Assembly: GCF_000384215.1 (NCBI RefSeq)
Contig: NZ_KB913032.1
Location: 395,020-459,019, forward strand
Reading direction: 5' to 3'
Length of the DNA: 64,000 nucleotides
From: Amycolatopsis alba DSM 44262
GTDB taxonomy: Bacteria > Actinomycetota > Actinomycetes > Mycobacteriales > Pseudonocardiaceae
Both the position numbers and the translations under genes were made by a program. The notes beneath the pieces were generated by a model. It did not search any database. It was not told the DNA's origin and saw only the letters and a list, made by a program, of their open reading frames with translations. How positions within the stretch are numbered: position 1 is the first letter of the stretch; every line of letters starts with the position of its first letter. Shown here one piece after another: positions 1 to 64,000 of this stretch.

Positions 1-828
1 GTTCCGCTCTCCCCTGCCGCCCCGCGACCGGTGGGCAGGCCCGCCAAGCGGTACCGCTTCCGCCCCGAGGCCGGACACGTCGCCGGGCTCGAAGTCGGCA
101 GGCACCGGGCCCTGTGCCTGGTCGCCGACCTGCGCGGCGAGGTCATCGGCCGGGCGACGGCCGAACTCACCCCGGAAATGGACGCGACCGACCGGCTCGG
201 TGCCGCACGCCGGGCGCTCGGAGCCGCCGTCGAAGGCCTTGAGAACGTCCGGGCACTCGGCATCGGCACCACCGGTGTGGTGTCCGGCGGCAAGGTCGTC
301 CGCGACGATCGTCTTCCCGGCTGGGCCGGGGTCGACCTTCCCGCGGAGTTCGGCGGCCGCTGCCCGGTGCTGACCGGGAACGACACCAAGCTCGCGACGC
401 TGGCCGAGCACTGGCGCGGCGCGGCACACGGCGTCGACGACGTCGTCTACGTGCGGGCCGGGCGCACAGTCTCGCTGGGCATGCTGCTCGGCGGGAAACT
501 GCACGGCGGCCATCACGGCGCGGCGGGCGAGATCGGCTCCCTGCAGCAGGCCGGCCCGTACGCGTCACTCGACAGGTTCGTCGAGCTCGTCGCCGCGACC
601 GTGCTCACCCTCGACCCTCAGCTGGTGGTGATCGGCGGCAACGAGAACCCGCAGGCCCTGTCGACGACCCGGCTGCGCACCGAACTGGCCAGGCTCTGCC
701 TGTTCCCGGTGCGTGTCGAGGCGTCGATCCTCGGCGAAGACTCGGTGGCGCTCGGCGCGGTCCGGCTGGCGCTGGGCCGCGTGGAGCGGGAACTGTTCAG
801 CGTCGCGGACGTCGCCTCAGCAGGCTGA
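1..828 (+). CDS. ROK-family transcriptional regulator or sugar kinase, 5' truncated
   Basis: The reading frame is open from base 1, so the gene starts outside the window. The visible part is a ROK (actin-like ATPase fold) sugar-binding region. It opens with a GRPAKRYRFRPEAG linker, the usual join between an N-terminal winged helix and the ROK domain in actinobacterial NagC/XylR-type repressors; this is why I favour a regulator over a kinase. A GTG at 31 lies inside that linker and is unlikely to be the true start. The usual ROK zinc motif with CxCG is missing: the matching stretch reads HHGAAGEIGS. Sugar binding or catalysis may therefore be altered. The 3' end overlaps the convergent permease by 32 bases. 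Confidence 0.75.
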   Translation, partial: VPLSPAAPRPVGRPAKRYRFRPEAGHVAGLEVGRHRALCLVADLRGEVIGRATAELTPEMDATDRLGAARRALGAAVEGLENVRALGIGTTGVVSGGKVVRDDRLPGWAGVDLPAEFGGRCPVLTGNDTKLATLAEHWRGAAHGVDDVVYVRAGRTVSLGMLLGGKLHGGHHGAAGEIGSLQQAGPYASLDRFVELVAATVLTLDPQLVVIGGNENPQALSTTRLRTELARLCLFPVRVEASILGEDSVALGAVRLALGRVERELFSVADVASAG

Positions 829-2185
829 TCACCACGATCAGCACGGCCACCGCGCCACTGGTGAACAGCTGCGCCCGCGCGTCGGCGTCCGTCCACATGA
901 GAATGAGGACACCCGCCATCGCGACCAGCGCGACCCAGCTGAGCCACGGGAAACCCCACATCCGCACCGGCAGGTCCGCGGCCGTGCCGTCACGTTCCGC
1001 CGCTTTCCGCAGCCGCAGCTGGGAGACGGCGACGAAGATCCAGACCAGCAGGATGTTCGCCCCGATGGCGTTCAGCAGGAACGGCAGAACGTGTTCAGGC
1101 GCCAGGAAGTTCAGCAGGACGGCCACGAACCCGAAGGCCACCGAAGACAGCACCGCCGTCCGGGGGACACCAGCGCCGGACAGTTTCAGCATCGCGCGCG
1201 GCGCCTCGCCGCGTTCGGCGAGGGAGAACACCATCCGCGAGGCGCCGTAGAGGTTCGCGTTCAGCGCCGAGAGCAGCGAGGTCAGCACGACGAAGCTCAT
1301 CACCAGCGCCGCCGCGGGCACCCCGATCTGCTCCAGGATGGTCACGAACGGGCTGGCGTTGGCCGAAGCGGATTCCCATGGCAGCAACAGCACCATCAGC
1401 GCCACGGAACCGACGTAGAACAGCAGCAGCCGCACGATGACCGTGCGCGTGGTGCGCCGGATCGAGTCCGCCGGGTCTTCGGACTCCGCCGCGGCGATGG
1501 TGACCAGTTCCATGCCGCCGAAGGAGAACGCGACCGCGAGCAGGCCGGTCAGCACCCCTTGCAGGCCGTTGGGCAGGAATCCGCCGTGCTCGGTGAGATT
1601 GCTCAGCCCGACCGGCGTCGTCCCCGGCAGGATCCCGAACACCGCCAGCGTGCCGAGTACGAGGAAGCCGACCACGGCGGTCACCTTGATGGCGCCGAAC
1701 CAGAACTCGAACTCCCCGAACGAGCGCACCGCGAACAGGTTCACCACGGTCAGCACCGCCATGAACAGCAGCACCCAGGTCCACTGTGGAATCGTGGGCA
1801 GCAGCCCGTTCGCGATCCCCGCCGCCGCGGTGGCCTCGGCGGCCACCACGACCACCAGCAGCGACCAGTACAGCCAGCCGACGGTGAACCCGGCCCAGCG
1901 GCCGAGCGCCTTCTCCGCGTACACCGAGAACGAACCGCTGCTCGGCTCCGCGGCCGCCATCTCGCCCAGCATGCGCATGACGAGCACCATCAGCAGGCCG
2001 GCGACCACATAGGACAGCAGGATGCCGGGGCCGCCGGTCTTGATCCCCGCACCGGTGCCGACGAACAGGCCGGCGCCGATCGCCCCGCTGATGGCCAGCA
2101 TGGTGACGTGGCGCCGCCGGAATCCGGTGCCGAGCGACCGGGTCTCGATCGCGGTCACGGGTTCGGCGGGACCTGGTGCGGGCAT
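797..2185 (-). CDS. APC-superfamily amino-acid permease (AAT/GABA-permease type)
   Basis: A 462-aa integral membrane protein with about 12 hydrophobic segments. The first carries AISGAIGAGLFVGTG, the conserved unwound helix-1 motif that binds substrate in amino acid/polyamine/organocation transporters. Length and motif fit the AAT/GabP group (proton symport of amino acids or GABA across the plasma membrane). It lies 34 bases downstream of a PLP-dependent decarboxylase on the same strand. The two probably form an operon in which the permease imports the decarboxylase substrate or exports the amine product. The substrate cannot be read from sequence. Its 3' end overlaps the convergent ROK gene. 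Confidence 0.85.
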   Translation of the reverse strand: MPAPGPAEPVTAIETRSLGTGFRRRHVTMLAISGAIGAGLFVGTGAGIKTGGPGILLSYVVAGLLMVLVMRMLGEMAAAEPSSGSFSVYAEKALGRWAGFTVGWLYWSLLVVVVAAEATAAAGIANGLLPTIPQWTWVLLFMAVLTVVNLFAVRSFGEFEFWFGAIKVTAVVGFLVLGTLAVFGILPGTTPVGLSNLTEHGGFLPNGLQGVLTGLLAVAFSFGGMELVTIAAAESEDPADSIRRTTRTVIVRLLLFYVGSVALMVLLLPWESASANASPFVTILEQIGVPAAALVMSFVVLTSLLSALNANLYGASRMVFSLAERGEAPRAMLKLSGAGVPRTAVLSSVAFGFVAVLLNFLAPEHVLPFLLNAIGANILLVWIFVAVSQLRLRKAAERDGTAADLPVRMWGFPWLSWVALVAMAGVLILMWTDADARAQLFTSGAVAVLIVVISLLRRRPRR

Positions 2186-2219
2186 GGTGGATCCATTCGT
2201 TCGCTGCGGTACTCGGGGC

Positions 2220-3584
2220 TCAACCGCGGGACAACTCTTCCAGCCGCTCGTGGAGCCGGTCGACGTGGTCCTCGCTTTCGGGCTTCATCAGCACGCTACG
2301 CAGGATCCTCGCGCCGTCCGCATCCGCGTCGACCCCGGTGTGACGCAGGCCGAACTGCCGCTCGCTCACGCGGAGCGTGCTCAGGAACACCGGTTCCTTC
2401 GCCGCGGCCATGCCGACGCGCATGATCCGCGCGCTCGTCTCGTCGATCTTCGACAGCGAAAGCGGTTCCGTGCGGGGGAAGTAGGTGACGATGTCGAGTT
2501 CCGGTGACTGGTACAGGTCGAACCGCTCGGAGTCCTCCAGCAGCTTCGCCCACCGCAACGCCGCGCGGCGCCCGGCCGCGAGGACCCGGCCCAGCCCGTC
2601 GGGCGTGGGCGGCAGTACCCGGAAGGTGAGCCACAACGCGGCGGCGGCCGCGCCCGCCCGCGAGCATTCGAGACTGATCTCGCCGAGGTGCAGGTCTTCC
2701 GAGGTGAAGTAGGTGTACGGCGAATCGTGCAGGTAGAACCGGCCCACCGTGGGATCCTTGAACAGCACCGCGCCGCAGCCATAGGGCTGGAGGCCGTGCT
2801 TGTGCGGGTCGATGACGATCGAATCGGCCTCGGCGATGGCGAGCCACGGGGCTTCGGGCAGCCCTTCCGGACCGTCCAAACCGGACAGAAGGCGGAAGAA
2901 TCCACCGTAGGCGGCGTCGACGTGCACCCGGATGCCGTAGCGTTCGCGCAACGCCAGCACCTCGTGGACCGGTTCCACCGTGCCGAGCGCGGTCGTGCCC
3001 GCGGTGACCACCACGGTGCCGATCTTCCCGGTGCGCAGCAGCTCTTCGAGCGCGTCGAGGTCCATCGCGCCGCGGGCGTCGACAGGCACCGTATGCCCCT
3101 CGACGCCGAGCAGACCGCACATCCGGCCGTGCGTGTAGTGCGCCTCGGTGCTGTACGCGATCCCCTTGCCAGGATGCGATTCCCGCGCGACGAACAACGC
3201 CTCCAGGTTCGCCACCGTGCCGCTGGTGGTCAGATGCCCCAGATGCTCGGTGTAGCCGAACATCGTGGCGAGCTGCCCGACCACCTCGCGTTCCATCTCG
3301 GCCGTCGCGGGCCCGCCGTCGAGCGCGTGGTTGTTGGGGTTGACCAGCATCGCGGTCAGGTAGCCGACCACCGCGGCCGGATGCGGCGGTTTGAGCATCT
3401 GGCCGGCGTAGGACGGGTGGAAGAACGGGTAGTTGTCCTTCAGCCGCTCGGTGAACTCCTCGAACGCGGTTTCGAACCGCCCGTCGGAGATCTCCAGCGA
3501 CGGATGCGGCCGCACGGGGGTGAACGTCTCCGCCCACGCCTCGTTCGACGTCAACGCCTGACCGAGCCAGTACCGGAAGTCCAT
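2220..3584 (-). CDS. Pyridoxal-phosphate-dependent group II amino-acid decarboxylase
   Basis: A 454-aa fold-type I PLP enzyme of the glutamate/aromatic amino-acid decarboxylase group. The Schiff-base lysine is in DPHKHG, preceded by a VDAAYGG-type cofactor motif (HVDAAYGGFF). It should decarboxylate an amino acid to the amine plus CO2; glutamate, tyrosine and others are all possible. I chose the ATG at 3584 because the longer frame begins with a TTG in an A/T run with poor ribosome-binding sequence. An amino-acid permease follows after 34 bases, and a MarR regulator on the same strand lies 78 bases upstream and may control the pair. Confidence 0.8.
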   Translation of the reverse strand: MDFRYWLGQALTSNEAWAETFTPVRPHPSLEISDGRFETAFEEFTERLKDNYPFFHPSYAGQMLKPPHPAAVVGYLTAMLVNPNNHALDGGPATAEMEREVVGQLATMFGYTEHLGHLTTSGTVANLEALFVARESHPGKGIAYSTEAHYTHGRMCGLLGVEGHTVPVDARGAMDLDALEELLRTGKIGTVVVTAGTTALGTVEPVHEVLALRERYGIRVHVDAAYGGFFRLLSGLDGPEGLPEAPWLAIAEADSIVIDPHKHGLQPYGCGAVLFKDPTVGRFYLHDSPYTYFTSEDLHLGEISLECSRAGAAAAALWLTFRVLPPTPDGLGRVLAAGRRAALRWAKLLEDSERFDLYQSPELDIVTYFPRTEPLSLSKIDETSARIMRVGMAAAKEPVFLSTLRVSERQFGLRHTGVDADADGARILRSVLMKPESEDHVDRLHERLEELSRG

Positions 3585-3662
3585 CAAGGGCGCCCTTCGA
3601 TCGTTCGGCTCCAAAAAATCTAGGAGTCGCAGGAGGTCCCGCGCAACCGTCTTCGGTAGGGG

Positions 3663-4208
3663 TCAGCTCCCCTGTGTCACCGCCGCCTGACGTCGTTCTT
3701 CGCCCTTCTCCTCCAGTTGCCTGACGATCTCCCGCAGCGAAACCGCCAACTCGGTGCATTCCGCCGGGCTGAGCCTGTCGGTGACGAACGCTTCTTCCTG
3801 ATTGAACTCCGGGAACAGCTCCCGCATCAACCGCTCCCCCTCCGGGGTCAGCGCGAGCAGCACCAGCCGTCCGTCGACGGGATGTTTGCGCCGGGCGACC
3901 AGGCCGTGGGTCTCCAGGGTCTTCATCACCCCGGTCAGCGTTCCCTTGGTGATCCCGGACTCCGCGGCGACGTGCCTGGTCTCCTTCTCGCCGAAGATCC
4001 ACACCACCCAGAGCACCACGAACGCGGTCCAGGTGAGGCCCGCGGTGCGCAGGACCGAGTTCTCGAAGTGCAGCCGGACCGCCGTGGCGGCCCGGTGGAG
4101 GTTGGCCACCGCCTCCATCCGCTCCCACAGCAAAGGGATCCCGCCCAGTTTGGCCCGCACGGCGTTCTCGGTCTCGGCCAGCGTGTGATATCCGTTCAAC
4201 AGCCACAT
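3663..4208 (-). CDS. MarR-family transcriptional regulator
   Basis: A 181-aa winged-helix protein. The recognition part (residues about 70-115) reads GITKGTLTGVMKTLETHGLV followed by a wing with DGRLVLLALTPEG, typical of MarR repressors that bind palindromic operators as dimers and release on small ligands. The ATG at 4208 has GGAG about eight bases upstream; a GTG two codons earlier is an alternative. It lies just upstream of the decarboxylase-permease pair in the same direction, which makes those genes plausible targets. The ligand is unknown. Confidence 0.82.
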   Translation of the reverse strand: MWLLNGYHTLAETENAVRAKLGGIPLLWERMEAVANLHRAATAVRLHFENSVLRTAGLTWTAFVVLWVVWIFGEKETRHVAAESGITKGTLTGVMKTLETHGLVARRKHPVDGRLVLLALTPEGERLMRELFPEFNQEEAFVTDRLSPAECTELAVSLREIVRQLEEKGEERRQAAVTQGS

Positions 4209-4318
4209 CCTCACCGGCTCCGCAGGAACCAGCCCGGTGGGCGCGCACCCCCGCGCGCCCGATCCGCAGATCGTATGCGGAAGAGACGGAGTCCACAGTG
4301 GTCTTTCCGGGGGTTCTG

Positions 4319-5236
4319 TCACCGGGCGGGGACGGCCGCCCGGTGTTCGGCGATGTCGCCGAACAGATCGCCCATCTCCTCGACGCGTTCGATCACCTGC
4401 TCGGCGGTGAACAGCAGGTCGGCGGCCTTGCGGCAGGCCTCGACCTCCTCCCAGGTGACCGGGGTGGAGACCGTCGGGACGGCGCGGCCGCGCAGCGAGT
4501 ACGGCGCGATGGTGGTCTTGGCGGTGTTGTTCTGACTCCAGTCGATGAACACGCGGCCGGGGCGGATCGCCTTCGTCATGCGGGCGACCACGGTTCCCGG
4601 TGACCGGCGCGCGAGCTCCTCCGCGACCGCCTTGGCGTATTCGGCGGTGCGTTCGTCGGAGCGGGTCCGCACCGGGCAGTACAGCTGCATTCCCTTGTTG
4701 CCGCTGGTCTTCGCGTAGACCGTCAGGCCGTCTCCGGTGAGCAGGTCGCTGAGCGTCTCGGCGACGCGGCAGCAGTCGACGACGTCCGCGGGCGGTCCGG
4801 GGTCTAGGTCGAACACCAGCAGGTCCGGCGGCTTCCGCGCGCCACGCGGTCCGACCGTCCATTGTGGAACGTGGAGTTCCAGCGCGGCGAGATTGGCCGC
4901 CCACATCAGCGTCGGGAGATCCCCGACGACCGGATAGTCGAGCGTCTCCTCCCCGCCCCGGCGGCCGCGGTTGGTGAGCCGCGCGGTGCGCACCCACTCG
5001 GGCGCGTGCCGGGAAACGTTCTTCTCGTAGAACGGTTCGCCGTCGACGCCGTCGGGGAACCGGCGGAACGTGGCCGCCCGGTCGCGCAGATGCGGGAGCA
5101 TGGCGGGGGCGATGCGGCGGTAGTAGTCGAGGACCTCGCGTTTGGTGAAACCGTGCGCCGGGTAGAGCACCTTGTCCAGATTGGACAGCCCCATCCGCCG
5201 TCCCTCGACCTCGACCGTTATCCGCTCCTCAGGCAC
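4319..5236 (-). CDS. LigD-type polymerase/primase domain protein (NHEJ)
   Basis: A 305-aa stand-alone polymerase domain of the archaeo-eukaryotic primase superfamily, as found in bacterial LigD. Visible motifs are FDLDPG (catalytic acidic pair), SGNKGMQLY and RVFIDWSQNN, all typical of LigD polymerase. In the family the enzyme adds ribonucleotides at double-strand breaks and works with Ku and an ATP-dependent ligase. The GTG at 5236 follows GAAGG and gives the usual family length; the longer frame adds 43 atypical residues. The ligase gene starts 47 bases away in the opposite direction, so the break-repair functions are split over two divergent genes. No Ku gene is in the window. Confidence 0.88.
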   Translation of the reverse strand: MPEERITVEVEGRRMGLSNLDKVLYPAHGFTKREVLDYYRRIAPAMLPHLRDRAATFRRFPDGVDGEPFYEKNVSRHAPEWVRTARLTNRGRRGGEETLDYPVVGDLPTLMWAANLAALELHVPQWTVGPRGARKPPDLLVFDLDPGPPADVVDCCRVAETLSDLLTGDGLTVYAKTSGNKGMQLYCPVRTRSDERTAEYAKAVAEELARRSPGTVVARMTKAIRPGRVFIDWSQNNTAKTTIAPYSLRGRAVPTVSTPVTWEEVEACRKAADLLFTAEQVIERVEEMGDLFGDIAEHRAAVPAR

Positions 5237-5282
5237 CCTTCGACGATAGATCACCGGCGGGGTTTCCGGGGTACCGTGAGGC

Positions 5283-6242
5283 ATGAGTACCGTGCCGGAC
5301 GCGATCGCCCCGATGCTGGCGACCGACGGTGACCTGCCCGCCGGCGGGTGGGGGTACGAATACAAATGGGACGGCTACCGCTGCTGCCTTCGAGTCGCGA
5401 GGGACGGCGAGACACGCCTGACGAGCCGTCGCGGCCTCGACATCACAGCGACGTACCCGGATGTGACCGGCGAAGCGCTCGATGGCCGCGAAGCCGTCCT
5501 CGACGGCGAGATCGTCGTCCTCGACGACCAGGGAAGGCCCAGCTTCCCGCTGCTGCAGACCCGGCACCTGCGCACGCCGGACGCGTCGCTGCTGGAGCGC
5601 AGCCCGGTGCACTTCTTCGCCTTCGACGTGCTGCTTCTCGACGGGGAGAGCCTGCTCGACGAGCCGTATGCCGCCCGTCGCGAGCTACTGACCTCTCTGG
5701 CGGCCGGTGGCCGCGTCGTCATCCCGCCGGGGTACACCGACGACGACATCTCGCCCGATCAGCTGCTCGAGGTCGTCCGGCAGCATGGACTCGAAGGGCT
5801 GATCGCGAAGAAGCTCGACAGCCGGTATCACCCAGGTAAACGGACGCGGCAGTGGATCAAACGGGCGCTGTGGCTGACCCAGGAGGTCGTGATCGGCGGC
5901 TGGCGGCCCGGCGAGGGACGGCGCTCGGGCACGCTCGGCGCGCTGCTGCTGGGCGCGTACGACGAGTCCGGTGACCTGCGGTACATCGGCGATGTCGGGA
6001 CCGGGTTCAGCGACAAGGTCCTCGAAGACCTGCACGGCAGGCTCACCCCGCTGGAGCGGAAGACGCCGCCTTTCGCTTCGGAGGTCCCGCGCGATCGGGC
6101 GCGCGGGGTGCGCTGGGTGACGCCGGAACTCGTCGGGGAGGTCGTGCACCGGAACTGGACGCCGGACGGGCGGTTGCGGCACACGACTTGGCGGGGCCTT
6201 CGGGCGGACAAGGCACCCGAGGACGTCGAAGTGATCAGCTGA
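5283..6242 (+). CDS. ATP-dependent DNA ligase (LigD ligase-domain type)
   Basis: A 319-aa nucleotidyltransferase. Motif I is YKWDGYR, with the lysine that becomes adenylylated. Further motifs are DGEIV (III), FFAFDVLLLDG (IIIa), GLIAKK (IV) and RQWIKRA (V), followed by an OB-fold starting near QEVVIGGWRPGEG. It seals nicks and breaks with ATP and is of the size of the ligase module of LigD. It is transcribed away from the polymerase-domain gene, sharing a 47-base promoter region. Its stop overlaps the convergent RibD-like gene by eight bases. Confidence 0.9.
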   Translation: MSTVPDAIAPMLATDGDLPAGGWGYEYKWDGYRCCLRVARDGETRLTSRRGLDITATYPDVTGEALDGREAVLDGEIVVLDDQGRPSFPLLQTRHLRTPDASLLERSPVHFFAFDVLLLDGESLLDEPYAARRELLTSLAAGGRVVIPPGYTDDDISPDQLLEVVRQHGLEGLIAKKLDSRYHPGKRTRQWIKRALWLTQEVVIGGWRPGEGRRSGTLGALLLGAYDESGDLRYIGDVGTGFSDKVLEDLHGRLTPLERKTPPFASEVPRDRARGVRWVTPELVGEVVHRNWTPDGRLRHTTWRGLRADKAPEDVEVIS

Positions 6243-6813
6243 GCCGATAGCTCAGGTGAAGCACCCGGTTGCCCTGAATCACCACGTCAGGCTGCTCCAG
6301 CAGGTGCTGGGCCCGGACCGACCCGAAGTAGCGCTTCCCGGATCCGAACACGACGGGTACGACGTCCATGCGCACCTCGTCGACGAGGTGCGCGGCGAGC
6401 GCCTGGCCACCGACGTCTCCGGCGGCGACCTCGACCAGGCGGTCACCCGCGAGCTCCTGCGCCTTGGCCACGGCCGCCTCGACGCCGTCGACGAAGTGAA
6501 ACGGCGCCTCGGGGTCCCACCCCTCGGGCGCCGGCCGGTGCGTCACGACGACCACGTGGTCGATCCCGCTCGGCGGCTTCCCGTCCCAGCCGTCCGTCAT
6601 GTCGAAGACGTGGCGGCCGGCGATCGTCACGCCGATCCCGTCCCAGTAGGGCCGGGTGTGGTCGTAGGACGCCTGCGACACCTTGAGCGCTCCGCTCTCG
6701 TCCAAGGGGACGTCACCGCCGGACAGCCAGTCGAACAGCGGTCCGGGCTGGTCGTTCTCGTCCGCGATGAAGCCGTCCACCGACACCGAGGCGTACATGA
6801 CCACCTTGCCCAC
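6235..6813 (-). CDS. RibD C-terminal / dihydrofolate-reductase-like protein
   Basis: A 192-aa protein of the RibD_C/DHFR-like superfamily. It begins MGKVVMYASVSVDGFIAD, the usual opening of these small NADPH-dependent reductases, and carries GDVGGQALAAHLVDEVRMDVVPVVFGSG near the C-terminus (written here as family signature only). True substrates of this stand-alone subfamily are mostly unknown. The GTG at 6813 has GGAG upstream. An AraC regulator lies 65 bases upstream on the same strand and may be co-transcribed. Confidence 0.8.
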   Translation of the reverse strand: MGKVVMYASVSVDGFIADENDQPGPLFDWLSGGDVPLDESGALKVSQASYDHTRPYWDGIGVTIAGRHVFDMTDGWDGKPPSGIDHVVVVTHRPAPEGWDPEAPFHFVDGVEAAVAKAQELAGDRLVEVAAGDVGGQALAAHLVDEVRMDVVPVVFGSGKRYFGSVRAQHLLEQPDVVIQGNRVLHLSYRLS

Positions 6814-6878
6814 GGGCTCTCCTCTGCTTGGGGGTGCCCCGAAACTAGCGTGCCGTGAGCTTTCGCTCTTGTAAGAAA

Positions 6879-7718
6879 TCAATCGGCGGGCAGCGGCCAG
6901 CCGTCCAGGACGTGGCCGGGATGTTCGCGCAGGAACCGCCGCCGGACTTCGAGGTACCGGGTCGGCGTGAGCCCGGTGAACTCCCGGAACTCGTGGCCGA
7001 AGTGGGCCTGGTCGAAGTAGCCCGCTCCAGTGGCGAGGCCGCCCCAGTCGATCGGCCCGCTGGGGTCGATCCCCAGCACGGTGGTGGTGAGGCGGTAGGT
7101 GCGGGCCAGCCGCTTCGGCGTGACGCCGACGAGCTGCTTGAACCGCTGTGCCAGATGGGTGCCGCTGACACCGGCAGCCACGCTCAGGTCGCCGATCACC
7201 GCCGCCCCGCCGGTCGCCGCGAGGACGCTGCTCGTATGGCGGACCAGCCCCAGACCGTCGGTCTCGCTCAGCCGTCGCATCAGCTCCTCTTCGAGCAGCG
7301 TCAGCATCTCCTGCGGCCGGTCCGCCGTGGCCAGCCGATCTCGCAGCCCGGCGACGGCGGACCTGCCCCAAACCTGCTCCACCGTCACCGGCCGGTCGCG
7401 CAGCTCGGCCGCGGGCATCGGCAGGAACGGCGCCAGCCCCCACGGCTTGACGTGCACGCCGACGGACCGGGTCCGGCGCGGGTAGCCGAACTCCAGCGCG
7501 CGGGTGCGCATGGTGATCACGCAGCCGTCGGCGTACTCGGCCGTCGCGGCGCCGACGCGGATGCGGAACGGCTCCCCGAGGTTGACGATGAGCAGCGCCG
7601 ACGGCGCGGGCGGCAGCGTCAGCCGGGCGTACGGCGGCGCGCCCTCCAGGTAGTAGAGGTCGTCGATCAGCCCGTCCAGCGGCGGTCGCGGCACTCTGGA
7701 CACGTACTCCACGCCCAC
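6879..7718 (-). CDS. AraC-family transcriptional regulator with N-terminal sensor domain
   Basis: A 279-aa regulator. The C-terminal ~100 residues form the double helix-turn-helix: AAGVSGTHLAQRFKQLVGVT, then a second HTH ending in GYFDQAHFGHEFREFTGLTP. The N-terminal ~150 residues, with PPAPSALLIVNLGEPFRI, look like the cupin-like sensor region of actinobacterial AraC proteins. The GTG at 7718 is the first plausible start. The RibD-like reductase follows on the same strand, so the two may be one unit, with the divergent DUF4097-like gene (start 7866) as a possible target. Confidence 0.82.
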   Translation of the reverse strand: MGVEYVSRVPRPPLDGLIDDLYYLEGAPPYARLTLPPAPSALLIVNLGEPFRIRVGAATAEYADGCVITMRTRALEFGYPRRTRSVGVHVKPWGLAPFLPMPAAELRDRPVTVEQVWGRSAVAGLRDRLATADRPQEMLTLLEEELMRRLSETDGLGLVRHTSSVLAATGGAAVIGDLSVAAGVSGTHLAQRFKQLVGVTPKRLARTYRLTTTVLGIDPSGPIDWGGLATGAGYFDQAHFGHEFREFTGLTPTRYLEVRRRFLREHPGHVLDGWPLPAD

Positions 7719-7865
7719 AGCCTGGTCCAGCCCCGTTCTCTTTGGGGGGACCAGGAGCCTGACACGGTGTCCCCGGCGTGTCAGCGCGGTGGCGGTCCGG
7801 TGTCAGGACGGTCGGCGATCGTTTCCTCAACAACAAGAGATCACCACCACCGAGGAGTTCCCACC

Positions 7866-8684
7866 ATGTCTGTTTTCACCACGACGTCGCCGATCACCGC
7901 CACGCTGACCACCGCCGGCGCACGGGTGCGCGTCGCCGCGAGCGACCGTTCGGACACGGTGGTGCTGGTCGAGCCGATCGACAGCACGAGCAAGTCGGAC
8001 GTGAAGGTCGCCGAGAACACCAAGGTCGACTTCACCGGCGGAGAGCTCTCGATCGAGACGAGGAAGGCCGGCGGCAAGAACGGTTCGGTCGCGATCACGA
8101 TCAAGGTGCCCACCGGTTCCAAGCTGGTCCTGAACACCGCGTGGTCGGAGGTGCTCGGCGAAGGCCGGCTCGGCGACTGCGAGCTGGAGGTGTCGTCAGG
8201 CCGGATCCAGCTCGACCGCGTCGCGGCGGTGCGGGGCAACCTGGCGGCGGGCGACGTCACGATCGGGCACGTCGCCGGGACCGTGAACGTCGAAGGCGGT
8301 ACGGCGGGACTGCGGATCGGCGAGGCCGAGGGCGCCGTCAGGTACGTGGGCGCGAGCGGGAAGGTCTGGATCGGGCACGCCCGGTCCGGCGCCGACCTCT
8401 CCGGTTCGAGCGGGAGCTTCGACATCGACCGCGCCGACGGCGACGTCATCGCGAAGGCGGCCAACTGCCCGATCCGGGTCGGACGGCTGTCGCACGGTGC
8501 GGCCGAACTGGTGAACGCGTCCGGCGGCATCAACGTCGGCATCGACGCCGACGCCGCGTCGGTGGATGCCAAGAGCACCAAGGGTTCGGTGCGCAACTCG
8601 TTCGCCGCGGGTGGTGGCGAGGGCGGGGTCAAGGTCTACGCCCGCACGCGGCTCGACGACATCGTCGTCCACCACGCGGCCTGA
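7866..8684 (+). CDS. DUF4097-like beta-repeat protein
   Basis: A 272-aa protein made of short repeated beta strands with Gly/Asp/Val periodicity, for example GRIQLDRVAAVRGNLAAGDV and later AELVNASGGINVGIDADAAS. This is the right-handed, bactofilin- or adhesin-like pattern of the DUF4097 group. No signal peptide or membrane segment is visible, so it is predicted cytoplasmic. No function is known. The ATG at 7866 has GAGGAG eight bases upstream. A strong terminator follows ten bases after the stop. Confidence 0.7.
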   Translation: MSVFTTTSPITATLTTAGARVRVAASDRSDTVVLVEPIDSTSKSDVKVAENTKVDFTGGELSIETRKAGGKNGSVAITIKVPTGSKLVLNTAWSEVLGEGRLGDCELEVSSGRIQLDRVAAVRGNLAAGDVTIGHVAGTVNVEGGTAGLRIGEAEGAVRYVGASGKVWIGHARSGADLSGSSGSFDIDRADGDVIAKAANCPIRVGRLSHGAAELVNASGGINVGIDADAASVDAKSTKGSVRNSFAAGGGEGGVKVYARTRLDDIVVHHAA

Positions 8685-8693
8685 TTCTCCGAT

Positions 8694-8738
8694 CGCGGTG
8701 GCACCCTTTCGCGGGTGCCACCGCGGTTTCGTTTTTTT
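8694..8738 (+). terminator. Rho-independent terminator after the DUF4097-like gene
   Basis: A 13-bp perfect stem (CGCGGTGGCACCC paired with GGGTGCCACCGCG) with a six-base loop, followed by GTTTCG and a run of seven T. It starts ten bases after the stop at 8684. Confidence 0.9.
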
Positions 8739-9087
8739 CGCAGTTCCGCCTCGTACGCTCATCGGTTTGAAGCCATCTGATTCTTTGTGGGTGTCCCGTG
8801 AAACGATCTGTCAGGCGTTTTTCCTGTGACAGGGGCGGATCAAGGACATGGTGCTGATCAGTGACCGTCCCGTGGAGGCGGAGGACCGGCCGGTGCCGGG
8901 GTTCCGAGAAGGTCGCCCGCCTGCCTGGAAAGGAACACCCTTCCAGGCTTGGTCAAGAACAGCACCACCTGGGAGCAGGGGAAGAAGTTGAGTCGGCACG
9001 CCGATTTTCACCGTCATGCCAGTATATTTCCGCGACCCGTACACACCATCGCCGACTTCTTGAAGGAATCAATAAACTGTTTCATAT
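8739..9087. other. Intergenic region without a recognisable gene
   Basis: About 350 bases between the terminator and the promoter of the HNH gene. The last 100 bases are clearly more A/T-rich than the surroundings. I see no supported coding sequence or RNA gene here. Confidence 0.5.
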
Positions 9088-9116
9088 TCGCACAGGTGTT
9101 CGAATCGGTGTACTAT
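9088..9116 (+). promoter_or_regulatory. LexA (SOS) box and -10 element upstream of the HNH gene
   Basis: TCGCACAGGTGTTCGA (9088-9103) matches the actinobacterial SOS consensus TCGAAC-N4-GTTCGA with a single change (C for A at position 4). A -10-like TACTAT (9111-9116) follows eight bases later, and the GTG start at 9124 is only seven bases further. This implies a LexA-covered promoter and a leaderless mRNA. Several M. tuberculosis 13E12 genes, homologous to the downstream gene, are known LexA targets. Confidence 0.7.
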
Positions 9117-9123
9117 TGATCTC

Positions 9124-10380
9124 GTGGCCAGCGACAGCACATCCCCGACGACACCCACCGAGTGGTGGCGTGCCGACACCGCGACGCTGCATGCCCGTAA
9201 GCAGGAACTCGAAGTCCTCAAGCGGCAGCTAGACGCGGAGCAGAACGCGATCCTTGCGGAGATCAACATCCGTGGGGTTCGTGGCTGCTCGGGTCATTCG
9301 ACGCTGGCGTCGATGATCTATGAGGATTTCCGTGTCACCGCGAAGGAAGCCGACGATCGTGCCGACCGGGTCCTGGCCCTGTATCCCGGCCCGTCCATCG
9401 GCGGTGACCCTGTGCCGCCTTTGGCGCCGTTGACTGCTGCTGCTTCCGCGGAAGGCGCGATCGGCGGTTCGCAGATCGACGCGATCATCAAAACCCTCGC
9501 TCGCATCCCTTCCACTGTCCCGGAAGAGGACGTGCGGGGCGGGGAGAAGATCCTGGTCGACTTGGCCCGCCACGCCGGGCCCCGGACGATCGCGCAAGCC
9601 GGGCGGCGGCTGCTGGACGAGCTCGACCCTGACGGGAAAGAGCCCCGCAACGAGGACCCGAAGGATGGTCGTCCGGAGCTGCGGTTCGTCAAGCACCGCG
9701 ACGGCACCCTCGGACTGAAGGGCACTCTCGACCTCGAAACCTATGCCCGGTTGAAGTCCGACCTTGACCCGATGGCCAAACCTCACAAGGCCATCGACGG
9801 AGTCCGTGACTCCCGTACCCAGGACGAACGCTACGGCGACGCCTTCACCGACTACGTCCGGTTGAAAACATCGAGCCGGAACCTTCCCGGTCAGGCCGGG
9901 GAAGCCACGCACATTCTGGTCACCATGTCGTATGAGGACCTGATCCGGGATATCGGTGAAGCGCATCTGGATCTGGTCGGGCCGATCAGCGCCACCGACG
10001 CCCGGATCCTCGCCTGTGATGCTCGTGTCCGGCCTGGCGTTCTTGGTGCCGCGGGTGAGCCGTTGGACATCGGCCGGTCGAAACGTACCGTTTCCCTGGC
10101 GCAGAAGTACGCTTTGACCCTCCGCGATGGTGGCTGTGCCTTTCCTGGCTGTGATATGCCGGTGCCACGGTGTACCGCCCATCACATTGTTTTCTGGCGG
10201 CACCACGGCGAAACCAAAATCGACAATTTGGTGCTGCTCTGCACGAAGCATCACCGGCTGATCCACCGCAGCGAATGGAAAGTCCAGATCGCCCAAGACG
10301 GACTCCCCGAATTCACCGCACCCGCCTACCTCGACCCCACCGGGCAACCCAGACGCAACACCATGCACCTCAGGACATAG
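9124..10380 (+). CDS. DUF222 / HNH endonuclease domain protein (13E12 repeat family)
   Basis: A 418-aa protein with an N-terminal DUF222 region (about residues 20-300) and a C-terminal HNH nuclease domain. The nuclease part has CAFPGCDMP, then CTAHHIVFWRHHG, NLVLLCTKHHRLIH: the paired cysteines and the HH...N...H residues that bind metal. The family is strongly multiplied in actinobacteria, and its physiological role is unsettled. Translation from the GTG at 9124 would be leaderless. The SOS-like box upstream suggests damage induction. Confidence 0.88.
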   Translation: MASDSTSPTTPTEWWRADTATLHARKQELEVLKRQLDAEQNAILAEINIRGVRGCSGHSTLASMIYEDFRVTAKEADDRADRVLALYPGPSIGGDPVPPLAPLTAAASAEGAIGGSQIDAIIKTLARIPSTVPEEDVRGGEKILVDLARHAGPRTIAQAGRRLLDELDPDGKEPRNEDPKDGRPELRFVKHRDGTLGLKGTLDLETYARLKSDLDPMAKPHKAIDGVRDSRTQDERYGDAFTDYVRLKTSSRNLPGQAGEATHILVTMSYEDLIRDIGEAHLDLVGPISATDARILACDARVRPGVLGAAGEPLDIGRSKRTVSLAQKYALTLRDGGCAFPGCDMPVPRCTAHHIVFWRHHGETKIDNLVLLCTKHHRLIHRSEWKVQIAQDGLPEFTAPAYLDPTGQPRRNTMHLRT

Positions 10381-10548
10381 GCCGACCGTCAGGCAGCAGT
10401 CGACCACGAGCTGTCCGGGAAGCCATCGCATCCTACGATGGCTAGTTCGACCCGGCAGTAGGCCAACGGGCTTTGGTATAGCGGGCGGACCGGTGCGAAG
10501 CCCCCTCGCCGCCGCTCGCCCGGATCACGTGGTCTGCTCCCGTTCACC

Positions 10549-11492
10549 TCACGACCCAGGTGAGCCGAACCGGTCCAGCGCCTCCAGCTTCCAGGCCCGT
10601 TTCACGTCGCTCGACCGGTGCCCCGAGCCGTCGTCGATCAGCAGCTTCGCACCGGGCCAGGCGCGGGCGAGTTCCCATGCCGTGTCCACCGGGCAGCTGA
10701 GGTCCCGGCGCCCGTGGATCAGTACGCCAGGAATGTCGCGCAGCAGACCGGCGTCCCGGATCAGCGCGCCGGGTTCCAGCCAGCCGGCGTGAGAGTAGTA
10801 GTGGGTGACGATGCGCGCGAACGCCAGTTCCCACTCGCCGATCGGACCATTGTGGACGGTCGCGCCGGGTTCCAGGGAAAGCACGGTGTCTTCCCAGACG
10901 CACCAGGAACGGGCCGCCTCGGTCCGGACGTGCGGGTCGGGATCCTCCATGAGCCGCGCGTAGGCCGCGACCAGGTCACCGGAGAGATCGCCGCGGAAGC
11001 GGGCCCACGCTTCGGGGAAGAACCGGCCGACACCGCGATACAACCAGTCGATCTCGGAAGGGCTTGTCGTGCTGATGGAACTGACGATGATCTCCGTGAC
11101 CCGCTCCGGAAACCGTTCGGCGTAGGCGAGCGCGAGCGTCGTGCCCCACGAGCCGCCGGTGACGAGCCAGCGTTCGATACCCAGGTGTTCCCGCAGCCGT
11201 TCCATGTCGGCGACGAGATGATCCGTCGTGTTGTGCCGCAGGTCGGTCGCCGGATCGCTCGCGTGCGGAGTGCTGCGGCCGCAGCCGCGCTGATCGAACA
11301 GCACCGCGCGATAGCGGGCCGGGTCGAACATCCGCCGCATGCCCGGCGCGCAGCCCTGACCGGGGCCGCCGTGCACCATGACTGCGGGTTTCCTGGCGGG
11401 GTTCCCGCAGGTCTCCCAGTAGACGAAGTTGCCGTCACCTACATCGAGCAGTCCTTTGTCGTAGGGCTCGGCGGGGGATACAGGTCGATCAT
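10549..11492 (-). CDS. pip: Proline iminopeptidase, with a probable 1-base frameshift near the start
   Basis: An alpha/beta hydrolase of family S33 that removes N-terminal proline from peptides. It shows HGGPGQG (oxyanion hole), DQRGCGRS, the nucleophile elbow GGSWGTTLAL, and GRRDLSCP plus SGHRSS for the acid and histidine. The conserved N-terminus (LYPP..PYDKGLLDVGDG) is split over two frames: ATG at 11492 encodes MIDLYPP, while the rest continues one frame away. One base appears to be missing in the run of five G (plus strand 11473-11477). Without the shift the only starts are far upstream and give an atypical N-terminus. Sequencing error and real mutation are both possible. Confidence 0.8.
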
Positions 11493-11626
11493 GAAAGCAG
11501 CCTAGACCGTCCGTGAGACCACGAAACACTTTCGCCGCAACGAAGTTCAGCACACCGGCCCTTTCATCGCCGCGTTCGAAGGGGGAGATTCATCGGTACC
11601 GGCGAAACCACCAGAAACGGAGAACC

Positions 11627-12724
11627 ATGGCGTTTGACGGCATGAACTTCACCCTTGGCGTGGAAGAAGAGTTCGTCCTCCTTGATCCGATGGACGGCTC
11701 GGTCGCGCTGCGCGCGCCCGATCTTCTCGAAAACCTCGCCCCCGGTTCGGACGTCACCGGTGAGCTGATGCGGTTCCAGATCGAGACCGCGACCGGCATC
11801 TGCCGCAGCCTGGACGAGGTGCGCTCGGACCTGACCCGGCTGCGGCAGATCGTCGCGACGGCGGCGGAGGCCGACGGCTGTCTGATGGTGGCGGCGGGGG
11901 TGCCGCCCGGTGACCTGCGGGGAGACACGCTCACGCCCGATCCCCGGTACCGCCGGTTGGCCCAGGCGTTCCCCGACCTCATCGACGACGCGGGAACCTG
12001 TGCCTGCCACGTGCACGTCGGTTTGCCATCGCGGGACGTCGGCGCGCGGGTACTCGCCGGGCTTCGGCCCTGGCTCGCTCCGTTGCTGGCGCTCAGTGTC
12101 AACTCCCCAGTCGAGCACGGCGCCGATTCCGGGTGGTCGAGCAGGCGTTTCCCGATCTGGGACCGGTGGCCGACGGCGCGGCCGCCCGACGAATGGCCAG
12201 GTGCGGACGCGTACGACCGGAGTGTCAGGGAGGCTTTGCGCCACGGCGCCGCCCTCGACACGGCGGGCGTCTACTTCTACGCCCGCCTTTCCCCTCGTCA
12301 TCCCACGGTGGAGGTGCGGATCGCCGACGTCTGCCTGGCCGTCGACGACGCCGTGCTCCTCGCTGCACTGGTGCGCGGGCTGGTCGCGACCTGCGCCGGG
12401 ACGCCAAGGCTGCCACGCGCCCGCGGTTCCCGGATCGGCGCGGCGTTGACGGCGGCTGCGCGCCGGGGCCTCGACGGGCCGGGCGTCGACGTCTTCACCG
12501 GCGAGGAGGCCGACCAGCGGGACCTGGTCGGCGAGCTCGTCGACTTCATCCGGCCTGCCCTCGACGTCACCGGCGACACCGAAGACGTCGAGCGGGGGCT
12601 GGACTCGCTGTTCGAACACGGGACGGGCGCGGCCCGGCAACGCCGGTTGCTCGCGGACGCGGCTTCCCCTGGTGAATTCGCCGCGGATCTCGCCCACGCG
12701 ACGATGAACGTCCTGGCCCGGTGA
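11627..12724 (+). CDS. YbdK-type carboxylate-amine ligase (glutamate-cysteine ligase 2 family)
   Basis: A 365-aa protein of the GCS2 family. It starts with TLGVEEEFVLLD, the conserved EEEF metal/ATP motif, and has CHVHVGLPSRD and HPTVEVRIADVC further in. The family forms amide bonds between a carboxylate, often glutamate, and an amine using ATP; YbdK itself has only weak gamma-glutamylcysteine synthetase activity. The ATG at 11627 has CGGAG six bases upstream. It diverges from pip and converges on the first LuxR gene. The substrate is not known. Confidence 0.85.
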   Translation: MAFDGMNFTLGVEEEFVLLDPMDGSVALRAPDLLENLAPGSDVTGELMRFQIETATGICRSLDEVRSDLTRLRQIVATAAEADGCLMVAAGVPPGDLRGDTLTPDPRYRRLAQAFPDLIDDAGTCACHVHVGLPSRDVGARVLAGLRPWLAPLLALSVNSPVEHGADSGWSSRRFPIWDRWPTARPPDEWPGADAYDRSVREALRHGAALDTAGVYFYARLSPRHPTVEVRIADVCLAVDDAVLLAALVRGLVATCAGTPRLPRARGSRIGAALTAAARRGLDGPGVDVFTGEEADQRDLVGELVDFIRPALDVTGDTEDVERGLDSLFEHGTGAARQRRLLADAASPGEFAADLAHATMNVLAR

Positions 12725-12736
12725 GGTGGACCGGCG

Positions 12737-13342
12737 TCACAGCCAGCCGGACTCCCGTGCGATCCGCACCGCGTCGACCCGGTTGCGGGCGCTGAGCTTC
12801 GACACGATCGTCGTCAGATAGTTCCGCACGGTACCGGCGGACAGGAACAGTTCCGCCGCGATCTCGGTCGGGTCGGAGCCGACCGACGCCAGCCTGAGCA
12901 CCTCGATCTCGCGTGCGGTGAGCGGGCATTCCTCGCTGTCCCAGGCGGCGAGCGCCAGGTCACCGTCGACGACGCGCCGTCCGGCGGCGACCCCGCGGAC
13001 CGCGTTGGCCAGCCTGTCGGCAGGCGCGTCCTTGCGCAGGAAGCCGTTGACCTTCGCGGCCAGCGCCCGCCGGAGGGTGCCGGGGCTGCCGAGCGAGGTG
13101 AGGATCAGCGTGCGCACCCCTGGCATTTGTTCGTGCAGTTCGGCGGCCGCCGTGAGCCCGTCCTTGCCCGGCAGGTCGATGTCGATGAGCGCGATGTCGG
13201 GGCGCGCCGACTGGGCGAGCGGGAGGATCTCGTCACCGCTCGCGCATTCCGCGACGACCTCGATGTCCGCTTCCAGCCCGAGCAGCGCGACCAGGGCCCC
13301 ACGGACAATGTGCATGTCCTCCGCCACCAGGACCTTGATCAT
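12737..13342 (-). CDS. NarL/LuxR-family response regulator (copy 1)
   Basis: A ~201-aa two-component regulator: receiver domain (residues 1-120; acidic pair in VAEDMH, phospho-acceptor Asp in ALIDIDLPGKDG, Lys in FLRKDAP) and a LuxR helix-turn-helix (residues about 135-200; LTAREIEVLRLA, then SAGTVRNYLTTIVSKL). It is very similar to the proteins at 16014-16619 and 21699-22307. The start is set at MIKVL by comparison with those copies; an in-frame ATG at 13351 is possible. No kinase gene is next to it, so it may share the fused kinase at 19347. Confidence 0.85.
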   Translation of the reverse strand: MIKVLVAEDMHIVRGALVALLGLEADIEVVAECASGDEILPLAQSARPDIALIDIDLPGKDGLTAAAELHEQMPGVRTLILTSLGSPGTLRRALAAKVNGFLRKDAPADRLANAVRGVAAGRRVVDGDLALAAWDSEECPLTAREIEVLRLASVGSDPTEIAAELFLSAGTVRNYLTTIVSKLSARNRVDAVRIARESGWL

Positions 13343-13421
13343 CGACCCCATCTGCCTTTCGCCTGCGTCTCGCCCCACGAGCCGACAATACTATCCTCAC
13401 ACACCCGCACCTCGAAATGGA

Positions 13422-13466
13422 AACCGGCCCTTGACCGCCGAGGGGGGACGCGGTCAAGGGCCGGTT
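13422..13466. repeat. 17-bp-arm hairpin between divergent regulators
   Basis: AACCGGCCCTTGACCGC (13422-13438) is perfectly repeated in inverse orientation at 13450-13466 with an 11-base loop. It lies between the start of LuxR copy 1 and the AraC gene, not at a gene end. It could be a transcription insulator or a regulatory element. The rest of 13343-13787 shows nothing I can call beyond an A/T-richer stretch before the AraC start. Confidence 0.7.
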
Positions 13467-13787
13467 CTGTGTTGCCGCGGGAATACGTTCTTCGGACCGC
13501 GCCAACACGGCCGGGGTAGTTCCGGCGTGAATGCGCTACCAGGAATTTTGCGGCCGCGGACCACGTAGATCCAGTGTCCACACCACCGCCGACCTGTGGT
13601 TTTCGCATGCCCTCCGCATGATGTGCGGCCTTCCCCGGACCTGCCGCGGGGACCGTGAAATTTTCACGTCACCGCACACATGAATCCATATCCGGCGGTG
13701 AATCAAGCACTTCAGGAGAAGCGGCGGCGAACACTACTGTCGGAAACGCAAAGCACGCCAGAATTCCCCGAGCGAAAGGACGGTACA

Positions 13788-14531
13788 ATGGATGAGACTG
13801 TCCGGCGAGCCATGGAGCGAGCCATTGGCGCCATGAACGAGAAACTGGGTGAAGAGCTCACTATCGACGACATCGCTCGCGCCGCCACGTTCAGCAAATT
13901 CCATTTCACCAGGGTGTTCCAGCAGGCCACCGGCGTCTCGCCCGGCCGGTTCCTGTCCGCGCTGCGGCTCGACGAAGCCAAACGCCTGCTGCTCACGACC
14001 TCGATCACGGTCGCCGACATCAGCCACCGGGTGGGCTACAACAGCGTCGGCACCTTCAGCACGCGGTTCAGCAGCCGCGTCGGCCTCTCCCCCTCCGCGT
14101 ACCGCCAGCAGGGCGGTTTCCAGCACCGCCTGACGGGCGAACCCCGTCCCGGCACGAAGCCGGCGATCGTCCGCGGTTTCGTGTCCGCCCCGCCGGAGAT
14201 CTCACCCGGCCTCGTCTTCGTCGGTCTCTTCCCGACACGTATCCCCGAGGGCGCGCCCGTGCGCTACACGGTCATCGACGCTCCCGGCCCCTATCAGCTG
14301 ACCGAGGTCCCGGAAGGCACCTGGCACCTCGTCGCGCACTGCGTGACCGGGCCGCTCACGCGCCGGGGCAGCGGATACACCGGGCACCACGGCCCGATCA
14401 CCGTCGAGCCGGGGGTCACCGCGCGGCTGGCGGACCTGCGGGTGCGCCCGAAGCGCCTGTTCGACCCGCCAGTCCTGCTCGCGCTGCCCGACCTGCGGCA
14501 CCGGCCGGAGCCGTTCAAGCACGCGGCCTGA
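13788..14531 (+). CDS. AraC-family regulator with C-terminal beta domain (left copy)
   Basis: A 247-aa regulator with the helix-turn-helix pair at the N-terminus (residues about 5-105; AATFSKFHFTRVFQQATGVS and VGYNSVGTFSTRFSSRVGLS). A beta-rich C-terminal domain (about 120-240) contains FVGLFPTRIPEGAPV and VPEGTWHLVAH. The same order and a related C-terminal domain (LIGLFAESIPQCGPV, VPEGRWTVIAV) occur in the protein at 44823-45725. The ATG at 13788 has AAAGGA seven bases upstream. A bidirectional terminator separates it from the convergent DUF1702 gene. The ligand of the C-terminal domain is unknown. Confidence 0.83.
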   Translation: MDETVRRAMERAIGAMNEKLGEELTIDDIARAATFSKFHFTRVFQQATGVSPGRFLSALRLDEAKRLLLTTSITVADISHRVGYNSVGTFSTRFSSRVGLSPSAYRQQGGFQHRLTGEPRPGTKPAIVRGFVSAPPEISPGLVFVGLFPTRIPEGAPVRYTVIDAPGPYQLTEVPEGTWHLVAHCVTGPLTRRGSGYTGHHGPITVEPGVTARLADLRVRPKRLFDPPVLLALPDLRHRPEPFKHAA

Positions 14532-14540
14532 CCCCTGTGC

Positions 14541-14582
14541 GTCGAAAAAGGGGCCTTCGCTTCGAAGGCCCCTTTTTCGACG
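14541..14582. terminator. Bidirectional terminator between AraC and DUF1702 genes
   Basis: An inverted repeat with arms GTCGAAAAAGGGGCCTTCG and CGAAGGCCCCTTTTTCGAC: GC stem flanked by A5 and T5, so it can stop transcription from both sides. It lies between stops at 14531 and 14584. Confidence 0.88.
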
Positions 14583-14583
14583 T

Positions 14584-15579
14584 CTACGCGGAAAGGCGGC
14601 CAGCCGAAGGGGCGAAGCCGTCCCGGATGTTCTGCCGCCAGAGTTCGTAGGCGGGCGTCCCGTCCGCGGCGGCCTCGGTGACCTCGGTCGAGTCGGCGAG
14701 GTCGACGGCTTCCTCGATGCTCAGCCCGGCGAGCGTCCGCGCGGCGCGGCGCGTGTGCGACGGGACGAACGACGAGAACGTCCTCGCCTTCACCGCGAAC
14801 ACGACGCCGAGGCCCAGCTCGTCCTGATGCTCCCCCGCCGACTCGCGCAGCCTGGCCAGCCCCGGCTGATCGCAGCCGCCCGCGAAGGTCGAGGCGAGCC
14901 CGACCCCCGCCCACAGGTCCGGGCGGCGTCCGGCGGGGAAGCGGTTCACCGCGGCGGCGACCTTCACCGGATCGGCGCCGTTGATGAACCACAGCGCCCG
15001 CCCGATGCCCTGGTCGCAGGCGCGCGGGAAGTACGCGGGAGCGCCCGCCCACGGGTACGGCTTGGGGACGAACTGCTTCTCGACCCACTTGCGCGTGTCG
15101 AAGTATGCGCGGTCGAACGCGTAGCCGTCGACGGCCAGCCAGCTCATCGTCGGGTGGAACGGGACGCCGTCCAGATCCGGCAGGACCTTCTTCCACAGCG
15201 GCCGGGGCAGCCGGGCCATCGCGAACCCGATGCCGATGTAGGTCAGGAACACGTGCGGCAGGCCGGGGCCGCTCATCAGTTCGGCGGTGCGGTCCTTCCG
15301 GCCGCCGGGCATGACGTCGAGGATGGTGAACGCCATCGCCGCGCCTTCGTAGGCGAACCCGCGCGTCTCCTGCTCGACCATGTCCAGCCGCCGCTCGGCC
15401 TCCCACAGCGCCGGTCCGTGGATTCCCCATTCGAATCCGCACACCACCGCCTGCGGGATCGACTCCAGCCGGGCGGTCGCCGGCGTCGGCGGTACTCCGA
15501 AGCCGCGACCCTCGAAGCCGACTGAAGCCAGCGAAGGCGCGAACACGGCCTGACGGAGGGCACCCAGCAATGAGCTCAT
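14584..15579 (-). CDS. DUF1702 family protein (UnbL-like paralogue, left copy)
   Basis: A 331-aa protein homologous to the enediyne-cassette protein at 43596-44573. Shared blocks include RGFAYEGAAM, DVMPGGR, YIGIGFAMARLPRPLW, FDRAYFDTRKWV, DQGIGRALWFINGADP and WAGVGLASTFAGG. DUF1702 (UnbL/E3) is a conserved member of enediyne warhead cassettes with no assigned reaction. It is unusual to find a second copy, here 28 kb away and next to regulators instead of PKS genes. AAAGGA precedes ATG 15579, with GTG 15582 as an alternative. Whether it acts in enediyne biosynthesis is an inference. Confidence 0.85.
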   Translation of the reverse strand: MSSLLGALRQAVFAPSLASVGFEGRGFGVPPTPATARLESIPQAVVCGFEWGIHGPALWEAERRLDMVEQETRGFAYEGAAMAFTILDVMPGGRKDRTAELMSGPGLPHVFLTYIGIGFAMARLPRPLWKKVLPDLDGVPFHPTMSWLAVDGYAFDRAYFDTRKWVEKQFVPKPYPWAGAPAYFPRACDQGIGRALWFINGADPVKVAAAVNRFPAGRRPDLWAGVGLASTFAGGCDQPGLARLRESAGEHQDELGLGVVFAVKARTFSSFVPSHTRRAARTLAGLSIEEAVDLADSTEVTEAAADGTPAYELWRQNIRDGFAPSAGRLSA

Positions 15580-16013
15580 CACATACGTCCTTTGTGGATA
15601 GTGGCGGCTTCGCGCGCGAACTCGGCTCTTGCCGAGGAGACCACGCCGCGATCGCCGCCCGATCGACAGCCGATCGAGGTCGGCGCCGGTACCGCCGAAC
15701 AGTCCATCCCCGCCGCCGACAATGGCGAGTTCACCCGTTCGCCGAGCGAATTCACCGGGGTGGAACGTACTCGACAGGGAATGAAAAGCACTTATGACGG
15801 CAATTTTACCGTCCCCTGTCCTAACAGTAAGTAATCGATCGATCGCAGTTTCACGTTGCTCGAAGCGTTACCATCACCGCAGCTCACCAGGGCATTGATC
15901 ATGCGGATCAGGGTGTCGAAAAAAGCACAACCTTGAATCGTGCGATTCAGATTCACTCTTCCGGGTTTGCTATGTACACTGAGAGTTAGCGCGTTGGGGA
16001 AGAGGAGGTCGGA
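15580..16013. promoter_or_regulatory. Divergent promoter region with inverted repeat TGAATCG-TG-CGATTCA
   Basis: A 430-base region between the divergent DUF1702 and LuxR genes with no supported ORF. At 15934-15949 lies a perfect 7-bp inverted repeat TGAATCGTGCGATTCA, a candidate dimer operator. Downstream, TATGTA/TACACT (about 15971-15981) is a plausible -10 area for the LuxR gene at 16014. Which regulator would bind is unknown. Confidence 0.45.
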
Positions 16014-16619
16014 GTGATCCGAGTCCTATTGGCCGAGGATATGCACATGGTCCGCGGCGCCTTGGTCGCTCTGCTGAACCTCGAACAGGACATCGAGGTC
16101 GTCGCGGAGGTCTGCTCGGGCGACAAGATCCTCCCGATGGCCGCGGAGTACCTTCCGGACGTCGCGATCATCGACATCGACCTGCCGGCCAAGGACGGAC
16201 TCGCCGCCGCTTCCGAGCTCTACCAGCAACTTCCCAGTGTCCGCACGCTGATCCTCACCTCGCTCGGCCGTCCGGGCACGGTGCGCCGCGCGCTCGACGC
16301 GAAGGTCAACGGCTTCCTGCTCAAGGACGCGCCCGCCGACAAGCTCGCGAACGCCGTCCGCTCGGTCGCCATCGGCCGCCGCGTCATCGACAGTGAACTC
16401 GCGTTGTCCGCCTGGGAAACGGAGGATTGCCCGCTGACCCCGCGGGAAGTCGAGATCCTCCGCCTCGCCGCGAACGGGCGCACGGTCGCCGACATCGCGG
16501 CGGAACTGTTCCTGTCACCGGGCACCGTGCGGAACTATCTCGCCACGGTGGTCACGAAACTCAACGCCCGCAACCGGGTGGACGCCATCCGCATCGCCAC
16601 CGATTCCGACTGGCTCTGA
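16014..16619 (+). CDS. NarL/LuxR-family response regulator (copy 2)
   Basis: A 201-aa response regulator nearly collinear with the copies at 12737 and 21699. The receiver has LAEDMH, phospho-acceptor Asp in AIIDIDLPAKDG and Lys in FLLKDAP. The C-terminal LuxR HTH has LTPREVEILRLAA and SPGTVRNYLATVVTKLN. The GTG at 16014 follows GGAGG. A SARP-HxlR pair lies 170 bases downstream in the same direction. The gene diverges from the DUF1702 paralogue, with which it shares a regulatory region. Confidence 0.87.
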   Translation: MIRVLLAEDMHMVRGALVALLNLEQDIEVVAEVCSGDKILPMAAEYLPDVAIIDIDLPAKDGLAAASELYQQLPSVRTLILTSLGRPGTVRRALDAKVNGFLLKDAPADKLANAVRSVAIGRRVIDSELALSAWETEDCPLTPREVEILRLAANGRTVADIAAELFLSPGTVRNYLATVVTKLNARNRVDAIRIATDSDWL

Positions 16620-16741
16620 CGCCGGCCCGCGTCTTCTCCTTTGCCACGAACGGTTCCTCGCCCCAGGTCATGACGATCGCATACTGGGCAACGAAGAAAT
16701 CACGGTTCGCCCGGTGTTTCCGGCACTGTTCCGAAGGTTCT

Positions 16742-16764
16742 CCCTCTGTCACCGTCACAGAGGG
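16742..16764 (+). promoter_or_regulatory. Inverted repeat upstream of the left SARP gene
   Basis: CCCTCTGT-N7-ACAGAGGG, a perfect 8-bp inverted repeat that also contains the direct pair GTCACcGTCAC. The core CTCTGTCAC(C/T)GTC recurs upstream of the right-hand SARP gene at 50047-50059. It lies 24 bases before the ATG at 16788. It may be an operator shared by the paralogous regulators, or a hairpin in the leader. Confidence 0.5.
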
Positions 16765-16787
16765 GGAGTCCGCCGGAGGGGCAGGGG

Positions 16788-17609
16788 ATGCACGCGATGA
16801 CCATCGAAGAAGGAGACACGACCACCGCGCCGGTCACCTCGGACCGGCCGGACGCGGTACGCGCGCGGCTCCTCGGCCCTCTCGAACTGCACGCCGGCGG
16901 CGCCGATCGCGCGCCGAGCACACCGAAACTCCTGCAACTGCTGGCCATGCTGCTCATCCGTCCCGGCAAGACGGTCCACGTCGACTCCCTGGTCCACGAA
17001 CTGTGGACCGACGCGCCCCCGCGCAGCGTCCGCCGGACCCTGCACACCTACGTCCACCACCTCCGCCGTCATCTCGACCCCGACGGTGACGGCGGCCTGC
17101 TGGTCACCAGCCCGCCCGGCTACCGGCTGGACGTCGACCCCGCCATGGTCGACGTGTCGGAGTTCCAGCGACTGCACCGCCTCGGCCGCGACCTGCTGGA
17201 CGAAGGCGGCAACGCGGCGGCCGCGCACGTCTTCCGTACCGCACTGGACCTGTGGTCCGGTCCCCCGCTGGCCAACATCCACTGTGGACCGACGCTGGCC
17301 GCCTACACCGTCTATCTGCTGGAGCACCGGCGCAACGCCCGTGACCTGTGGATCGAGGCCGAGATCCGGGCCGGGCGGCACCGGGAGATGCTCGGCGTGC
17401 TGCGGTCGCTGACCACCGCGAACCCGTTCGACGAAGGCCTGCACGGCCAGCTGATCCGCGCACTGGGACTCAGCGGGCGGCGCAGCGACGCGCTGGCGTC
17501 CTACGAGTGGCTTCGGGCGAGGCTCGAGGACGAACTGGGGGTGAAACCCTGCGCCGAACTGCGAGAGCTGCACCGCGAACTGCTTTCCGAGGGACACCCG
17601 ATCCGCTGA
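16788..17609 (+). CDS. SARP-family transcriptional activator (left copy)
   Basis: A 273-aa Streptomyces antibiotic regulatory protein. The N-terminal OmpR-like winged helix (residues about 25-115) has TPKLLQLLAMLLIRPGKTV and SVRRTLHTYVHHLRRHLD. The bacterial transcriptional activation domain (about 120-270) has FRTALDLWSGPPLANIHCGP and ANPFDEGLHGQLIRALGLSG. There is no ATPase domain, so it is a small SARP. The family activates antibiotic clusters through direct repeats near -35. GGAGGGG precedes the ATG. An HxlR regulator follows 46 bases later, and the pair is duplicated at 50111-51675. Confidence 0.9.
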   Translation: MHAMTIEEGDTTTAPVTSDRPDAVRARLLGPLELHAGGADRAPSTPKLLQLLAMLLIRPGKTVHVDSLVHELWTDAPPRSVRRTLHTYVHHLRRHLDPDGDGGLLVTSPPGYRLDVDPAMVDVSEFQRLHRLGRDLLDEGGNAAAAHVFRTALDLWSGPPLANIHCGPTLAAYTVYLLEHRRNARDLWIEAEIRAGRHREMLGVLRSLTTANPFDEGLHGQLIRALGLSGRRSDALASYEWLRARLEDELGVKPCAELRELHRELLSEGHPIR

Positions 17610-17655
17610 ACGAGCATCACCCAGCCACCAGATCCAGGAAGTTGAGGAGTCAAGC

Positions 17656-18342
17656 ATGACCGCTCGCACCTACGGCCAGTTCTGCGGCCTCGCCCGCGCG
17701 CTCGAGATCATCGGGGAACGCTGGTCCCTGCTCGTGATCCGCGACCTGGTGCTCGGCCCGAAACGCTTCGACGAGCTGCAGCAGGGCCTGCCGAAGATCC
17801 CGACGAGCATCCTGTCGACCCGGCTCAACGAACTCGAACGGCACGGCGTCGTCCAGCGGCGGGTGCTCTCGCAGCTCGACGCCGGGGTGGTCTACGAGCT
17901 GACCGAGTACGGCAACGACCTCGACCAGATCCTGCTGCAGCTGGGCCTGTGGGGCGCCCGTTCGCTCACCGACCCGGCCGCGGACGACCTGTTCACCCTC
18001 GACGCGGCCATCCTGTCGCTGTACACGACGTTCCAGCCGGACGCGGCGCGCGGCGTCCGGGGTGCCTTCGAGCTGCATTACGGCGACCAGATGATCGTCC
18101 ACGCGGTGGTCGAGGACGGCGCGGTGACCGCGGGTGAGGGCCCGCATCCGGACCCGGACCTCGTCATCGAGCCGCGCGGCCCGCTCATGCTCAAACTGCT
18201 GAACGGCGAGCTGGACGCCGCGAGCGCGCTCACCTGCGGCGCGGTCGCCATCAAGGGCGACCCGGCGCGGCTGGAGCTGTTCACCCGGCTGTTCCACATC
18301 CCCTCGGCCCCGTCGAAGACCGAAGGGCTCGTCTCGCACTGA
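17656..18342 (+). CDS. HxlR-family winged-helix regulator with SCP2-like C-terminal domain (left copy)
   Basis: A 228-aa protein. The HxlR winged helix occupies residues 1-110 (CGLARALEIIGERWSLLVIR, LNELERHGVVQRR). The remaining half resembles an SCP2 sterol-carrier-type lipid-binding fold (DAAILSLYTTFQPDAARGV to the end). HxlR proteins usually sense aldehydes, quinones or other small molecules. The added pocket suggests a hydrophobic ligand. Its near twin is at 50992-51675. It forms a pair with the SARP upstream. No HxlR cysteine sensor in the usual place is obvious apart from Cys10. Confidence 0.85.
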   Translation: MTARTYGQFCGLARALEIIGERWSLLVIRDLVLGPKRFDELQQGLPKIPTSILSTRLNELERHGVVQRRVLSQLDAGVVYELTEYGNDLDQILLQLGLWGARSLTDPAADDLFTLDAAILSLYTTFQPDAARGVRGAFELHYGDQMIVHAVVEDGAVTAGEGPHPDPDLVIEPRGPLMLKLLNGELDAASALTCGAVAIKGDPARLELFTRLFHIPSAPSKTEGLVSH

Positions 18343-18364
18343 GAACGCTGAGGACGCTTCCGCC

Positions 18365-18388
18365 GCGGGACCGGGTGACCGGTCCCGC
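18365..18388. terminator. Hairpin between convergent HxlR and YrdC-like genes
   Basis: GCGGGACCGG, loop GTGA, CCGGTCCCGC: a 10-bp perfect stem in the 53-base gap between stops at 18342 and 18396. It has no U tract, as is common in actinobacteria. Confidence 0.65.
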
Positions 18389-18395
18389 GCGGTGT

Positions 18396-19016
18396 CTATT
18401 CGAAGCGCGAAGGGTCGCCGGCGCCGTGGCGCACGATCTCCGGCTCGCCCGACGAGAAGTCGATCACCGTGGTGGGCTCGACCCCACACTCGCCGGAGTC
18501 GATCACCGCGTCCACCACGTGTTCCAGCCGCTCCTTGATGTCCCAGCCCTGGGTCATCGGCTCCTCCTGGTCGGGCAGCAGCAGCGTGCTCGACAGGAGC
18601 GGTTCGCCGAGTTCGCCCAGTAGCGCCTGGGTGACCACGTGGTCCGGGATGCGCACGCCGACGGTCTTCTTCTTGGCGTGCATCAGACGGCGCGGAACCT
18701 CCTTCGTGGCCGGGAGGATGAACGTGTAACTGCCCGGTGTGGACGCCTTGATCGCGCGGAAGACCGCGTTGTCCACGTGCACGAACTGGCCAAGCTGGGC
18801 GAAGTCCTGGCACACCAGGGTGAAATGGTGGCGGTCGTCCAGTTTGCGGATGCTCCGGATGCGGTCGATGCCGTCCTTGTTCCCCAGCTGGCAGCCGAGG
18901 GCGAAGCAGGAGTCCGTCGGGTAGGCGATCAGCCCGTCTTCGCGCAGGATGTCGACGACCTGTCCGATCGCGCGTCGTTGCGGATTCTCCGGATGTACGT
19001 CGAAATACCTGGCCAT
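18396..19016 (-). CDS. YrdC/Sua5/YciO-family protein (threonylcarbamoyl-AMP synthase-like)
   Basis: A 206-aa protein of the YrdC fold. Motifs are GLIAYPTDSCFALGC (nucleotide pocket), IRSIRKLDDRHHFTLVC and GSYTFILPATKEVPRRL. Family members make threonylcarbamoyl-AMP for tRNA t6A; the YciO branch, which this resembles by KLDDRHHFTLVC, may have a different role. It is a housekeeping-type gene that breaks up the regulator island, so the island may not be one functional unit. It diverges from the fused histidine kinase. Confidence 0.8.
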   Translation of the reverse strand: MARYFDVHPENPQRRAIGQVVDILREDGLIAYPTDSCFALGCQLGNKDGIDRIRSIRKLDDRHHFTLVCQDFAQLGQFVHVDNAVFRAIKASTPGSYTFILPATKEVPRRLMHAKKKTVGVRIPDHVVTQALLGELGEPLLSSTLLLPDQEEPMTQGWDIKERLEHVVDAVIDSGECGVEPTTVIDFSSGEPEIVRHGAGDPSRFE

Positions 19017-19346
19017 GCGCCGAGCTTAGGCCCACCGGCCCCGGCCCGCCGTGAGAGCCCACCCCGCGTGGCGTACGCGGTGTACATAATGGAACCAAGG
19101 GACGGCGCACGTCTTCCATCGTGGCGTGTTCCGAGATCGTCCGCAGGGTCCGAACGACCCACACCCGTGCCACCGACCGCCGGGATTTTCCCTGTCCCCG
19201 GCGGGGAAAACGTCTCCCTGTTCGTCATTCTCCCTTACCCGGAAGGATCACCGGGGTAACGAGCATGGGTTAGGATCCGAATACACCGCGATGGAAGGTC
19301 GTGCGGCGCCCGGCCTCGGCCGTCGCGAGGGCGAAGCACAACGAAG
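19017..19346. other. Divergent intergenic region, no gene seen
   Basis: 330 bases between the divergent YrdC-like and histidine kinase genes. It contains A/T-richer TGTACATAAT (around 19081-19090) that could serve as a -10 for either direction. I see no clear operator and no supported ORF. Confidence 0.4.
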
Positions 19347-21692
19347 ATGACGTCTCCTGTTACCACTGGGGTGCCTGTGCCGGAACAGCTCGCGGTGACC
19401 GCCGAACCTCTGGGGACCGCCGGGATCGACCGGCGCCCCCGACGGGCGCTGTTCCTCGCCGGGCTGATCATCACCGTCGTCTTCGTCAACTCCTGCCTGT
19501 TCGGTCTCCTCGCCGTGCTGACGCGGCCTGGCGTGGACTTCTGGCAGGGCCTGCTGGCGGTGCTCTACGTCGGGCCCGTGCTGGCGATCCAGCTGCTGTA
19601 CTTCAGCCGTCCGGCGGTCCGGCTGGACACCAGGCTCGCGAAAGCCATGCTGGTGGTCCAGGCGTGCCTGGCCTACCTGCCGACGCTGCACTTCGAGGCG
19701 GCGCTGAGTTCGCTGACCACCCTCGCGGCGGGCAGCGCGCTGCTGCTGTTCCGGCCGCGGACGGGCTGGACGGTGTTCACCGTGTTCATGGCGGGCACGA
19801 CGTGGATCCTGTGGACCTTCGACGACACCTGGCTCGGCGCGGTGTTCGACAGCATCACCGCGGTCTTCTACGCGCTGGTCGTGTACCTGCTGACCTGGCT
19901 CGCCCGGCTGGTGACCGAACTGCACCAGGCCAGGACCGAACTGGCGAGGCGGGCCGTGGCCGAGCAGCGGCTGGCCTTCGCGAGGGACCTGCACGACCTG
20001 CTCGGGCTCAGCCTCTCCGCGATCGCGCTCAAGGGCGAACTGGTGCACCGGCTGCTGCGCAAGTCGCTGGACCGGGCGCGCGAGGAACTCGCCGAGATCA
20101 CCGGGATCGCCCAGCGGACCCTGTCCGACGTGCGGTCGGTGGCCAGGGGGTACCGGGAGCTGTCGCTCGACAAGGAGTCCCGGACGGCGGTTTCGCTGCT
20201 CTCGGCGTCGAACGTCGCGGTGCGGCTCGACCTCGCGGAGGTCGAGCTGCCGGTGAAGCTGCGCACCCTGCTGGCGAAGGTGCTGCGGGAGGGCGTCACG
20301 AACGTGCTCCGCTACACCGGCGTCGAGCAGTGCGAGATCACCGTGCGAGAGAACGCGGGCCGGGTCGCGCTGGAAATCGTCCACGACGGAACGGCCCACG
20401 AGGACGTCCCGGCGGAGACCGCCGAGAGCCTGCGCGCGGTGACCGAGGAGGTCGCCGGGCACGGCGGGAAGCTGAGCGCGGGCCCCGACGCGGCGGGCCG
20501 GTGGCGGCTGCGCGCCGAACTTCCCGTGCCCGACCAGGTCGAACCCACCGAGACGGCGCTGGCCCAGACGTCCGGCCACTGGTCGAGGATCGACGCCAGG
20601 AACGTCCAATGGACGCTGACCGTGGTCTTCATCCTTTTCGGTCTCTCCGCGATGGCGCGGGCCTTCATGCTGACCGAAGACGGCTGGTCCATCGCGCTCA
20701 TCGCCGGGTACCTCACCGCGCTGATCACCCTGCAACTGTCCTACTTCGCCCGGCCGAACGTCCGGCTTCGCTCACGGCAGAGCTACGCGCTGCTGTTCGT
20801 CCAGGCCTGTCTGATCTTCCTGCCGCTGATCCCGCTCGGGACCACCTGGGTGAGCCTGCCCAGCCTGTTCGCTGGCACCGCGCTGCTGGTGCTGCCGCCG
20901 CTGGCGGGATGGACGGCGTTCGCGGCGACCGCCGCGGGCGTGGTGCTGATCCGGATCGAGTACGGCACCGACTTCCTCGGCGGCTTCTACACTTTCGCGT
21001 CCATCCTGAACACCGGGCTGATGGTCTTCGGTCTCATCTGGCTGGTCCGGCTGGTGACCGAACTGGGCGAGACCAGGAAGCGCCTCGCCGAGGTCGCGGT
21101 CGCGGAGGAGCGGCTGCGGTTCGCCCGCGACCTGCACGACCTGCTGGGGATGAGCCTGTCGGCGATCGCGCTCAAGAGTGAGCTGACCAGCCGGATCATG
21201 GACATCGACACCACGCGTGCCTCCGACGAGCTGCTGGAGATCCTCGGGTTGACCCGGCAGGCGCTGACCGACGTCCGCTCGGTGGCGAGCGGCTACCGCG
21301 AACTGTCGCTGGATCAGGAGTCCCGGTCGGCGCAGGCGGTGCTGGTGGCCGCCGACGTCCAGGTGCGACTGGAGATCGAGCACGAGGAGCTGCCGGCGAC
21401 GGTGCGGACGGTGCTGGCCGTGGTGCTGCGCGAAGGCGTGACGAATGTGTTGCGGCACAGCAAGGTCGAACGCTGTGAGATCGCCGTTCGGCGGACCGGC
21501 GACGGCGTCGCGCTGGACATCGTCAACGACGGCGTCGAAAACGGGCGGCCACCGGAGCGGCCGGTGCGGGTCGAGGCCGCGGGCAGTGGCATCACGAACA
21601 TGTCCGACCGGGTCGCCGGGCTCGGCGGCGAACTGACCGCGGGGGTCGAGGCCGACGGGCGGTTCCGGCTGCGCGCGGTCGTGCCCGTCTAG
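19347..21692 (+). CDS. Tandem-fused NarL-type sensor histidine kinase
   Basis: A 781-aa protein made of two complete HisKA_3-type kinases in line. Each half has about five or six membrane helices (residues about 35-190 and 420-570), a dimerisation box FARDLHDLLG (His216, His597), and an ATPase domain with EGVTN (N319, N700). The second half keeps the glycine motif GSGITNM (747-752) and DIVNDGV. In the first half the D box is EIVHDGT and no glycine motif is present (residues 350-375), so its ATPase is probably inactive. The halves are clearly homologous and duplicated in tandem. A LuxR response regulator converges from six bases downstream and is the likely partner. The signal is unknown. Confidence 0.88.
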   Translation: MTSPVTTGVPVPEQLAVTAEPLGTAGIDRRPRRALFLAGLIITVVFVNSCLFGLLAVLTRPGVDFWQGLLAVLYVGPVLAIQLLYFSRPAVRLDTRLAKAMLVVQACLAYLPTLHFEAALSSLTTLAAGSALLLFRPRTGWTVFTVFMAGTTWILWTFDDTWLGAVFDSITAVFYALVVYLLTWLARLVTELHQARTELARRAVAEQRLAFARDLHDLLGLSLSAIALKGELVHRLLRKSLDRAREELAEITGIAQRTLSDVRSVARGYRELSLDKESRTAVSLLSASNVAVRLDLAEVELPVKLRTLLAKVLREGVTNVLRYTGVEQCEITVRENAGRVALEIVHDGTAHEDVPAETAESLRAVTEEVAGHGGKLSAGPDAAGRWRLRAELPVPDQVEPTETALAQTSGHWSRIDARNVQWTLTVVFILFGLSAMARAFMLTEDGWSIALIAGYLTALITLQLSYFARPNVRLRSRQSYALLFVQACLIFLPLIPLGTTWVSLPSLFAGTALLVLPPLAGWTAFAATAAGVVLIRIEYGTDFLGGFYTFASILNTGLMVFGLIWLVRLVTELGETRKRLAEVAVAEERLRFARDLHDLLGMSLSAIALKSELTSRIMDIDTTRASDELLEILGLTRQALTDVRSVASGYRELSLDQESRSAQAVLVAADVQVRLEIEHEELPATVRTVLAVVLREGVTNVLRHSKVERCEIAVRRTGDGVALDIVNDGVENGRPPERPVRVEAAGSGITNMSDRVAGLGGELTAGVEADGRFRLRAVVPV

Positions 21693-21698
21693 GCCCGC

Positions 21699-22307
21699 CT
21701 AGATCCAGCCGGATTCCTTCGCGATGCGGATGGCGTCGACCCGGTTGCGCGCGTTGAGCTTCGAAACGATCGTGGTCAGGTAGTTGCGCACGGTTCCGGT
21801 GGAGAGAAAGGCCTTCGCCGCGACCTCCAGGGTGTCGCGTCCTTCCGCGGTCAGCCGCAGGACGTCGATCTCACGCGGGGTCAGCGGGCATTCCACGGTG
21901 TCCCAGGCCGCGAGCGCGAGATCGCCGTCGACCATCCGCCGTCCGGCCGCGACGCCGCGCACGGCGTTGGCGAGTTTCTCCGCGGGGGCGTCCTTCAACA
22001 GGAACCCGTTCACTTTGGCCGCCAGGGCCCGGCGGAGCGTGCCGGGCCTGCCGAGGCTGGTCAAGATCAGCGTTCTGACCTCGGGAAGCTGCTCGTGGAG
22101 TTCGGTGGCCGCGGTGAGCCCGTCCTTGCCGGGGAGGTCGATGTCGATGACCGCGACCTGGGTCCGGGAAGTCCTTGCGGCGGTGAGGATCTCGTCACCG
22201 GACGCCACTTCGGACACCACCTCGATATCCGGTTCCAGCCGCAGCAGCGCGACGAGCGCTCCCCTGACGATATGCATGTCTTCGGCCACGAGAACCCGGA
22301 TCACCAT
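21699..22307 (-). CDS. NarL/LuxR-family response regulator (copy 3), likely partner of the fused kinase
   Basis: A 202-aa response regulator like copies 1 and 2: LVAEDMHIVRGALVALLRLE, phospho-acceptor Asp in AVIDIDLPGKDG, FLLKDAPAEKL, and C-terminal HTH LTPREIDVLRLT with STGTVRNYLTTIVSKLNARN. It is transcribed convergently with the fused kinase, with only six bases between stops. The pairing rests on adjacency. The peptide gene at 22540-22731 lies upstream of its start on the same strand. Confidence 0.87.
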   Translation of the reverse strand: MVIRVLVAEDMHIVRGALVALLRLEPDIEVVSEVASGDEILTAARTSRTQVAVIDIDLPGKDGLTAATELHEQLPEVRTLILTSLGRPGTLRRALAAKVNGFLLKDAPAEKLANAVRGVAAGRRMVDGDLALAAWDTVECPLTPREIDVLRLTAEGRDTLEVAAKAFLSTGTVRNYLTTIVSKLNARNRVDAIRIAKESGWI

Positions 22308-22539
22308 CGCGCCGCCCCTTCACGCACACCCCCGTGGGCCCAACATAAACACGCCCGGACGGAACGCGTTCCACCGTTCGGGTGGTGAGTCGGCTTGGTC
22401 CACTTCGGCTGCGCTAGGGCAAAAGGGTTCAACGGCTACGGATTCCGCAGTCGGTCGGTGACTTTCCGTCGCCGAAGGCGTACGCGAACCGGCCGCCTTC
22501 CGCGTCGGGTGCGCGGGAGACGGCCGGTGAAGGTGCGGC

Positions 22540-22731
22540 TCAGCTCGCCTCGGCCAGGGGCGGAGCGGTGCAACAAGCGCCGGTGAAGCAGTTGAAGACC
22601 TCGCCCCTCGGCTGGTTGGTCCAGTGGTCGAAGCGGTCGATCACCAGGTCGACCTGGTTCCGGGCGGAATCGGTGTCGATTCCCTTGACGGCGAAGAGCG
22701 AGCGGACGTTGTCGGTCACAGCGTTCTTCAT
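22540..22731 (-). CDS. Small Cys-rich peptide, candidate RiPP precursor
   Basis: 63 residues. The first ~45 are charged and helical (MKNAVTDNVRSLFAVKGI..., then SARNQVDLVIDRFDHW), like a leader. A short PRGEV segment is followed by FNCFTGACCTAPPLAEAS with three Cys, two Thr and one Ser, all potential azoline or thioether sites. GGGAG lies seven bases before the ATG. Tandem TGACC-type half-sites lie upstream. It is encoded at the 3' end of an operon of redox proteins and between regulators. A YcaO/SagB pair that could process such a peptide is 24 kb away. I do not recognise the family; the precursor role is an inference from composition and context. Confidence 0.6.
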   Translation of the reverse strand: MKNAVTDNVRSLFAVKGIDTDSARNQVDLVIDRFDHWTNQPRGEVFNCFTGACCTAPPLAEAS

Positions 22732-22924
22732 CGAATGACTCCCAGGCGTTTCGGCTGTTTCCTTCGATGAGGAAATCGTGCTTCCCGAGGCCGGTGCGCG
22801 GCCAGTGCCAGGCATCATCGCGAGGATGTGCTTTTCGCCTACGCCAGAAGGTTCGCGCGACTGCTCCACTTCCGCGATCATGACCGTCGGATGGAGTAAC
22901 CGAGGCTGTTTTCGACTACTGAAA

Positions 22925-22975
22925 GTGGTCAACCGAAGCCATCGGGGCATGGTGACCGCTTGTGGTCACTTGACC
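22925..22975 (-). promoter_or_regulatory. Cluster of GGTCA/TGACC half-sites upstream of the Cys-rich peptide gene
   Basis: The 268-base gap 22732-22999 holds GTGGTCA (22925), the inverted repeat GTGACC-N6-GGTCAC (22952-22969) and TTGACC (22970-22975). A similar inverted repeat, GGTCA-N4-TGACC, lies upstream of PKSE at 36048-36061. This suggests a common operator, though TGACC is a short word in GC-rich DNA. Nothing else is recognised in the gap. Confidence 0.4.
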
Positions 22976-22999
22976 GTGTTCATGACACGGATGGCGTAG

Positions 23000-23545
23000 T
23001 CACTCCGCGAGCAGGCCGGCCAGCCCGGCGTACCCGCCCTCCTTCAGCCGCACGCCCGAAGTCTTCGCGTAAGCGGCGTCGGCGCGGATCCCGAGACCCT
23101 CGACCATCCGGTTCATGAAGTTGAACAAGGCGCACACGAGGACGGCGTCGTGCAGCGCGGCTTCGTCCCAGCCCGCCGCGAAGACGGCTTCGGCGTCCTC
23201 CTCGGTCACCTGCGACGGCGTGCGCGTCAGCTTGCCCACGTAGGCCAGCACGGGCTTCATCCGGGCTTCCACGGGCGAAGAGTCGAGATCGGTCAGCGCG
23301 GCAGTCAGAAGTCCTTCCGGCACACCGAAAGCCTCCGCGGTGACGGTGTGGACACCGTGACAGTAAGCGCAATCGTTGACGCCGGAGACGTAGGCCGCGA
23401 TCAGCTCCCGCTCCCCCGCGTCGAACGCCGACGGCGCCCGCATGATCAGTTCGTGGAAGTCCAGCAGTTTCGACGCGGGCGCGGGGAACTTCCGGAACAC
23501 CTGCAGCAAGGTGGCGTCAGTCGGCAAAGACCCGAGATAGGACAT
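23000..23545 (-). CDS. AhpD-like carboxymuconolactone decarboxylase (CMD) family protein
   Basis: A 181-aa alpha-helical CMD/AhpD protein. The redox motif is NDCAYCHGVH (CxxC plus His, residues about 65-75), as in alkylhydroperoxidase D and 'peroxidase-related' enzymes. The ATG at 23545 is the first in-frame start that keeps the family N-terminus; AAGGGGAG is upstream. Its start overlaps the previous gene by 29 bases, so translation is coupled. A second AhpD-like protein lies in the enediyne operon (36123-37076). Peroxide or quinone handling around a reactive product is a plausible role, but not shown. Confidence 0.8.
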   Translation of the reverse strand: MSYLGSLPTDATLLQVFRKFPAPASKLLDFHELIMRAPSAFDAGERELIAAYVSGVNDCAYCHGVHTVTAEAFGVPEGLLTAALTDLDSSPVEARMKPVLAYVGKLTRTPSQVTEEDAEAVFAAGWDEAALHDAVLVCALFNFMNRMVEGLGIRADAAYAKTSGVRLKEGGYAGLAGLLAE

Positions 23546-24002
23546 CGTGTGTACCGCTCCCCTTTTCCGGCGCCCGCCCGTGTTCGGCGAACTTGGCCAT
23601 GGCGTCGACGTCATCGCGCCGCAGCCAGCAGGCCGCGAGGCAGGCCACCGACGCCGGTCCCAGCCCGGAAACCGTGGCGGTGACCCGCGCGGTGGTGTGT
23701 TCCCATTCTCTGCGCAGGGAACCGGCCGCCGTCATCTCCGGACCTGCTTCGATCAGCGGGCGGACCGCGCGCCAGCGGAGGATCCCGGCTTCGACCAGCG
23801 CGTCGGTGCGAAGGTCGAGCGCGTCGTGCCGGGCCTGGTCCACGGCGAGGGCGACCAGTCCTGGCTCGTCCGCGAGCCGCGCGAGGCCGACGCCGGCGAG
23901 CAGCCGTTCGGCGTCCAGGCCCATCAGGATCACCCCCGCTTCGGTCGACGGGGCGTCGTCGATCGAGGGCAGGGTGAACCGGGAGTCGTAGGGCTCAGAC
24001 AC
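23517..24002 (-). CDS. Hypothetical protein coupled to the FAD oxidoreductase
   Basis: 161 residues, mostly helical, with no motif I recognise (for example AVDQARHDALDLRTDALVEA and ASVACLAACWLRRDDVDAMA). The GTG at 24002 overlaps the stop of the FAD enzyme by eight bases, and the 3' end overlaps the AhpD-like gene by 29 bases. It is therefore an integral part of the operon and probably made in step with both neighbours. The helical content could mean a divergent CMD-like domain; that is a guess. Confidence 0.65.
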   Translation of the reverse strand: MSEPYDSRFTLPSIDDAPSTEAGVILMGLDAERLLAGVGLARLADEPGLVALAVDQARHDALDLRTDALVEAGILRWRAVRPLIEAGPEMTAAGSLRREWEHTTARVTATVSGLGPASVACLAACWLRRDDVDAMAKFAEHGRAPEKGSGTHDVLSRVFAD

Positions 24003-25314
24003 GGGCGACGTCCTTCGCGGCCGTCCGCAGCGGGGCGTCCCGGCGCAGGTTCTCGGCAACCGCGGCCGCGACCCGCGCGGTGGCGACGCGGTGACCGTCG
24101 ATGTTGCGGGCGGCCGGGCCAAGCGCCATCCCCGCGGCCGCGCCGACGGCGAAGACCCGCGGCGCGCCAACGTAGGCGAAGGTGCGCTCGTCCAGCTGTG
24201 GCCAGCCGCCGCGTTCGAGGACGGCGTCGTCGGGCATCAGGCCGTCCCCGATCGACGGCGTGGTGCCGAGCGCCAGGACCGCGTAATCCACCGAAACGCG
24301 CGAACCGTCTTCAAGCTGGAGGCTGACACCGGGGGTCACCTTCGTGATCGCCTTTCCGCGATGCACGACCAGCCGCCCTTCGGCTTCAGCCGCCTCGAGC
24401 AGCGGCCGGAACTCGAACATGATCGACGCGCGCCGGAAACGGCCCATCAATTCGAGCCTGTCGGACCAGCTCACGCCGTCGAAGCGGGCACGGCCTTCCG
24501 GGCGGAAGAACGACGAGTTGACGTCGGCGCACTGGTAGCGCTCGCCTGCTTCGCGGACCACCCAGTGCACTTCACGCCCCTGGGCGAGCCCGGTGGAGAT
24601 CAGGTGCGCGGCGGTGAGGCCGGCGCCGACGACAGCGAGCCGTTTCCCGCTTTCGGGCACGGGTTCGTCCCAGTAGCTCACGCCGCGCGGCGGATAGCCG
24701 CCGCCCCACCAGGTGTCCGGGGCGGACCGGCGTTCCTCGCCGAGGCACAGCACCGCGTGCCGGGCGGTGACGGAAAACCTGTCGGCGCGCACGGTGACCG
24801 CGTCCGAGGTCGGCAGCACCTCGCGGACCGAACCGCGCCAGGTCCGTTCGGTGACGTGGTGGCTCGCGGCGAGATGACGGCAGTAGGCCTCGAAGACGTC
24901 GACGGGGACGACCGAGCGGTGCCCGGCCTGCGCCATCCGGATCTCGCGGCGTTCCACCGGGGTCAGCACCGACCAGTGCAGCCGGGCGAAGTCCAGCAGC
25001 TCGCAGTCCCGGTAACCCTCGACGCCGGGGTGGTGTTCGTACGGCGACCTCAGCACGCGCTGGCCGAGCAGGTCGACGCGGTCGAAGAACCGGCCGCAGG
25101 GACGGCCGTCGCGGTCGACGACGACGATGTCGCGGACACCGTGGTGCCACAACGCGGAAGCGACCGCGAGCCCAGCCGGGCCCGCCCCGACGATGACCAC
25201 GTCGGCACCGGACGGCGGTTCGGGCGCGACGGCGGCCGGGGTGGACGGCAGCACCGGCCAGTCCCGTCCGCGCGGTGATTCGAGCAGCCGGGGTTCCGGG
25301 ACGAAGGTGATCAC
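23995..25314 (-). CDS. FAD/NAD(P)-dependent oxidoreductase (flavin monooxygenase-like)
   Basis: A 439-aa flavoprotein with two Rossmann motifs: VVIVGAGPAGLAVASAL (FAD, residues ~40-56) and LAVVGAGLTAAHLI (NADPH, ~225-238). YAVLALGTTPS lies near the end, followed by a final FAD-contact segment RVFAVGAAAGMALG. The order matches class B-type N-hydroxylating or Baeyer-Villiger-like monooxygenases and related thioredoxin-reductase-like enzymes. The substrate is unknown. The GTG at 25314 overlaps or abuts the preceding stop. It is the only recognisable catalytic enzyme in this operon besides the AhpD protein. Confidence 0.75.
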   Translation of the reverse strand: MITFVPEPRLLESPRGRDWPVLPSTPAAVAPEPPSGADVVIVGAGPAGLAVASALWHHGVRDIVVVDRDGRPCGRFFDRVDLLGQRVLRSPYEHHPGVEGYRDCELLDFARLHWSVLTPVERREIRMAQAGHRSVVPVDVFEAYCRHLAASHHVTERTWRGSVREVLPTSDAVTVRADRFSVTARHAVLCLGEERRSAPDTWWGGGYPPRGVSYWDEPVPESGKRLAVVGAGLTAAHLISTGLAQGREVHWVVREAGERYQCADVNSSFFRPEGRARFDGVSWSDRLELMGRFRRASIMFEFRPLLEAAEAEGRLVVHRGKAITKVTPGVSLQLEDGSRVSVDYAVLALGTTPSIGDGLMPDDAVLERGGWPQLDERTFAYVGAPRVFAVGAAAGMALGPAARNIDGHRVATARVAAAVAENLRRDAPLRTAAKDVARV

Positions 25315-25321
25315 CGGTGAC

Positions 25322-25870
25322 TCAGCCGATCACGGTCACCGGGACGATCAGCTCGATCACGGGGCGCTGCTTCATCCCGTTGCTGATCAGTTCGTCCAAG
25401 GTCTGCTGGGACTGCTCGGCGGTGTCGGTCGCGATAGGACTGTAGCGGGAGTACGAGTAGGTCGGCTTCCGCCCGCCCGCGTCCAGCGAGTACACCTTCA
25501 GCACGGCCTCGCCGGGCCGGACTTCGCCGTCGTAGAAGGTGAGACGGCGCTGATCCGGCGTCATGAAGGACTTGGAGAACTGGCGGGAAAGCACCAGGGT
25601 CTCGGCGTCGTCGACGAAGGTCGAGTCCTCGTCGGTGACGACCTGCATCGCGACCCAGGTCTTGTCGGTCAGGTTGGTCTCGGACTTGATCACCTGCCAG
25701 CGACCCGGTTCCGGCAGGTTGACGCTGACCGAGACGTCGTGCTCGGTGGTGTCGATCGCGCCGGAGATCATCAGCACCCGGCGGCGGACGTCGGCCACCC
25801 CGGCCATCTGGATGTCACGTGCGCGTACCCGTGTGGAAACGTCCAATCCAGGGAATTCAGGTGACGACAT
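25322..25870 (-). CDS. Hypothetical protein, beta-rich, in the unknown redox operon
   Basis: 182 residues, largely beta (VSVSVNLPEPGRWQVIKSE, RLTFYDGEVRPGEAVLKVY), with no signal peptide, membrane segment or cysteine. GGAGG lies eight bases before the ATG at 25870, and the stop is seven bases before the FAD oxidoreductase, so they are co-transcribed. I do not recognise the family. A binding or carrier role for the substrate of the neighbouring flavoprotein would fit, but nothing in the sequence proves it. Confidence 0.65.
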   Translation of the reverse strand: MSSPEFPGLDVSTRVRARDIQMAGVADVRRRVLMISGAIDTTEHDVSVSVNLPEPGRWQVIKSETNLTDKTWVAMQVVTDEDSTFVDDAETLVLSRQFSKSFMTPDQRRLTFYDGEVRPGEAVLKVYSLDAGGRKPTYSYSRYSPIATDTAEQSQQTLDELISNGMKQRPVIELIVPVTVIG

Positions 25871-26075
25871 CTTTCATGCCTCCAGACCTCGATAAACGCA
25901 ATTCCGAACCGGCGCTATTCCGCTATCCGCAAACACCGGAAGAATTTCACGCCGAAGCGGACGGTGTCAAGATGAGGAACGCATGGTCCCTTGGTGCGAA
26001 AGGGCGCCGGTACAAGTCACGTCACTGGTCCGTTCGGCGGCACGAAGCCTGGTTCCTTCGGCCTCACCCGGCAGT

Positions 26076-26384
26076 TCAGGAGCCGTCGGAGTCCTCGGCC
26101 CACACCGCGGCGGGCGTACCGTGCTCCAGCGCGCCGATGTAGACGATCTCGAACGAGGAATCGGAGCGTCTCAGCGCTATCCTGATAACCAGGTCGTGTT
26201 TCACCAGAATGATGAACTGATGCGGATCCCGGCCGTCTCCGAAAATGTCGTAGATGAGAAAAGCGGATCCGTCGGCTACCGCGAAAAGCGCTTCGTAGAT
26301 AACATTGCGTTCGGCCTGCGGGGCGTTGATCGCCCATTCTTCCAGCACCTGCAAACCCGACGTGAGCTGGAGGCGCATAGCCAT
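26076..26384 (-). CDS. Small protein with RelE/ParE-like pattern
   Basis: 102 residues. A central stretch, AFLIYDIFGDGRDPHQFIIL followed by KHDLVIRIALRRSDSSFEIVY, gives alternating strands reminiscent of the RelE/ParE toxin sheet; catalytic residues of known toxins are not evident. GGAGG lies seven bases before the ATG at 26384; a second ATG two codons on is possible. It lies 113 bases downstream of a 49-aa gene. Toxin-antitoxin membership is a weak possibility; it may simply be a conserved actinobacterial protein of unknown role. Confidence 0.55.
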   Translation of the reverse strand: MAMRLQLTSGLQVLEEWAINAPQAERNVIYEALFAVADGSAFLIYDIFGDGRDPHQFIILVKHDLVIRIALRRSDSSFEIVYIGALEHGTPAAVWAEDSDGS

Positions 26385-26497
26385 CCGAAGGCCTCCTCGA
26401 GGTCTCGCCGGGTCGCGGGGGATCTTGATTCTCCCGCGCGTGATACCCGGTGGTCTTCTTTGTCCGTGCTGTCTTCGCTGGTCGCGGCCCATGTCCG

Positions 26498-26647
26498 CTA
26501 GTTGTAGCCGAGGACGATGTGGTCGGCCGGGAAGTCGTTTTCGGCAGACTGCCTCGGCTCCGGGACGAACGCGGCGGCGTCGGCCTCGTCGATCCCGCGC
26601 GGGCCGAAATCATCGGTCACGACCCAAATTCGCACCTGTGCCGTCAT
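26498..26647 (-). CDS. 49-aa hypothetical peptide
   Basis: Begins MTAQVRIWVVTDDFGPRG and ends FPADHIVLGYN; acidic, no cysteine. GGGAGG lies six bases before the ATG at 26647, a strong reason to believe it is translated. It is the first gene of the minus-strand series leading to the RelE-like protein and the redox operon. The function is unknown. It could be an accessory subunit or a leader; without Cys or clustered Ser/Thr in the tail it is a poor azole precursor. Confidence 0.5.
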   Translation of the reverse strand: MTAQVRIWVVTDDFGPRGIDEADAAAFVPEPRQSAENDFPADHIVLGYN

Positions 26648-26827
26648 GACGTTCCTCCCGGCCTTCGATGAAGAGCTCACTTGACAACCAAGGATGGACC
26701 CGTCCGATCGGAAGCCGATGGTGGTGCGATCGAGGACGGCTGAAGAGCCCGATGAGCAAAAGACAAGTCGCCGGTGCGGGGGTCCCGGTAGTGCCCTTGT
26801 GATACCCCGGAACACAAGGAGCGCGCC

Positions 26828-26941
26828 ATGACCGAACGCCTCGACCCGTACGAGCTCTACGCCGACGACGAACTCGACGTCGACCTGCTGGGCCTGACGT
26901 GGCCCGACCCCGCCGTCCCCGAGCAACGGGACCGCCCGTGA
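26828..26941 (+). CDS. 37-aa acidic mini-protein
   Basis: MTERLDPYELYADDELDVDL starts the peptide, which ends WPDPAVPEQRDRP. AAGGAG lies seven bases before the ATG. It is the only plus-strand gene candidate between 21.7 and 50.1 kb and is isolated between two minus-strand operons. Strongly acidic with no Cys, Ser or C-terminal Thr cluster. Possibly a regulatory or leader peptide. Existence rests on the ribosome-binding site and codon-like composition only. Confidence 0.4.
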   Translation: MTERLDPYELYADDELDVDLLGLTWPDPAVPEQRDRP

Positions 26942-26955
26942 CCGCACCGCACGAC

Positions 26956-27014
26956 AAGTCCGTGAAGGCCTCCTTGAGGGACTCTGAGTCCCTCAAGGAG
27001 GCCTTCACGGACTT
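26956..27014 (-). repeat. 29-bp-arm perfect palindrome at the end of the PKSE operon
   Basis: Two perfect 29-bp inverted arms around a single central T (26985); the arms contain GTGAAGGCCTCCTTGAGGG. It lies 11 bases after the stop of the last gene of the operon (27025), so it can act as a terminator on the minus strand. An almost identical palindrome is at 44741-44795, and the CGTGAAGGCCTCCTT part returns at 45938-45986. This marks a dispersed repeat family. Confidence 0.85.
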
Positions 27015-27024
27015 GGGACCGGCA

Positions 27025-27213
27025 TCAGCGCAGGGTGGAGGTACGCCAGGTCGCCGAAGCTAGGGGCGACCAGGTGGAACGCGCGGGCGCGGCGGGCGGC
27101 GCGGCCGAGGCGAGCGCGGTGAGGACGGCGACGAGCGCCGCCAGTTCGGCGTCTTCCGGGTCCCCCCGCAGGACCCGGAAGAGCGGCGCACTGTCCTGTC
27201 CGGACGGTGACAT
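27025..27213 (-). CDS. Acyl-CoA carboxylase epsilon subunit
   Basis: 62 residues with the signature FRVLRGDPEDAELAALVAVL, then an Ala/Pro linker and RSTW, typical of the small epsilon subunits of actinobacterial acetyl/propionyl-CoA carboxylases. These bind the beta hexamer and raise activity. The ATG at 27213 is 11 bases after the beta subunit stop. No biotinylated alpha subunit is in the window, so it must come from elsewhere. It is the last gene of the PKSE operon and is followed by a palindrome. Confidence 0.88.
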   Translation of the reverse strand: MSPSGQDSAPLFRVLRGDPEDAELAALVAVLTALASAAPPAAPARSTWSPLASATWRTSTLR

Positions 27214-27224
27214 GGTTCCCCCGT

Positions 27225-28928
27225 TCAGATCGGGTGGTTGCCGTGCTTGCGCTGCGGCGCCGCCTTTCGCTTGTCCTGCAGCATGTCCAGCGCCCTGGCG
27301 ACGGCCGAGCGGGTGTCCGCGGGGTCGATGATGTCGTCGACGAGCCCGCGTTCGGCCGAGTACTGGGGGTTCATGAACTCCTCGGTGTACTCGGCGACCA
27401 GATGCGCGCGCAACGCGTCCGGATCCGAAGCGGCCGCGAGGTCCTTGCGGAACAGCACGTTGACCGCGCCCTCGGCGCCCATCACGGCGATCTGGTTGGT
27501 CGGCCACGCCAGGGACAGATCCGTCCCGATGGACCGCGAATCCATCACGATGTACGCGCCGCCGTAGGCCTTGCGCAGGATGACCTGGATCCGCGGCACG
27601 GTCGCCTCGCAGTAGGCGTGCAGCAGCTGCGCCCCGTGCCGGATGATCCCCGAATGCTCCTGCTCGACCCCCGGCAGGAAGCCGGGGACGTCCACCAGCG
27701 TCACCAGCGGGATGCTGAACGCGTCGCAGAACCGCACGAACCGCGCCGCCTTCTGCGAGGCGGGACCGTCGAGCACGCCGGCGAACACCACCGGCTGGTT
27801 GCCGACCAGGCCGACCACGCGCCCGTCGATCCGCGCGAGCGCGCACAGCACGTTCTGCGCCCAGCGTTCGTGCAGCTCGAAGAACTCGCCGTCGTCGGCC
27901 AGTTCCGCGAACACGTCCCGCATGTCGTACGGCTTGTTCGGCTCCACCGGGACGAGGTCCGCGAACCGGGGCCGCCGGTCCTTGCCCGCGTCCTGCGACG
28001 GCTCGCGCGGCGCGGGCTCCAGGTAGTTCGACGGCAGCAGCGAGACCAGGTAGCGGACGTCGGCGAGGCAGCTCTCCTCGTCGTCGTGCACCACGGTCGC
28101 CACCCCGGACGACGCGCCGTGCACGTCCGCCCCGCCCAGTTCGTCGTGGCTGACCCGTTCCCCGGTCACGGTCTCGACGACGTCCGGCCCGGTCAGGTAC
28201 ATGCGGGCGGTGTCGCGCACCATGAAGACGAAGTCCGCGAGCGCGGGCGAATACGCCGCCCCGCCCGCGCACGGCCCCAGCACCACGCTGATCTGCGGGA
28301 TGACGCCGGACGCCTCGACCTGGCGGCGGAAGATGCCGCCGTAGCCGTTGAGCGCCATGACCCCTTCCTGGATCCGCGCTCCCCCGCTGTCGTTGAGCCC
28401 GATCAGCGGGGACCCGGTGGCGATGGCCAGGTCCATCACCTTGTGGATCTTCGCCGCGTGCGCCTCGCCGAGCGAACCGCCGAAGACGGTGAAGTCCTGC
28501 GCGTAGACGAACACGCGCCGTCCGTCGATGGTGCCCGAGCCAGCGACGACGCCGTCGGTGTACGGCCGGTTCTCCGCCAGCCCGAGCCCGCTCGCCTGAT
28601 GCCGCCGGTACAGCTCGACCTCGGTGAAGGAATCGGGGTCCAGCAACAGATCCAGCCGCTCGCGAGCGGTGTGCTTGCCCAGTGAGTGCTGCCGCCGGAC
28701 GCCGTCGAGCCGTCCGTCGACGATGTGCTCGCGCAGTTCGTCGCGCTGCGTGCGCAGCAACGGCATCGTCGGCTCCGGCGGGTGCACCGGTTCCGCGCCG
28801 CGGGCGAGCGGGATCACCTGCCCGTCGGTCGCCCGCGGGAGCCGGGGGCGCCGCAGCCGGTCTTCCGGCAGCGGCACCACCTCGGACTCCTCCGTGCGCT
28901 GGGCGCCCGGATCACCCTGCAGGGTCAC
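27225..28928 (-). CDS. Acyl-CoA carboxylase carboxyltransferase (beta) subunit
   Basis: A 567-aa crotonase-fold carboxyltransferase. It has ARERLDLLLD, DFTVFGGSLGE, GLNDSGGARIQEG (oxyanion region), GPCAGGAAYSPALADF, GFLPGVEQEHSGIIRHGA and SRSIGTDLSLAWP. It transfers CO2 from carboxybiotin to acetyl- or propionyl-CoA to give malonyl- or methylmalonyl-CoA; malonyl-CoA is what PKSE needs. The GTG at 28928 has AAGGAGG four bases upstream and overlaps the preceding stop (GTGA), which rules out the longer frame. The N-terminal ~50 residues are an extra, charged extension compared with usual subunits. Confidence 0.92.
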   Translation of the reverse strand: MTLQGDPGAQRTEESEVVPLPEDRLRRPRLPRATDGQVIPLARGAEPVHPPEPTMPLLRTQRDELREHIVDGRLDGVRRQHSLGKHTARERLDLLLDPDSFTEVELYRRHQASGLGLAENRPYTDGVVAGSGTIDGRRVFVYAQDFTVFGGSLGEAHAAKIHKVMDLAIATGSPLIGLNDSGGARIQEGVMALNGYGGIFRRQVEASGVIPQISVVLGPCAGGAAYSPALADFVFMVRDTARMYLTGPDVVETVTGERVSHDELGGADVHGASSGVATVVHDDEESCLADVRYLVSLLPSNYLEPAPREPSQDAGKDRRPRFADLVPVEPNKPYDMRDVFAELADDGEFFELHERWAQNVLCALARIDGRVVGLVGNQPVVFAGVLDGPASQKAARFVRFCDAFSIPLVTLVDVPGFLPGVEQEHSGIIRHGAQLLHAYCEATVPRIQVILRKAYGGAYIVMDSRSIGTDLSLAWPTNQIAVMGAEGAVNVLFRKDLAAASDPDALRAHLVAEYTEEFMNPQYSAERGLVDDIIDPADTRSAVARALDMLQDKRKAAPQRKHGNHPI

Positions 28929-29092
28929 GCCGCCTCCTTCAGCCGGGCCTCGCGCTCGAGCTCGTCCATCTCGATCTCGCGCACGATGTCGCGCCAGCAC
29001 ACCCCCCGTCCGAGCCGGGGCATCGTGGTGACCACCGGCGGCCGCTCCGGCGAAAGAGCCGGGGCGGGCGTGGCGGATTCGTTGACGGTCAT
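28925..29092 (-). CDS. 55-aa hypothetical protein in the PKSE operon
   Basis: Starts MTVNESATPAPALSPERPPV and continues MPRLGRGVCWRDIV and REIEMDELEREARLKEAA, with a charged C-terminal helix. GGGAGAGG lies seven to eight bases before the ATG, and its stop overlaps the beta-subunit start by four bases (GTGA), so it is almost certainly translated. I do not recognise the family. Coupling to the carboxyltransferase suggests a stoichiometric partner or a folding aid. Confidence 0.65.
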   Translation of the reverse strand: MTVNESATPAPALSPERPPVVTTMPRLGRGVCWRDIVREIEMDELEREARLKEAA

Positions 29093-29109
29093 GACAGTTT
29101 CCTCTCCCT

Positions 29110-29682
29110 TTAGGCCGATGCCCGTACCCGGCCGTCGATCTGGTGGTAGCCGCCGCTGTAGAAGACCAGCGAGTCCTGCGCCGTGCCGCGGCTGGAGGCG
29201 ACCACCTTGCCGAGGAAGATCGAGTGGTCACCGCCTTCGTAGACCTCCGCCAGCTCGCATTCCAGCCACGCCAGCGCGCCGTCGAGCAGCGGGGCGCCGG
29301 TCTGCGGCCCCGCCGTCCAGTCCACCGAATCGAACTGCGCGAGCCCGGCGGGGCGCCGCCAATCCGCGAAGTACTTCGCCAGTTCCTTCTGGTCCGAAGC
29401 CAGCACCGTGACCGCGTACGAACCGGCCGTCACGATCGCCTCGTGCATCCGCGCCGCGCGGGAAACGCAGCACAGCACCATCGGCGGCTCCAGCGACACG
29501 GAGGTGACGGCGTTGGCGGTCATCCCGTGGGCCCGTTCGCCGCCGGCGGTCAGCACCGTGACCCCGGTGGCGAACTGGCCCATCACCTCCCGCAGCCCGG
29601 CCTGTGCGGACAACCGGCGCCGGGCCGCGGGGGTCGGCAGGCGTTTCAGCACCGGCCGCTTGGGCTCTTCCTCGCTGCCCAC
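29110..29682 (-). CDS. Flavin reductase (HpaC/SgcE6-like)
   Basis: A 190-aa NAD(P)H:flavin oxidoreductase of the short-chain, FMN-binding split-barrel family: MGQFATGVTVLTAGG, HGMTANAVTSVSLEPPM, CVSRAARMHEAI and the C-terminal GDHSIFLGKV. It supplies reduced flavin to a separate monooxygenase; enediyne clusters often contain one (E6). The GTG at 29682 has GGGAGAG upstream and is one base after the thioesterase stop. The flavoprotein at 23995 is the only flavin monooxygenase-like gene in the window but has its own NADPH motif, so the true partner is uncertain. Confidence 0.88.
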   Translation of the reverse strand: MGSEEEPKRPVLKRLPTPAARRRLSAQAGLREVMGQFATGVTVLTAGGERAHGMTANAVTSVSLEPPMVLCCVSRAARMHEAIVTAGSYAVTVLASDQKELAKYFADWRRPAGLAQFDSVDWTAGPQTGAPLLDGALAWLECELAEVYEGGDHSIFLGKVVASSRGTAQDSLVFYSGGYHQIDGRVRASA

Positions 29683-29683
29683 G

Positions 29684-30124
29684 TCACTCTCCCTTGCGAT
29701 CGACCGTGTACGGGGCCAGCGCCTCACGCAGCTGTTCCGGGACCCGGCTGGGCACCGTCGCCGTGTTCGGGCCGCGCATGCACGCGATCCGCTGCCGTCC
29801 GCGGGCCACCAGCCGCTCGCCCTCGTCGGTGAGGTGGACGTAGTCGAAGGTGAACTGGATCTGGGTCTGGGTCAGCTCCTCCAGCCGCAGCCGGATGGAC
29901 AGCTCGTCGAACGCGGTGATCTCCGCGTAGAACTCGCAGTCGACCTTGAGCGTGAACAGCTTGAGGTCGTGGCGGACCTCTTCGAGCACCGCGGGTGCCT
30001 TCTCCTTCAGGAACATCTCGCGGCACCGGCCCTGCCAGCGCACGTAGTTCACGTAGTAGACGTTGCCGACCAGGTTGGTCTCCTCGAACCCGACCGTGTG
30101 AAGGATCTCGTAGTAGTCGGCCAT
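29684..30124 (-). CDS. Enediyne thioesterase, hotdog fold (TEBC/E10 type)
   Basis: A 146-aa 4-hydroxybenzoyl-CoA-thioesterase-like protein beginning MADYYEILHTVGFEETNLVG with NVYYVNYVRWQGRCREMFL. This is the signature of enediyne TEBC, where E/N replaces the usual catalytic Asp (here EETNLVGNVYY). In known clusters it releases the polyene, for example heptaene, from PKSE. It is one base after the PKSE stop, the standard arrangement. C-terminal Arg residues that shape the active site are present in RGRQRIACMRG. Confidence 0.93.
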   Translation of the reverse strand: MADYYEILHTVGFEETNLVGNVYYVNYVRWQGRCREMFLKEKAPAVLEEVRHDLKLFTLKVDCEFYAEITAFDELSIRLRLEELTQTQIQFTFDYVHLTDEGERLVARGRQRIACMRGPNTATVPSRVPEQLREALAPYTVDRKGE

Positions 30125-30125
30125 G

Positions 30126-33100
30126 TCAGTTCTCCTCTCCCTGGAGCACCGCGAAGACGACGGGATCGGTCCGGTCGTTGACGGTCGTCACCCAGGTGGC
30201 GATGCGGGCACTGCCGTGGGAAAGCACCGCCCAGCCGTCCGGGTCGACCCGGTGTACGGTGAGCGCCTGTGTCATGTCGCCGGTCTTGCGCACGCATTCC
30301 AGCGCGCTCCAGACACGGGTGTGCGCGACCGAAAGCGGTTCGCGGGCGTCCGCGGCGAGTAGTTCGCCCACCGAAAGCAGATCCTCGCCGAGCAGGCCCG
30401 CCCAGTCCTCCGGTGTCCGTTCGATCGCCGTTTCGACGTCGCACGCGATCCGGCCGGTGCCTGTGATCGCCAGGGTGAGCTCGGCGCTGTGCGACGCGCT
30501 CACCTCGACGCCGTCGGCCTCCGGTTTCCCGTCCGGGCGGTAGCGGATCTCTAGCGTGCCGTCGACGGCACGGCCGGCGGCCAGCGCCGTCTGCGCCCGG
30601 CGTTCCGGCGTGGTCTCCACGGAAACGCCCAGCGGATCCGGTTCGACGACGATCGCGCGGGACGAGCCGAGCAGCCGTTCGACCGAACGCTCCAAATAGG
30701 ACCCGAGCATCGACGGGACCCAAGGTCCTTCCCCGTCACGCTTGCGCACCGCGCGCAGCTTCAGCCCTTCCCACCGCTCGACGAGCTTCCCGTCGGGATT
30801 GCGGACGTCGAGGTCGTAGACGTAGCTGTCGCCGTCCTGCGAACGCTCGCGGGCGTCGAGGAGCACGAACTCCGGGTCCTGCTCGCCGGGCTCGGCCAGG
30901 TACAGCCGCTCGATCCCTTGCGGCAGCAGGGTCGCGTCCGGGACACAGCACTGGATCGCGTGCATCATCGCGTCGCGGGTACCGGGGTCGGCCAGAAGCT
31001 GTTCCTGAGGGAGGAACGGCGCGAACCAGTCGACCTCGGCGCCGGTCGCGATCTCCGCGACCGCGTGCCGTGCGCTGGCCCGCCGGTAGCCGGTGACGCG
31101 CTGGAACCGCTTGCCCTGGAACAGGACCGTGCCGTACAGCTCGGTCGTCGGGTCGACCGGGACCGGCGGCAGCGCGACGTCGCGGACGATCGTCTCGCCG
31201 AGCGGATCCGGCCGGGAGAACCGCAACCGGGCGCGGAAGTGATCGGCACTGAACCCGGTCTCCCCGCTGCGCAGCACCACGTCCACCGTTTCGGCGTCCC
31301 TGGCCAGCGCGGCGATCCGGATCGTGGTCGACCCGCCCGGCGAGACGATGATCGGGCGCAGGAACTCGACGTCGGAGAACACCGGCGCCGGCAGGGTTTC
31401 CGCGCCCAGCGCGGCCTTGGCGACCTGGGTCATCGCCTCCATGCCGATCACCGCCGGGAACAGCAGCTGACCGTCGAGCAGGTGGTCGGCCAGATACGGG
31501 TCGCTGCCCGCGGACAGGTCGGCCTCGGTGATCAGCTCGACACCCGGATAGTGCACGACTGCGCGGTCGACGAAGCGGGTCAGCGGCAGTTCGCGCTTCT
31601 CCACCGGCAGGGTGGCCAGCCCCGCGGTACGGCCGCAGACGACCAGTACCGACGGGGCGGCCGGATCGCCGACGACCTGGCGGAGGATCTCGATGCCCTC
31701 CTCGGTCGGGATGGGGGTGATGCCGTCGCGCATCAGAGCGCTGACGACACCGAGCTTTTCGCCCATCCCGGTCCCGGACCAGACCGACCATTCCAGCGCG
31801 ATCGCCCGTGCGTTCGGGTGTTCGCGGCCGAAGCGCACGGTCAGTTCGGTCATCCAGTCGTTGGCCGTGGCGTAGTGCGCCTCACCGCGCAGGCCCGCCC
31901 GTCCGATGATGCTGCCGAAGGTGACCAGCAGCTTGATCTTGTCCTTGTCGACGGCGTCGAGGACGGCGTTGAGACCGCCGATCTTCGGCGCGAGGGTCTT
32001 GCGGAAACTCTCCTCGGTCAAGGAGAACAGCGCGGCGGGCTCGTTGCGGCCCGCGCCGTGCAGCACCGCGGTGACCGGGCCGAATTCGGCCTGGACGCGG
32101 CCGATCGCGTCGGCGACCTGCCTGCCGTCGGTGACGTCGGCGCGTTCGTAGCGGTAGGTGATGCCCGCCGCCGCCATCCGCCCGAGGTTCTCCGACAGTT
32201 CGGCGTCGTCGGCAGGATCGCTCCGGCCCAGCAGCGCCAGTTTCGCGCCGGAGTCCTTGGCCAGCGCCAAAGCGCTCTCCGCGGTGATGCCCTTTCCGCC
32301 ACCGGTGACGAGCAGGACGTCTTCGGTGCCCAGCGGGGTTCCTTCGGCTTCGGACGGCGCCAGCGCGCCGAGCTTCGGCACCGTGCGGACACCGGCGGTG
32401 TCGTAGCGGACCTCGCTGAAGTCGGTGGTGGCCGCGACCTCGGTGACCACAGTGGACACCGCACCGCCGACAGCCTCGGGGTCGACCGGGTTGACGTCGG
32501 CGAGATCGACGATCGTGGTGCGGGCCGACGGGTCCTCCAGGCGCAGCGTCTTCGCCAGGCCGGAGGCGCCGAGCCCGTGCTGCACCACGACGAACCGCGT
32601 GCCGTTGGGCGCGGCCAGCACCGCGCGGCCCGCCTCGAGGAACAGGCCGACGTCGTCCGCGTCGCTGTCCTCGTTCAGGCACAGGAGGACACCGTCGCCG
32701 ACACCGGCGGTGGCCAGTGCCGCGCGCAGGGGCTCCGCCAGCGGATGGCCGTCCGGGGCGAACGCCGTCCATTCGGCGGCGGCGAGGCCAGGTGTGAGGT
32801 CGGGCGCGGGCTTCGGCGCGACGACGTACTCGACCGCGAACGGCCGGACCCACGGCCCGACGCCGGCGACCTCGGCCTGGTTGCCGTCGGCGGGTTTGGC
32901 GGTCTGCGCGAGTTCGTCGATCATCTCGGCGAGTTCGCCGAGACAGACGGTCGCGAAGTTCGGCATGCCCTCCAAGGCGGGGCGGCCGAGCGCGCGGGTC
33001 ACGTCGTTGACCAGCTGGCCGACGGTGATCGACGAAAGGTGCAGGTCGTCGAGCGGATGCGTGTCGGCGGTGACCGCGTCGAGCGGCAGTTCGACGCGTT

Positions 33101-35945
33101 CGGAGGCGAGTTTGCGCAGCAGGTCGAGGGTGCTGCTGCCACCGCTCTCCGAGGCTTCCCCGGTCGTCGCTTCGGCGGGGTCGGCGACGCGGTCGCGGGC
33201 CAGTTCGGCGCCGATGGACGGCGCCGCCTCACACGGGCTGGCGAGGAAGGAGAACTCGCCGTCCACCGGCAGGGCCCGCACGACCCGCCCGGCGAACAAC
33301 GCGGAGGTCTCCAGCGGGGCGCCGAAAGCGAACGCGGCACCGGCGACCCTCAGCACCGCGGCCAGTGTCGGGCTGTCGGTGTCGATCGCGAGCACCGGCG
33401 TGCCGGGCGCGATCTCGCCGAACAGCCCGGTCAGCACCCGGCCGGGCCCGACCTCGATCACCAGGTCGCTGCGCTCGGCGACCTTCGCGGCCGCCTCACG
33501 GAACCGCACCGGCAGGACCACCTGGTCGCGCAGCAGATCGCGCAGGTCCTCGGCGGCGTGCAGGACGTCACCGGTGACCGTGGAGACGACGGGCCGGTCG
33601 AGCCTGGCGAAGTCGAACGCGGCGAGTTCGTCGGTCATCGCCTCGGCGGCCGGGACGACCGCGGGCGAGTGGAACGCGTGGGAGACGTTGATGCGGGTGG
33701 CGGTGAAACCCTCCGCGCGGGCACGGGCGACGACCCGGTCGATCGCCTCCGACGGTCCGGAAAGGACGGTCTGCTCGGGCGCGTTGTAGCCCGCGATGAC
33801 CACCTCTTCCCCCTCGGCGAACCGCTCGGCGACCCCCGGTGTGGCGGCGATTCCCGCCATGGCACCGTTTCCGTCGCTCGCGGTCGCCATCACCTTGCCG
33901 CGGATCTTGGCGAGTTCGAGGACTTCACGTTCGGTGAGCGCGCCGCCCCAATGCAACGCGGTGAGCTCGCCGAGGCTGTGCCCGGCGGCCGTGTTCGCCT
34001 CGATGCCGAGGCTTTTGAGGACGCGCAGCCCGGCGAGCGAACCGGTGACGATGCGCGGCTGCGCGACGTCGGTGGCGACCTGGTCCGCGCCGGTCGAAAG
34101 GCCGGCGGCGCGGTAGACGTCGTCGGCGTTGGCGAAGCGTTTGCGCACCGCGCCGACCGTGCCCTGACCGGAACCCTGACCGGGGAACAGGAAGCCGATC
34201 TTCGGGTCCGTCGAGCGAGAACCGGCGAAGATGCCCTCGGTGGCGGAGAAGACTTCCGGTTCTCCCTCGCCGAGGAGGTCGAGCAGCTTGGACAGCTTGC
34301 GCTCGGCATCCTCCGGGCTCGTCGCGACGACTGCCGCGCGGACCGGTTTCCCGGACAGCTCCGCGGAAAGCGTCCCGGCGAGGTCCGCGAGCTCCGCGAA
34401 CGAAAGCTTCGGCACGACCTCCAGCAGCCCGGTCACCCGACCGCGCAGCGACGCGGCGTCGGCGGCGTCCAGCAGCAGCAGTTCGCTGTCCTGCCGTCCG
34501 GCGACCAGCGCCCTGGTCTTCTCGTCGAGCTCCTTGCGCCGCGCGGCACCGGGGGCTTCGGTGACGGTGACGTGCGAGTTGATCCCGCCGAAGCCCATCG
34601 CGGAGACACCCGCGCGGACCGGGTGATCCGCGGGCCACAGCCCGGCCTCGGCCGGGACGTACATCCGCGCGGAGTCGCCGACCAGCGACTCGTGCGGTTC
34701 GAAGTGGCCGGTCGCGGGCGGGATGACCTGGTGGTAGACGGCCAGGGTGGCCTTGATCAGCCCGGCGACCCCGGCGGCGGCCTTGGTGTGCCCGATGTTG
34801 CCCTTGATCGTGCTCAGCGCGGCACGGTCCGCGAGCGGGTCGGCGTCGCGGCGGGCGGTGGACAGCGCCTCGATCTCGGTGGCGTCGCCCAGCGCGGTCC
34901 CGGTGCCGTGACCCTCGAAGTAGGAGACGGTCTCGACGCCGTAACCGGCCTTCTCGTAAGCCCGCTTCAGCGCGAGACGGTGGCCCGACGCCTCGGGCCG
35001 CGTGATGCCGCCCTTGCCGTCGGAGGAGACACCCCAGCCGCCGATGGAGGCGTAGATCCGCTTGCCCTGCGCGATCGCGTCGTCCTCGCGCATCAGCACG
35101 AGCATGCCGGAGCCCTCGCCGGGCCAGAAGCCGTTGGAATCGGCGTCGTAGACCTTCATCTCGCGTTTGGCGAGCGCGCCGGTCTTCGCGAAGCCGATCA
35201 CTTCGAACGGGTCGATCGACAAGTCGACACCGCCCGCGATGGCCACGTCGAGGTCGCCTTCGGACAGCGCGTTCGCCGCGGTGACGACGGAAAGCAGCGA
35301 CGACGAGCAGGCACCGTCCACAGTGAACCCGCCGCCGCCGAAGTCGAAGAAGTTGCAGACGCGGCCGGCGATCGTGTTCGCCAGTCCGCCCGCGAGGGTG
35401 TCCTCGTCGATCTCCGGGAACGGCGCCTTGTACTGCGCTTCGAGGTCGTGGAGGAACTCGGCGGTGTCGCCCTCGGCCCAGCCGCGTTCGGCGAGCGCCG
35501 CCGCGACCGTGCGGCGCACGTACGGCCAGCGCAGCCGCATGATGTTGGCGCGCGAGAACTCTCCGGTGAGGCTGTTGCCGATGACCACGCCGGTGGCGGG
35601 CCGCGGCAGCCCGTCACCCTCGGGGAAGCCCGCGTCCGCCAAGGCCTGCGCGGCGACGTCGAGGGCGAGCCAGTGCGTGGTGTCGGTCGAGCGGAACGTG
35701 CTGCCCGCGATCTTGTACTTGATCCGGTCGAACTCGTAGTCGCGGAGGACCGCGGCCTTCTGGGCGTAGAAACGGTCCGGAGCCTTCGGGTCGGGCGAGT
35801 AGTAGTCCTCGCGGTTCATCCGCTCGTCGGGCAGTCTCCGGAACGCCCGACGGCCGGCGAGGACGTTCTCCCACAGTTCGTCCGGGGAACCGGCGTCCGG
35901 GTATCGGAGACCGATACCGACAATCGAAATCCGCTCAACGCTCAT
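30126..35945 (-). CDS. Iterative enediyne polyketide synthase (PKSE)
   Basis: A 1939-aa iterative type I PKS. KS (1-460) has DGACSSSL with Cys213, GHGTGT (His346) and NIGHTKAA (His386). AT-like region (585-890) has FPGQGSGQG and GHSLGE (Ser657). The unusual ACP (around 950-1030) has DLHLSSI as carrier-serine motif. KR (around 1215-1400) has VTGGGKGI and HYATANDWM. DH (about 1490-1640) has LADHLLDGQLLFP. A C-terminal 4'-phosphopantetheinyl transferase (about 1750-1930) has IACDVE and VWSALECVRKTG. This KS-AT-ACP-KR-DH-PPT order is unique to enediyne PKS, which condenses malonyl units into a polyene and phosphopantetheinylates itself. It heads an operon with thioesterase and flavin reductase. 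Ring size of the final enediyne (9 or 10) cannot be decided by eye. Confidence 0.96.
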   Translation of the reverse strand: MSVERISIVGIGLRYPDAGSPDELWENVLAGRRAFRRLPDERMNREDYYSPDPKAPDRFYAQKAAVLRDYEFDRIKYKIAGSTFRSTDTTHWLALDVAAQALADAGFPEGDGLPRPATGVVIGNSLTGEFSRANIMRLRWPYVRRTVAAALAERGWAEGDTAEFLHDLEAQYKAPFPEIDEDTLAGGLANTIAGRVCNFFDFGGGGFTVDGACSSSLLSVVTAANALSEGDLDVAIAGGVDLSIDPFEVIGFAKTGALAKREMKVYDADSNGFWPGEGSGMLVLMREDDAIAQGKRIYASIGGWGVSSDGKGGITRPEASGHRLALKRAYEKAGYGVETVSYFEGHGTGTALGDATEIEALSTARRDADPLADRAALSTIKGNIGHTKAAAGVAGLIKATLAVYHQVIPPATGHFEPHESLVGDSARMYVPAEAGLWPADHPVRAGVSAMGFGGINSHVTVTEAPGAARRKELDEKTRALVAGRQDSELLLLDAADAASLRGRVTGLLEVVPKLSFAELADLAGTLSAELSGKPVRAAVVATSPEDAERKLSKLLDLLGEGEPEVFSATEGIFAGSRSTDPKIGFLFPGQGSGQGTVGAVRKRFANADDVYRAAGLSTGADQVATDVAQPRIVTGSLAGLRVLKSLGIEANTAAGHSLGELTALHWGGALTEREVLELAKIRGKVMATASDGNGAMAGIAATPGVAERFAEGEEVVIAGYNAPEQTVLSGPSEAIDRVVARARAEGFTATRINVSHAFHSPAVVPAAEAMTDELAAFDFARLDRPVVSTVTGDVLHAAEDLRDLLRDQVVLPVRFREAAAKVAERSDLVIEVGPGRVLTGLFGEIAPGTPVLAIDTDSPTLAAVLRVAGAAFAFGAPLETSALFAGRVVRALPVDGEFSFLASPCEAAPSIGAELARDRVADPAEATTGEASESGGSSTLDLLRKLASERVELPLDAVTADTHPLDDLHLSSITVGQLVNDVTRALGRPALEGMPNFATVCLGELAEMIDELAQTAKPADGNQAEVAGVGPWVRPFAVEYVVAPKPAPDLTPGLAAAEWTAFAPDGHPLAEPLRAALATAGVGDGVLLCLNEDSDADDVGLFLEAGRAVLAAPNGTRFVVVQHGLGASGLAKTLRLEDPSARTTIVDLADVNPVDPEAVGGAVSTVVTEVAATTDFSEVRYDTAGVRTVPKLGALAPSEAEGTPLGTEDVLLVTGGGKGITAESALALAKDSGAKLALLGRSDPADDAELSENLGRMAAAGITYRYERADVTDGRQVADAIGRVQAEFGPVTAVLHGAGRNEPAALFSLTEESFRKTLAPKIGGLNAVLDAVDKDKIKLLVTFGSIIGRAGLRGEAHYATANDWMTELTVRFGREHPNARAIALEWSVWSGTGMGEKLGVVSALMRDGITPIPTEEGIEILRQVVGDPAAPSVLVVCGRTAGLATLPVEKRELPLTRFVDRAVVHYPGVELITEADLSAGSDPYLADHLLDGQLLFPAVIGMEAMTQVAKAALGAETLPAPVFSDVEFLRPIIVSPGGSTTIRIAALARDAETVDVVLRSGETGFSADHFRARLRFSRPDPLGETIVRDVALPPVPVDPTTELYGTVLFQGKRFQRVTGYRRASARHAVAEIATGAEVDWFAPFLPQEQLLADPGTRDAMMHAIQCCVPDATLLPQGIERLYLAEPGEQDPEFVLLDARERSQDGDSYVYDLDVRNPDGKLVERWEGLKLRAVRKRDGEGPWVPSMLGSYLERSVERLLGSSRAIVVEPDPLGVSVETTPERRAQTALAAGRAVDGTLEIRYRPDGKPEADGVEVSASHSAELTLAITGTGRIACDVETAIERTPEDWAGLLGEDLLSVGELLAADAREPLSVAHTRVWSALECVRKTGDMTQALTVHRVDPDGWAVLSHGSARIATWVTTVNDRTDPVVFAVLQGEEN

Positions 35946-36047
35946 GCCACCGCACTCCCCTAGCTCTCAACCACTCAAGTCATGGAATCCGGCCTCGGCG
36001 CCCGGTTCTGTTCCCCAAAACCCGGCAACCGTCCGCATCTGCAGTCC

Positions 36048-36061
36048 GGTCAAGCATGACC
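36048..36061. promoter_or_regulatory. Inverted repeat GGTCA-N4-TGACC upstream of PKSE
   Basis: GGTCAAGCATGACC lies about 100 bases before the PKSE start, in the 177-base gap after the CMD gene. It resembles the GTGACC-N6-GGTCAC repeat upstream of the Cys-rich peptide. Candidate operator of the PKSE operon; the binding factor is unknown. No other gene is seen in 35946-36122. Confidence 0.45.
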
Positions 36062-36122
36062 CGGAGCAGGGTGAAGAGTCTTCTCTCATGTTGTTGCGCA
36101 AGCAGGTGACTTGCCTTATCCC

Positions 36123-37076
36123 TCAGTAAGTGCGGATCGGGAGGAGCGAAACGCAGTGAGCCGCGGCCGCGAAAGCCGCCCATCCCACCAGCTCGACCAG
36201 CTCCCGATCGGCCAGCCCGGCGGCGGTGACCAGAACGTCGTCGACCTGGTAAGGCGCTTTCGCGACCACCAAAGCCAACCGCACGACCGGATCGTCGAAA
36301 ACAGCCACCCAGGACCGGCTCAGGCCCGGCGGGGAGCCGTCCCAAGTGGACAGTTCCCGCCTCACCGCATCCCGCACGGCCGAAGAAACCGCCAGCGATC
36401 CGAACGCCGCGGAAGCACGCGAGAAGGCGTCTTCGACGAACGGATTCCCCGCCGCCCAGGAGAAGTCCCGTGAACCCGCCGGGAGCAGGTCCAGCGACTC
36501 GCCGGGCATGGCCCCGGTGCCGGGACGGAGGAACCGCCCCAGCACCGCTTTCGCCTTCTCCCGTGCGGAATCCGGCACGGATGACGGCAGCGGCGACGGC
36601 CCGAGGAACACGCTCACCACCCGGTTGAGGTAGTGGAACGCGAACGCGACCGCGGTCAGCTCCGCGCGGGCGGCCGGAGTCGACGGCCCCGCGAGAGGAT
36701 CCGCCACGGACTCACCCGTCACGATCGCCGAAGCCTCCGAAGAGCGCCCGAGCGAGTCCAAGGCCATCCCGTGGACCTCGACGCAGTACGGACACGAATT
36801 CGCTCGCGACACCAGGGAAGCGACGACCTCCCGGTCCGCCCGGCTCGTCTCTCCCGTCGCCACCAGTGACTCCCGCAGCATCACCCAGCTCGCCGCGAGC
36901 ACGGGAGGCGAAGGTGAATGCAGGGCCACCGGCGGGGCGAGCATGCCGAAATCCCGTTCCAGCTGACGGTAGACGTCGCGCACGAGCCCGGTCGCCCGGC
37001 CGAAGGAAACCGGCCGGACGTACCGGACTTCGCGCAACACCCGCCGCAGCGCCAGTCGCACCAGTGCGGGCGCCAT
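36123..37076 (-). CDS. AhpD/CMD-family protein of the enediyne operon
   Basis: A 317-aa helical protein with the AhpD motif ANSCPYCVEVHGMALD (CxxC plus His, around residues 92-107) and a second, degenerate half (RLALVVAKAPYQVDDV). It is therefore a double-length CMD protein. GGAG precedes the ATG, two bases after the GMC oxidoreductase stop. Last gene of the unbL-to-CMD operon. Possible roles are peroxide or radical quenching, or chemistry on an oxidised intermediate; I cannot choose. It differs in length from the 181-aa AhpD-like protein at 23000. Confidence 0.8.
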   Translation of the reverse strand: MAPALVRLALRRVLREVRYVRPVSFGRATGLVRDVYRQLERDFGMLAPPVALHSPSPPVLAASWVMLRESLVATGETSRADREVVASLVSRANSCPYCVEVHGMALDSLGRSSEASAIVTGESVADPLAGPSTPAARAELTAVAFAFHYLNRVVSVFLGPSPLPSSVPDSAREKAKAVLGRFLRPGTGAMPGESLDLLPAGSRDFSWAAGNPFVEDAFSRASAAFGSLAVSSAVRDAVRRELSTWDGSPPGLSRSWVAVFDDPVVRLALVVAKAPYQVDDVLVTAAGLADRELVELVGWAAFAAAAHCVSLLPIRTY

Positions 37077-37078
37077 GA

Positions 37079-38731
37079 TCAGCTCCCGGCGACCAGCGAC
37101 AGCTTGCTGACCGCGCGCCGCCCGGTGATCGAGCCGTCCGGGGCCGGAGCGCCGTACGAGACGTCGACACCGCGGGCCTGCAGCGCCCGCACGATCCCCG
37201 GCACCGACCGTTCGGCCAGCGCCGCGATCGTCATCGCCGGGTTCACCGTCAGCGCACCCGGCACGGAAGCGCTGTCGGTCACGAAGATACCGGGGTGGTC
37301 GCGGAGTTCGTGGTTCGGGTGCAGTGCCGAGGTCGCCGGGTCGTCACCGATCCGGCACGACGCCAGCGGGTGCACGGTGTACGCGCCGACGACGTCGTTG
37401 GTCCACGGCGCGACCTTCGCCAGGCCGTCCTTCTCCAGGATCTCCTTGCACTCCGCGTCGGCCAGCGACCAGCCGTGCAGGGTGTTCGGCGTCGGGTCGT
37501 ACTTCAGCGCGCCGCGGCCGAGCATCTGCTGCGAGATGCGGTAGGCGTTGCCGGTGGGCGGCGGCGCGCCGAAGACGCCTTCGTTGTCGTCCTCGGTCAT
37601 CAGGAAGATGGTCAGCCAGGAGGCCCACTGCTTGAGGATCTCCTTCTTCTGCGCCCCGAACCAGCGTGGTTCGTCGCCGTCGGGCACCTGCGCGAGGATC
37701 GTGCCGAGCCCTGGCGGGAAGTACAGCTGCTCCAGCGAGTAGCGCTCGTACTCCGGCAGCGAACCGTCGAGCTTGTCCCAGTTCGCCACGGTCGGGCCCT
37801 TGCCGATGTGGTTGGCCGCGTAGACCTTCCCGTCCTCACGGGACAGCCCGAGCACCTCACGGACGCGCTCCTCGTTGATGATCGCGGTGTTGAGCCGCTC
37901 GCCGTTGCCCGAGAAGTACCGGCCGACGGCGTGCGGCATCGTGCCCAGCGCCGATTCCGAGCGCTGCAGGATCACCGGGGTCGCCCCGGCGCCGGCCGCG
38001 ATGATGACGATCTTCGCGTCGATCGTCCCGCTGCCGGACTGCACGCGGTAGTCCTCGTCGTCGATGATGTTGAAGTGCACGCGGTAGTCGCCGTCGTCGA
38101 TGCGCTCGATCCGCTGGACCTCGTGCAGCGGCCGGATCCGCGCGCCGTGCGCGAGAGCGGCGGGGAGATAGTTGGTCAGCAGCGAGCGTTTCGCGTCGAA
38201 CCGGCAGCCGGCCATCATGAAGTTGCAGTTCACGCAGCGGTCGTTGTCCACCGCGACCGGCGCCGGGTTGGCGGTCCGGCCGGAGTGGTTGCAGAGCGCG
38301 CCCCACAGCCCGCCCGCGTAGGACACGTCGTTCCAGTCCTGTGTGGACACCGGAAGCGAGTCGGAGACCCGGTCGTACCAAGGCTCCAGCGAGTCCCGCG
38401 TGATCGTCGAAGGCCACATGCGGCGGCCGATGCTGCCGTGGCGCTCGAAGACGAACTTCGGTGCGCGCGGCATCGCGGCGAAGTACACCACGCTGCCACC
38501 GCCGACGCAGTTCCCGCCGAGCACGCTCATCCCGTCGCCGACGACGAAGTCGAACGCCCTGGTGTAGGACGAACCGAGCAGGTAGTCGTGCTCGAACTCC
38601 TTGGCCTCCAGCCACGGCCCGCGCTCCAGCACGGTCACCTTCGCCCCGCCTGCCGCCAGGTGGTAGGCGGGGATCGAACCGCCGAACCCGCTGCCGACGA
38701 TGACGACGTCGGTCTTGTCGTAGGCAGTCAT
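37079..38731 (-). CDS. GMC-family FAD oxidoreductase
   Basis: A 550-aa flavoprotein. FAD motif VVIVGSGFGGSIPAYHLA at residues 8-25, GGNCVGGGSVVYFAAMP around 75-90, and the C-terminal LASCRIGDD, HPNHELRDHPGIFVTDSAS with NPAMTIAALAER. The pattern matches cholesterol-oxidase/GMC alcohol oxidoreductases. A Cys-rich insert RCVNCNFMMAGC (about 170-182) is not usual in GMC oxidases and could bind a metal. It probably oxidises an alcohol in the enediyne pathway. It overlaps the DUF5987-like gene by four bases (ATGA); that small subunit likely partners it, as gluconate-dehydrogenase subunit 3 does. Confidence 0.88.
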   Translation of the reverse strand: MTAYDKTDVVIVGSGFGGSIPAYHLAAGGAKVTVLERGPWLEAKEFEHDYLLGSSYTRAFDFVVGDGMSVLGGNCVGGGSVVYFAAMPRAPKFVFERHGSIGRRMWPSTITRDSLEPWYDRVSDSLPVSTQDWNDVSYAGGLWGALCNHSGRTANPAPVAVDNDRCVNCNFMMAGCRFDAKRSLLTNYLPAALAHGARIRPLHEVQRIERIDDGDYRVHFNIIDDEDYRVQSGSGTIDAKIVIIAAGAGATPVILQRSESALGTMPHAVGRYFSGNGERLNTAIINEERVREVLGLSREDGKVYAANHIGKGPTVANWDKLDGSLPEYERYSLEQLYFPPGLGTILAQVPDGDEPRWFGAQKKEILKQWASWLTIFLMTEDDNEGVFGAPPPTGNAYRISQQMLGRGALKYDPTPNTLHGWSLADAECKEILEKDGLAKVAPWTNDVVGAYTVHPLASCRIGDDPATSALHPNHELRDHPGIFVTDSASVPGALTVNPAMTIAALAERSVPGIVRALQARGVDVSYGAPAPDGSITGRRAVSKLSLVAGS

Positions 38732-39285
38732 GCGGGGCTCCCGGAAGGCGTGGTGTCAGGGTGGAGTCGCGCCAGTTCGCGGCGGTAGGAGAACTTCGGG
38801 AACCGCCACAGGCCGTCTTCGTCCGGTGCGGTGTAGCCCATCGCCAGCAGACCGGGGTGGCCCTCGGCGATGGCTTCGGCGGTGTGCTTGTGCGCCGCGC
38901 TGTCGAAGGACATGTTGCAGAACAGGGCCAGGCTGACCCAGCCGTCCTTCTCCGGATGCCCCGGCGCGGTCAGCGACCGCACGAGCGCCGTCCTGTCCGC
39001 GAAGGACAGCGCGACGAACGACGGCAGCGCCTCGTCGAGGATGAGGTCATGTTCCTTGGCGTAGACCTTCGCGTGATCGTTGAGGGACTGCGCCAGATAC
39101 GGCAGCCCGACGGTCACCCCGGTCGCCTCGGTGTGCAGCAGTTCGAGCGCGCCCGCCGCGACCGCGCCCGGACCGGGCGAGGCGCCGGCGATCGCGTGGT
39201 CGTCGGGGAACCGCTTCTCCCCCGGCACGATCGTGTCCGCGTAGGCCTCCAAAGTGGACACCTTGACCTGTTCTTCCGAATCCAC
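38728..39285 (-). CDS. DUF5987-like / gluconate 2-dehydrogenase subunit 3-like protein
   Basis: 185 residues: MDSEEQVKVSTLEAYADTIV with PGEKRFPDDHAI, then LPSFVALSFADRTALVRSL and the end TAPDEDGLWRFPKFSYRREL. The start region resembles the 'LxAlaDtivPg' pattern of gluconate 2-dehydrogenase subunit 3, a chaperone-like small subunit of GMC dehydrogenases. GTG 39285 has AGGAGGT seven bases upstream; the stop overlaps the GMC start. No TAT signal is visible, so the complex would be cytoplasmic. Family naming is from memory of the pattern. Confidence 0.72.
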   Translation of the reverse strand: MDSEEQVKVSTLEAYADTIVPGEKRFPDDHAIAGASPGPGAVAAGALELLHTEATGVTVGLPYLAQSLNDHAKVYAKEHDLILDEALPSFVALSFADRTALVRSLTAPGHPEKDGWVSLALFCNMSFDSAAHKHTAEAIAEGHPGLLAMGYTAPDEDGLWRFPKFSYRRELARLHPDTTPSGSPA

Positions 39286-39290
39286 GGAAC

Positions 39291-40643
39291 CTACCTCCTG
39301 TTCCTGGTGTGCACGGTCATCGGCAGCCCGCCGCGCACCCGCAGCGACAACATCGCTTCGGGAACCACGTCGTAGCCGGGGAGCTTCCTGAGGTCGAGGT
39401 CACGCAGGACCATCGTCAGCACGAAAACGGCCTCCATCACGCCGAGGCTGTTGCCGATGCAGAACCGCGGCCCGGCGCCGAACGGGATGTAGGCGTACCG
39501 GGGCCGCCCGCTCGGCCGGTCGGGATCGAACCGGTCCGGGTCGAACTTCTCCGGCTCCGGCCAGAACGCCGGATGCCGGTGCAGCGTGTACGGCACGACG
39601 ACGACGTCGGATCCGGCCGGGATGTGGTAGCCGCCGATCTCGTCGTCGGCCTGCGCCACCCGCGGCAGCAGCCATACGGGCGGGTACAGCCGCATGACCT
39701 CTTCGACGACCCGCGCCGTGTACGGCAACCGGTGCAGATCCTCGTGCGTCGGCAACTGGTCGCCCAGCACCGAATCGGCCTCGGCGCGCAGTTTCGCCGC
39801 GACGTCGGGATGTTCGTCGAGCAGGTGGAACGCCCAGCCCAAGGTGCTCGCCGTCGTCTCGTGCCCGGCAAGCAGCAGGGTGATCAGCTCGTCCCGCATC
39901 TGCTCGCGGGTCCCGTCGGTCGCGATGAGCCGCGACAGCACGTCCTCGCCGTCCTCGGCCGGGTTCCCCAGCCGCTGCTCGACGAGTTCCTCGGCGATCC
40001 GGCGGAGATCGGCCCGCGATTCCCGGAACCGGCGTTGTTTCTTCAGCGGGGCCCACTGCGGGACCATGCTCAGCGTCACCGCTTCGAACATCGCCTGGTC
40101 CTGCACGGCTTCGAACGAATGCCCCAGCGAGGTGAACCCGCCGAGGTCCGCGTCGAGCAGCGTCTTGCCGAGCACGCCGAGCGTCAGCCCGGTCATCTCG
40201 TGCAGGATCTCCACCGGTCCTTCGGTGTCCCGCAAGCGTTTCACGAGACCTTCGACCTCGTTCGCGACGACAGAGGCCTGCCGCGCGATCCGCTTGGGCT
40301 GGAACACCGGCTGGATGGTCCGGCGCTGCTTCTTCCAGACCTCGCCGTCACTGGTGAGCAGCCCGTCGCCGAGCGCCCGCCTGGCCTCCTGGAGGCCGAT
40401 TCCCTTGTGGTAGTTGGCCGCGTTGTCCGCGAGCACGTGTTTCGCCAGCTCGGGGTGGTTCACCAGGTACATCGTCTTCGGACCGATCGCGATCCGGACG
40501 ACGTCCCCGTGCGCCTCCGCCGAATCCGACATGAGCGCCAGCCGGTCGGTGAAGAGCTTCTTCAGCAGACCGAAGGTCGCTCGGCGCGGCGGCCCAGGGG
40601 GCGCGAGACGCGCCCCCTGGGTGGTTTCCGCACCGGAGGTCAT
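39291..40643 (-). CDS. Cytochrome P450
   Basis: A 450-aa P450. I-helix AGHETTAS (about residue 265), ExxR in EEVMR, PERF-like DRFDPDRP and heme-ligand loop FGAGPRFCIGN with the axial Cys near 395. The full C-helix WKKQRR is also present. It looks like a bacterial CYP102-heme-like/CYP of the fatty-acid or polyene hydroxylase type instead of the short CYP105-type. ATG 40643 overlaps the UnbU stop by four bases (ATGA). It probably hydroxylates the enediyne core or polyene; redox partners are not in the window. Confidence 0.92.
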   Translation of the reverse strand: MTSGAETTQGARLAPPGPPRRATFGLLKKLFTDRLALMSDSAEAHGDVVRIAIGPKTMYLVNHPELAKHVLADNAANYHKGIGLQEARRALGDGLLTSDGEVWKKQRRTIQPVFQPKRIARQASVVANEVEGLVKRLRDTEGPVEILHEMTGLTLGVLGKTLLDADLGGFTSLGHSFEAVQDQAMFEAVTLSMVPQWAPLKKQRRFRESRADLRRIAEELVEQRLGNPAEDGEDVLSRLIATDGTREQMRDELITLLLAGHETTASTLGWAFHLLDEHPDVAAKLRAEADSVLGDQLPTHEDLHRLPYTARVVEEVMRLYPPVWLLPRVAQADDEIGGYHIPAGSDVVVVPYTLHRHPAFWPEPEKFDPDRFDPDRPSGRPRYAYIPFGAGPRFCIGNSLGVMEAVFVLTMVLRDLDLRKLPGYDVVPEAMLSLRVRGGLPMTVHTRNRR

Positions 40644-41629
40644 GCCGCCACGGCCCCGGTTTCCTCGGTCTCCGGCTTGTCGGCCGGCTTGGGCAGGGTC
40701 GTGACCTCGGCCGACTTCGCCTGCTCGGCCTCCCACTTCTCGGTGGCCTTCTTGGAGAAGTGCAGACCCCACAGGAACATGCCGCGGATGAGGCAGACCA
40801 GCGCGGTCGCCAGGAACAGGCCGTAGGCGACGTGCACGATCATGAAGAATCCGTACGCCAGCGCCACCCCCGAACCGAACAGGACCTGCGACGCGGGCTT
40901 CGACGGCGTCGTGCCGGGGTCGGTGACCATGTAGTTCGTGTAGAGCACGAACGCCACCCCGGTCATCATCCCGAGCGCGCCGGGGATCGCGGTGTCGAAC
41001 ACCAGGCCACGGATGATCGCCTGGAGCGCGAAGGTGATCAGCCAGGCGCCGATCAGCCACATCCGCTGGGTCAGCATCGCGTTGAGCACGGTGCCCGAGA
41101 TCATGATGATGCCGACGATCAGCCAGCCGACCCACGAGTCGACCTGCTCGGTGAAGTGGTACGGCGGGGCGATGCTCGCCCATGGGAACACCAGCAGGAT
41201 GATCGTGATGCCGAAGTTCGACGGGTTCATGTAGTGGCGGAGCCGTCCCCGCACCGGGGCCTGGAGGACCCACTTGGCGCCGACGGCGACCACGACGCCG
41301 AACATCATGACCAGCACCTGGTCGTTGACGTAGGTCAGCATGTTGAGCGCGAGACCGGTGATGTGCGCCGGGAAGAGGAACTCCACCAGTCCCTTGAAAC
41401 CGTTGCCGCGGAAGCGGACGTCGCGGCCCTGGACGCGGGCCCCGATGATCTCCAGCAAGATCTCCGTCGTGTACGCCGTCGCCAGCGCGATGAACGGATA
41501 GGTGTACGGCTGCTCGAAACCGAGCACGGTGTAACCGATGATGTTGAAGATGGTGATCGAGATGGCGAACCGGCGTAGCGCCGTGATCGTCTTGTTGCTC
41601 TTCGGTGCCGCTAGTGTCTGCTCAGCCAT
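40640..41629 (-). CDS. unbU: Enediyne cassette membrane protein UnbU (E5; NqrB/RnfD-like)
   Basis: A ~329-aa integral membrane protein with about seven to eight helices, related to the NqrB/RnfD family; one clear stretch is GFKGLVEFLFPAHITGLALN and another NPSNFGITIILLVFPW. It is one of the three Unb proteins always found near PKSE in 9- and 10-membered enediyne clusters. Its reaction is unknown; electron transfer or transport has been suggested for such folds. The ATG at 41629 is preferred (AAGGAG ~11 bases upstream); a GTG at 41638 overlaps the UnbV stop. C-terminal ~40 residues are charged and cytosolic. Confidence 0.88.
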   Translation of the reverse strand: MAEQTLAAPKSNKTITALRRFAISITIFNIIGYTVLGFEQPYTYPFIALATAYTTEILLEIIGARVQGRDVRFRGNGFKGLVEFLFPAHITGLALNMLTYVNDQVLVMMFGVVVAVGAKWVLQAPVRGRLRHYMNPSNFGITIILLVFPWASIAPPYHFTEQVDSWVGWLIVGIIMISGTVLNAMLTQRMWLIGAWLITFALQAIIRGLVFDTAIPGALGMMTGVAFVLYTNYMVTDPGTTPSKPASQVLFGSGVALAYGFFMIVHVAYGLFLATALVCLIRGMFLWGLHFSKKATEKWEAEQAKSAEVTTLPKPADKPETEETGAVAA

Positions 41630-41634
41630 GACGG

Positions 41635-43599
41635 TCACTTCTCCTTAGCCTGAGCGCCGAGCTGGAACGTGTGGTTGCCCGGCGTCAGCTGGACTTCCTG
41701 GATGCGGATCTGCCCGGTCAGGTCGCGCCATTGCAGGTGCACCTTCACCGGTCCGGTGACCTTGCCGAGTCCGATCTGGATCTCGTGGCTGCGCTTGCCG
41801 GAGTGCCCGCTGCCGCCGTCGACGCGGTCCATGTACTTCTTGCCGTCGGGGGTGACGACGGTGACCTGCGCGCCGATCGCGGCGGTCCCCGCGGCCTTGA
41901 GCGGGCCGTCGGACGACGCCTTGTCGTGCACCAGCTTCAGGTTCAGGTACGAACCGGAGTCGGGACTGACGTTGTGGTAGAAGATCGGCTGCTCCCACTG
42001 GCGGGCCACGGCGAAGTCGAGCTTGCCGTCACCGTCGGCGTCACCGGTGGCGATACCGCGGGTGGGCACCGGGACCGCGAGACCGAGGCGCGGGGCCAGG
42101 TCGGTGTAGCGGCCGTCGGCGCTCTTGGCCCAGAAGTGCAGGGTGTGGTCGCCGCCGACGTCGTCACCGGCCCGCATGTTCGGCCAGAAGGTCGGGTGCT
42201 TCAGCAGTTCGTCGTTGGACGTCGCCAGTTCCTGCAGCTGCGGCCAGCGGTTGACGTCACCCTTGACGAAACCGGTCGCCTGGGTGATCACCGATTCGCC
42301 ACTGTTGTTGTAGTCGGCGATCTTGACGTCCCAGCCCCAGCCGGACCACGCGGTGCCTGCCTGCGCGCTGCGGTCCACCCACGGCGCCTCGCCGCCCTGC
42401 AGACGGCCGCGCAGATCCGCGGTGTCCTTGGCGGTGTTCATGAACTGGAAGTGGCTTTCCTCGATACCCCACGACGTCGTGATGTTGCTGACGTACAGGT
42501 CGTAGAGACCGTCGTGGTCAAGGTCCGCGAAGTCGACGCCCATGCCCTTGAAGGAGTCGTTGCCGAGCACCTTCGACTTCGGCTCGTTGGCCCCGCGGAT
42601 CCCCTTCACCTCGGCGAACTCGACCTTGCCGGGGCGGGACTTGTTGTACAGCAGGCGGTCGTGCCCGAAGTCGTTGCCGATGTAGAGCTCCGGCAGGTTG
42701 TCGCCGTCGACGTCGGTGGCGCTGGCAGCCAGCGACCAGCCGCCGCGGGCGTCGGCCGGGATGGCCTGGTCGTCGCAGACGAAGGTGGCCGTCGGCTTCG
42801 CACCCTGGGTAGCGCCGGTGAACCGGAAGATGTACTTGCCACCGGCGTTGTCGGCGTGCGACATCGACTTGTTCATCTCGACCCCGCCCTCGACGCGGTC
42901 GTCCAGCACCGCGCTGTCGGGGAAGTAGTTGCCGATGAAGATGTCCTGGTGGCCGTCGCCGTCGAAGTCACCGACCGTCGCGGCGTTGGTGTTCCACAGT
43001 GGACCGGCGTACTCACCGTTCTTGGAGTTGTTGCCCGGCACCAGTTCCACCGGCTCGTAGGCCGACGGCTCCAGCTTGGTCGCGCCCGGCTTCGAGAGGA
43101 ACAGGATCGGGGTGCGGCCCCAGTAGTAGGCCAGCAGGTCGACCCGGCCGTCCTCGTTGAAGTCACCCGGCACACAGCCCATCGGGGCGATGTACTTGCC
43201 CATCGGCAACGGTGCCGAGTCGAGTGCGAACGGCTTGTACCGGTCACCGCCCTTGCCCGGCGTCGGCGTCACGACCACCTGGTCACTGCGCGGGTCCACG
43301 AAGCACAGGTCGTTCGCGAGCTTGTCGCCGTCGAGGTCGTTGACCGCGATCGCGGCGCCCACCGAGGAGATCCAGGCACGGATGTGCTCGTACTCCTTGT
43401 TCACCGTGCGGATCGACTGGCTCTTCGCCGCTTCCGGCAGGGCGATCGTCAGCGGTTCGAACGCGTACTTCGAGGCCATGGTGTCGGCCTCGGCGGTCGA
43501 GACCGTGGGCAGCTGCGCCACCACGAACAGTCCCGACATCAGCAACAGCGCCACGATGCCCGCAAGCTGCTTGCGGAGCCAGCCCAAGGTCGCGGTCAT
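41635..43599 (-). CDS. unbV: Enediyne cassette protein UnbV (E4; ASPIC/UnbV, FG-GAP repeats)
   Basis: A 654-aa protein with an N-terminal signal anchor (MTATLGWLRKQLAGIVALLL with a hydrophobic tail), then repeated FG-GAP/VCBS calcium-binding blades: VNDLDGDKLANDLCFVD, GDFNEDGRVDLLAYYWG, VGDFDGDGHQDIFIGNY, DLDHDGLYDLYVSNI, GDADGDGKLDFAVA. The C-terminal ASPIC/UnbV region (about 560-640) has IGAQVTVVTPDGKKYMDRVD and SHEIQIGLGK. It is predicted outside the membrane as a beta-propeller. Conserved in all enediyne warhead cassettes, function not established. GGAGG before the ATG, which overlaps the UnbL stop (ATGA). Confidence 0.92.
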   Translation of the reverse strand: MTATLGWLRKQLAGIVALLLMSGLFVVAQLPTVSTAEADTMASKYAFEPLTIALPEAAKSQSIRTVNKEYEHIRAWISSVGAAIAVNDLDGDKLANDLCFVDPRSDQVVVTPTPGKGGDRYKPFALDSAPLPMGKYIAPMGCVPGDFNEDGRVDLLAYYWGRTPILFLSKPGATKLEPSAYEPVELVPGNNSKNGEYAGPLWNTNAATVGDFDGDGHQDIFIGNYFPDSAVLDDRVEGGVEMNKSMSHADNAGGKYIFRFTGATQGAKPTATFVCDDQAIPADARGGWSLAASATDVDGDNLPELYIGNDFGHDRLLYNKSRPGKVEFAEVKGIRGANEPKSKVLGNDSFKGMGVDFADLDHDGLYDLYVSNITTSWGIEESHFQFMNTAKDTADLRGRLQGGEAPWVDRSAQAGTAWSGWGWDVKIADYNNSGESVITQATGFVKGDVNRWPQLQELATSNDELLKHPTFWPNMRAGDDVGGDHTLHFWAKSADGRYTDLAPRLGLAVPVPTRGIATGDADGDGKLDFAVARQWEQPIFYHNVSPDSGSYLNLKLVHDKASSDGPLKAAGTAAIGAQVTVVTPDGKKYMDRVDGGSGHSGKRSHEIQIGLGKVTGPVKVHLQWRDLTGQIRIQEVQLTPGNHTFQLGAQAKEK

Positions 43600-44573
43600 T
43601 TACCTGCACCTCCAGAAGTGAGTACCTCGGCGGCGATGCGCTGTCGCCAGGTTTCGAAATGCGGGAGTTCGCCGTCGACCACGACAGCCGGGCGCACTTC
43701 CTGCGTGATGGCCGCGGCGCGCTCGGCCGGCAGCCCGCAGATCGCCTGCGTGGCGACCTCCGTCTCGGGGATCAGCAGCCCGGCGCGGACGCGGGCTTCG
43801 GCGGCGAAAGCGCTGCCCTGTGCCAGGTTTCCCCGGTGCTCACCGGCGAACTCGGCCAGCTTCAGCAGTTCGTCGGAGGTGACACCGCACGCGTAGGTCG
43901 AGGCGAGCCCGACACCGGCGTAGAGATCTCCGTGACGCTGCTTGGGGAATCTCGCGATCGCGTCGGTGACCAGATCGACGTCGGTGCCGCAGATGAACCA
44001 CAGCGCCCGGCCGATGCCCTGGTCGATCGCCCGCAGCGAGTAACCGTTGTTTCCGGCGGGCCAGGTGAAGTTCGGGTCCTGGAACTGGCCGTCGATGTAC
44101 TTGGCGGTCTTGAAATAGGCCTGGTGGAAGCCGTACCCGTCGAGCACCAGCCAGCGCAGCAACGGGTCGAAGTCCTCGGCCGACGGCCAGCGGAAGCGCG
44201 GCAGCCGCGCCATCGCCCAGCCGACGCCGACGTAGATGATGTAGTCGTGTTTCTCGCCGGGACCGGCGAGGAAGTCCGCGATGTGCCCGCGCCCCCCGCC
44301 GGGCAGGCCGTCCAGCATTCCGTAACCCATTCCCGCGCCTTCGTAGGCGAAGCCGCGGTATTTCACCGGAATGCGTTCGAGCCATTCTTCTGCCTGGTCG
44401 ACGGAACGCGCCTCGACCGCGTGCGCGTAGCCGAGCAGGAATTTCTCGCCGACGGTCTCCAGCAATTCTTGAGCGGCCGGGCTCTTCTTGTGAAAACCGC
44501 GCTTGTCCAGCGACGTCTCGGAGACGTCCGGAGTGATCATGCGACGCCTGATCGTGCGCCAACCATTGCCCAA
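43596..44573 (-). CDS. unbL: Enediyne cassette protein UnbL (E3; DUF1702)
   Basis: A 325-aa DUF1702 protein: MGNGWRTIRRR, ITPDVSETSLDKRGFHKKS, RGFAYEGAGMGYGMLDGLPG, IIYVGVGWAMARLPRFRW and RAIDQGIGRALWFICGTD. Start TTG at 44573 chosen because homologues begin MG..RRLRRR and GGGGGAG lies about eight bases upstream. First gene of the coupled operon unbL-unbV-unbU-P450-DUF5987-GMC-CMD. Reaction unknown. A paralogue lies at 14584-15579 outside the cluster core. Confidence 0.92.
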   Translation of the reverse strand: MGNGWRTIRRRMITPDVSETSLDKRGFHKKSPAAQELLETVGEKFLLGYAHAVEARSVDQAEEWLERIPVKYRGFAYEGAGMGYGMLDGLPGGGRGHIADFLAGPGEKHDYIIYVGVGWAMARLPRFRWPSAEDFDPLLRWLVLDGYGFHQAYFKTAKYIDGQFQDPNFTWPAGNNGYSLRAIDQGIGRALWFICGTDVDLVTDAIARFPKQRHGDLYAGVGLASTYACGVTSDELLKLAEFAGEHRGNLAQGSAFAAEARVRAGLLIPETEVATQAICGLPAERAAAITQEVRPAVVVDGELPHFETWRQRIAAEVLTSGGAGK

Positions 44574-44740
44574 CGCACTCTCCCCCTAACGGGTGGATTC
44601 GAATTCTGCGGACTGGTTAAAGGCTCACATGCGTGGCTGTGAGGCAGCTACTCCACGGTTGCGCCCGCGATTCTCCCCGTTTGCGAACCCAGGAGAACAC
44701 GGGAATAACCTTTCTCAGGACTCACCACCCACGAGCACCG

Positions 44741-44795
44741 GTCCGTGAAGGCCTCCTTGAGGGACTCAGAGTCCCTCAAGGAGGCCTTCACGGAC
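44741..44795 (-). repeat. 27-bp-arm perfect palindrome after the right AraC gene
   Basis: Perfect 27-bp arms around a central A (44768); the same sequence as the palindrome at 26956-27014 except that the central base is inverted. It lies 28 bases after the AraC stop on the minus strand, so it can terminate AraC transcripts before unbL. The remaining part of 44574-44740 is the promoter region of unbL; CTCAC-N10-GTGAG (44620-44650 area) is the only other symmetric element seen. Confidence 0.85.
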
Positions 44796-44822
44796 TTGGC
44801 ACCTGGCAGAAGAGAGCCTCGG

Positions 44823-45725
44823 TCAGGCCGCCGCGCGAAGGTAGTCGGGAGCGGGCATGGTCATCCGGTTGCCGGTGGAGGTCGGGCCGCCGGCGAGGGT
44901 GATCGCCATCGGCGCGTCGGTCGGCCGCGGCGTGCGCATCGGCATCCGCAGGTGGACCCGGCCGTAGCGGGTGATGTCGACGCGGCCGGGCAGGGTGCCG
45001 ACGGAGAACGAGGAGGCCGCGGTCCCGGCGGCGTGCTCGGCGACCGCGATGACGGTCCACCGGCCCTCGGGCACGTTTTGGATCTCGATGTCCGCCGACA
45101 GGACGTTCGCCCTGCCGCCGAACGCGACCGGGCCGCACTGCGGGATCGACTCGGCGAACAGTCCGATGAGGACACTCGCCGGGCCTGCCCCGCGCGGGGT
45201 CTCGACCCGCACGCTGATCGTGCCGGTGCCGCTGCGCATCGTCGCGCAGCCCATTCCGGCGCTGTGCAAGGCCTCCAGGGTCGGCAGCCGCTGGAAATGC
45301 GGGGCCAGCGCGACGAGCAGTTCGCCGACCTCGGGGTCGCGGTACTGGGTCGGGGTCATCCCGACCGCACGGGTGAAGCGGCTGGTGAACGTGCCGACAC
45401 TGCTGTAGCCGACGCTGCACACGATGTCCGACACCGTCAGCGACGTCGTCAGCAGCAGCCGTTTCGCTTCGAAGAGCCGGATCGCGGTGAGATACCGGCC
45501 GGGGGTCACGCCGGTCGCCTTGGTGAAGATCCGCGAGAAGTGGAACGGGCTGACGAAGACTTCCGATGCCAGGTCGCCCAAGGTGATCGGGTCGAAGTAC
45601 CGCGCGTGCATCGATGAGATGGCCTGCAGGACCGCGGGTTGCAGGGGTGACGCCGGCTCGGGGAGCCGACCGGGTTCGATGACGCCTTTCTCGTTCGCCG
45701 CCGTGGCGACTGTTCGTAGCTGCAT
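44823..45725 (-). CDS. AraC-family regulator with C-terminal beta domain (right copy)
   Basis: A 300-aa regulator: helix-turn-helix pair at residues about 40-135 (VFVSPFHFSRIFTKATGVTP, VGYSSVGTFTSRFTRAVGMT), then a beta-rich C-terminal domain with VLIGLFAESIPQCGPV and VPEGRWTVIAVAEHA. It matches the left copy at 13788-14531 in order and in the second domain. ATG 45725 follows GAGG. It sits upstream of unbL on the same strand, separated by a palindromic terminator. Likely cluster regulator; the ligand is unknown. Confidence 0.83.
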   Translation of the reverse strand: MQLRTVATAANEKGVIEPGRLPEPASPLQPAVLQAISSMHARYFDPITLGDLASEVFVSPFHFSRIFTKATGVTPGRYLTAIRLFEAKRLLLTTSLTVSDIVCSVGYSSVGTFTSRFTRAVGMTPTQYRDPEVGELLVALAPHFQRLPTLEALHSAGMGCATMRSGTGTISVRVETPRGAGPASVLIGLFAESIPQCGPVAFGGRANVLSADIEIQNVPEGRWTVIAVAEHAAGTAASSFSVGTLPGRVDITRYGRVHLRMPMRTPRPTDAPMAITLAGGPTSTGNRMTMPAPDYLRAAA

Positions 45726-45937
45726 CAGACCAACCTCGGATTCGCTGTCGCTTTTCCTCTGCACGCCAGCAAACGCGTCATCGATTTCGGAGCACTCGAC
45801 ACGCGATCGAGATGGACCATGTACTGGTACTACTCAGCCCTGCGCGATCGGCGAACGGTCGAAGCGACGGCACGAACGGAGAACCGCTGTCGGGGTGAGT
45901 AGTCGACCAAACGCGCGTCAAGGTGACCGTGGAGATC

Positions 45938-45986
45938 CGTGAAGGCCTCCTTGCCTACCCTGAAGGTAGGGAAGGAGGCCTTCACG
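45938..45986. repeat. Palindrome related to the GTGAAGGCCTCCTT family
   Basis: CGTGAAGGCCTCCTT (45938-45952) is repeated inversely as AAGGAGGCCTTCACG (45972-45986). The loop holds a second stem CCTACC-N5-GGTAGG. The outer part is identical to the arms of the two other palindromes, the inside is different: the family has a conserved outer and a variable inner stem. It lies in the 400-base gap between AraC and the SagB gene. Confidence 0.8.
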
Positions 45987-46019
45987 ACCTTGGTCGATGC
46001 CGAGGCGAGGGCATGTCGC

Positions 46020-46062
46020 GAAAGCCACTTTCGCAACCTTCAACGTTGCGAAAGTGGCTTTC
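46020..46062. repeat. 18-bp-arm palindrome downstream of the SagB gene
   Basis: GAAAGCCACTTTCGCAAC (46020-46037) and its inverse (46045-46062) around CTTCAAC. Different sequence from the neighbouring palindrome, same size class. It lies 61 bases after the SagB stop (46124) and may terminate the TOMM operon. A direct repeat GACCAAACGCGCG flanks the two palindromes at 45904-45916 and 46110-46122. Confidence 0.8.
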
Positions 46063-46123
46063 ACAACGCGCCCTCGTCCCGAAGCCGTCCACCTGGGACG
46101 CAAGCAGCCGACCAAACGCGCGG

Positions 46124-47593
46124 TCAGGCAGGCAGGTCCAGTACGCACTCGCCCACGCCGACCTCGGCGGGCCATTCGAGCTTCAGCGCGCGGTCCACCC
46201 GGTCACCGGCGTCGACCGGGACGGCGTGCGCGGCCAGTCCCATCGCGCGGGCGACGAGGTACAGGGTCTGTTGCAGCGCGCCGACATGCGCCAGCGTCGT
46301 GGCGTACGCGCCGCCGCCGAGCACCGACGCCATCCGCGGCATCCGCGCGGTCACCGTGATCAGCGCCGAGGGCCGCCGGTGGTTGCCGCCGCCGATCATC
46401 GCCATGTCGAGCATCGCGTCGAGATCGGACTCGTCGTCGTTGACCAGGCTGAGCCGGTGTTCGAGCGGATCGTAGTGGTAGATCCCGCGATCCACTCCCG
46501 AGCAACGGTTCACCGAGACGTACAACTCGAGCTCGTACAGGCACGCGACGCTGAAATACGGCCGCTGCGACGCGCTGTGCGCCGGGCCGTTGGGAAAGTG
46601 TGCCGGCCCGATCGACCGGATCCGCGCGCCGCGGAACAGGAATTCGCCGATCTGCTCGGCGGACAGCACGCCCTCGGTGAACTCGGGGCAGGTGTGATCG
46701 TTCTCCAGCAACGCCGTCAGCGTCGGATCGGTCGCCGCGCGCTCGGTCAGATCCGGCCGGTACAGCGAATAGACCGGTCCCTCGCCGGTGGAAGCCTTGA
46801 CCACCGGAGGTCTTCCGAGCCCAGGCAGATCAGCCGGTCCACCGGGCCGCCAGGTGCGGCTCGTGGTGTGGAAGAGCAGTTCGTCCGGCGACCACAGGCT
46901 CAGTTCCGGGTCTTCGTCCTCGGCGAACCGGCCCTCCTCCCCGGCGACCTGGACGACGCCGGCGGCGACCAGGTAGGACACGATCGCCCCGACCACCCCT
47001 GGCCCGATCCCGGTCGTGGCCACGATGTCCCCGACCGACTTCGCCGTCGCGAGCGTCGCCGCGACGTGCACGGCCCACGGTTGGTACAGCACGACGCGGT
47101 ACCGCGCGGACGGCGACTCCAGCCCCATCCCGTAGGCGTCGGAACGCAGGGAACTGAAGCGGGACAACCGGATCGGCCGCGAGGCCGGGATCTCCACCGG
47201 GACGAACACCGGCGCGAGCGCCACCGGGATCACCGACAGCAAAGGTCCCCTGCCGTCGGCGAGACCGAGCGAACGCACCACGGAACCGCCGAGTTCCTTG
47301 AGCGCCTGCCGCAGCGCGTCGGCGCCTTCGGCCGTCCAGCTCAACTCGCCTTCGAGGTCGGGCTCGCGCTCGACCGGTTCCCACGAGGACGTCACGTTCG
47401 CCAGCGAGACCGGCCCCAGAGCCATCCGCCGCAACGATTCCCGGACCAGCGGCTCCGCACGATCGAAGTCGTACTCCCCCCACCGAGTGACGACCACCAA
47501 GGAGCCGTCCTCACCGATTTCGACAAGACTGTCGTCGGTGAGCGACCACAAGGGGATCGTCTCGGCCACACCGCCGGGGGGATCTGTCCTCAC
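46124..47593 (-). CDS. SagB-type azoline dehydrogenase (ThcOx-like nitroreductase fold)
   Basis: A 489-aa SagB/ThcOx protein. The N-terminal half (1-240) contains a small winged-helix region (SVGDIVATTGIGPGVVGAIV). The C-terminal nitroreductase domain (about 300-489) has FLFRGARIR, RPYFSVACLYELELYVSVNR, GIYHYDPLEHRLSLV and the end QTLYLVARAMGLAAHAVPVD. It oxidises azolines to azoles with FMN in TOMM peptides. The usual RxYPSGGAxYxLE loop is altered (PYFSVACLYELE), so flavin contact may differ. GTG 47593 with GGAG, 18 bases after the YcaO gene: one operon. Confidence 0.86.
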   Translation of the reverse strand: MRTDPPGGVAETIPLWSLTDDSLVEIGEDGSLVVVTRWGEYDFDRAEPLVRESLRRMALGPVSLANVTSSWEPVEREPDLEGELSWTAEGADALRQALKELGGSVVRSLGLADGRGPLLSVIPVALAPVFVPVEIPASRPIRLSRFSSLRSDAYGMGLESPSARYRVVLYQPWAVHVAATLATAKSVGDIVATTGIGPGVVGAIVSYLVAAGVVQVAGEEGRFAEDEDPELSLWSPDELLFHTTSRTWRPGGPADLPGLGRPPVVKASTGEGPVYSLYRPDLTERAATDPTLTALLENDHTCPEFTEGVLSAEQIGEFLFRGARIRSIGPAHFPNGPAHSASQRPYFSVACLYELELYVSVNRCSGVDRGIYHYDPLEHRLSLVNDDESDLDAMLDMAMIGGGNHRRPSALITVTARMPRMASVLGGGAYATTLAHVGALQQTLYLVARAMGLAAHAVPVDAGDRVDRALKLEWPAEVGVGECVLDLPA

Positions 47594-47611
47594 TTGTCGC
47601 TCCAGCCGGAT

Positions 47612-49888
47612 CTACAAGAACATGGGGAAGGGGTTCAGCCGGTCGTACGGGGTCGGTTCGGCGAGCCTGCCCAAGCGCACCGGCACGTCGAACAGCCGGC
47701 CTGGGGCGAAGCGGCTCCAGAACGGGCGCAGCCCCGGAACGACCACCCTGACCACCGGAAGATCGATGTCGGGCCTGGTCTGATCCAGCACGAGCGTCTC
47801 CATCCCCAACGCGGAAAGCTTGCGTACCAAGCATTCCACGTCGTCCCGTACGTCGGGCCGCCGGACGAACTTGAAGTCCGCGGCCCGTTTCGCCGAACGC
47901 CCCGGCGCCGGCAGCAGATACGGCTGGTTGGCGACCGTGGCGTGTCGGAGCCACCGCGCCGCGTCGGGATCGTCGAGTTCGACGTCGTTCGCGAGCACCG
48001 CCGGGATCATCTGGTTGAGCTCGCTGACCGCCCTCCGCAGCGCCGTCCTGGGATCCAGGTGGGCGCCGAACCCCATCATGACGTTCTCGCGCGGTCCGGC
48101 GATACTCCTGGACAGCGCGACCATCACCGGGATACCGAGATCCGCGGTCACGTCGAGGACCCACAGTTCCCGGCCTGCCCGCGCGTACTGGCCGACCATC
48201 TCCTCGGCCCACGGGTCGTCGAACGACGCGATGTCGACGCCGGGCACGGGAAGCCGGTTGTACCACCACATCGCGACGGCGTCGCGTTCGATGAGTTCGA
48301 GAAGCCCTTGCAGGACGGCGTCTTCGATACTGCTGCCTGCCGCGCAGCCGTTGGAGTCCGCGCGCATCCCGGTGATCCCGCACTCCGGCGGCACACCGTA
48401 GTAGAGGTACGCCGTCGGCATCAGCTTCCGGCGCTGCTGCGAAAGCGACCACAGCGGCGTCCAGTCGACGGGCTTCCCGTCGTCGAACCGGTCGGGGACG
48501 TGCTGGAAGATCGCGTGCCTGGCGTTCCATTCGTCGCGGTTCTCGTACTGGCGCTCGTCGAAGAGCATGCACGAGTTCGGGTGGACGGCGTCCTCGCCGA
48601 GCGCGCGGAAGGTGTCACGGATCCGCAGTTCGTCGCCCTGGTAGTTCGCCGAGAACCGTTCGATCGCCTCGCACAGCGCGCCGACCTCGGCGTCGATCGG
48701 GCTCGCGCCCTTGCCGCCGTTGTCCCCGCGCAGCCCGGCCTGCAGCCCTGCCTCACCGCGGACGCGGCGCGCGACGTTCAGCCCGGAGCGGTACGCGTTC
48801 ACGAACGCCGGCGCCCTCGGGTCGCGGGCGATCTCCTTGACGATGCCGGTGACCGGGCTGACCAGGTGGCCGTAGCGGTCGAGCACCTCGACCGGGGTGA
48901 GCGTCCGGTGCCCGCCGCCGCCCGACGTCGCCTTCTTGGCCTCCCGCAGCACGACCGGCTCGGCCGTGCGCGCGGCGACGATCCCTTCGTCACCGCATTC
49001 CGGGCACTGCGGGCGCCGCCGCAGTTCGTGCAGCCGCCCCTGCAGGTCGAGGGTGTCCAGGATCCACACGGCCTGCTGCCCCGGATAGCGGTGTCCCGCC
49101 AGCCATTTGGACGCTTCGAGGGAGATCAGGTGCGACGCGGCCGCGGTCAGCGGCGGCACGGCGGGGATCGGGAACGAGGCCGGTCCGTCGTGCCCGAGGA
49201 CCTCCTGCACGCAGGCTTCCGCGTGCCGGTGCCCCCACAGCCGGTTGGTCAGGCAGTGCCAGCAGCCGGACCGGCCGGGCTGCATGATCGGGCCGATCCA
49301 CACCTGCGAACCCGACGGCCTGGCCAGCAGCCACGGCCGCCCGGTGCGCCGGTGTTCGGCGTCGATCCCGGCCAGCCTCGGGTCGAGGTAGTCGTCGCAC
49401 AGCACGATGGCCAGTTCGGCAGCCGTGTCGACCACTTCGATCCCGCTCGCGCTGAGCGCGTTCTCCACCTGGGAGGTGTCGACGCCGCGGCCGATCGTGG
49501 TCAGGCTAGCCGTGGCGGGCTTCTGACGGCAGGCCACCGCGGACGCGTCGAGACCGCACGCGTCCCAATAGGCGAGCGCGCGTTCGTCCCCGCTGAGTTC
49601 GTCGGGGACGCGGACGGTGACCAGGCCCGCCTCGACCAGCCTGGCGAGGACACCGGTGACCTGTTCGGCGCTCATCCCCTCCGGGCAGGCGGAGAGCAGT
49701 CCGTCGAGGTCACGGGTGCCGTCGAGCAGGGCCGCCACCGACGCGACCTGCGCGCCGCGCATCGCGATGACACCCTGTTCCGAGAACAGGTAAGCGCCGT
49801 TGCCCTCGCTGATCTCCGCGCGCAGATGCCGTTTGAAGCCCAGACCGCCGCTGATCGAGCCGGACCCGTTCGACACTGCCTCGCGCAT
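47612..49888 (-). CDS. TOMM cyclodehydratase: E1-like ocin-ThiF domain fused to YcaO
   Basis: A 758-aa fusion. Residues ~15-95 are a PqqD-like RiPP recognition element (FKRHLRAEISEGNGAYLFSE, ALLDGTRDLDGLL). About 100-320 is the E1-like domain with two CxxC zinc pairs (GCWHCLTN, CPECGDE). From ~360 YcaO begins, with SPIDAEVGALCEAIERFSAN and AGSSIEDAVLQGLLELIERD for ATP/Mg, and ends in LNPFPMFL, in place of the usual proline-rich tail. It makes azolines from Cys/Ser/Thr using ATP. Start ATG 49888, with GGGGG upstream. No peptide gene adjoins it. It diverges from a SARP gene. Confidence 0.92.
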   Translation of the reverse strand: MREAVSNGSGSISGGLGFKRHLRAEISEGNGAYLFSEQGVIAMRGAQVASVAALLDGTRDLDGLLSACPEGMSAEQVTGVLARLVEAGLVTVRVPDELSGDERALAYWDACGLDASAVACRQKPATASLTTIGRGVDTSQVENALSASGIEVVDTAAELAIVLCDDYLDPRLAGIDAEHRRTGRPWLLARPSGSQVWIGPIMQPGRSGCWHCLTNRLWGHRHAEACVQEVLGHDGPASFPIPAVPPLTAAASHLISLEASKWLAGHRYPGQQAVWILDTLDLQGRLHELRRRPQCPECGDEGIVAARTAEPVVLREAKKATSGGGGHRTLTPVEVLDRYGHLVSPVTGIVKEIARDPRAPAFVNAYRSGLNVARRVRGEAGLQAGLRGDNGGKGASPIDAEVGALCEAIERFSANYQGDELRIRDTFRALGEDAVHPNSCMLFDERQYENRDEWNARHAIFQHVPDRFDDGKPVDWTPLWSLSQQRRKLMPTAYLYYGVPPECGITGMRADSNGCAAGSSIEDAVLQGLLELIERDAVAMWWYNRLPVPGVDIASFDDPWAEEMVGQYARAGRELWVLDVTADLGIPVMVALSRSIAGPRENVMMGFGAHLDPRTALRRAVSELNQMIPAVLANDVELDDPDAARWLRHATVANQPYLLPAPGRSAKRAADFKFVRRPDVRDDVECLVRKLSALGMETLVLDQTRPDIDLPVVRVVVPGLRPFWSRFAPGRLFDVPVRLGRLAEPTPYDRLNPFPMFL

Positions 49889-49956
49889 GGGAACCCCCGT
49901 AGGTCGGTGCGGTCCCCGCATCCTGCTGGGCGAAGGCGTGCACCGGCCAGTGCGCG

Positions 49957-49977
49957 TTTCATGGGTCGAGCATGAAA
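49957..49977. promoter_or_regulatory. Inverted repeat TTTCAT-N9-ATGAAA between YcaO and SARP
   Basis: A perfect 6-bp inverted repeat with nine-base spacer in the 222-base divergent region 49889-50110. A CTCTGTCACTGTC motif (50047-50059), shared with the left SARP promoter, lies near the SARP start. Both are candidate operators. No ORF is supported here, so no precursor peptide is present. Confidence 0.4.
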
Positions 49978-50110
49978 AACCCACGTTTTTCCGGGACGCA
50001 CGCACGCGGGACCTGGTGGACGGCTCACTGGCCCGGTGCCCCGCCGCTCTGTCACTGTCGAAGCACTGGGAAACAGGTCACGACGCGTATCGAGCTGGAG
50101 GGCGCTTGCG

Positions 50111-50950
50111 ATGTACCCCGGATCACGAGTAGCGGACACGCACCACGGCTCGGCACCCAACCCGATTCCGGCCGCGTCCGCAAGCCCCGTCCGCTTCACC
50201 CTGCTCGGCCCGCTCGAACTCATGCGGGACGGCATCGACTACGCGCCGACGACGCCGAAGCTGCTGCAGGTGCTGGCCATGCTGGTGATGAGCCCCGGCA
50301 AGATCGTGCACATCGACTCGATCGTCCAGGAACTGTGGGCGAACGACCCGCCGCGCAGCGTCCGCACCACGATGCACACCTACGTCTACCAGCTGCGCCG
50401 GTGCATCGACGAGAACGACCTCGCCCCGTACGGCGAGACCATGCTGGCGACGAAACCGCCGGGGTACCTGTTCCGGATCGAACCGGACCAGGTGGACGTC
50501 TTCGAGTTCCAGGCCCTGCAGAAGAAGGGCCGCGAACTGCAGCTGCGGGGCGAGCACACCGAGGCGGCGAAGGCCTTCCGGTCCGCGCTCGACCTGTGGT
50601 CCGGGCCGCCGCTGGCGAACGTCCACTGTGGACCGGTGCTGTCGGCGTACGCGGTCGACCTCGTCGAACAGCGGCGCAGCACCCTGCACCTGCGGATCGA
50701 GGCGGACATCGCGGCCGGGATGCGGCACGAGCTGATCGGCGAACTGCGCTCCCTGGTCACCGCGAACCCGCTGGACGAGGCCCTGCACGGCCAGCTGATC
50801 CGGGTGCTCGGCCGCAGCGGGCGCCGATCCGACGCGCTCGCGACCTACCGTCAGGTGCGGTCGAGGCTCAACAATGAACTGGGCGTCGAACCCTGCGACG
50901 AACTGCAGGTCCTGCACCACGACCTGCTTTCCGAGGGCGAACCCGCGTGA
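50111..50950 (+). CDS. SARP-family transcriptional activator (right copy)
   Basis: A 279-aa small SARP with the same layout as the left copy: winged helix (FTLLGPLELMRDGIDYAPTT, SVRTTMHTYVYQLRRCID) and activation domain (FRSALDLWSGPPLANVHCGP, ANPLDEALHGQLIRVLGRSG). Many stretches are identical to the protein at 16788-17609, showing recent duplication. GGAGGG lies nine bases before ATG 50111. It diverges from the YcaO-SagB operon and is coupled to HxlR by overlapping or close starts. Probable activator of the TOMM and/or enediyne operons. Confidence 0.9.
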   Translation: MYPGSRVADTHHGSAPNPIPAASASPVRFTLLGPLELMRDGIDYAPTTPKLLQVLAMLVMSPGKIVHIDSIVQELWANDPPRSVRTTMHTYVYQLRRCIDENDLAPYGETMLATKPPGYLFRIEPDQVDVFEFQALQKKGRELQLRGEHTEAAKAFRSALDLWSGPPLANVHCGPVLSAYAVDLVEQRRSTLHLRIEADIAAGMRHELIGELRSLVTANPLDEALHGQLIRVLGRSGRRSDALATYRQVRSRLNNELGVEPCDELQVLHHDLLSEGEPA

Positions 50951-50991
50951 AACCCACTGCTGCCACGGCAACCGAAAGTGAGGATCGGCGG

Positions 50992-51675
50992 ATGAGTCGT
51001 ACCTATGGGCAGTTCTGCGGCCTGGCCCGCGCGCTGGAGATCATCGGCGAACGCTGGTCGCTGCTGATCGTCCGTGACCTCGTCCTCGGCCCGAAGCGGT
51101 TCACCGAACTGCAGGCGGGGCTGCCGAAGATCCCGGCGAGCACGCTGTCCGCGCGGCTCAACGAACTCGAACAGTCCGGTGTGCTCCGCCGCCGCCTGCT
51201 CCCCCAGCTCGACGCCGCGGTGATCTACGAACTCACCGAGTACGGCAGCGAGCTCGACCAGATCGTGCTGGACCTCGGCCTCTGGGGCGCGCGGTCGCTC
51301 GGCCGCCCGGCCCCCGAGGACGTCTTCACCCTGGACGCGGCGATCCTCTCGCTGTACACGACCTTCCAGAGCGAGAAGGCCAAGGGCGTCCAGGTCACCT
51401 ACGAACTGCACTACCCCGGCGGGATGGTCCTGCACGCGATCGTCGAGGACGGCGCGCTCAAGGTCGCGGACGGCGCGCATCCCGGTGCCGACGCGATCAT
51501 CGAACCGCTGGGCCCGTACATCAAGGACCTGCTGAGCGGGGAACTCACCGCCGACGACGCGATGCGGACCGGAAAGGTCCGGGTCGAAGGCGCCTTCGAA
51601 TACCTGGAACTGTTCACCGGGCTGTTCCACATCCCCGCCGCACCCCAGGTGTCACCCGGAATCGTCATCCGCTGA
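50992..51675 (+). CDS. HxlR-family winged-helix regulator with SCP2-like C-terminal domain (right copy)
   Basis: A 227-aa protein with the N-terminal motif RTYGQFCGLARALEIIGERW, winged helix LNELEQSGVLRRRLLPQLDA and a C-terminal SCP2-like half (AAILSLYTTFQSEKAKGVQV). Close paralogue of 17656-18342; positions and lengths match almost throughout. ATG 50992 with GAGG fits the left copy; a GTG at 50947 would overlap the SARP stop. A hairpin terminator follows the gene. Confidence 0.86.
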   Translation: MSRTYGQFCGLARALEIIGERWSLLIVRDLVLGPKRFTELQAGLPKIPASTLSARLNELEQSGVLRRRLLPQLDAAVIYELTEYGSELDQIVLDLGLWGARSLGRPAPEDVFTLDAAILSLYTTFQSEKAKGVQVTYELHYPGGMVLHAIVEDGALKVADGAHPGADAIIEPLGPYIKDLLSGELTADDAMRTGKVRVEGAFEYLELFTGLFHIPAAPQVSPGIVIR

Positions 51676-51714
51676 CCGCCGATTCCGTTTTTCGTGACAC
51701 ACGGTGCTTTTGCC

Positions 51715-51750
51715 TACGCCATTCGTTGTACCGAGCAGCCGAATGGCGTA
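51715..51750 (+). terminator. Hairpin after the right HxlR gene
   Basis: TACGCCATTCG and CGAATGGCGTA form an 11-bp perfect stem with a 14-base loop, 40 bases after the stop at 51675; it has no U tract. Confidence 0.65.
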
Positions 51751-51853
51751 AGTCCGCAGATCAGCTCAGCAATCCGGAGTAACGAAAACCGGCGGCGAGC
51801 GAGATATCGTCGATGTCCGTCACCGGCCGGTCTTTTCCTCCAAGGAGCCCTTC

Positions 51854-52432
51854 ATGGCCGCACTCGATCCCCACCGTCCCGGTCTGCTCGCCTCGCTCAA
51901 CGGGAAATACCACCGCGCGGCACTCAACATCTTCACGCTCGTCGTGCTGGCCCACTGGGCGGAACACCTCGTGCAGGCGTTCCAGATCTACGTGCTCGGC
52001 TGGAAGACCTCGGACGCCCGTGGCGTGCTCGGCATCCCGTTCCCCAAGCTGATCAGCTCCGAGTGGCTGCACTACGGCTACGCGATCGTCATGCTGGTCT
52101 TCCTGTTCGCCCTGCGCAAGGGCTTCGCCGGCCGCTCGCGGCAGTGGTGGAACCTGGCGCTCGGCCTGCAGTTCTGGCACCACATCGAGCATCTGCTCCT
52201 GCTGATCCAGGCGCAGACCGGCTGGCGCCTCGGCGGCGGCACCGCGCCGAGCAGCATCATCCAGCTGTTCATCCCGCGGGTGGAACTGCACCTGTTCTAC
52301 AACACGATCGTCACCATCCCGATGATCATCGCGATGATCGTGCACCGGAAGGCGCCCGCCGCCGAACGAGAGCTGACCGGCTGCACGTGTTCGCCCGAAA
52401 GCCGGCGTGAGCTGGCCACCGCCGCATCGTGA
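51854..52432 (+). CDS. His-rich membrane protein upstream of CopC-CopD
   Basis: 192 residues with about four hydrophobic helices. Histidines cluster within or next to them: HWAEHLVQAF, FWHHIEHLLLL and VELHLFYN. These spacings could bind copper or iron. A Cys pair, GCTCSPES, is near the end. I do not recognise a named family. AAGGAG precedes ATG 51854. Its stop overlaps the CopC-CopD start by four bases, so the two act together; a metal-related role fits. Confidence 0.7.
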   Translation: MAALDPHRPGLLASLNGKYHRAALNIFTLVVLAHWAEHLVQAFQIYVLGWKTSDARGVLGIPFPKLISSEWLHYGYAIVMLVFLFALRKGFAGRSRQWWNLALGLQFWHHIEHLLLLIQAQTGWRLGGGTAPSSIIQLFIPRVELHLFYNTIVTIPMIIAMIVHRKAPAAERELTGCTCSPESRRELATAAS

Positions 52433-53763
52433 CCAGGAGGCTCTTCGCTCTCCTGGCCTTCGTGGCGGCCTGGCTGGGGGTCGCGGTGTTCGCCGCGGCC
52501 CCGGCCTCGGCCCACGTCGAACTCCTCGGCTCGAATCCCGCCGACGGCGCCCGGCTCACCTCGGCGCCGCCTCTGATCTCGATCACCCTTTCGGAGAACA
52601 TCGGCATCCAGCCGAACTCGATCAAGGTCGTCGATCAGCAAGGCACGAACGTCGTGTCCGGACCGGTGTTCCAGCCCGGTGACGTCGCCGAACAGGTCGC
52701 CGTCAAACTCGAGCCCGATCTTCCCGACGGCAGTTACCTCGTGGAGTACGCCTTCGTCTCCACCGACTCGCATCCGGTGCGCGGCACGTTCGCCTTCGTG
52801 ATCGGCACCGGCCCCCTGATCACCTCGGCGGGCGCGGTGTCCGCCTCCACCGGCACCGATCCGGTCACCGACGCGTTGTTCACCACCTTCCGCTGGGGCT
52901 CGTTCGGCGGTGTCGCGCTGCTGGGTGGGATGGTGTTCGTGCTGGTCTGCCGTCCGGGCGGCCGGACGGACCCGGCGGCGCGGAAGCTGCTCACCGCGGG
53001 CCTGTGGCTGTCCGGCGTTACGGCCGTGGCCGGGTTCCTGCTGCAAGGCCCGTACGTCGCGGGCCGCGGCGCGGGTTCGGTCTTCGACCCGGCGCTGATC
53101 GAGGCGACCCTGCGGGTGGCGTACGGGAAGCTCCTGCTCCTGCGCCTGGCCGCGATCGTCGCGCTCGCCGTGATCGTGCGACGGCTGCTGATGGACGACC
53201 TGCCGGACAGGCTGAAGTCGCGTTACGAGAACCTCGGCATCGCGGCCGGGTTCCTCGTGATGCTGAGCTTCTCCGCGACCGGGCACGCGGTGGCCGACAA
53301 GATCATGTTCCTCTCGGTCAGCGCCGACCTCGCGCATTTCGGCGCGATGGCCGTCTGGGTCGGCGGGCTGATCCAGCTGGCCGTGCTCCTGCGCGGCAAG
53401 TACTCGGCGTCGGAGGCGGAACCGGCACTGGCGCGGTTCCATCCGATCGCCACCTGGTCGATCGTGATCATGGTGGTCAGCGGCGCGTACCTGGGCTTCC
53501 GGCTCGTCCCGTCGGTGGAGGCGCTCTGGACGTCGGCCTACGGCATCGTCTTCCTGCTGAAGCTGACCGGGTTCGCCGCGTTGCTGCTGGTCGCGAACCT
53601 GAGCCGGAACGCGGTGCGCCGCGGGATCTCCGGCCGCGGCGGCACCGGCGTCGTGACCGCCGACCTGCGGAAACTGCGGGTCAGCGTCGGGGTCGAGGTG
53701 CTGATCGTGGCCGTGGTGCTCGCGCTGGCCGCGGCGTTGTCCTCGATGTCCCCGACCGGTTGA
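52429..53763 (+). CDS. CopC-CopD fusion copper protein
   Basis: 444 residues. Signal peptide 1-~27 (VFAAAPASA cut), and the mature CopC domain starts with His (AHVELLGSNPADG), which in CopC gives the copper-binding N-terminal His. A second His is in TDSHPVRGTF. From ~140 to the end follow eight or so membrane helices of CopD, with ATGHAVAD, LAHFGAMAVWVGGL and FHPIATWSI. It binds copper outside and moves it across or to cuproenzymes. GTG 52429 overlaps the upstream gene stop. Confidence 0.88.
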   Translation: MTRRLFALLAFVAAWLGVAVFAAAPASAHVELLGSNPADGARLTSAPPLISITLSENIGIQPNSIKVVDQQGTNVVSGPVFQPGDVAEQVAVKLEPDLPDGSYLVEYAFVSTDSHPVRGTFAFVIGTGPLITSAGAVSASTGTDPVTDALFTTFRWGSFGGVALLGGMVFVLVCRPGGRTDPAARKLLTAGLWLSGVTAVAGFLLQGPYVAGRGAGSVFDPALIEATLRVAYGKLLLLRLAAIVALAVIVRRLLMDDLPDRLKSRYENLGIAAGFLVMLSFSATGHAVADKIMFLSVSADLAHFGAMAVWVGGLIQLAVLLRGKYSASEAEPALARFHPIATWSIVIMVVSGAYLGFRLVPSVEALWTSAYGIVFLLKLTGFAALLLVANLSRNAVRRGISGRGGTGVVTADLRKLRVSVGVEVLIVAVVLALAAALSSMSPTG

Positions 53764-54459
53764 TCAGCGTTCGACAGGCTCATCCGGCGGGGTGAACGGC
53801 CCCCAGGTGAAGGCCCGGAGCCACGGCTCGGGATCGCCCAGCCAGTCCAAGGCGGCGATCTGGGCCGGGCTCCGGCGCCCGGCGAGCGACCGGTAGACGT
53901 CCACCGGCGCGCCCGAGAGCACCGCGGCGACCGGTTCGGTGCCGGCGATCCAGGTCGCGCCCTCGATTTCGATCCGCATCCCTGGCAGCCCGTGCTTGCC
54001 CAGCGAGGCGCCGAGGCCGCTGACGAGCACTTCGAAACCGCGCAGCCAGGCCGCGTGCGCCTCGGGCGGCGGAGCGCCGAGCGCGTACCGGAGATCGAGT
54101 TCGTGGGTGAAGGCGTCCATCACCATGATGTCGCCGCGGCTCTTGCCTTCGCCGTCGGCGGCGAGGAGCGCGTCGGCCTCGGGTCCGCGTTCGGTCCAGA
54201 GCCGCAGCAGTTCGGCGGCCGACGCCGTCTCCGGAATCGGGCAGGCCGCACCCCCGAACCGGGTGATCACCCGGTCGCAGATTTCGGTCAGATGCGCGAG
54301 CAGGTCCCGGACGGTCCACTGTGGACAAGCCGGGACGGTCCGTTCCCCCGCGCCGGCGTGGTCGGCGAGCAAGATCGAGATGTTCTCTCTGACCTGCCGA
54401 TATCCTTCGGCCGCTGTCGCCGTATTCCAGCCAGGGACCCGAATTCGGCTGCTCGTCAC
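53764..54459 (-). CDS. Maleylpyruvate isomerase-family mycothiol-dependent enzyme
   Basis: A 231-aa DinB-fold protein with VPACPQWTVRDLLAHLTEIC, an MDAFTHELDLRYAL helix and a C-terminal TWGPFTPPD. The mycothiol-dependent maleylpyruvate isomerase family has His residues equal to those in LLAHL and FTHELD for metal. Substrate not known. GTG 54459 with GGAGG seven bases upstream sets the start; the longer frame lacks a site. Convergent with the CopC-CopD gene. Confidence 0.8.
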   Translation of the reverse strand: MTSSRIRVPGWNTATAAEGYRQVRENISILLADHAGAGERTVPACPQWTVRDLLAHLTEICDRVITRFGGAACPIPETASAAELLRLWTERGPEADALLAADGEGKSRGDIMVMDAFTHELDLRYALGAPPPEAHAAWLRGFEVLVSGLGASLGKHGLPGMRIEIEGATWIAGTEPVAAVLSGAPVDVYRSLAGRRSPAQIAALDWLGDPEPWLRAFTWGPFTPPDEPVER

Positions 54460-54686
54460 GCGGCCACCTCCAATAAGGGTGAAACGATGGTCGTCCATTC
54501 TCCCACCGGGGGAAGGATGCCCCTTCTTCCCGTTTGCTCCCGACCGTTCGGCGCAAGATCACCCACCCGTGACGCGTGTCGTCGGGGCTTCAGGCACACT
54601 GGACGGGGAAAGCCCCCGTGCCGCAACAACTCTGCTGTTCGACAAAGCACGCACCGGTGACAGATCGCCCACTGTGGAGGTGACCA

Positions 54687-55349
54687 ATGGAGATGCCCGG
54701 CTTCGATCTGGCGTGGCGTGGCTTCAACCGCGCACAGGTCCGGGAATTCGTTCGCGAGGTCGAAACCGAGTTGCGCCGAGTCGCCGCCGAACGCGACGAA
54801 GCGATCCGGCGCGGGGAGGCGCTCGCCGCCCGGCTCACCGCCACCCAAGAGGAAAACCGGGAACTGAAGAACAGCGTCGACCGGATCAGCCGCGTGCCGA
54901 TCGCCCCGGACGCGCTCCAGGAGCGGTCACGCCGGATGCTCGAACTCACCCGCGAGGAAGCCGACGACATCACCGCGCGCGCCGCCGAGGAAGCCGCCAA
55001 GGCCGAGGCGGAACGGAAACGGATCGCCGAAGACTTCGAGCGCGCCATGACGCTGCGCCGGGCCGAGGCGATGCGGGCGCTCGCCGCGCGGGACGAAGCC
55101 TCGCAGGCACGGGCGCGAAAACTGCTCGACGACGCCGCCGAGAAGGGCGAGCGCCTGGTCGCCGAAGCGCGGCAGAAGGCCGACGTGGCCCTCGGCCTGC
55201 GCGATGACGTGCTGAAACAGCTGCTCGGCTGCCGGGATCTGCTCGCGGAAGCCGGTACGGTCCTGGCGGTCACCGCGGAACCGGAAGTGCCCGTTCAGCG
55301 CCGGAGCAGGCCCGAGGCCCGCACCGGCGCCGAAGCGGCCGCCACCTAG
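54687..55349 (+). CDS. DivIVA-domain coiled-coil protein
   Basis: 220 residues. N-terminal DivIVA-like segment FDLAWRGFNRAQVREFVREV, then a long charged coiled coil (30-190; repeated RRVAAERDEAIR, AEEAAKAEAERKRIAEDF). It lacks the membrane-insertion extras of a full Wag31, and is more like the small DivIVA/SepIVA-like scaffolds of the cell pole or septum. GGAGG six bases before ATG 54687. Function not specified by context. Confidence 0.78.
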   Translation: MEMPGFDLAWRGFNRAQVREFVREVETELRRVAAERDEAIRRGEALAARLTATQEENRELKNSVDRISRVPIAPDALQERSRRMLELTREEADDITARAAEEAAKAEAERKRIAEDFERAMTLRRAEAMRALAARDEASQARARKLLDDAAEKGERLVAEARQKADVALGLRDDVLKQLLGCRDLLAEAGTVLAVTAEPEVPVQRRSRPEARTGAEAAAT

Positions 55350-55352
55350 GCG

Positions 55353-55715
55353 TTAGGCGTCGTCCCCGGACGAATACACCACCGGCCGGACCTCCATCGC
55401 GTTGATGTGCGCGTCCGGGACCTGGCCCGCGATCTCGATCGCGCGCTCCTTGCTGTCGCATTCGACCAGGTAGAAGCCGGCCAGGTACTCCTTCGACTCG
55501 GCGAACGGGCCGTCGGTGACCACCGGGACGCCGTCACGCACCCGGACCACCGTGCTCTCCTTCGGCTCCCCCAGCGCCTGCGTCCCCAGCAGTTCGCCGC
55601 TCTCGGTGAGCTTCTTCATGAAAGGGTCGATGCGGGCGACCACCTCGTTGCGCTCCTCCTCGGGGAGAGCGTCCCAGGCGGCGGGGTTCATCGTGATCAT
55701 GATCATGTACTTCAT
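55353..55715 (-). CDS. YciI-family protein
   Basis: 120 residues: MKYMIMITMNPAAWDALP, GTQALGEPKESTVVR, and the signature DGPFAESKEYLAGFYLVECD of the DGPF/YCII family. Family members are small dimeric alpha-beta barrel proteins, some accessory to ECF sigma factors, with catalytic His/Asp in true YciI; role here unknown. AGGAGG precedes the ATG. Confidence 0.88.
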   Translation of the reverse strand: MKYMIMITMNPAAWDALPEEERNEVVARIDPFMKKLTESGELLGTQALGEPKESTVVRVRDGVPVVTDGPFAESKEYLAGFYLVECDSKERAIEIAGQVPDAHINAMEVRPVVYSSGDDA

Positions 55716-55826
55716 CGGGGTTCCTCCTGGTCATCCGGCCGGGTGCCCGGCCACTCACGCAGGAGTCGGAGCCGCCGGATCGTCCTCGACATCCTGGCAC
55801 CCGCGAATTCCACCCGCCCGGAGTGG

Positions 55827-55843
55827 ATACGTGGGGAGGGTAT
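55827..55843 (+). promoter_or_regulatory. CsoR-like operator overlapping the csoR promoter
   Basis: ATACGTGGGGAGGGTAT: an AT-flanked G-rich pseudo-palindrome resembling CsoR boxes, 40 bases before the csoR start, overlapping TATAGT as a -10. Suggests that CsoR represses itself until copper binds. Confidence 0.5.
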
Positions 55844-55883
55844 AGTGGGCGACGGCAGGGAACCACGAGAGAGCGGGTGCGGG

Positions 55884-56165
55884 ATGACGGGATACGGCAG
55901 CGAGCGGGAGGCCTACCTCAAGCGCCTGCGCCGGATCGAGGGGCAGGTCCGCGGTTTGCAGCGGATGGTCGAAGAGGACAAGTACTGCATCGACATCCTG
56001 ACCCAGGTGTCCGCGGCCACCAAGGCGCTGCAGTCGTTCTCCCTCGAACTGCTGGACGAGCACCTCGCCACCTGCGTGGTCCAGGCCGCCGCCGCGGGCG
56101 GTGAAGAGGCCGACCTCAAGGTCCGGGAGGCGTCCGACGCCATCGCCCGGCTTGTCCGCTCCTGA
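55884..56165 (+). CDS. csoR: CsoR-family copper-sensing repressor
   Basis: 93 residues, DUF156/CsoR fold, all helical. The C-H-C copper ligand set is visible: Cys in YCIDILTQV, His and Cys in DEHLATCVV. Core sequence RLRRIEGQVRGLQRMVEEDK is canonical. It releases from DNA upon Cu(I). The stop is a base from the copA stop (convergent). Two CsoR-like boxes lie at 55827 and 58780. Confidence 0.9.
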   Translation: MTGYGSEREAYLKRLRRIEGQVRGLQRMVEEDKYCIDILTQVSAATKALQSFSLELLDEHLATCVVQAAAAGGEEADLKVREASDAIARLVRS

Positions 56166-58364
56166 TCACGCGACCCCGCGAAACCGGCGCAGCCGCAGGC
56201 TGTTGGTGACGACGAAAACCGAGGAGAACGCCATCGCGGCCCCGGCGATCATGGGGTTGAGCAGGCCGAGCGCGGCCAGCGGCAGCGCGGCGACGTTGTA
56301 GGCGAACGCCCAGAACAGGTTGCCCTTGATCGTGCCGAGCGTGCGGCGCGAGAGCCGGATGGCGTCCACGGCCGAACGCAGGTCACCGCGCACCAGTGTC
56401 AGGTCACCGGCCTCGATCGCGGCGTCCGTCCCGGTCCCCATCGAGAGGCCGAGGTCGGCCTGCGCGAGCGCGGCCGCGTCGTTGACGCCGTCGCCGACCA
56501 TGGCGACCACCCGGCCTTGCGCCTGCAGCCGCTTGACGACGTCGACCTTGTCCGCGGGCAGCACCTCCGCGATGACCTCGTCGATCCCCACTTCGGCGGC
56601 GATGGCCTGCGCGGATCCGGTGTTGTCGCCGGTCAGCAGGACCGGCCGCAGCCCGAGCGCCTTCAGCTCGGCGACGGCCTTGGCCGACGTCGGCTTGACC
56701 GTGTCGGCGACGACGACCACACCCCGCGCCTCACCGTCCCAGGCGACGACGACGGCGGTCGCGCCACGTGCTTCGGCAGCCGTCTTGACCTGGGCGAACT
56801 CGTCGCCGACGGTGATGCCGTGCTGGTCGAGGAGGGCGGGCCGCCCGGCCAGGACGGTCTTGCCCTCGACCTGCCCGACGACGCCCAGCCCCTCGGCGTT
56901 CCGGAACTTCTCGACCGGCGGAAGCGCACCCAGCCGCTCTTCGGCGGCCGCGACGATCGCGCGGGCGATCGGATGCTCGGAAGCGTGCTCGACCGCCGCG
57001 GCGAACCGGAGGACGTCGTCGTCGCCATGGAGGTCGGTGAGGCTCATCTTCCCGGCGGTCACCGTGCCGGTCTTGTCGAGGACGACGGTGTCGACCGCAC
57101 GCGTGGACTCGAGCACCTCGGGCCCCTTGATGAGGATGCCGAGCTGCGCGCCGCGGCCGGTGCCGACCAGCAGCGCGGTCGGCGTGGCCAGGCCGAGCGC
57201 GCACGGGCAGGCGATGATCAGGACCGCGACGGCGGCGGTGAAGGCGGCGTCCGCGCCGCTGCCCACGCCGAGCCAGAAGCCGAGCGTGCCGACCGCGAGC
57301 GCGATCACCACCGGGACGAACACGGCCGACACGCGGTCGGCGAGCCGCTGGACCCGTGCCTTGCCGTTCTGCGCGTCCTCGACCAGCCGCGCCATCTGCG
57401 CGAGCTGGGTGTCGGCACCGATCCGGGTGGCACGGACGACGAGCCTGCCGCCGGCGTTGACCGTCCCGCCGACGACGTTGTCGCCGACGGTCACCTCGAC
57501 CGGGACGGCTTCACCGGTCAGCATGCTCAGGTCGACCGCGGATCCGCCGTCGGTCACGACACCGTCGGTGGCGATCTTCTCCCCCGGCCGCACGACGAAC
57601 TCGTCGCCCGCCTTCAGCTCGCCGATCGGGACACGGCTCTCGGCACCGTCCTTCAGGAGGGCGACGTCCTTCGCGCCGAGTTCGAGCAGCGCGCGCAGAG
57701 CTGCGCCGGAGCGGCGCTTGGACCGGGCCTCGAAGTAGCGGCCCGCGAGGAGGAACGTGGTCACCCCGGCGGCGACCTCGAGGTAGAGGTTGCCCGCGCC
57801 GGAGCCACGTTCCATGGTCAGCGCGAAACCGTGCCGCATGCCGGGGACTCCGGCGGTACCGAACAGCAGCGCGTACAGCGACCAGAGCGTGGCGGCGACG
57901 ACGCCGAGTGAGATCAGGGTGTCCATGGTGGCGGCGCCGTGGCGGAAGTTCGTCCAGGCGGGGCGGTGGAACGGCCACGCGCCCCAGGTGACGACGGGGG
58001 CGGCCAGGACCAGGGAGACCCACTGCCAGTAGGTGAACTGCCAGGCCGGAACCATCGCCAGCACGATCACCGGCACCGCGAGCACGGCGGAGGCCAGGAG
58101 CCGCCGCCGGAGACCGTCCGTGCTGTCTGCGTCCTCGTCGGGCTTGGGTGGCTGGGCCGTGTAGCCCGCGGACTCGACGACGCCGACGAGGTCGTCGACC
58201 GAGAGCGCGGCGGGGAAGTCGACCTGCGCCTTCTCGGTGGCGTAGTTGACCGTGGCGGAGACGCCGTCGACCTTGTTCAGCTTGCGTTCGACGCGTGCGG
58301 CACAGGACGCGCAGGTCATCCCGCCGATGGCCAGTTCGACACGCTGGGAGGTCCCGGCGGTCAC
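56166..58364 (-). CDS. copA: Copper-exporting P1B-type ATPase (CopA)
   Basis: A 732-aa P-type ATPase. N-terminal heavy-metal domain with [16 protein letters not shown] (CxxC). Membrane helix with the Cu(I) motif [12 protein letters not shown], phosphorylation site DKTGT, SEHPIA nucleotide site and hinge [15 protein letters not shown]. It exports Cu(I) using ATP. GTG 58364 with GGGAGG overlaps the upstream small gene stop (GTGA). Operon copZ - small His protein - copA, regulated by CsoR boxes. Confidence 0.95.
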
Positions 58365-58531
58365 GGCGTGCCTCCCGTGTGTCCCTCGTGATGGCCTTCG
58401 TGCACGCTGGTCGGCGCGGGCGCGGGCGGCTTCTCGTCCAGCGGCCCGACGGCCGAACCGATCGCCCAGGCGACGACGAACACCGCGGCCAGAGCCGCGG
58501 CGAACGCCGACACCTTGACGGCGGTACTCAC
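58361..58531 (-). CDS. 56-aa single-span protein with His-rich tail
   Basis: [20 protein letters not shown] is a membrane anchor (about residues 5-30); the tail has [13 protein letters not shown], a metal-binding type motif with four His. Start GTG 58531 overlaps the CopZ stop, stop overlaps copA start: translationally coupled between the two. Probably a copper-handling accessory; I do not recognise a named family. Confidence 0.72.
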
Positions 58532-58734
58532 GAGACGAGCTGGTAACCGGCTTCGGTGACGGCCGCGTCCACGATCTGGACATCGAGCGCGGTGTCGCTG
58601 GTGATGGTTACCTTGCCGCTGGCGACGTCCACGTTCACGGCACTGACGCCCACGATCCCGCTGACCTCCTCGGTGACGGAAGAGGCGCAGTGCCCGCAGG
58701 ACATGCCCTTGACGGTGTAGGTGGTTTCGGCCAT
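58528..58734 (-). CDS. copZ: CopZ-like copper chaperone
   Basis: 68 residues of a heavy-metal-associated domain: [20 protein letters not shown] with the CxxC site MSCGHC. It carries Cu(I) in the cytosol to CopA. GAGGAG lies nine bases before ATG 58734. First gene of the copper operon, 45 bases downstream of a CsoR box. Confidence 0.92.
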
Positions 58735-58779
58735 CGGTACGAACTCCTCTACAGGACAAACGAAGCGATCATTTCTTTT

Positions 58780-58795
58780 ATACCCCATGGGGGTA
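58780..58795 (-). promoter_or_regulatory. CsoR box upstream of the copZ operon
   Basis: ATACCCCATGGGGGTA, a near-perfect palindrome matching CsoR operator type. It lies 45 bases before copZ and 36 before cobF, in a divergent region, so it may affect both. Confidence 0.7.
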
Positions 58796-58830
58796 GGGGT
58801 GTGCATGGAGGGTGCGGGCACACTGCGGAA

Positions 58831-59601
58831 ATGAGGAAGATCTCCGCCATCGGCATCGGCGCCGGCGACCCGGAACACCTGACCGTCCAGGCCGTCCGGC
58901 GGCTGAACGAGATCGATGTGTTCTTCGTCCTCGACAAGGGTTCAGAGAAGCAGGACCTGGTGGGACTGCGCCAGGAGATCCTCGACCGGTTCGTCGAGCG
59001 GCCCGGTTACCGCGTCGTGCGGGCGCCGGACCCCGAACGCGACCGTACCCCTGCCGACTACCGGAAGGCCGTCGCCGACTGGCACCGGCTCCGCACCGAC
59101 GTCTACGAAACCATGATCGCTTCCCTGGGTCCCGATGAGCGGGGCGCGTTCCTGGTGTGGGGTGACCCGGCGCTCTACGACTCGACCCTCACGTTGCTGG
59201 ACGCCGTGCACGCCAGGGGGAACGTCGAGTTCGAGTACGACGTCGTTCCGGGGGTCAGCAGCGTGGCCGCGCTGACGGCACGGCACCGGACCACGATGAA
59301 CCAGATCGGCAGGCCGGTCCTGATCACCACCGGCCGTCGCCTCGAAGCCGGCTGGCCCGCGGACGTGGACGACGTCTTCGTGATGCTGGACGCGCAATGC
59401 ACGTTCTCGAACTTCGCGGACACGGGGCTGGAGATCTACTGGGGCGCGTACCTCGGGACCCGCGACGAGCTCCTGCTGTCGGGTCCTCTGACCGCCGGCC
59501 TCGCCGCCGAGATCCGCGCCGCTCGCGCCGCGGCGCGGTCACGGAAGGGCTGGATCATGGACATCTACCACCTGCGGCGCCCCGCCCCCTCCCGCATGTA
59601 G
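58831..59601 (+). CDS. cobF: Precorrin-6A synthase (deacetylating), CobF-like
   Basis: A 256-aa tetrapyrrole methylase: MRKISAIGIGAGDPEHLTVQ (SAM-binding GAGDP), LVWGDPALYDSTLTLL (WGDP) and VVPGVSSVAALTARH. These give the methylase fold with SAM pocket. Length fits CobF, which methylates C1 and removes acetate in aerobic B12 synthesis. It stands alone here, away from other cob genes, next to a copper operon. Confidence 0.87.
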   Translation: MRKISAIGIGAGDPEHLTVQAVRRLNEIDVFFVLDKGSEKQDLVGLRQEILDRFVERPGYRVVRAPDPERDRTPADYRKAVADWHRLRTDVYETMIASLGPDERGAFLVWGDPALYDSTLTLLDAVHARGNVEFEYDVVPGVSSVAALTARHRTTMNQIGRPVLITTGRRLEAGWPADVDDVFVMLDAQCTFSNFADTGLEIYWGAYLGTRDELLLSGPLTAGLAAEIRAARAAARSRKGWIMDIYHLRRPAPSRM

Positions 59602-59678
59602 TCCCCTGAATGCGGCCGCCCCGCCCTCGCCGTCGCCCCGTCTGACCCCACCCTCGCGTGCCTCGCCCCGTGACTCAC

Positions 59679-59833
59679 GTGCTTGAACGCCGAACTCGCG
59701 TGCTTGAACCCGTGACTCGCGTGATCGGAGGGCGATCATCTGTGCCCAGGGGGGCGGCACGTGTGTGTGGATGGACGACACTGACATGGCCCTGTGTCGT
59801 CCGTCTGATCACGGGTGTTCGCCGTTCAAGCAC
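59679..59833. repeat. Nested inverted repeats in the spacer after cobF
   Basis: Outer arms GTGCTTGAACGCCGAAC (59679-59695) and GTTCGCCGTTCAAGCAC (59817-59833; one mismatch), inner arms GGACGACAC (59773-59781) and GTGTCGTCC (59794-59802), plus ACCCGTGA/TCACGGGT between them. Units such as CTCGCGTGCTTGAA occur two times in direct order. The 59602-59900 region has no supported gene and seems built of such elements. Confidence 0.65.
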
Positions 59834-59900
59834 GCGTGTTCCGTCTCTGGTCACGTGTGTGACGAGCACAGGCACGTGTGTGACGGGGTGCGGGGTATAG

Positions 59901-59956
59901 AAAAAAGGCCCAGATCGGGAGAACCTCGGGGGTTCTCGACCGATCTGGGCCTTCTT
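59901..59956 (-). terminator. Rho-independent terminator of the rrn operon
   Basis: On the minus strand, AAGGCCCAGATCGG and GAGAACC pair with their inverse in a long stem, then a six-base U run (A6 at 59901-59906 on the plus strand). It lies directly after 5S rRNA. Confidence 0.92.
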
Positions 59957-59964
59957 CAATGTTA

Positions 59965-60083
59965 GTCCGGCGGTGTCCTACTCTCCCACAACCCTTCGGT
60001 TGCAGTACCATCGGCGCTGTCAGGCTTAGCTTCCGGGTTCGGAATGGGACCGGGCGTTTCCCTGACGCTATAACCACCGAAAC
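59965..60083 (-). rRNA. rrf: 5S ribosomal RNA
   Basis: Minus-strand sequence begins GTTTCGGTGGTTATAGCG and ends near ACACCGCCGGAC, the canonical actinobacterial 5S ends, with the conserved CCGAACCCGGAAGCTAAG loop inside. Last gene of the rrn operon; ends are accurate within a few bases. Confidence 0.93.
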
Positions 60084-60171
60084 ACTGTGAAACAACCACT
60101 TCCACCAATACAAATTGGTGGTTGTGTGGTGTTTCAGAGCTGTAGAGTGGATGCGTAACATCTTTGTGGGC

Positions 60172-64000
<3,829 letters not shown>

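Follow-up and report, generated by a model that had tools for sequence, protein, structure and literature searches.

The window, the whole 64,000-nucleotide stretch of Amycolatopsis alba DNA analysed here, carries a set of enediyne genes together with a pair of genes for peptide-modifying enzymes and several regulators:

29684-30124, minus strand: enediyne thioesterase (TE)
30126-35945, minus strand: enediyne polyketide synthase (PKSE), 1939 aa
40640-41638, minus strand: UnbU-like membrane protein, assigned by position, with no Pfam or NCBIfam match
41635-43599, minus strand: UnbV (FG-GAP, UnbV_ASPIC)
43596-44573, minus strand: UnbL (DUF1702)
44823-45764, minus strand: AraC regulator between sagB and unbL
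46124-47593, minus strand: SagB/ThcOx-type protein without canonical flavin motifs
47612-49888, minus strand: YcaO fusion of 758 aa, with a leader-binding part, an E1-like part with two CxxC pairs and a YcaO heterocyclase
50036-50950, plus strand: SARP regulator (ORF; probable start later, near 50111)
50947-51675, plus strand: HxlR regulator

By homology, the YcaO fusion and SagB are peptide enzymes of the cyanobactin type. The fusion, scored on the longer ORF reaching 50005, matched TIGR03882 with 152.6 bits (cut-off 36.9), TIGR03604 with 268.8 bits (cut-off 219.25) and PF02624 with 354.7 bits. Full-length matches were found to the cyanobactin heterocyclases TruD (568 bits, residues 16-756), LynD (543 bits) and MusD (517 bits). 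Its CWHC and CPEC cysteine pairs align with those of TruD, and both CxxC pairs, together with the GKG, ExxER, GDE, SNG and ERD motifs, were present in 26 of 26 aligned YcaO homologues. SagB, separated from the ycaO ORF by 18 nt, matched TIGR03605 with 110.8 bits (cut-off 78.4), the ThcOx domain PF22767, and the CyaGox structures 5lq4 / 8pz5 with 142 bits. The profiles and the gap agree with the first-pass annotation, which had read here an E1-like/RRE/YcaO fusion followed 18 bases on by SagB.

The enediyne identity of the cluster holds, judged by its gene content: PKSE, UnbL, UnbV, UnbU and TE are all present, the membrane protein at 40640-41638 being taken as UnbU from its position only. The best match of the TE was 4i4j (253 bits), presumably SgcE10 of C-1027, compared to 202 bits for CalE7 and 126 for DynE7, and the AT region of PKSE matches DynE8 (188 bits). 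A second UnbL/DUF1702 protein is also present (38% identity). The sagB end lies about 1.55 kb from the unbL ORF with araC between, in line with the 1.5 kb noted before, and the regulators on the two sides of the enediyne genes, earlier described as being of the same types, proved to be paralogues (SARP 59%, HxlR 66%, AraC 41% identity).

Co-occurrence of YcaO-SagB and PKSE genes in other Amycolatopsis genomes had been set beforehand as a check. In a survey of 199 genomes, 61, the window's own among them, encoded a YcaO of at least 58% identity; unbV lay downstream in 59 of these and TE likewise in 59, the breaks in G007 and G050 falling on split draft contigs. Given linkage in 59/61 genomes at YcaO identities down to 58%, we reject chance neighbourhood or recent transfer. 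Linked genomes include other genera (G082 and G088, and also G090 at 52%). Correlations of distances, with kinship ignored, were moderate for YcaO-UnbV (r 0.51, n 15), 0.88 for YcaO-SagB and 0.92 for UnbV-UnbU. More distant YcaO-SagB cassettes (44-57% identity) exist without adjoining enediyne genes and with their own precursor; they fit in part the refuting case named in the first-pass annotation, a block occurring widely without PKSE, but the window's own YcaO clade is almost always enediyne-linked. The analysis supports the earlier reading of a RiPP heterocyclisation module attached to an enediyne cassette under common regulation, a combination not described among the literature matches listed.

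The sequence of SagB bears on the chemistry of the product. RRSxRxY, PYP and LKH are flavin-binding motifs of the nitroreductase fold. These RRS-, PYP- and Lys motifs were replaced in all 41 linked loci examined (of 61), compared to 6 of 7 alignable unlinked relatives that keep the first two, and PF00881 scores were 17.5-26.2 bits in five linked proteins versus 45.8-62.6 in five unlinked ones. Thus, as read from the alignments, SagB of the enediyne-linked loci has lost the canonical flavin-binding motifs and, because of this loss, an azoline is likelier than an azole as the product, making the earlier label "azole-forming" doubtful. It could be argued that SagB holds flavin by other residues and oxidises the azolines as in a normal TOMM unit, given that it follows YcaO in 61/61 genomes with YcaO of at least 58% identity, scores above the TIGR03605 cut-off, and in one of the five linked proteins tested (G088, 26.2 bits) still passes the PF00881 cut-off of 23.5; in view of the motif replacement we regard this as improbable. 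The degenerate SagB means that a YcaO-SagB pair alone does not predict azoles.

No suitable small precursor ORF adjoins ycaO in the window. The precursor was located using the motif from relatives in which it still stands beside ycaO, about 25 kb from the window's ycaO, on the far side of PKSE and adjoining a two-component system:

22540-22731, minus strand: precursor peptide gene, 63 aa, leader motif LVIDRFDHW, core with CFTGACC (86.1 bits)
21699-22307, minus strand: LuxR-type response regulator, starting about 230 nt after the precursor
19347-21692, plus strand: tandem membrane histidine kinase, 781 aa, two fused HisKA_3 kinases

The precursor is under purifying selection (pN/pS = 0.28, 16 orthologues), and its family occurs on the same contig in 59 of the 61 genomes. 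The leader pattern was present in 89 of 90 database members, and Cys, Ser or Thr occurs in every one of the 89 cores, Cys being absent from 16. Neither NCBIfam (2 members tested) nor Pfam (5 members tested) gave a matching family; the precursor family is previously undescribed. About 25 residues long, the core diverges strongly among congeneric species and is nearly invariant within group A.

That the peptide enzymes, the precursor and the PKSE genes stay linked across the genus would be expected if the modified peptide were a building block attached to the enediyne. However, precursor-bearing cassettes occur without adjoining enediyne genes, for 44 of 104 UnbV loci there is no YcaO at distances up to 60 kb (two of the 44 being split assemblies), and no condensing enzyme that could join the two was found among the ORFs scanned; we give a peptide-enediyne hybrid little credence. 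Still less probable is a protective role, in which the peptide would stand in for a chromoprotein and bind the enediyne to keep the producer safe. The cluster has no neocarzinostatin-family gene, the genome's sole one being 2.2 Mb off, as such a role would allow, but both the wide divergence of the core and the cassettes without enediyne genes argue against it. Neither of the earlier proposals for the peptide, attachment to the enediyne or protection from it, gained support; the evidence favours a co-regulated and probably signalling peptide.

Co-regulation is suggested by a common promoter element:

50013-50061, minus strand: promoter element upstream of ycaO, also at araC-unbL promoters of related loci

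In one lineage type, that with about 10-18 kb between the RiPP and araC-unbL blocks, all 25 loci sampled also have this 50-bp element ahead of araC-unbL. A PWM built only from 12 ycaO promoters scored 24.7-40.4 bits before araC-unbL in 20/20 loci, and in 288,020 bases nothing else exceeded 20 bits. It matched at this position in G059, G046, G005, G064 and G009 as well. In 26 other contigs (1,208,502 bases) it gave 18 matches above 20 bits, all before ycaO, its precursor or araC-unbL. Matches above 20 bits were missing ahead of the precursor in the window, ahead of ycaO in four genomes (G046, G009, G088 and G082) and, in lineages where a shorter distance separates the blocks, ahead of araC-unbL. 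The PWM replaced a stricter pattern that matched 7 of 26 contigs, and an A-rich element upstream of ycaO (TGAAAAA...GCACTGG) was dropped, only 5 of 26 contigs being matched. These results indicate that the peptide genes are probably switched on together with the enediyne genes. The first-pass annotation had missed the precursor gene at 22540-22731, the promoter element at 50013-50061 and the SagB flavin-motif loss.

Linkage and a common element need no signalling, and the peptide could simply be a second RiPP product, for example antibacterial, with the kinase and LuxR answering something else and merely regulating the locus. The existence of the cassette without adjoining enediyne genes is compatible with this, as are orphan precursors with a near-identical core that stand away from any kinase (no kinase match at 13/13 orphan precursor stretches, group A genomes). 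Nevertheless, the precursor moves with LuxR and the kinase and not with ycaO: both lay within 7.5 kb of it in all 42 loci with a precursor match (43 scanned), and a precursor separated from ycaO was 128-429 nt from LuxR. In G069, G109, G108, G105 and G040, kinase and LuxR also adjoin cassettes whose stretch has no enediyne genes. Neither was matched in the 20-kb stretches at 5/5 enediyne loci without RiPP, nor at 3 of 5 SagB-less YcaO-precursor loci (G110, G065, G003). The ORFs scanned included no recognisable exporter or immunity gene. In the tandem kinase, a G box fitting the pattern used occurs only in the second half, and 3 membrane segments exceed the hydropathy threshold in its first half, compared to 6 in its second.

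We compared core identity with that of the locus proteins in 22 of 24 loci, the other two being without two kinase motifs in one open frame. The N-terminal membrane domain of the kinase covaried with the core at r 0.86, and at 0.81 as a partial correlation given locus background, compared to partial values of 0.52 for the best non-kinase protein and 0.08 for the other kinase, which lies beside SagB. The first kinase half (0.71) and the second membrane domain (0.72) came close to the N-terminal domain, and LuxR, which is encoded between the precursor and the kinase, reached 0.51, so part of the covariation may be block inheritance; permutations were inflated by common ancestry, and several non-kinase genes pass them too. 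Within the kinase gene, however, the N-terminal domain lies at the greatest distance from the precursor, and linkage alone predicts the opposite ranking. This covariation suggests that the peptide is a signal read by a sensor encoded beside its gene, and makes the reading as a mere second product unlikely.

At the level of sequence, then, the enzymes, the precursor family, the linkage, the common element, the association and covariation of precursor, kinase and LuxR, and the SagB flavin-motif loss are established. As the best explanation of the whole, we consider it on balance probable that the YcaO-SagB block supplies the enzymes for a cyanobactin-type RiPP system embedded in a conserved Amycolatopsis enediyne cluster, its peptide being a species-variable signal for the adjoining kinase, wired to the enediyne genes. 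The clamp region of the YcaO fusion would bind the leader motif LVIDRFDxW, and the enzyme would turn Cys (or Ser/Thr) residues in the variable core into azolines; SagB would help, though not as an oxidase of the canonical flavin type. The core would be released by a protease and an exporter, neither a protease nor a dedicated exporter being recognised among the 38 window ORFs put through Pfam. The product could then be sensed by the membrane domain of the tandem kinase beside the precursor, which would act through the LuxR regulator, and peptide enzymes and enediyne genes would be expressed together from the same promoter element, with the peptide as a signal, to the population or to kin, that is coupled to making the enediyne. 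In its most specific form we advance the proposal only tentatively: a YcaO-made azoline peptide as a species-specific pheromone read by the tandem membrane kinase and wired via the common element to enediyne biosynthesis across Amycolatopsis, with SagB now a flavin-less helper carrying a new conserved Cys-Pro motif. A nearly genus-wide enediyne cluster, among the genomes searched, thereby gains a candidate trigger, with named peptide, receptor and promoter element. If true, this would be a heterocyclised RiPP acting as the signal for a kinase matched to it, and the species would offer a natural set of ligand-receptor combinations for study.

Among known systems, TruD, LynD and MusD share with the window protein the full-length collinear YcaO fusion, clamp and zinc cysteines, and ThcOx/CyaGox have their counterpart in SagB. 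In contrast to cyanobactin systems, the leader motif here is LVIDRFDxW, the SagB partner is without flavin motifs, the enzymes sit inside an enediyne cluster, and no PatA/PatG subtilisin-type protease or macrocyclase was found among the 38 ORFs put through Pfam. The SagBCD/TOMM linear azol(in)e-containing peptides are alike in the fused C-D enzyme, B protein and small precursor; here, oxidation is doubtful, the precursor matches no NCBIfam or Pfam family (2 and 5 tested) and is coupled to a two-component system. The C-1027 nine-membered enediyne cassettes, nearest by TE, are alike in PKSE, TE, UnbL, UnbV, UnbU and associated oxidoreductases, whereas the window cluster has no neocarzinostatin-type apoprotein gene and its RiPP genes carry the common promoter element. 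Agr and Com are peptide quorum-sensing systems with polytopic kinases, and resemble the window in the short peptide, multi-pass kinase and adjoining response regulator, and in a variable core matched to a variable membrane domain; they differ in that here the peptide comes from a YcaO heterocyclase, the host is an actinomycete, and the kinase is a tandem HisKA_3 fusion with a LuxR-type partner.

The first-pass annotation had proposed an azole-forming pair, and both of its members are real genes that score above their family cut-offs:

46124-47593, minus strand: SagB, family matches above cut-off
47612-49888, minus strand: YcaO fusion, family matches above cut-off

A search against solved structures returned the cyanobactin heterocyclases TruD, LynD and MusD as full-length relatives of the YcaO fusion, and CyaGox/ThcOx as relatives of SagB. 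The YcaO core motifs were unbroken in 26 of 26 aligned homologues. Residues of the RRSxRxY, PYP and LKH type bind FMN in the nitroreductase fold. The equivalent CyaGox residues (RRSxRxY, PYPSGG, LKH) were substituted in all 41 SagB examined (of 61 loci) that are linked to enediyne genes; the first motif site reads Cys-Pro in 40 of these and Gly-Pro in searched genome G023. Six of the seven unlinked relatives with an alignable protein kept the RxS start and PYP (the G013 SagB, too partial to score, falls outside the seven); in these six, the third site is Lys in five and Arg in G105, and three carry His where the first motif has its second Arg. The unlinked SagB of G109 was likewise degenerate at the flavin-motif sites. 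PF00881 scores were 17.5-26.2 bits in five linked SagB compared to 45.8-62.6 in five unlinked ones, with G088 the single linked protein above the cut-off of 23.5. The available part of the ThcOx report (PMC5108345) places FMN in the C-terminal domain only. Because the linked SagB examined are without the canonical flavin motifs and the YcaO motifs are intact, an azoline appears likelier than an azole as the product; the YcaO half of the proposed pair thus held up, whereas azole formation by its SagB half is put in doubt. G064 carries a second SagB paralogue (G064:C3:1116742-1118169), which shares a contig with the first, lies ~40 kb away and has AAP instead of the Cys-Pro motif.

The adjoining enediyne cassette was also borne out. 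The window TE matches 4i4j, CalE7 and DynE7, the AT region of its PKSE matches DynE8, UnbL is a DUF1702 protein and UnbV has UnbV_ASPIC; the protein beside UnbV, which we take to be UnbU, gave no match in Pfam or NCBIfam. DUF1702/UnbL occurs twice in the window (14584-15582 and 43596-44573, 38% identity), and gene maps place two in tandem before unbV in many related clusters.

YcaO identity is 92-98% in eleven named records, all of them Amycolatopsis, including oliviviridis, azurea, coloradensis, keratiniphila, orientalis and regifaucium. A YcaO locus of at least 58% identity was present in 61 of 199 genomes (the window's own, G000, counted), one per genome, with SagB directly after YcaO in 61/61. 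The co-occurrence with enediyne genes that had been proposed as a check was found: UnbV lay on the same strand, at most 20 kb downstream of YcaO, in 59/61 loci, and TE 19-80 kb downstream in 59/61. The two loci without linkage belong to G007 and G050, whose draft assemblies are split (in G007 between araC and unbL). PKSE itself, tested in assembled stretches only, was present in 10 of 16 assembled contigs holding YcaO and UnbV, in pieces in G046; among the stretches without it, those of G062, G066, G053 and G082 have TE 70-80 kb from ycaO, past the stretch end, and those of G011 and G090 are short. The opposing case, YcaO-SagB occurring widely without enediyne genes, holds only in part, for weaker relatives: SagB and UnbV matched in 8 and 1 of 28 loci at 50-57% identity, and in 16 and 0 of 16 tabulated loci at 37-46%. 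It does not apply to the window's YcaO clade, which is almost always joined to enediyne genes. No YcaO of at least 50% lay within 60 kb of 44 of 104 UnbV matches (two of the 44 being split assemblies). Since unlinked loci of both kinds exist, the YcaO and enediyne cassettes are each able to stand alone. The 50-57% locus of G139, without an UnbV match, still adjoins UnbL, DUF5987 and GMC genes, and there RiPP and enediyne genes seem to be combined in a family other than the window's and in the absence of SagB. This locus (L168, another family) holds YcaO and precursor, SARP, HK, LuxR, AraC, UnbL, DUF5987 and GMC; SagB was not detected.

In relatives with compact loci, a small gene that overlaps the ycaO start or lies just ahead of it encodes a precursor of mostly 51-67 aa (two reach 82 and 97 aa), whose leader carries a motif of the LVIDRFDQW kind. 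Motif search located the window's counterpart:

22540-22731, minus strand: precursor, between the CMD-domain gene and the LuxR/kinase pair

A 16-member profile gave 95 matches in 69/199 genomes, and 59 of the 61 YcaO loci had a precursor on the same contig and strand: 5.5-7.7 kb downstream of YcaO in 29, 26-31 kb downstream in 20 (in the window, beyond PKSE), immediately upstream in 8 and ~5 kb upstream in 2. In G002 and G007 it lies on a different contig from YcaO. With E up to 0.01, protein search yielded 90 members; where the source names them they are 'hypothetical' or 'uncharacterised', and every organism given is Amycolatopsis or Actinophytocola. Two members had no match in NCBIfam (E up to 1) and five none in Pfam (E up to 10). 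Among group A genomes, within which the core hardly varies (16 equal-length genes of 18 extracted, from 19 genomes), pooled pN/pS was 0.28 (leader 0.37, core 0.22). G000 also has two orphan precursors (L126/L127), neither with a kinase match nearby: G000:C1:7364484-7364669 (minus), whose core RCFTGACCVVPPLAEAK is nearly identical to the window core, near what is presumably a katG/furA-like pair, and G000:C1:667747-667941 (minus), where the profile search reads through TGA. G065 and G003 each have a second YcaO locus (L085-L088) in which a precursor stands just ahead of YcaO and SagB has no match; the G065 precursor has about four repeated core-like units of CRxEQPV type, as in multi-core RiPPs.

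The window kinase joins two membrane kinases in tandem, and the pattern used found a G box in the second half only. In 42/42 loci with a precursor match, HK and LuxR homologues lay no more than 7.5 kb away from it (a 43rd scanned, G040, had no such match at that threshold). They also adjoin the RiPP cassettes of G069, G109, G108, G105 and G040, where the stretch holds no enediyne genes; of these genomes only G069 is without an UnbV or TE match genome-wide. At five enediyne loci that lack RiPP genes, 20-kb stretches had no match for HK or LuxR, and HK was unmatched in 13/13 orphan precursor stretches. Of five precursor and YcaO loci in which tblastn gave no SagB, three (G110, G065, G003) had neither HK nor LuxR and two (the second locus of G105, and G139) had both.

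Of 24 group B loci (~10-18 kb between the sagB and araC-unbL blocks), 22 were used to assess covariation and two were dropped. Core identity correlated with that of the kinase N-terminal membrane domain (r 0.86), the second membrane domain (0.80), the first kinase half (0.79) and the second kinase half (0.52). With the mean identity across 11 other locus proteins controlled for, partial values were 0.81, 0.72, 0.71 and 0.23, respectively; the best among those 11 reached 0.52, with 0.51 for LuxR, which is encoded between precursor and kinase. The N-terminal membrane domain still gave 0.77 after removal of similar cores (17 loci). The other kinase, encoded beside SagB, had a value of 0.08 when its own kinase part was controlled for (21 loci). 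In gene order no part of the tandem kinase lies farther from the precursor than the N-terminal membrane domain, so simple linkage would favour the opposite ranking. Permutation counts do not serve as proof, since several control genes pass too.

Co-regulation of the two blocks is suggested by a putative promoter element that recurs before both in related loci; its pattern derives from ycaO promoters of this kind, the window's included:

50013-50061, minus strand: ~50-bp element upstream of ycaO, one pattern match in the window, none expected in shuffles

A weight matrix built from 12 ycaO promoters only was then run on group B loci, where inserted genes separate sagB from the araC-unbL block. 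It scored 24.7-40.4 bits before araC-unbL in 20/20 loci, with no further match >20 bits in 288,020 bases. Another 26 contigs (1,208,502 bases) gave 18 matches >20 bits, 13 before ycaO or the adjacent precursor, of which 12 had served to build the matrix, and five before araC-unbL (G059, G046, G005, G064, G009); the element therefore precedes araC-unbL in 25/25 sampled loci of separated-block type. At >20 bits it was absent before ycaO in G046, G009, G088 and G082, before araC-unbL in the smaller-gap linked lineages G062, G066, G053, G011, G088, G082 and G076, before the window precursor, and in the unlinked loci tested.

Further features of the window are intergenic inverted repeats near araC and a ribosomal RNA operon:

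44741-44795: inverted repeat, 27 nt, 100%
45938-45986: inverted repeat, 22 nt, 95%
46001-46081: inverted repeat, 40 nt, 83%
59965-64000, minus strand: 5S, 23S and 16S rRNA, the 16S cut by the window end

In many relatives the draft contigs break off ~10 kb upstream of ycaO, which fits the presence of this rRNA operon there too. Past HxlR, 51854-58583 holds what we take to be copper-type genes (a 192-aa membrane protein, CopC/CopD-like, CsoR-like, P-type ATPase); several contigs of groups A and B keep this block in the same place. The sole neocarzinostatin-family match in the genome (L166, G000:C1:2661966-2662286, minus) is 2.2 Mb from the enediyne cluster and ~18 kb from another YcaO (C1:2642850-2643884).

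From the enzymes, precursor, linkage, shared element and kinase association visible in its sequence, we read the locus as a putative circuit for peptide signalling, linked to an enediyne cluster, in which the peptide is predicted to be heterocyclised, processed, exported and sensed by the kinase; the direction of control is likewise a prediction. The first-pass annotation had thought the combination of RiPP heterocyclisation and enediyne genes undescribed, and no description was found in the titles and abstract openings of the full-text matches listed, a provisional result as few subscription papers were covered. In the parts available, PMC5181780 mentions no Amycolatopsis or cyclodehydratase, PMC5984834 no enediyne or YcaO, and PMC11237095 notes an enediyne cluster in Amycolatopsis and no azole. 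The amycolamycins are another enediyne, according to the accessible part of PMC8037709, and a Streptomyces strain, as far as the available text of PMC6306032 describes it, carries thiopeptide and enediyne clusters that are separate.
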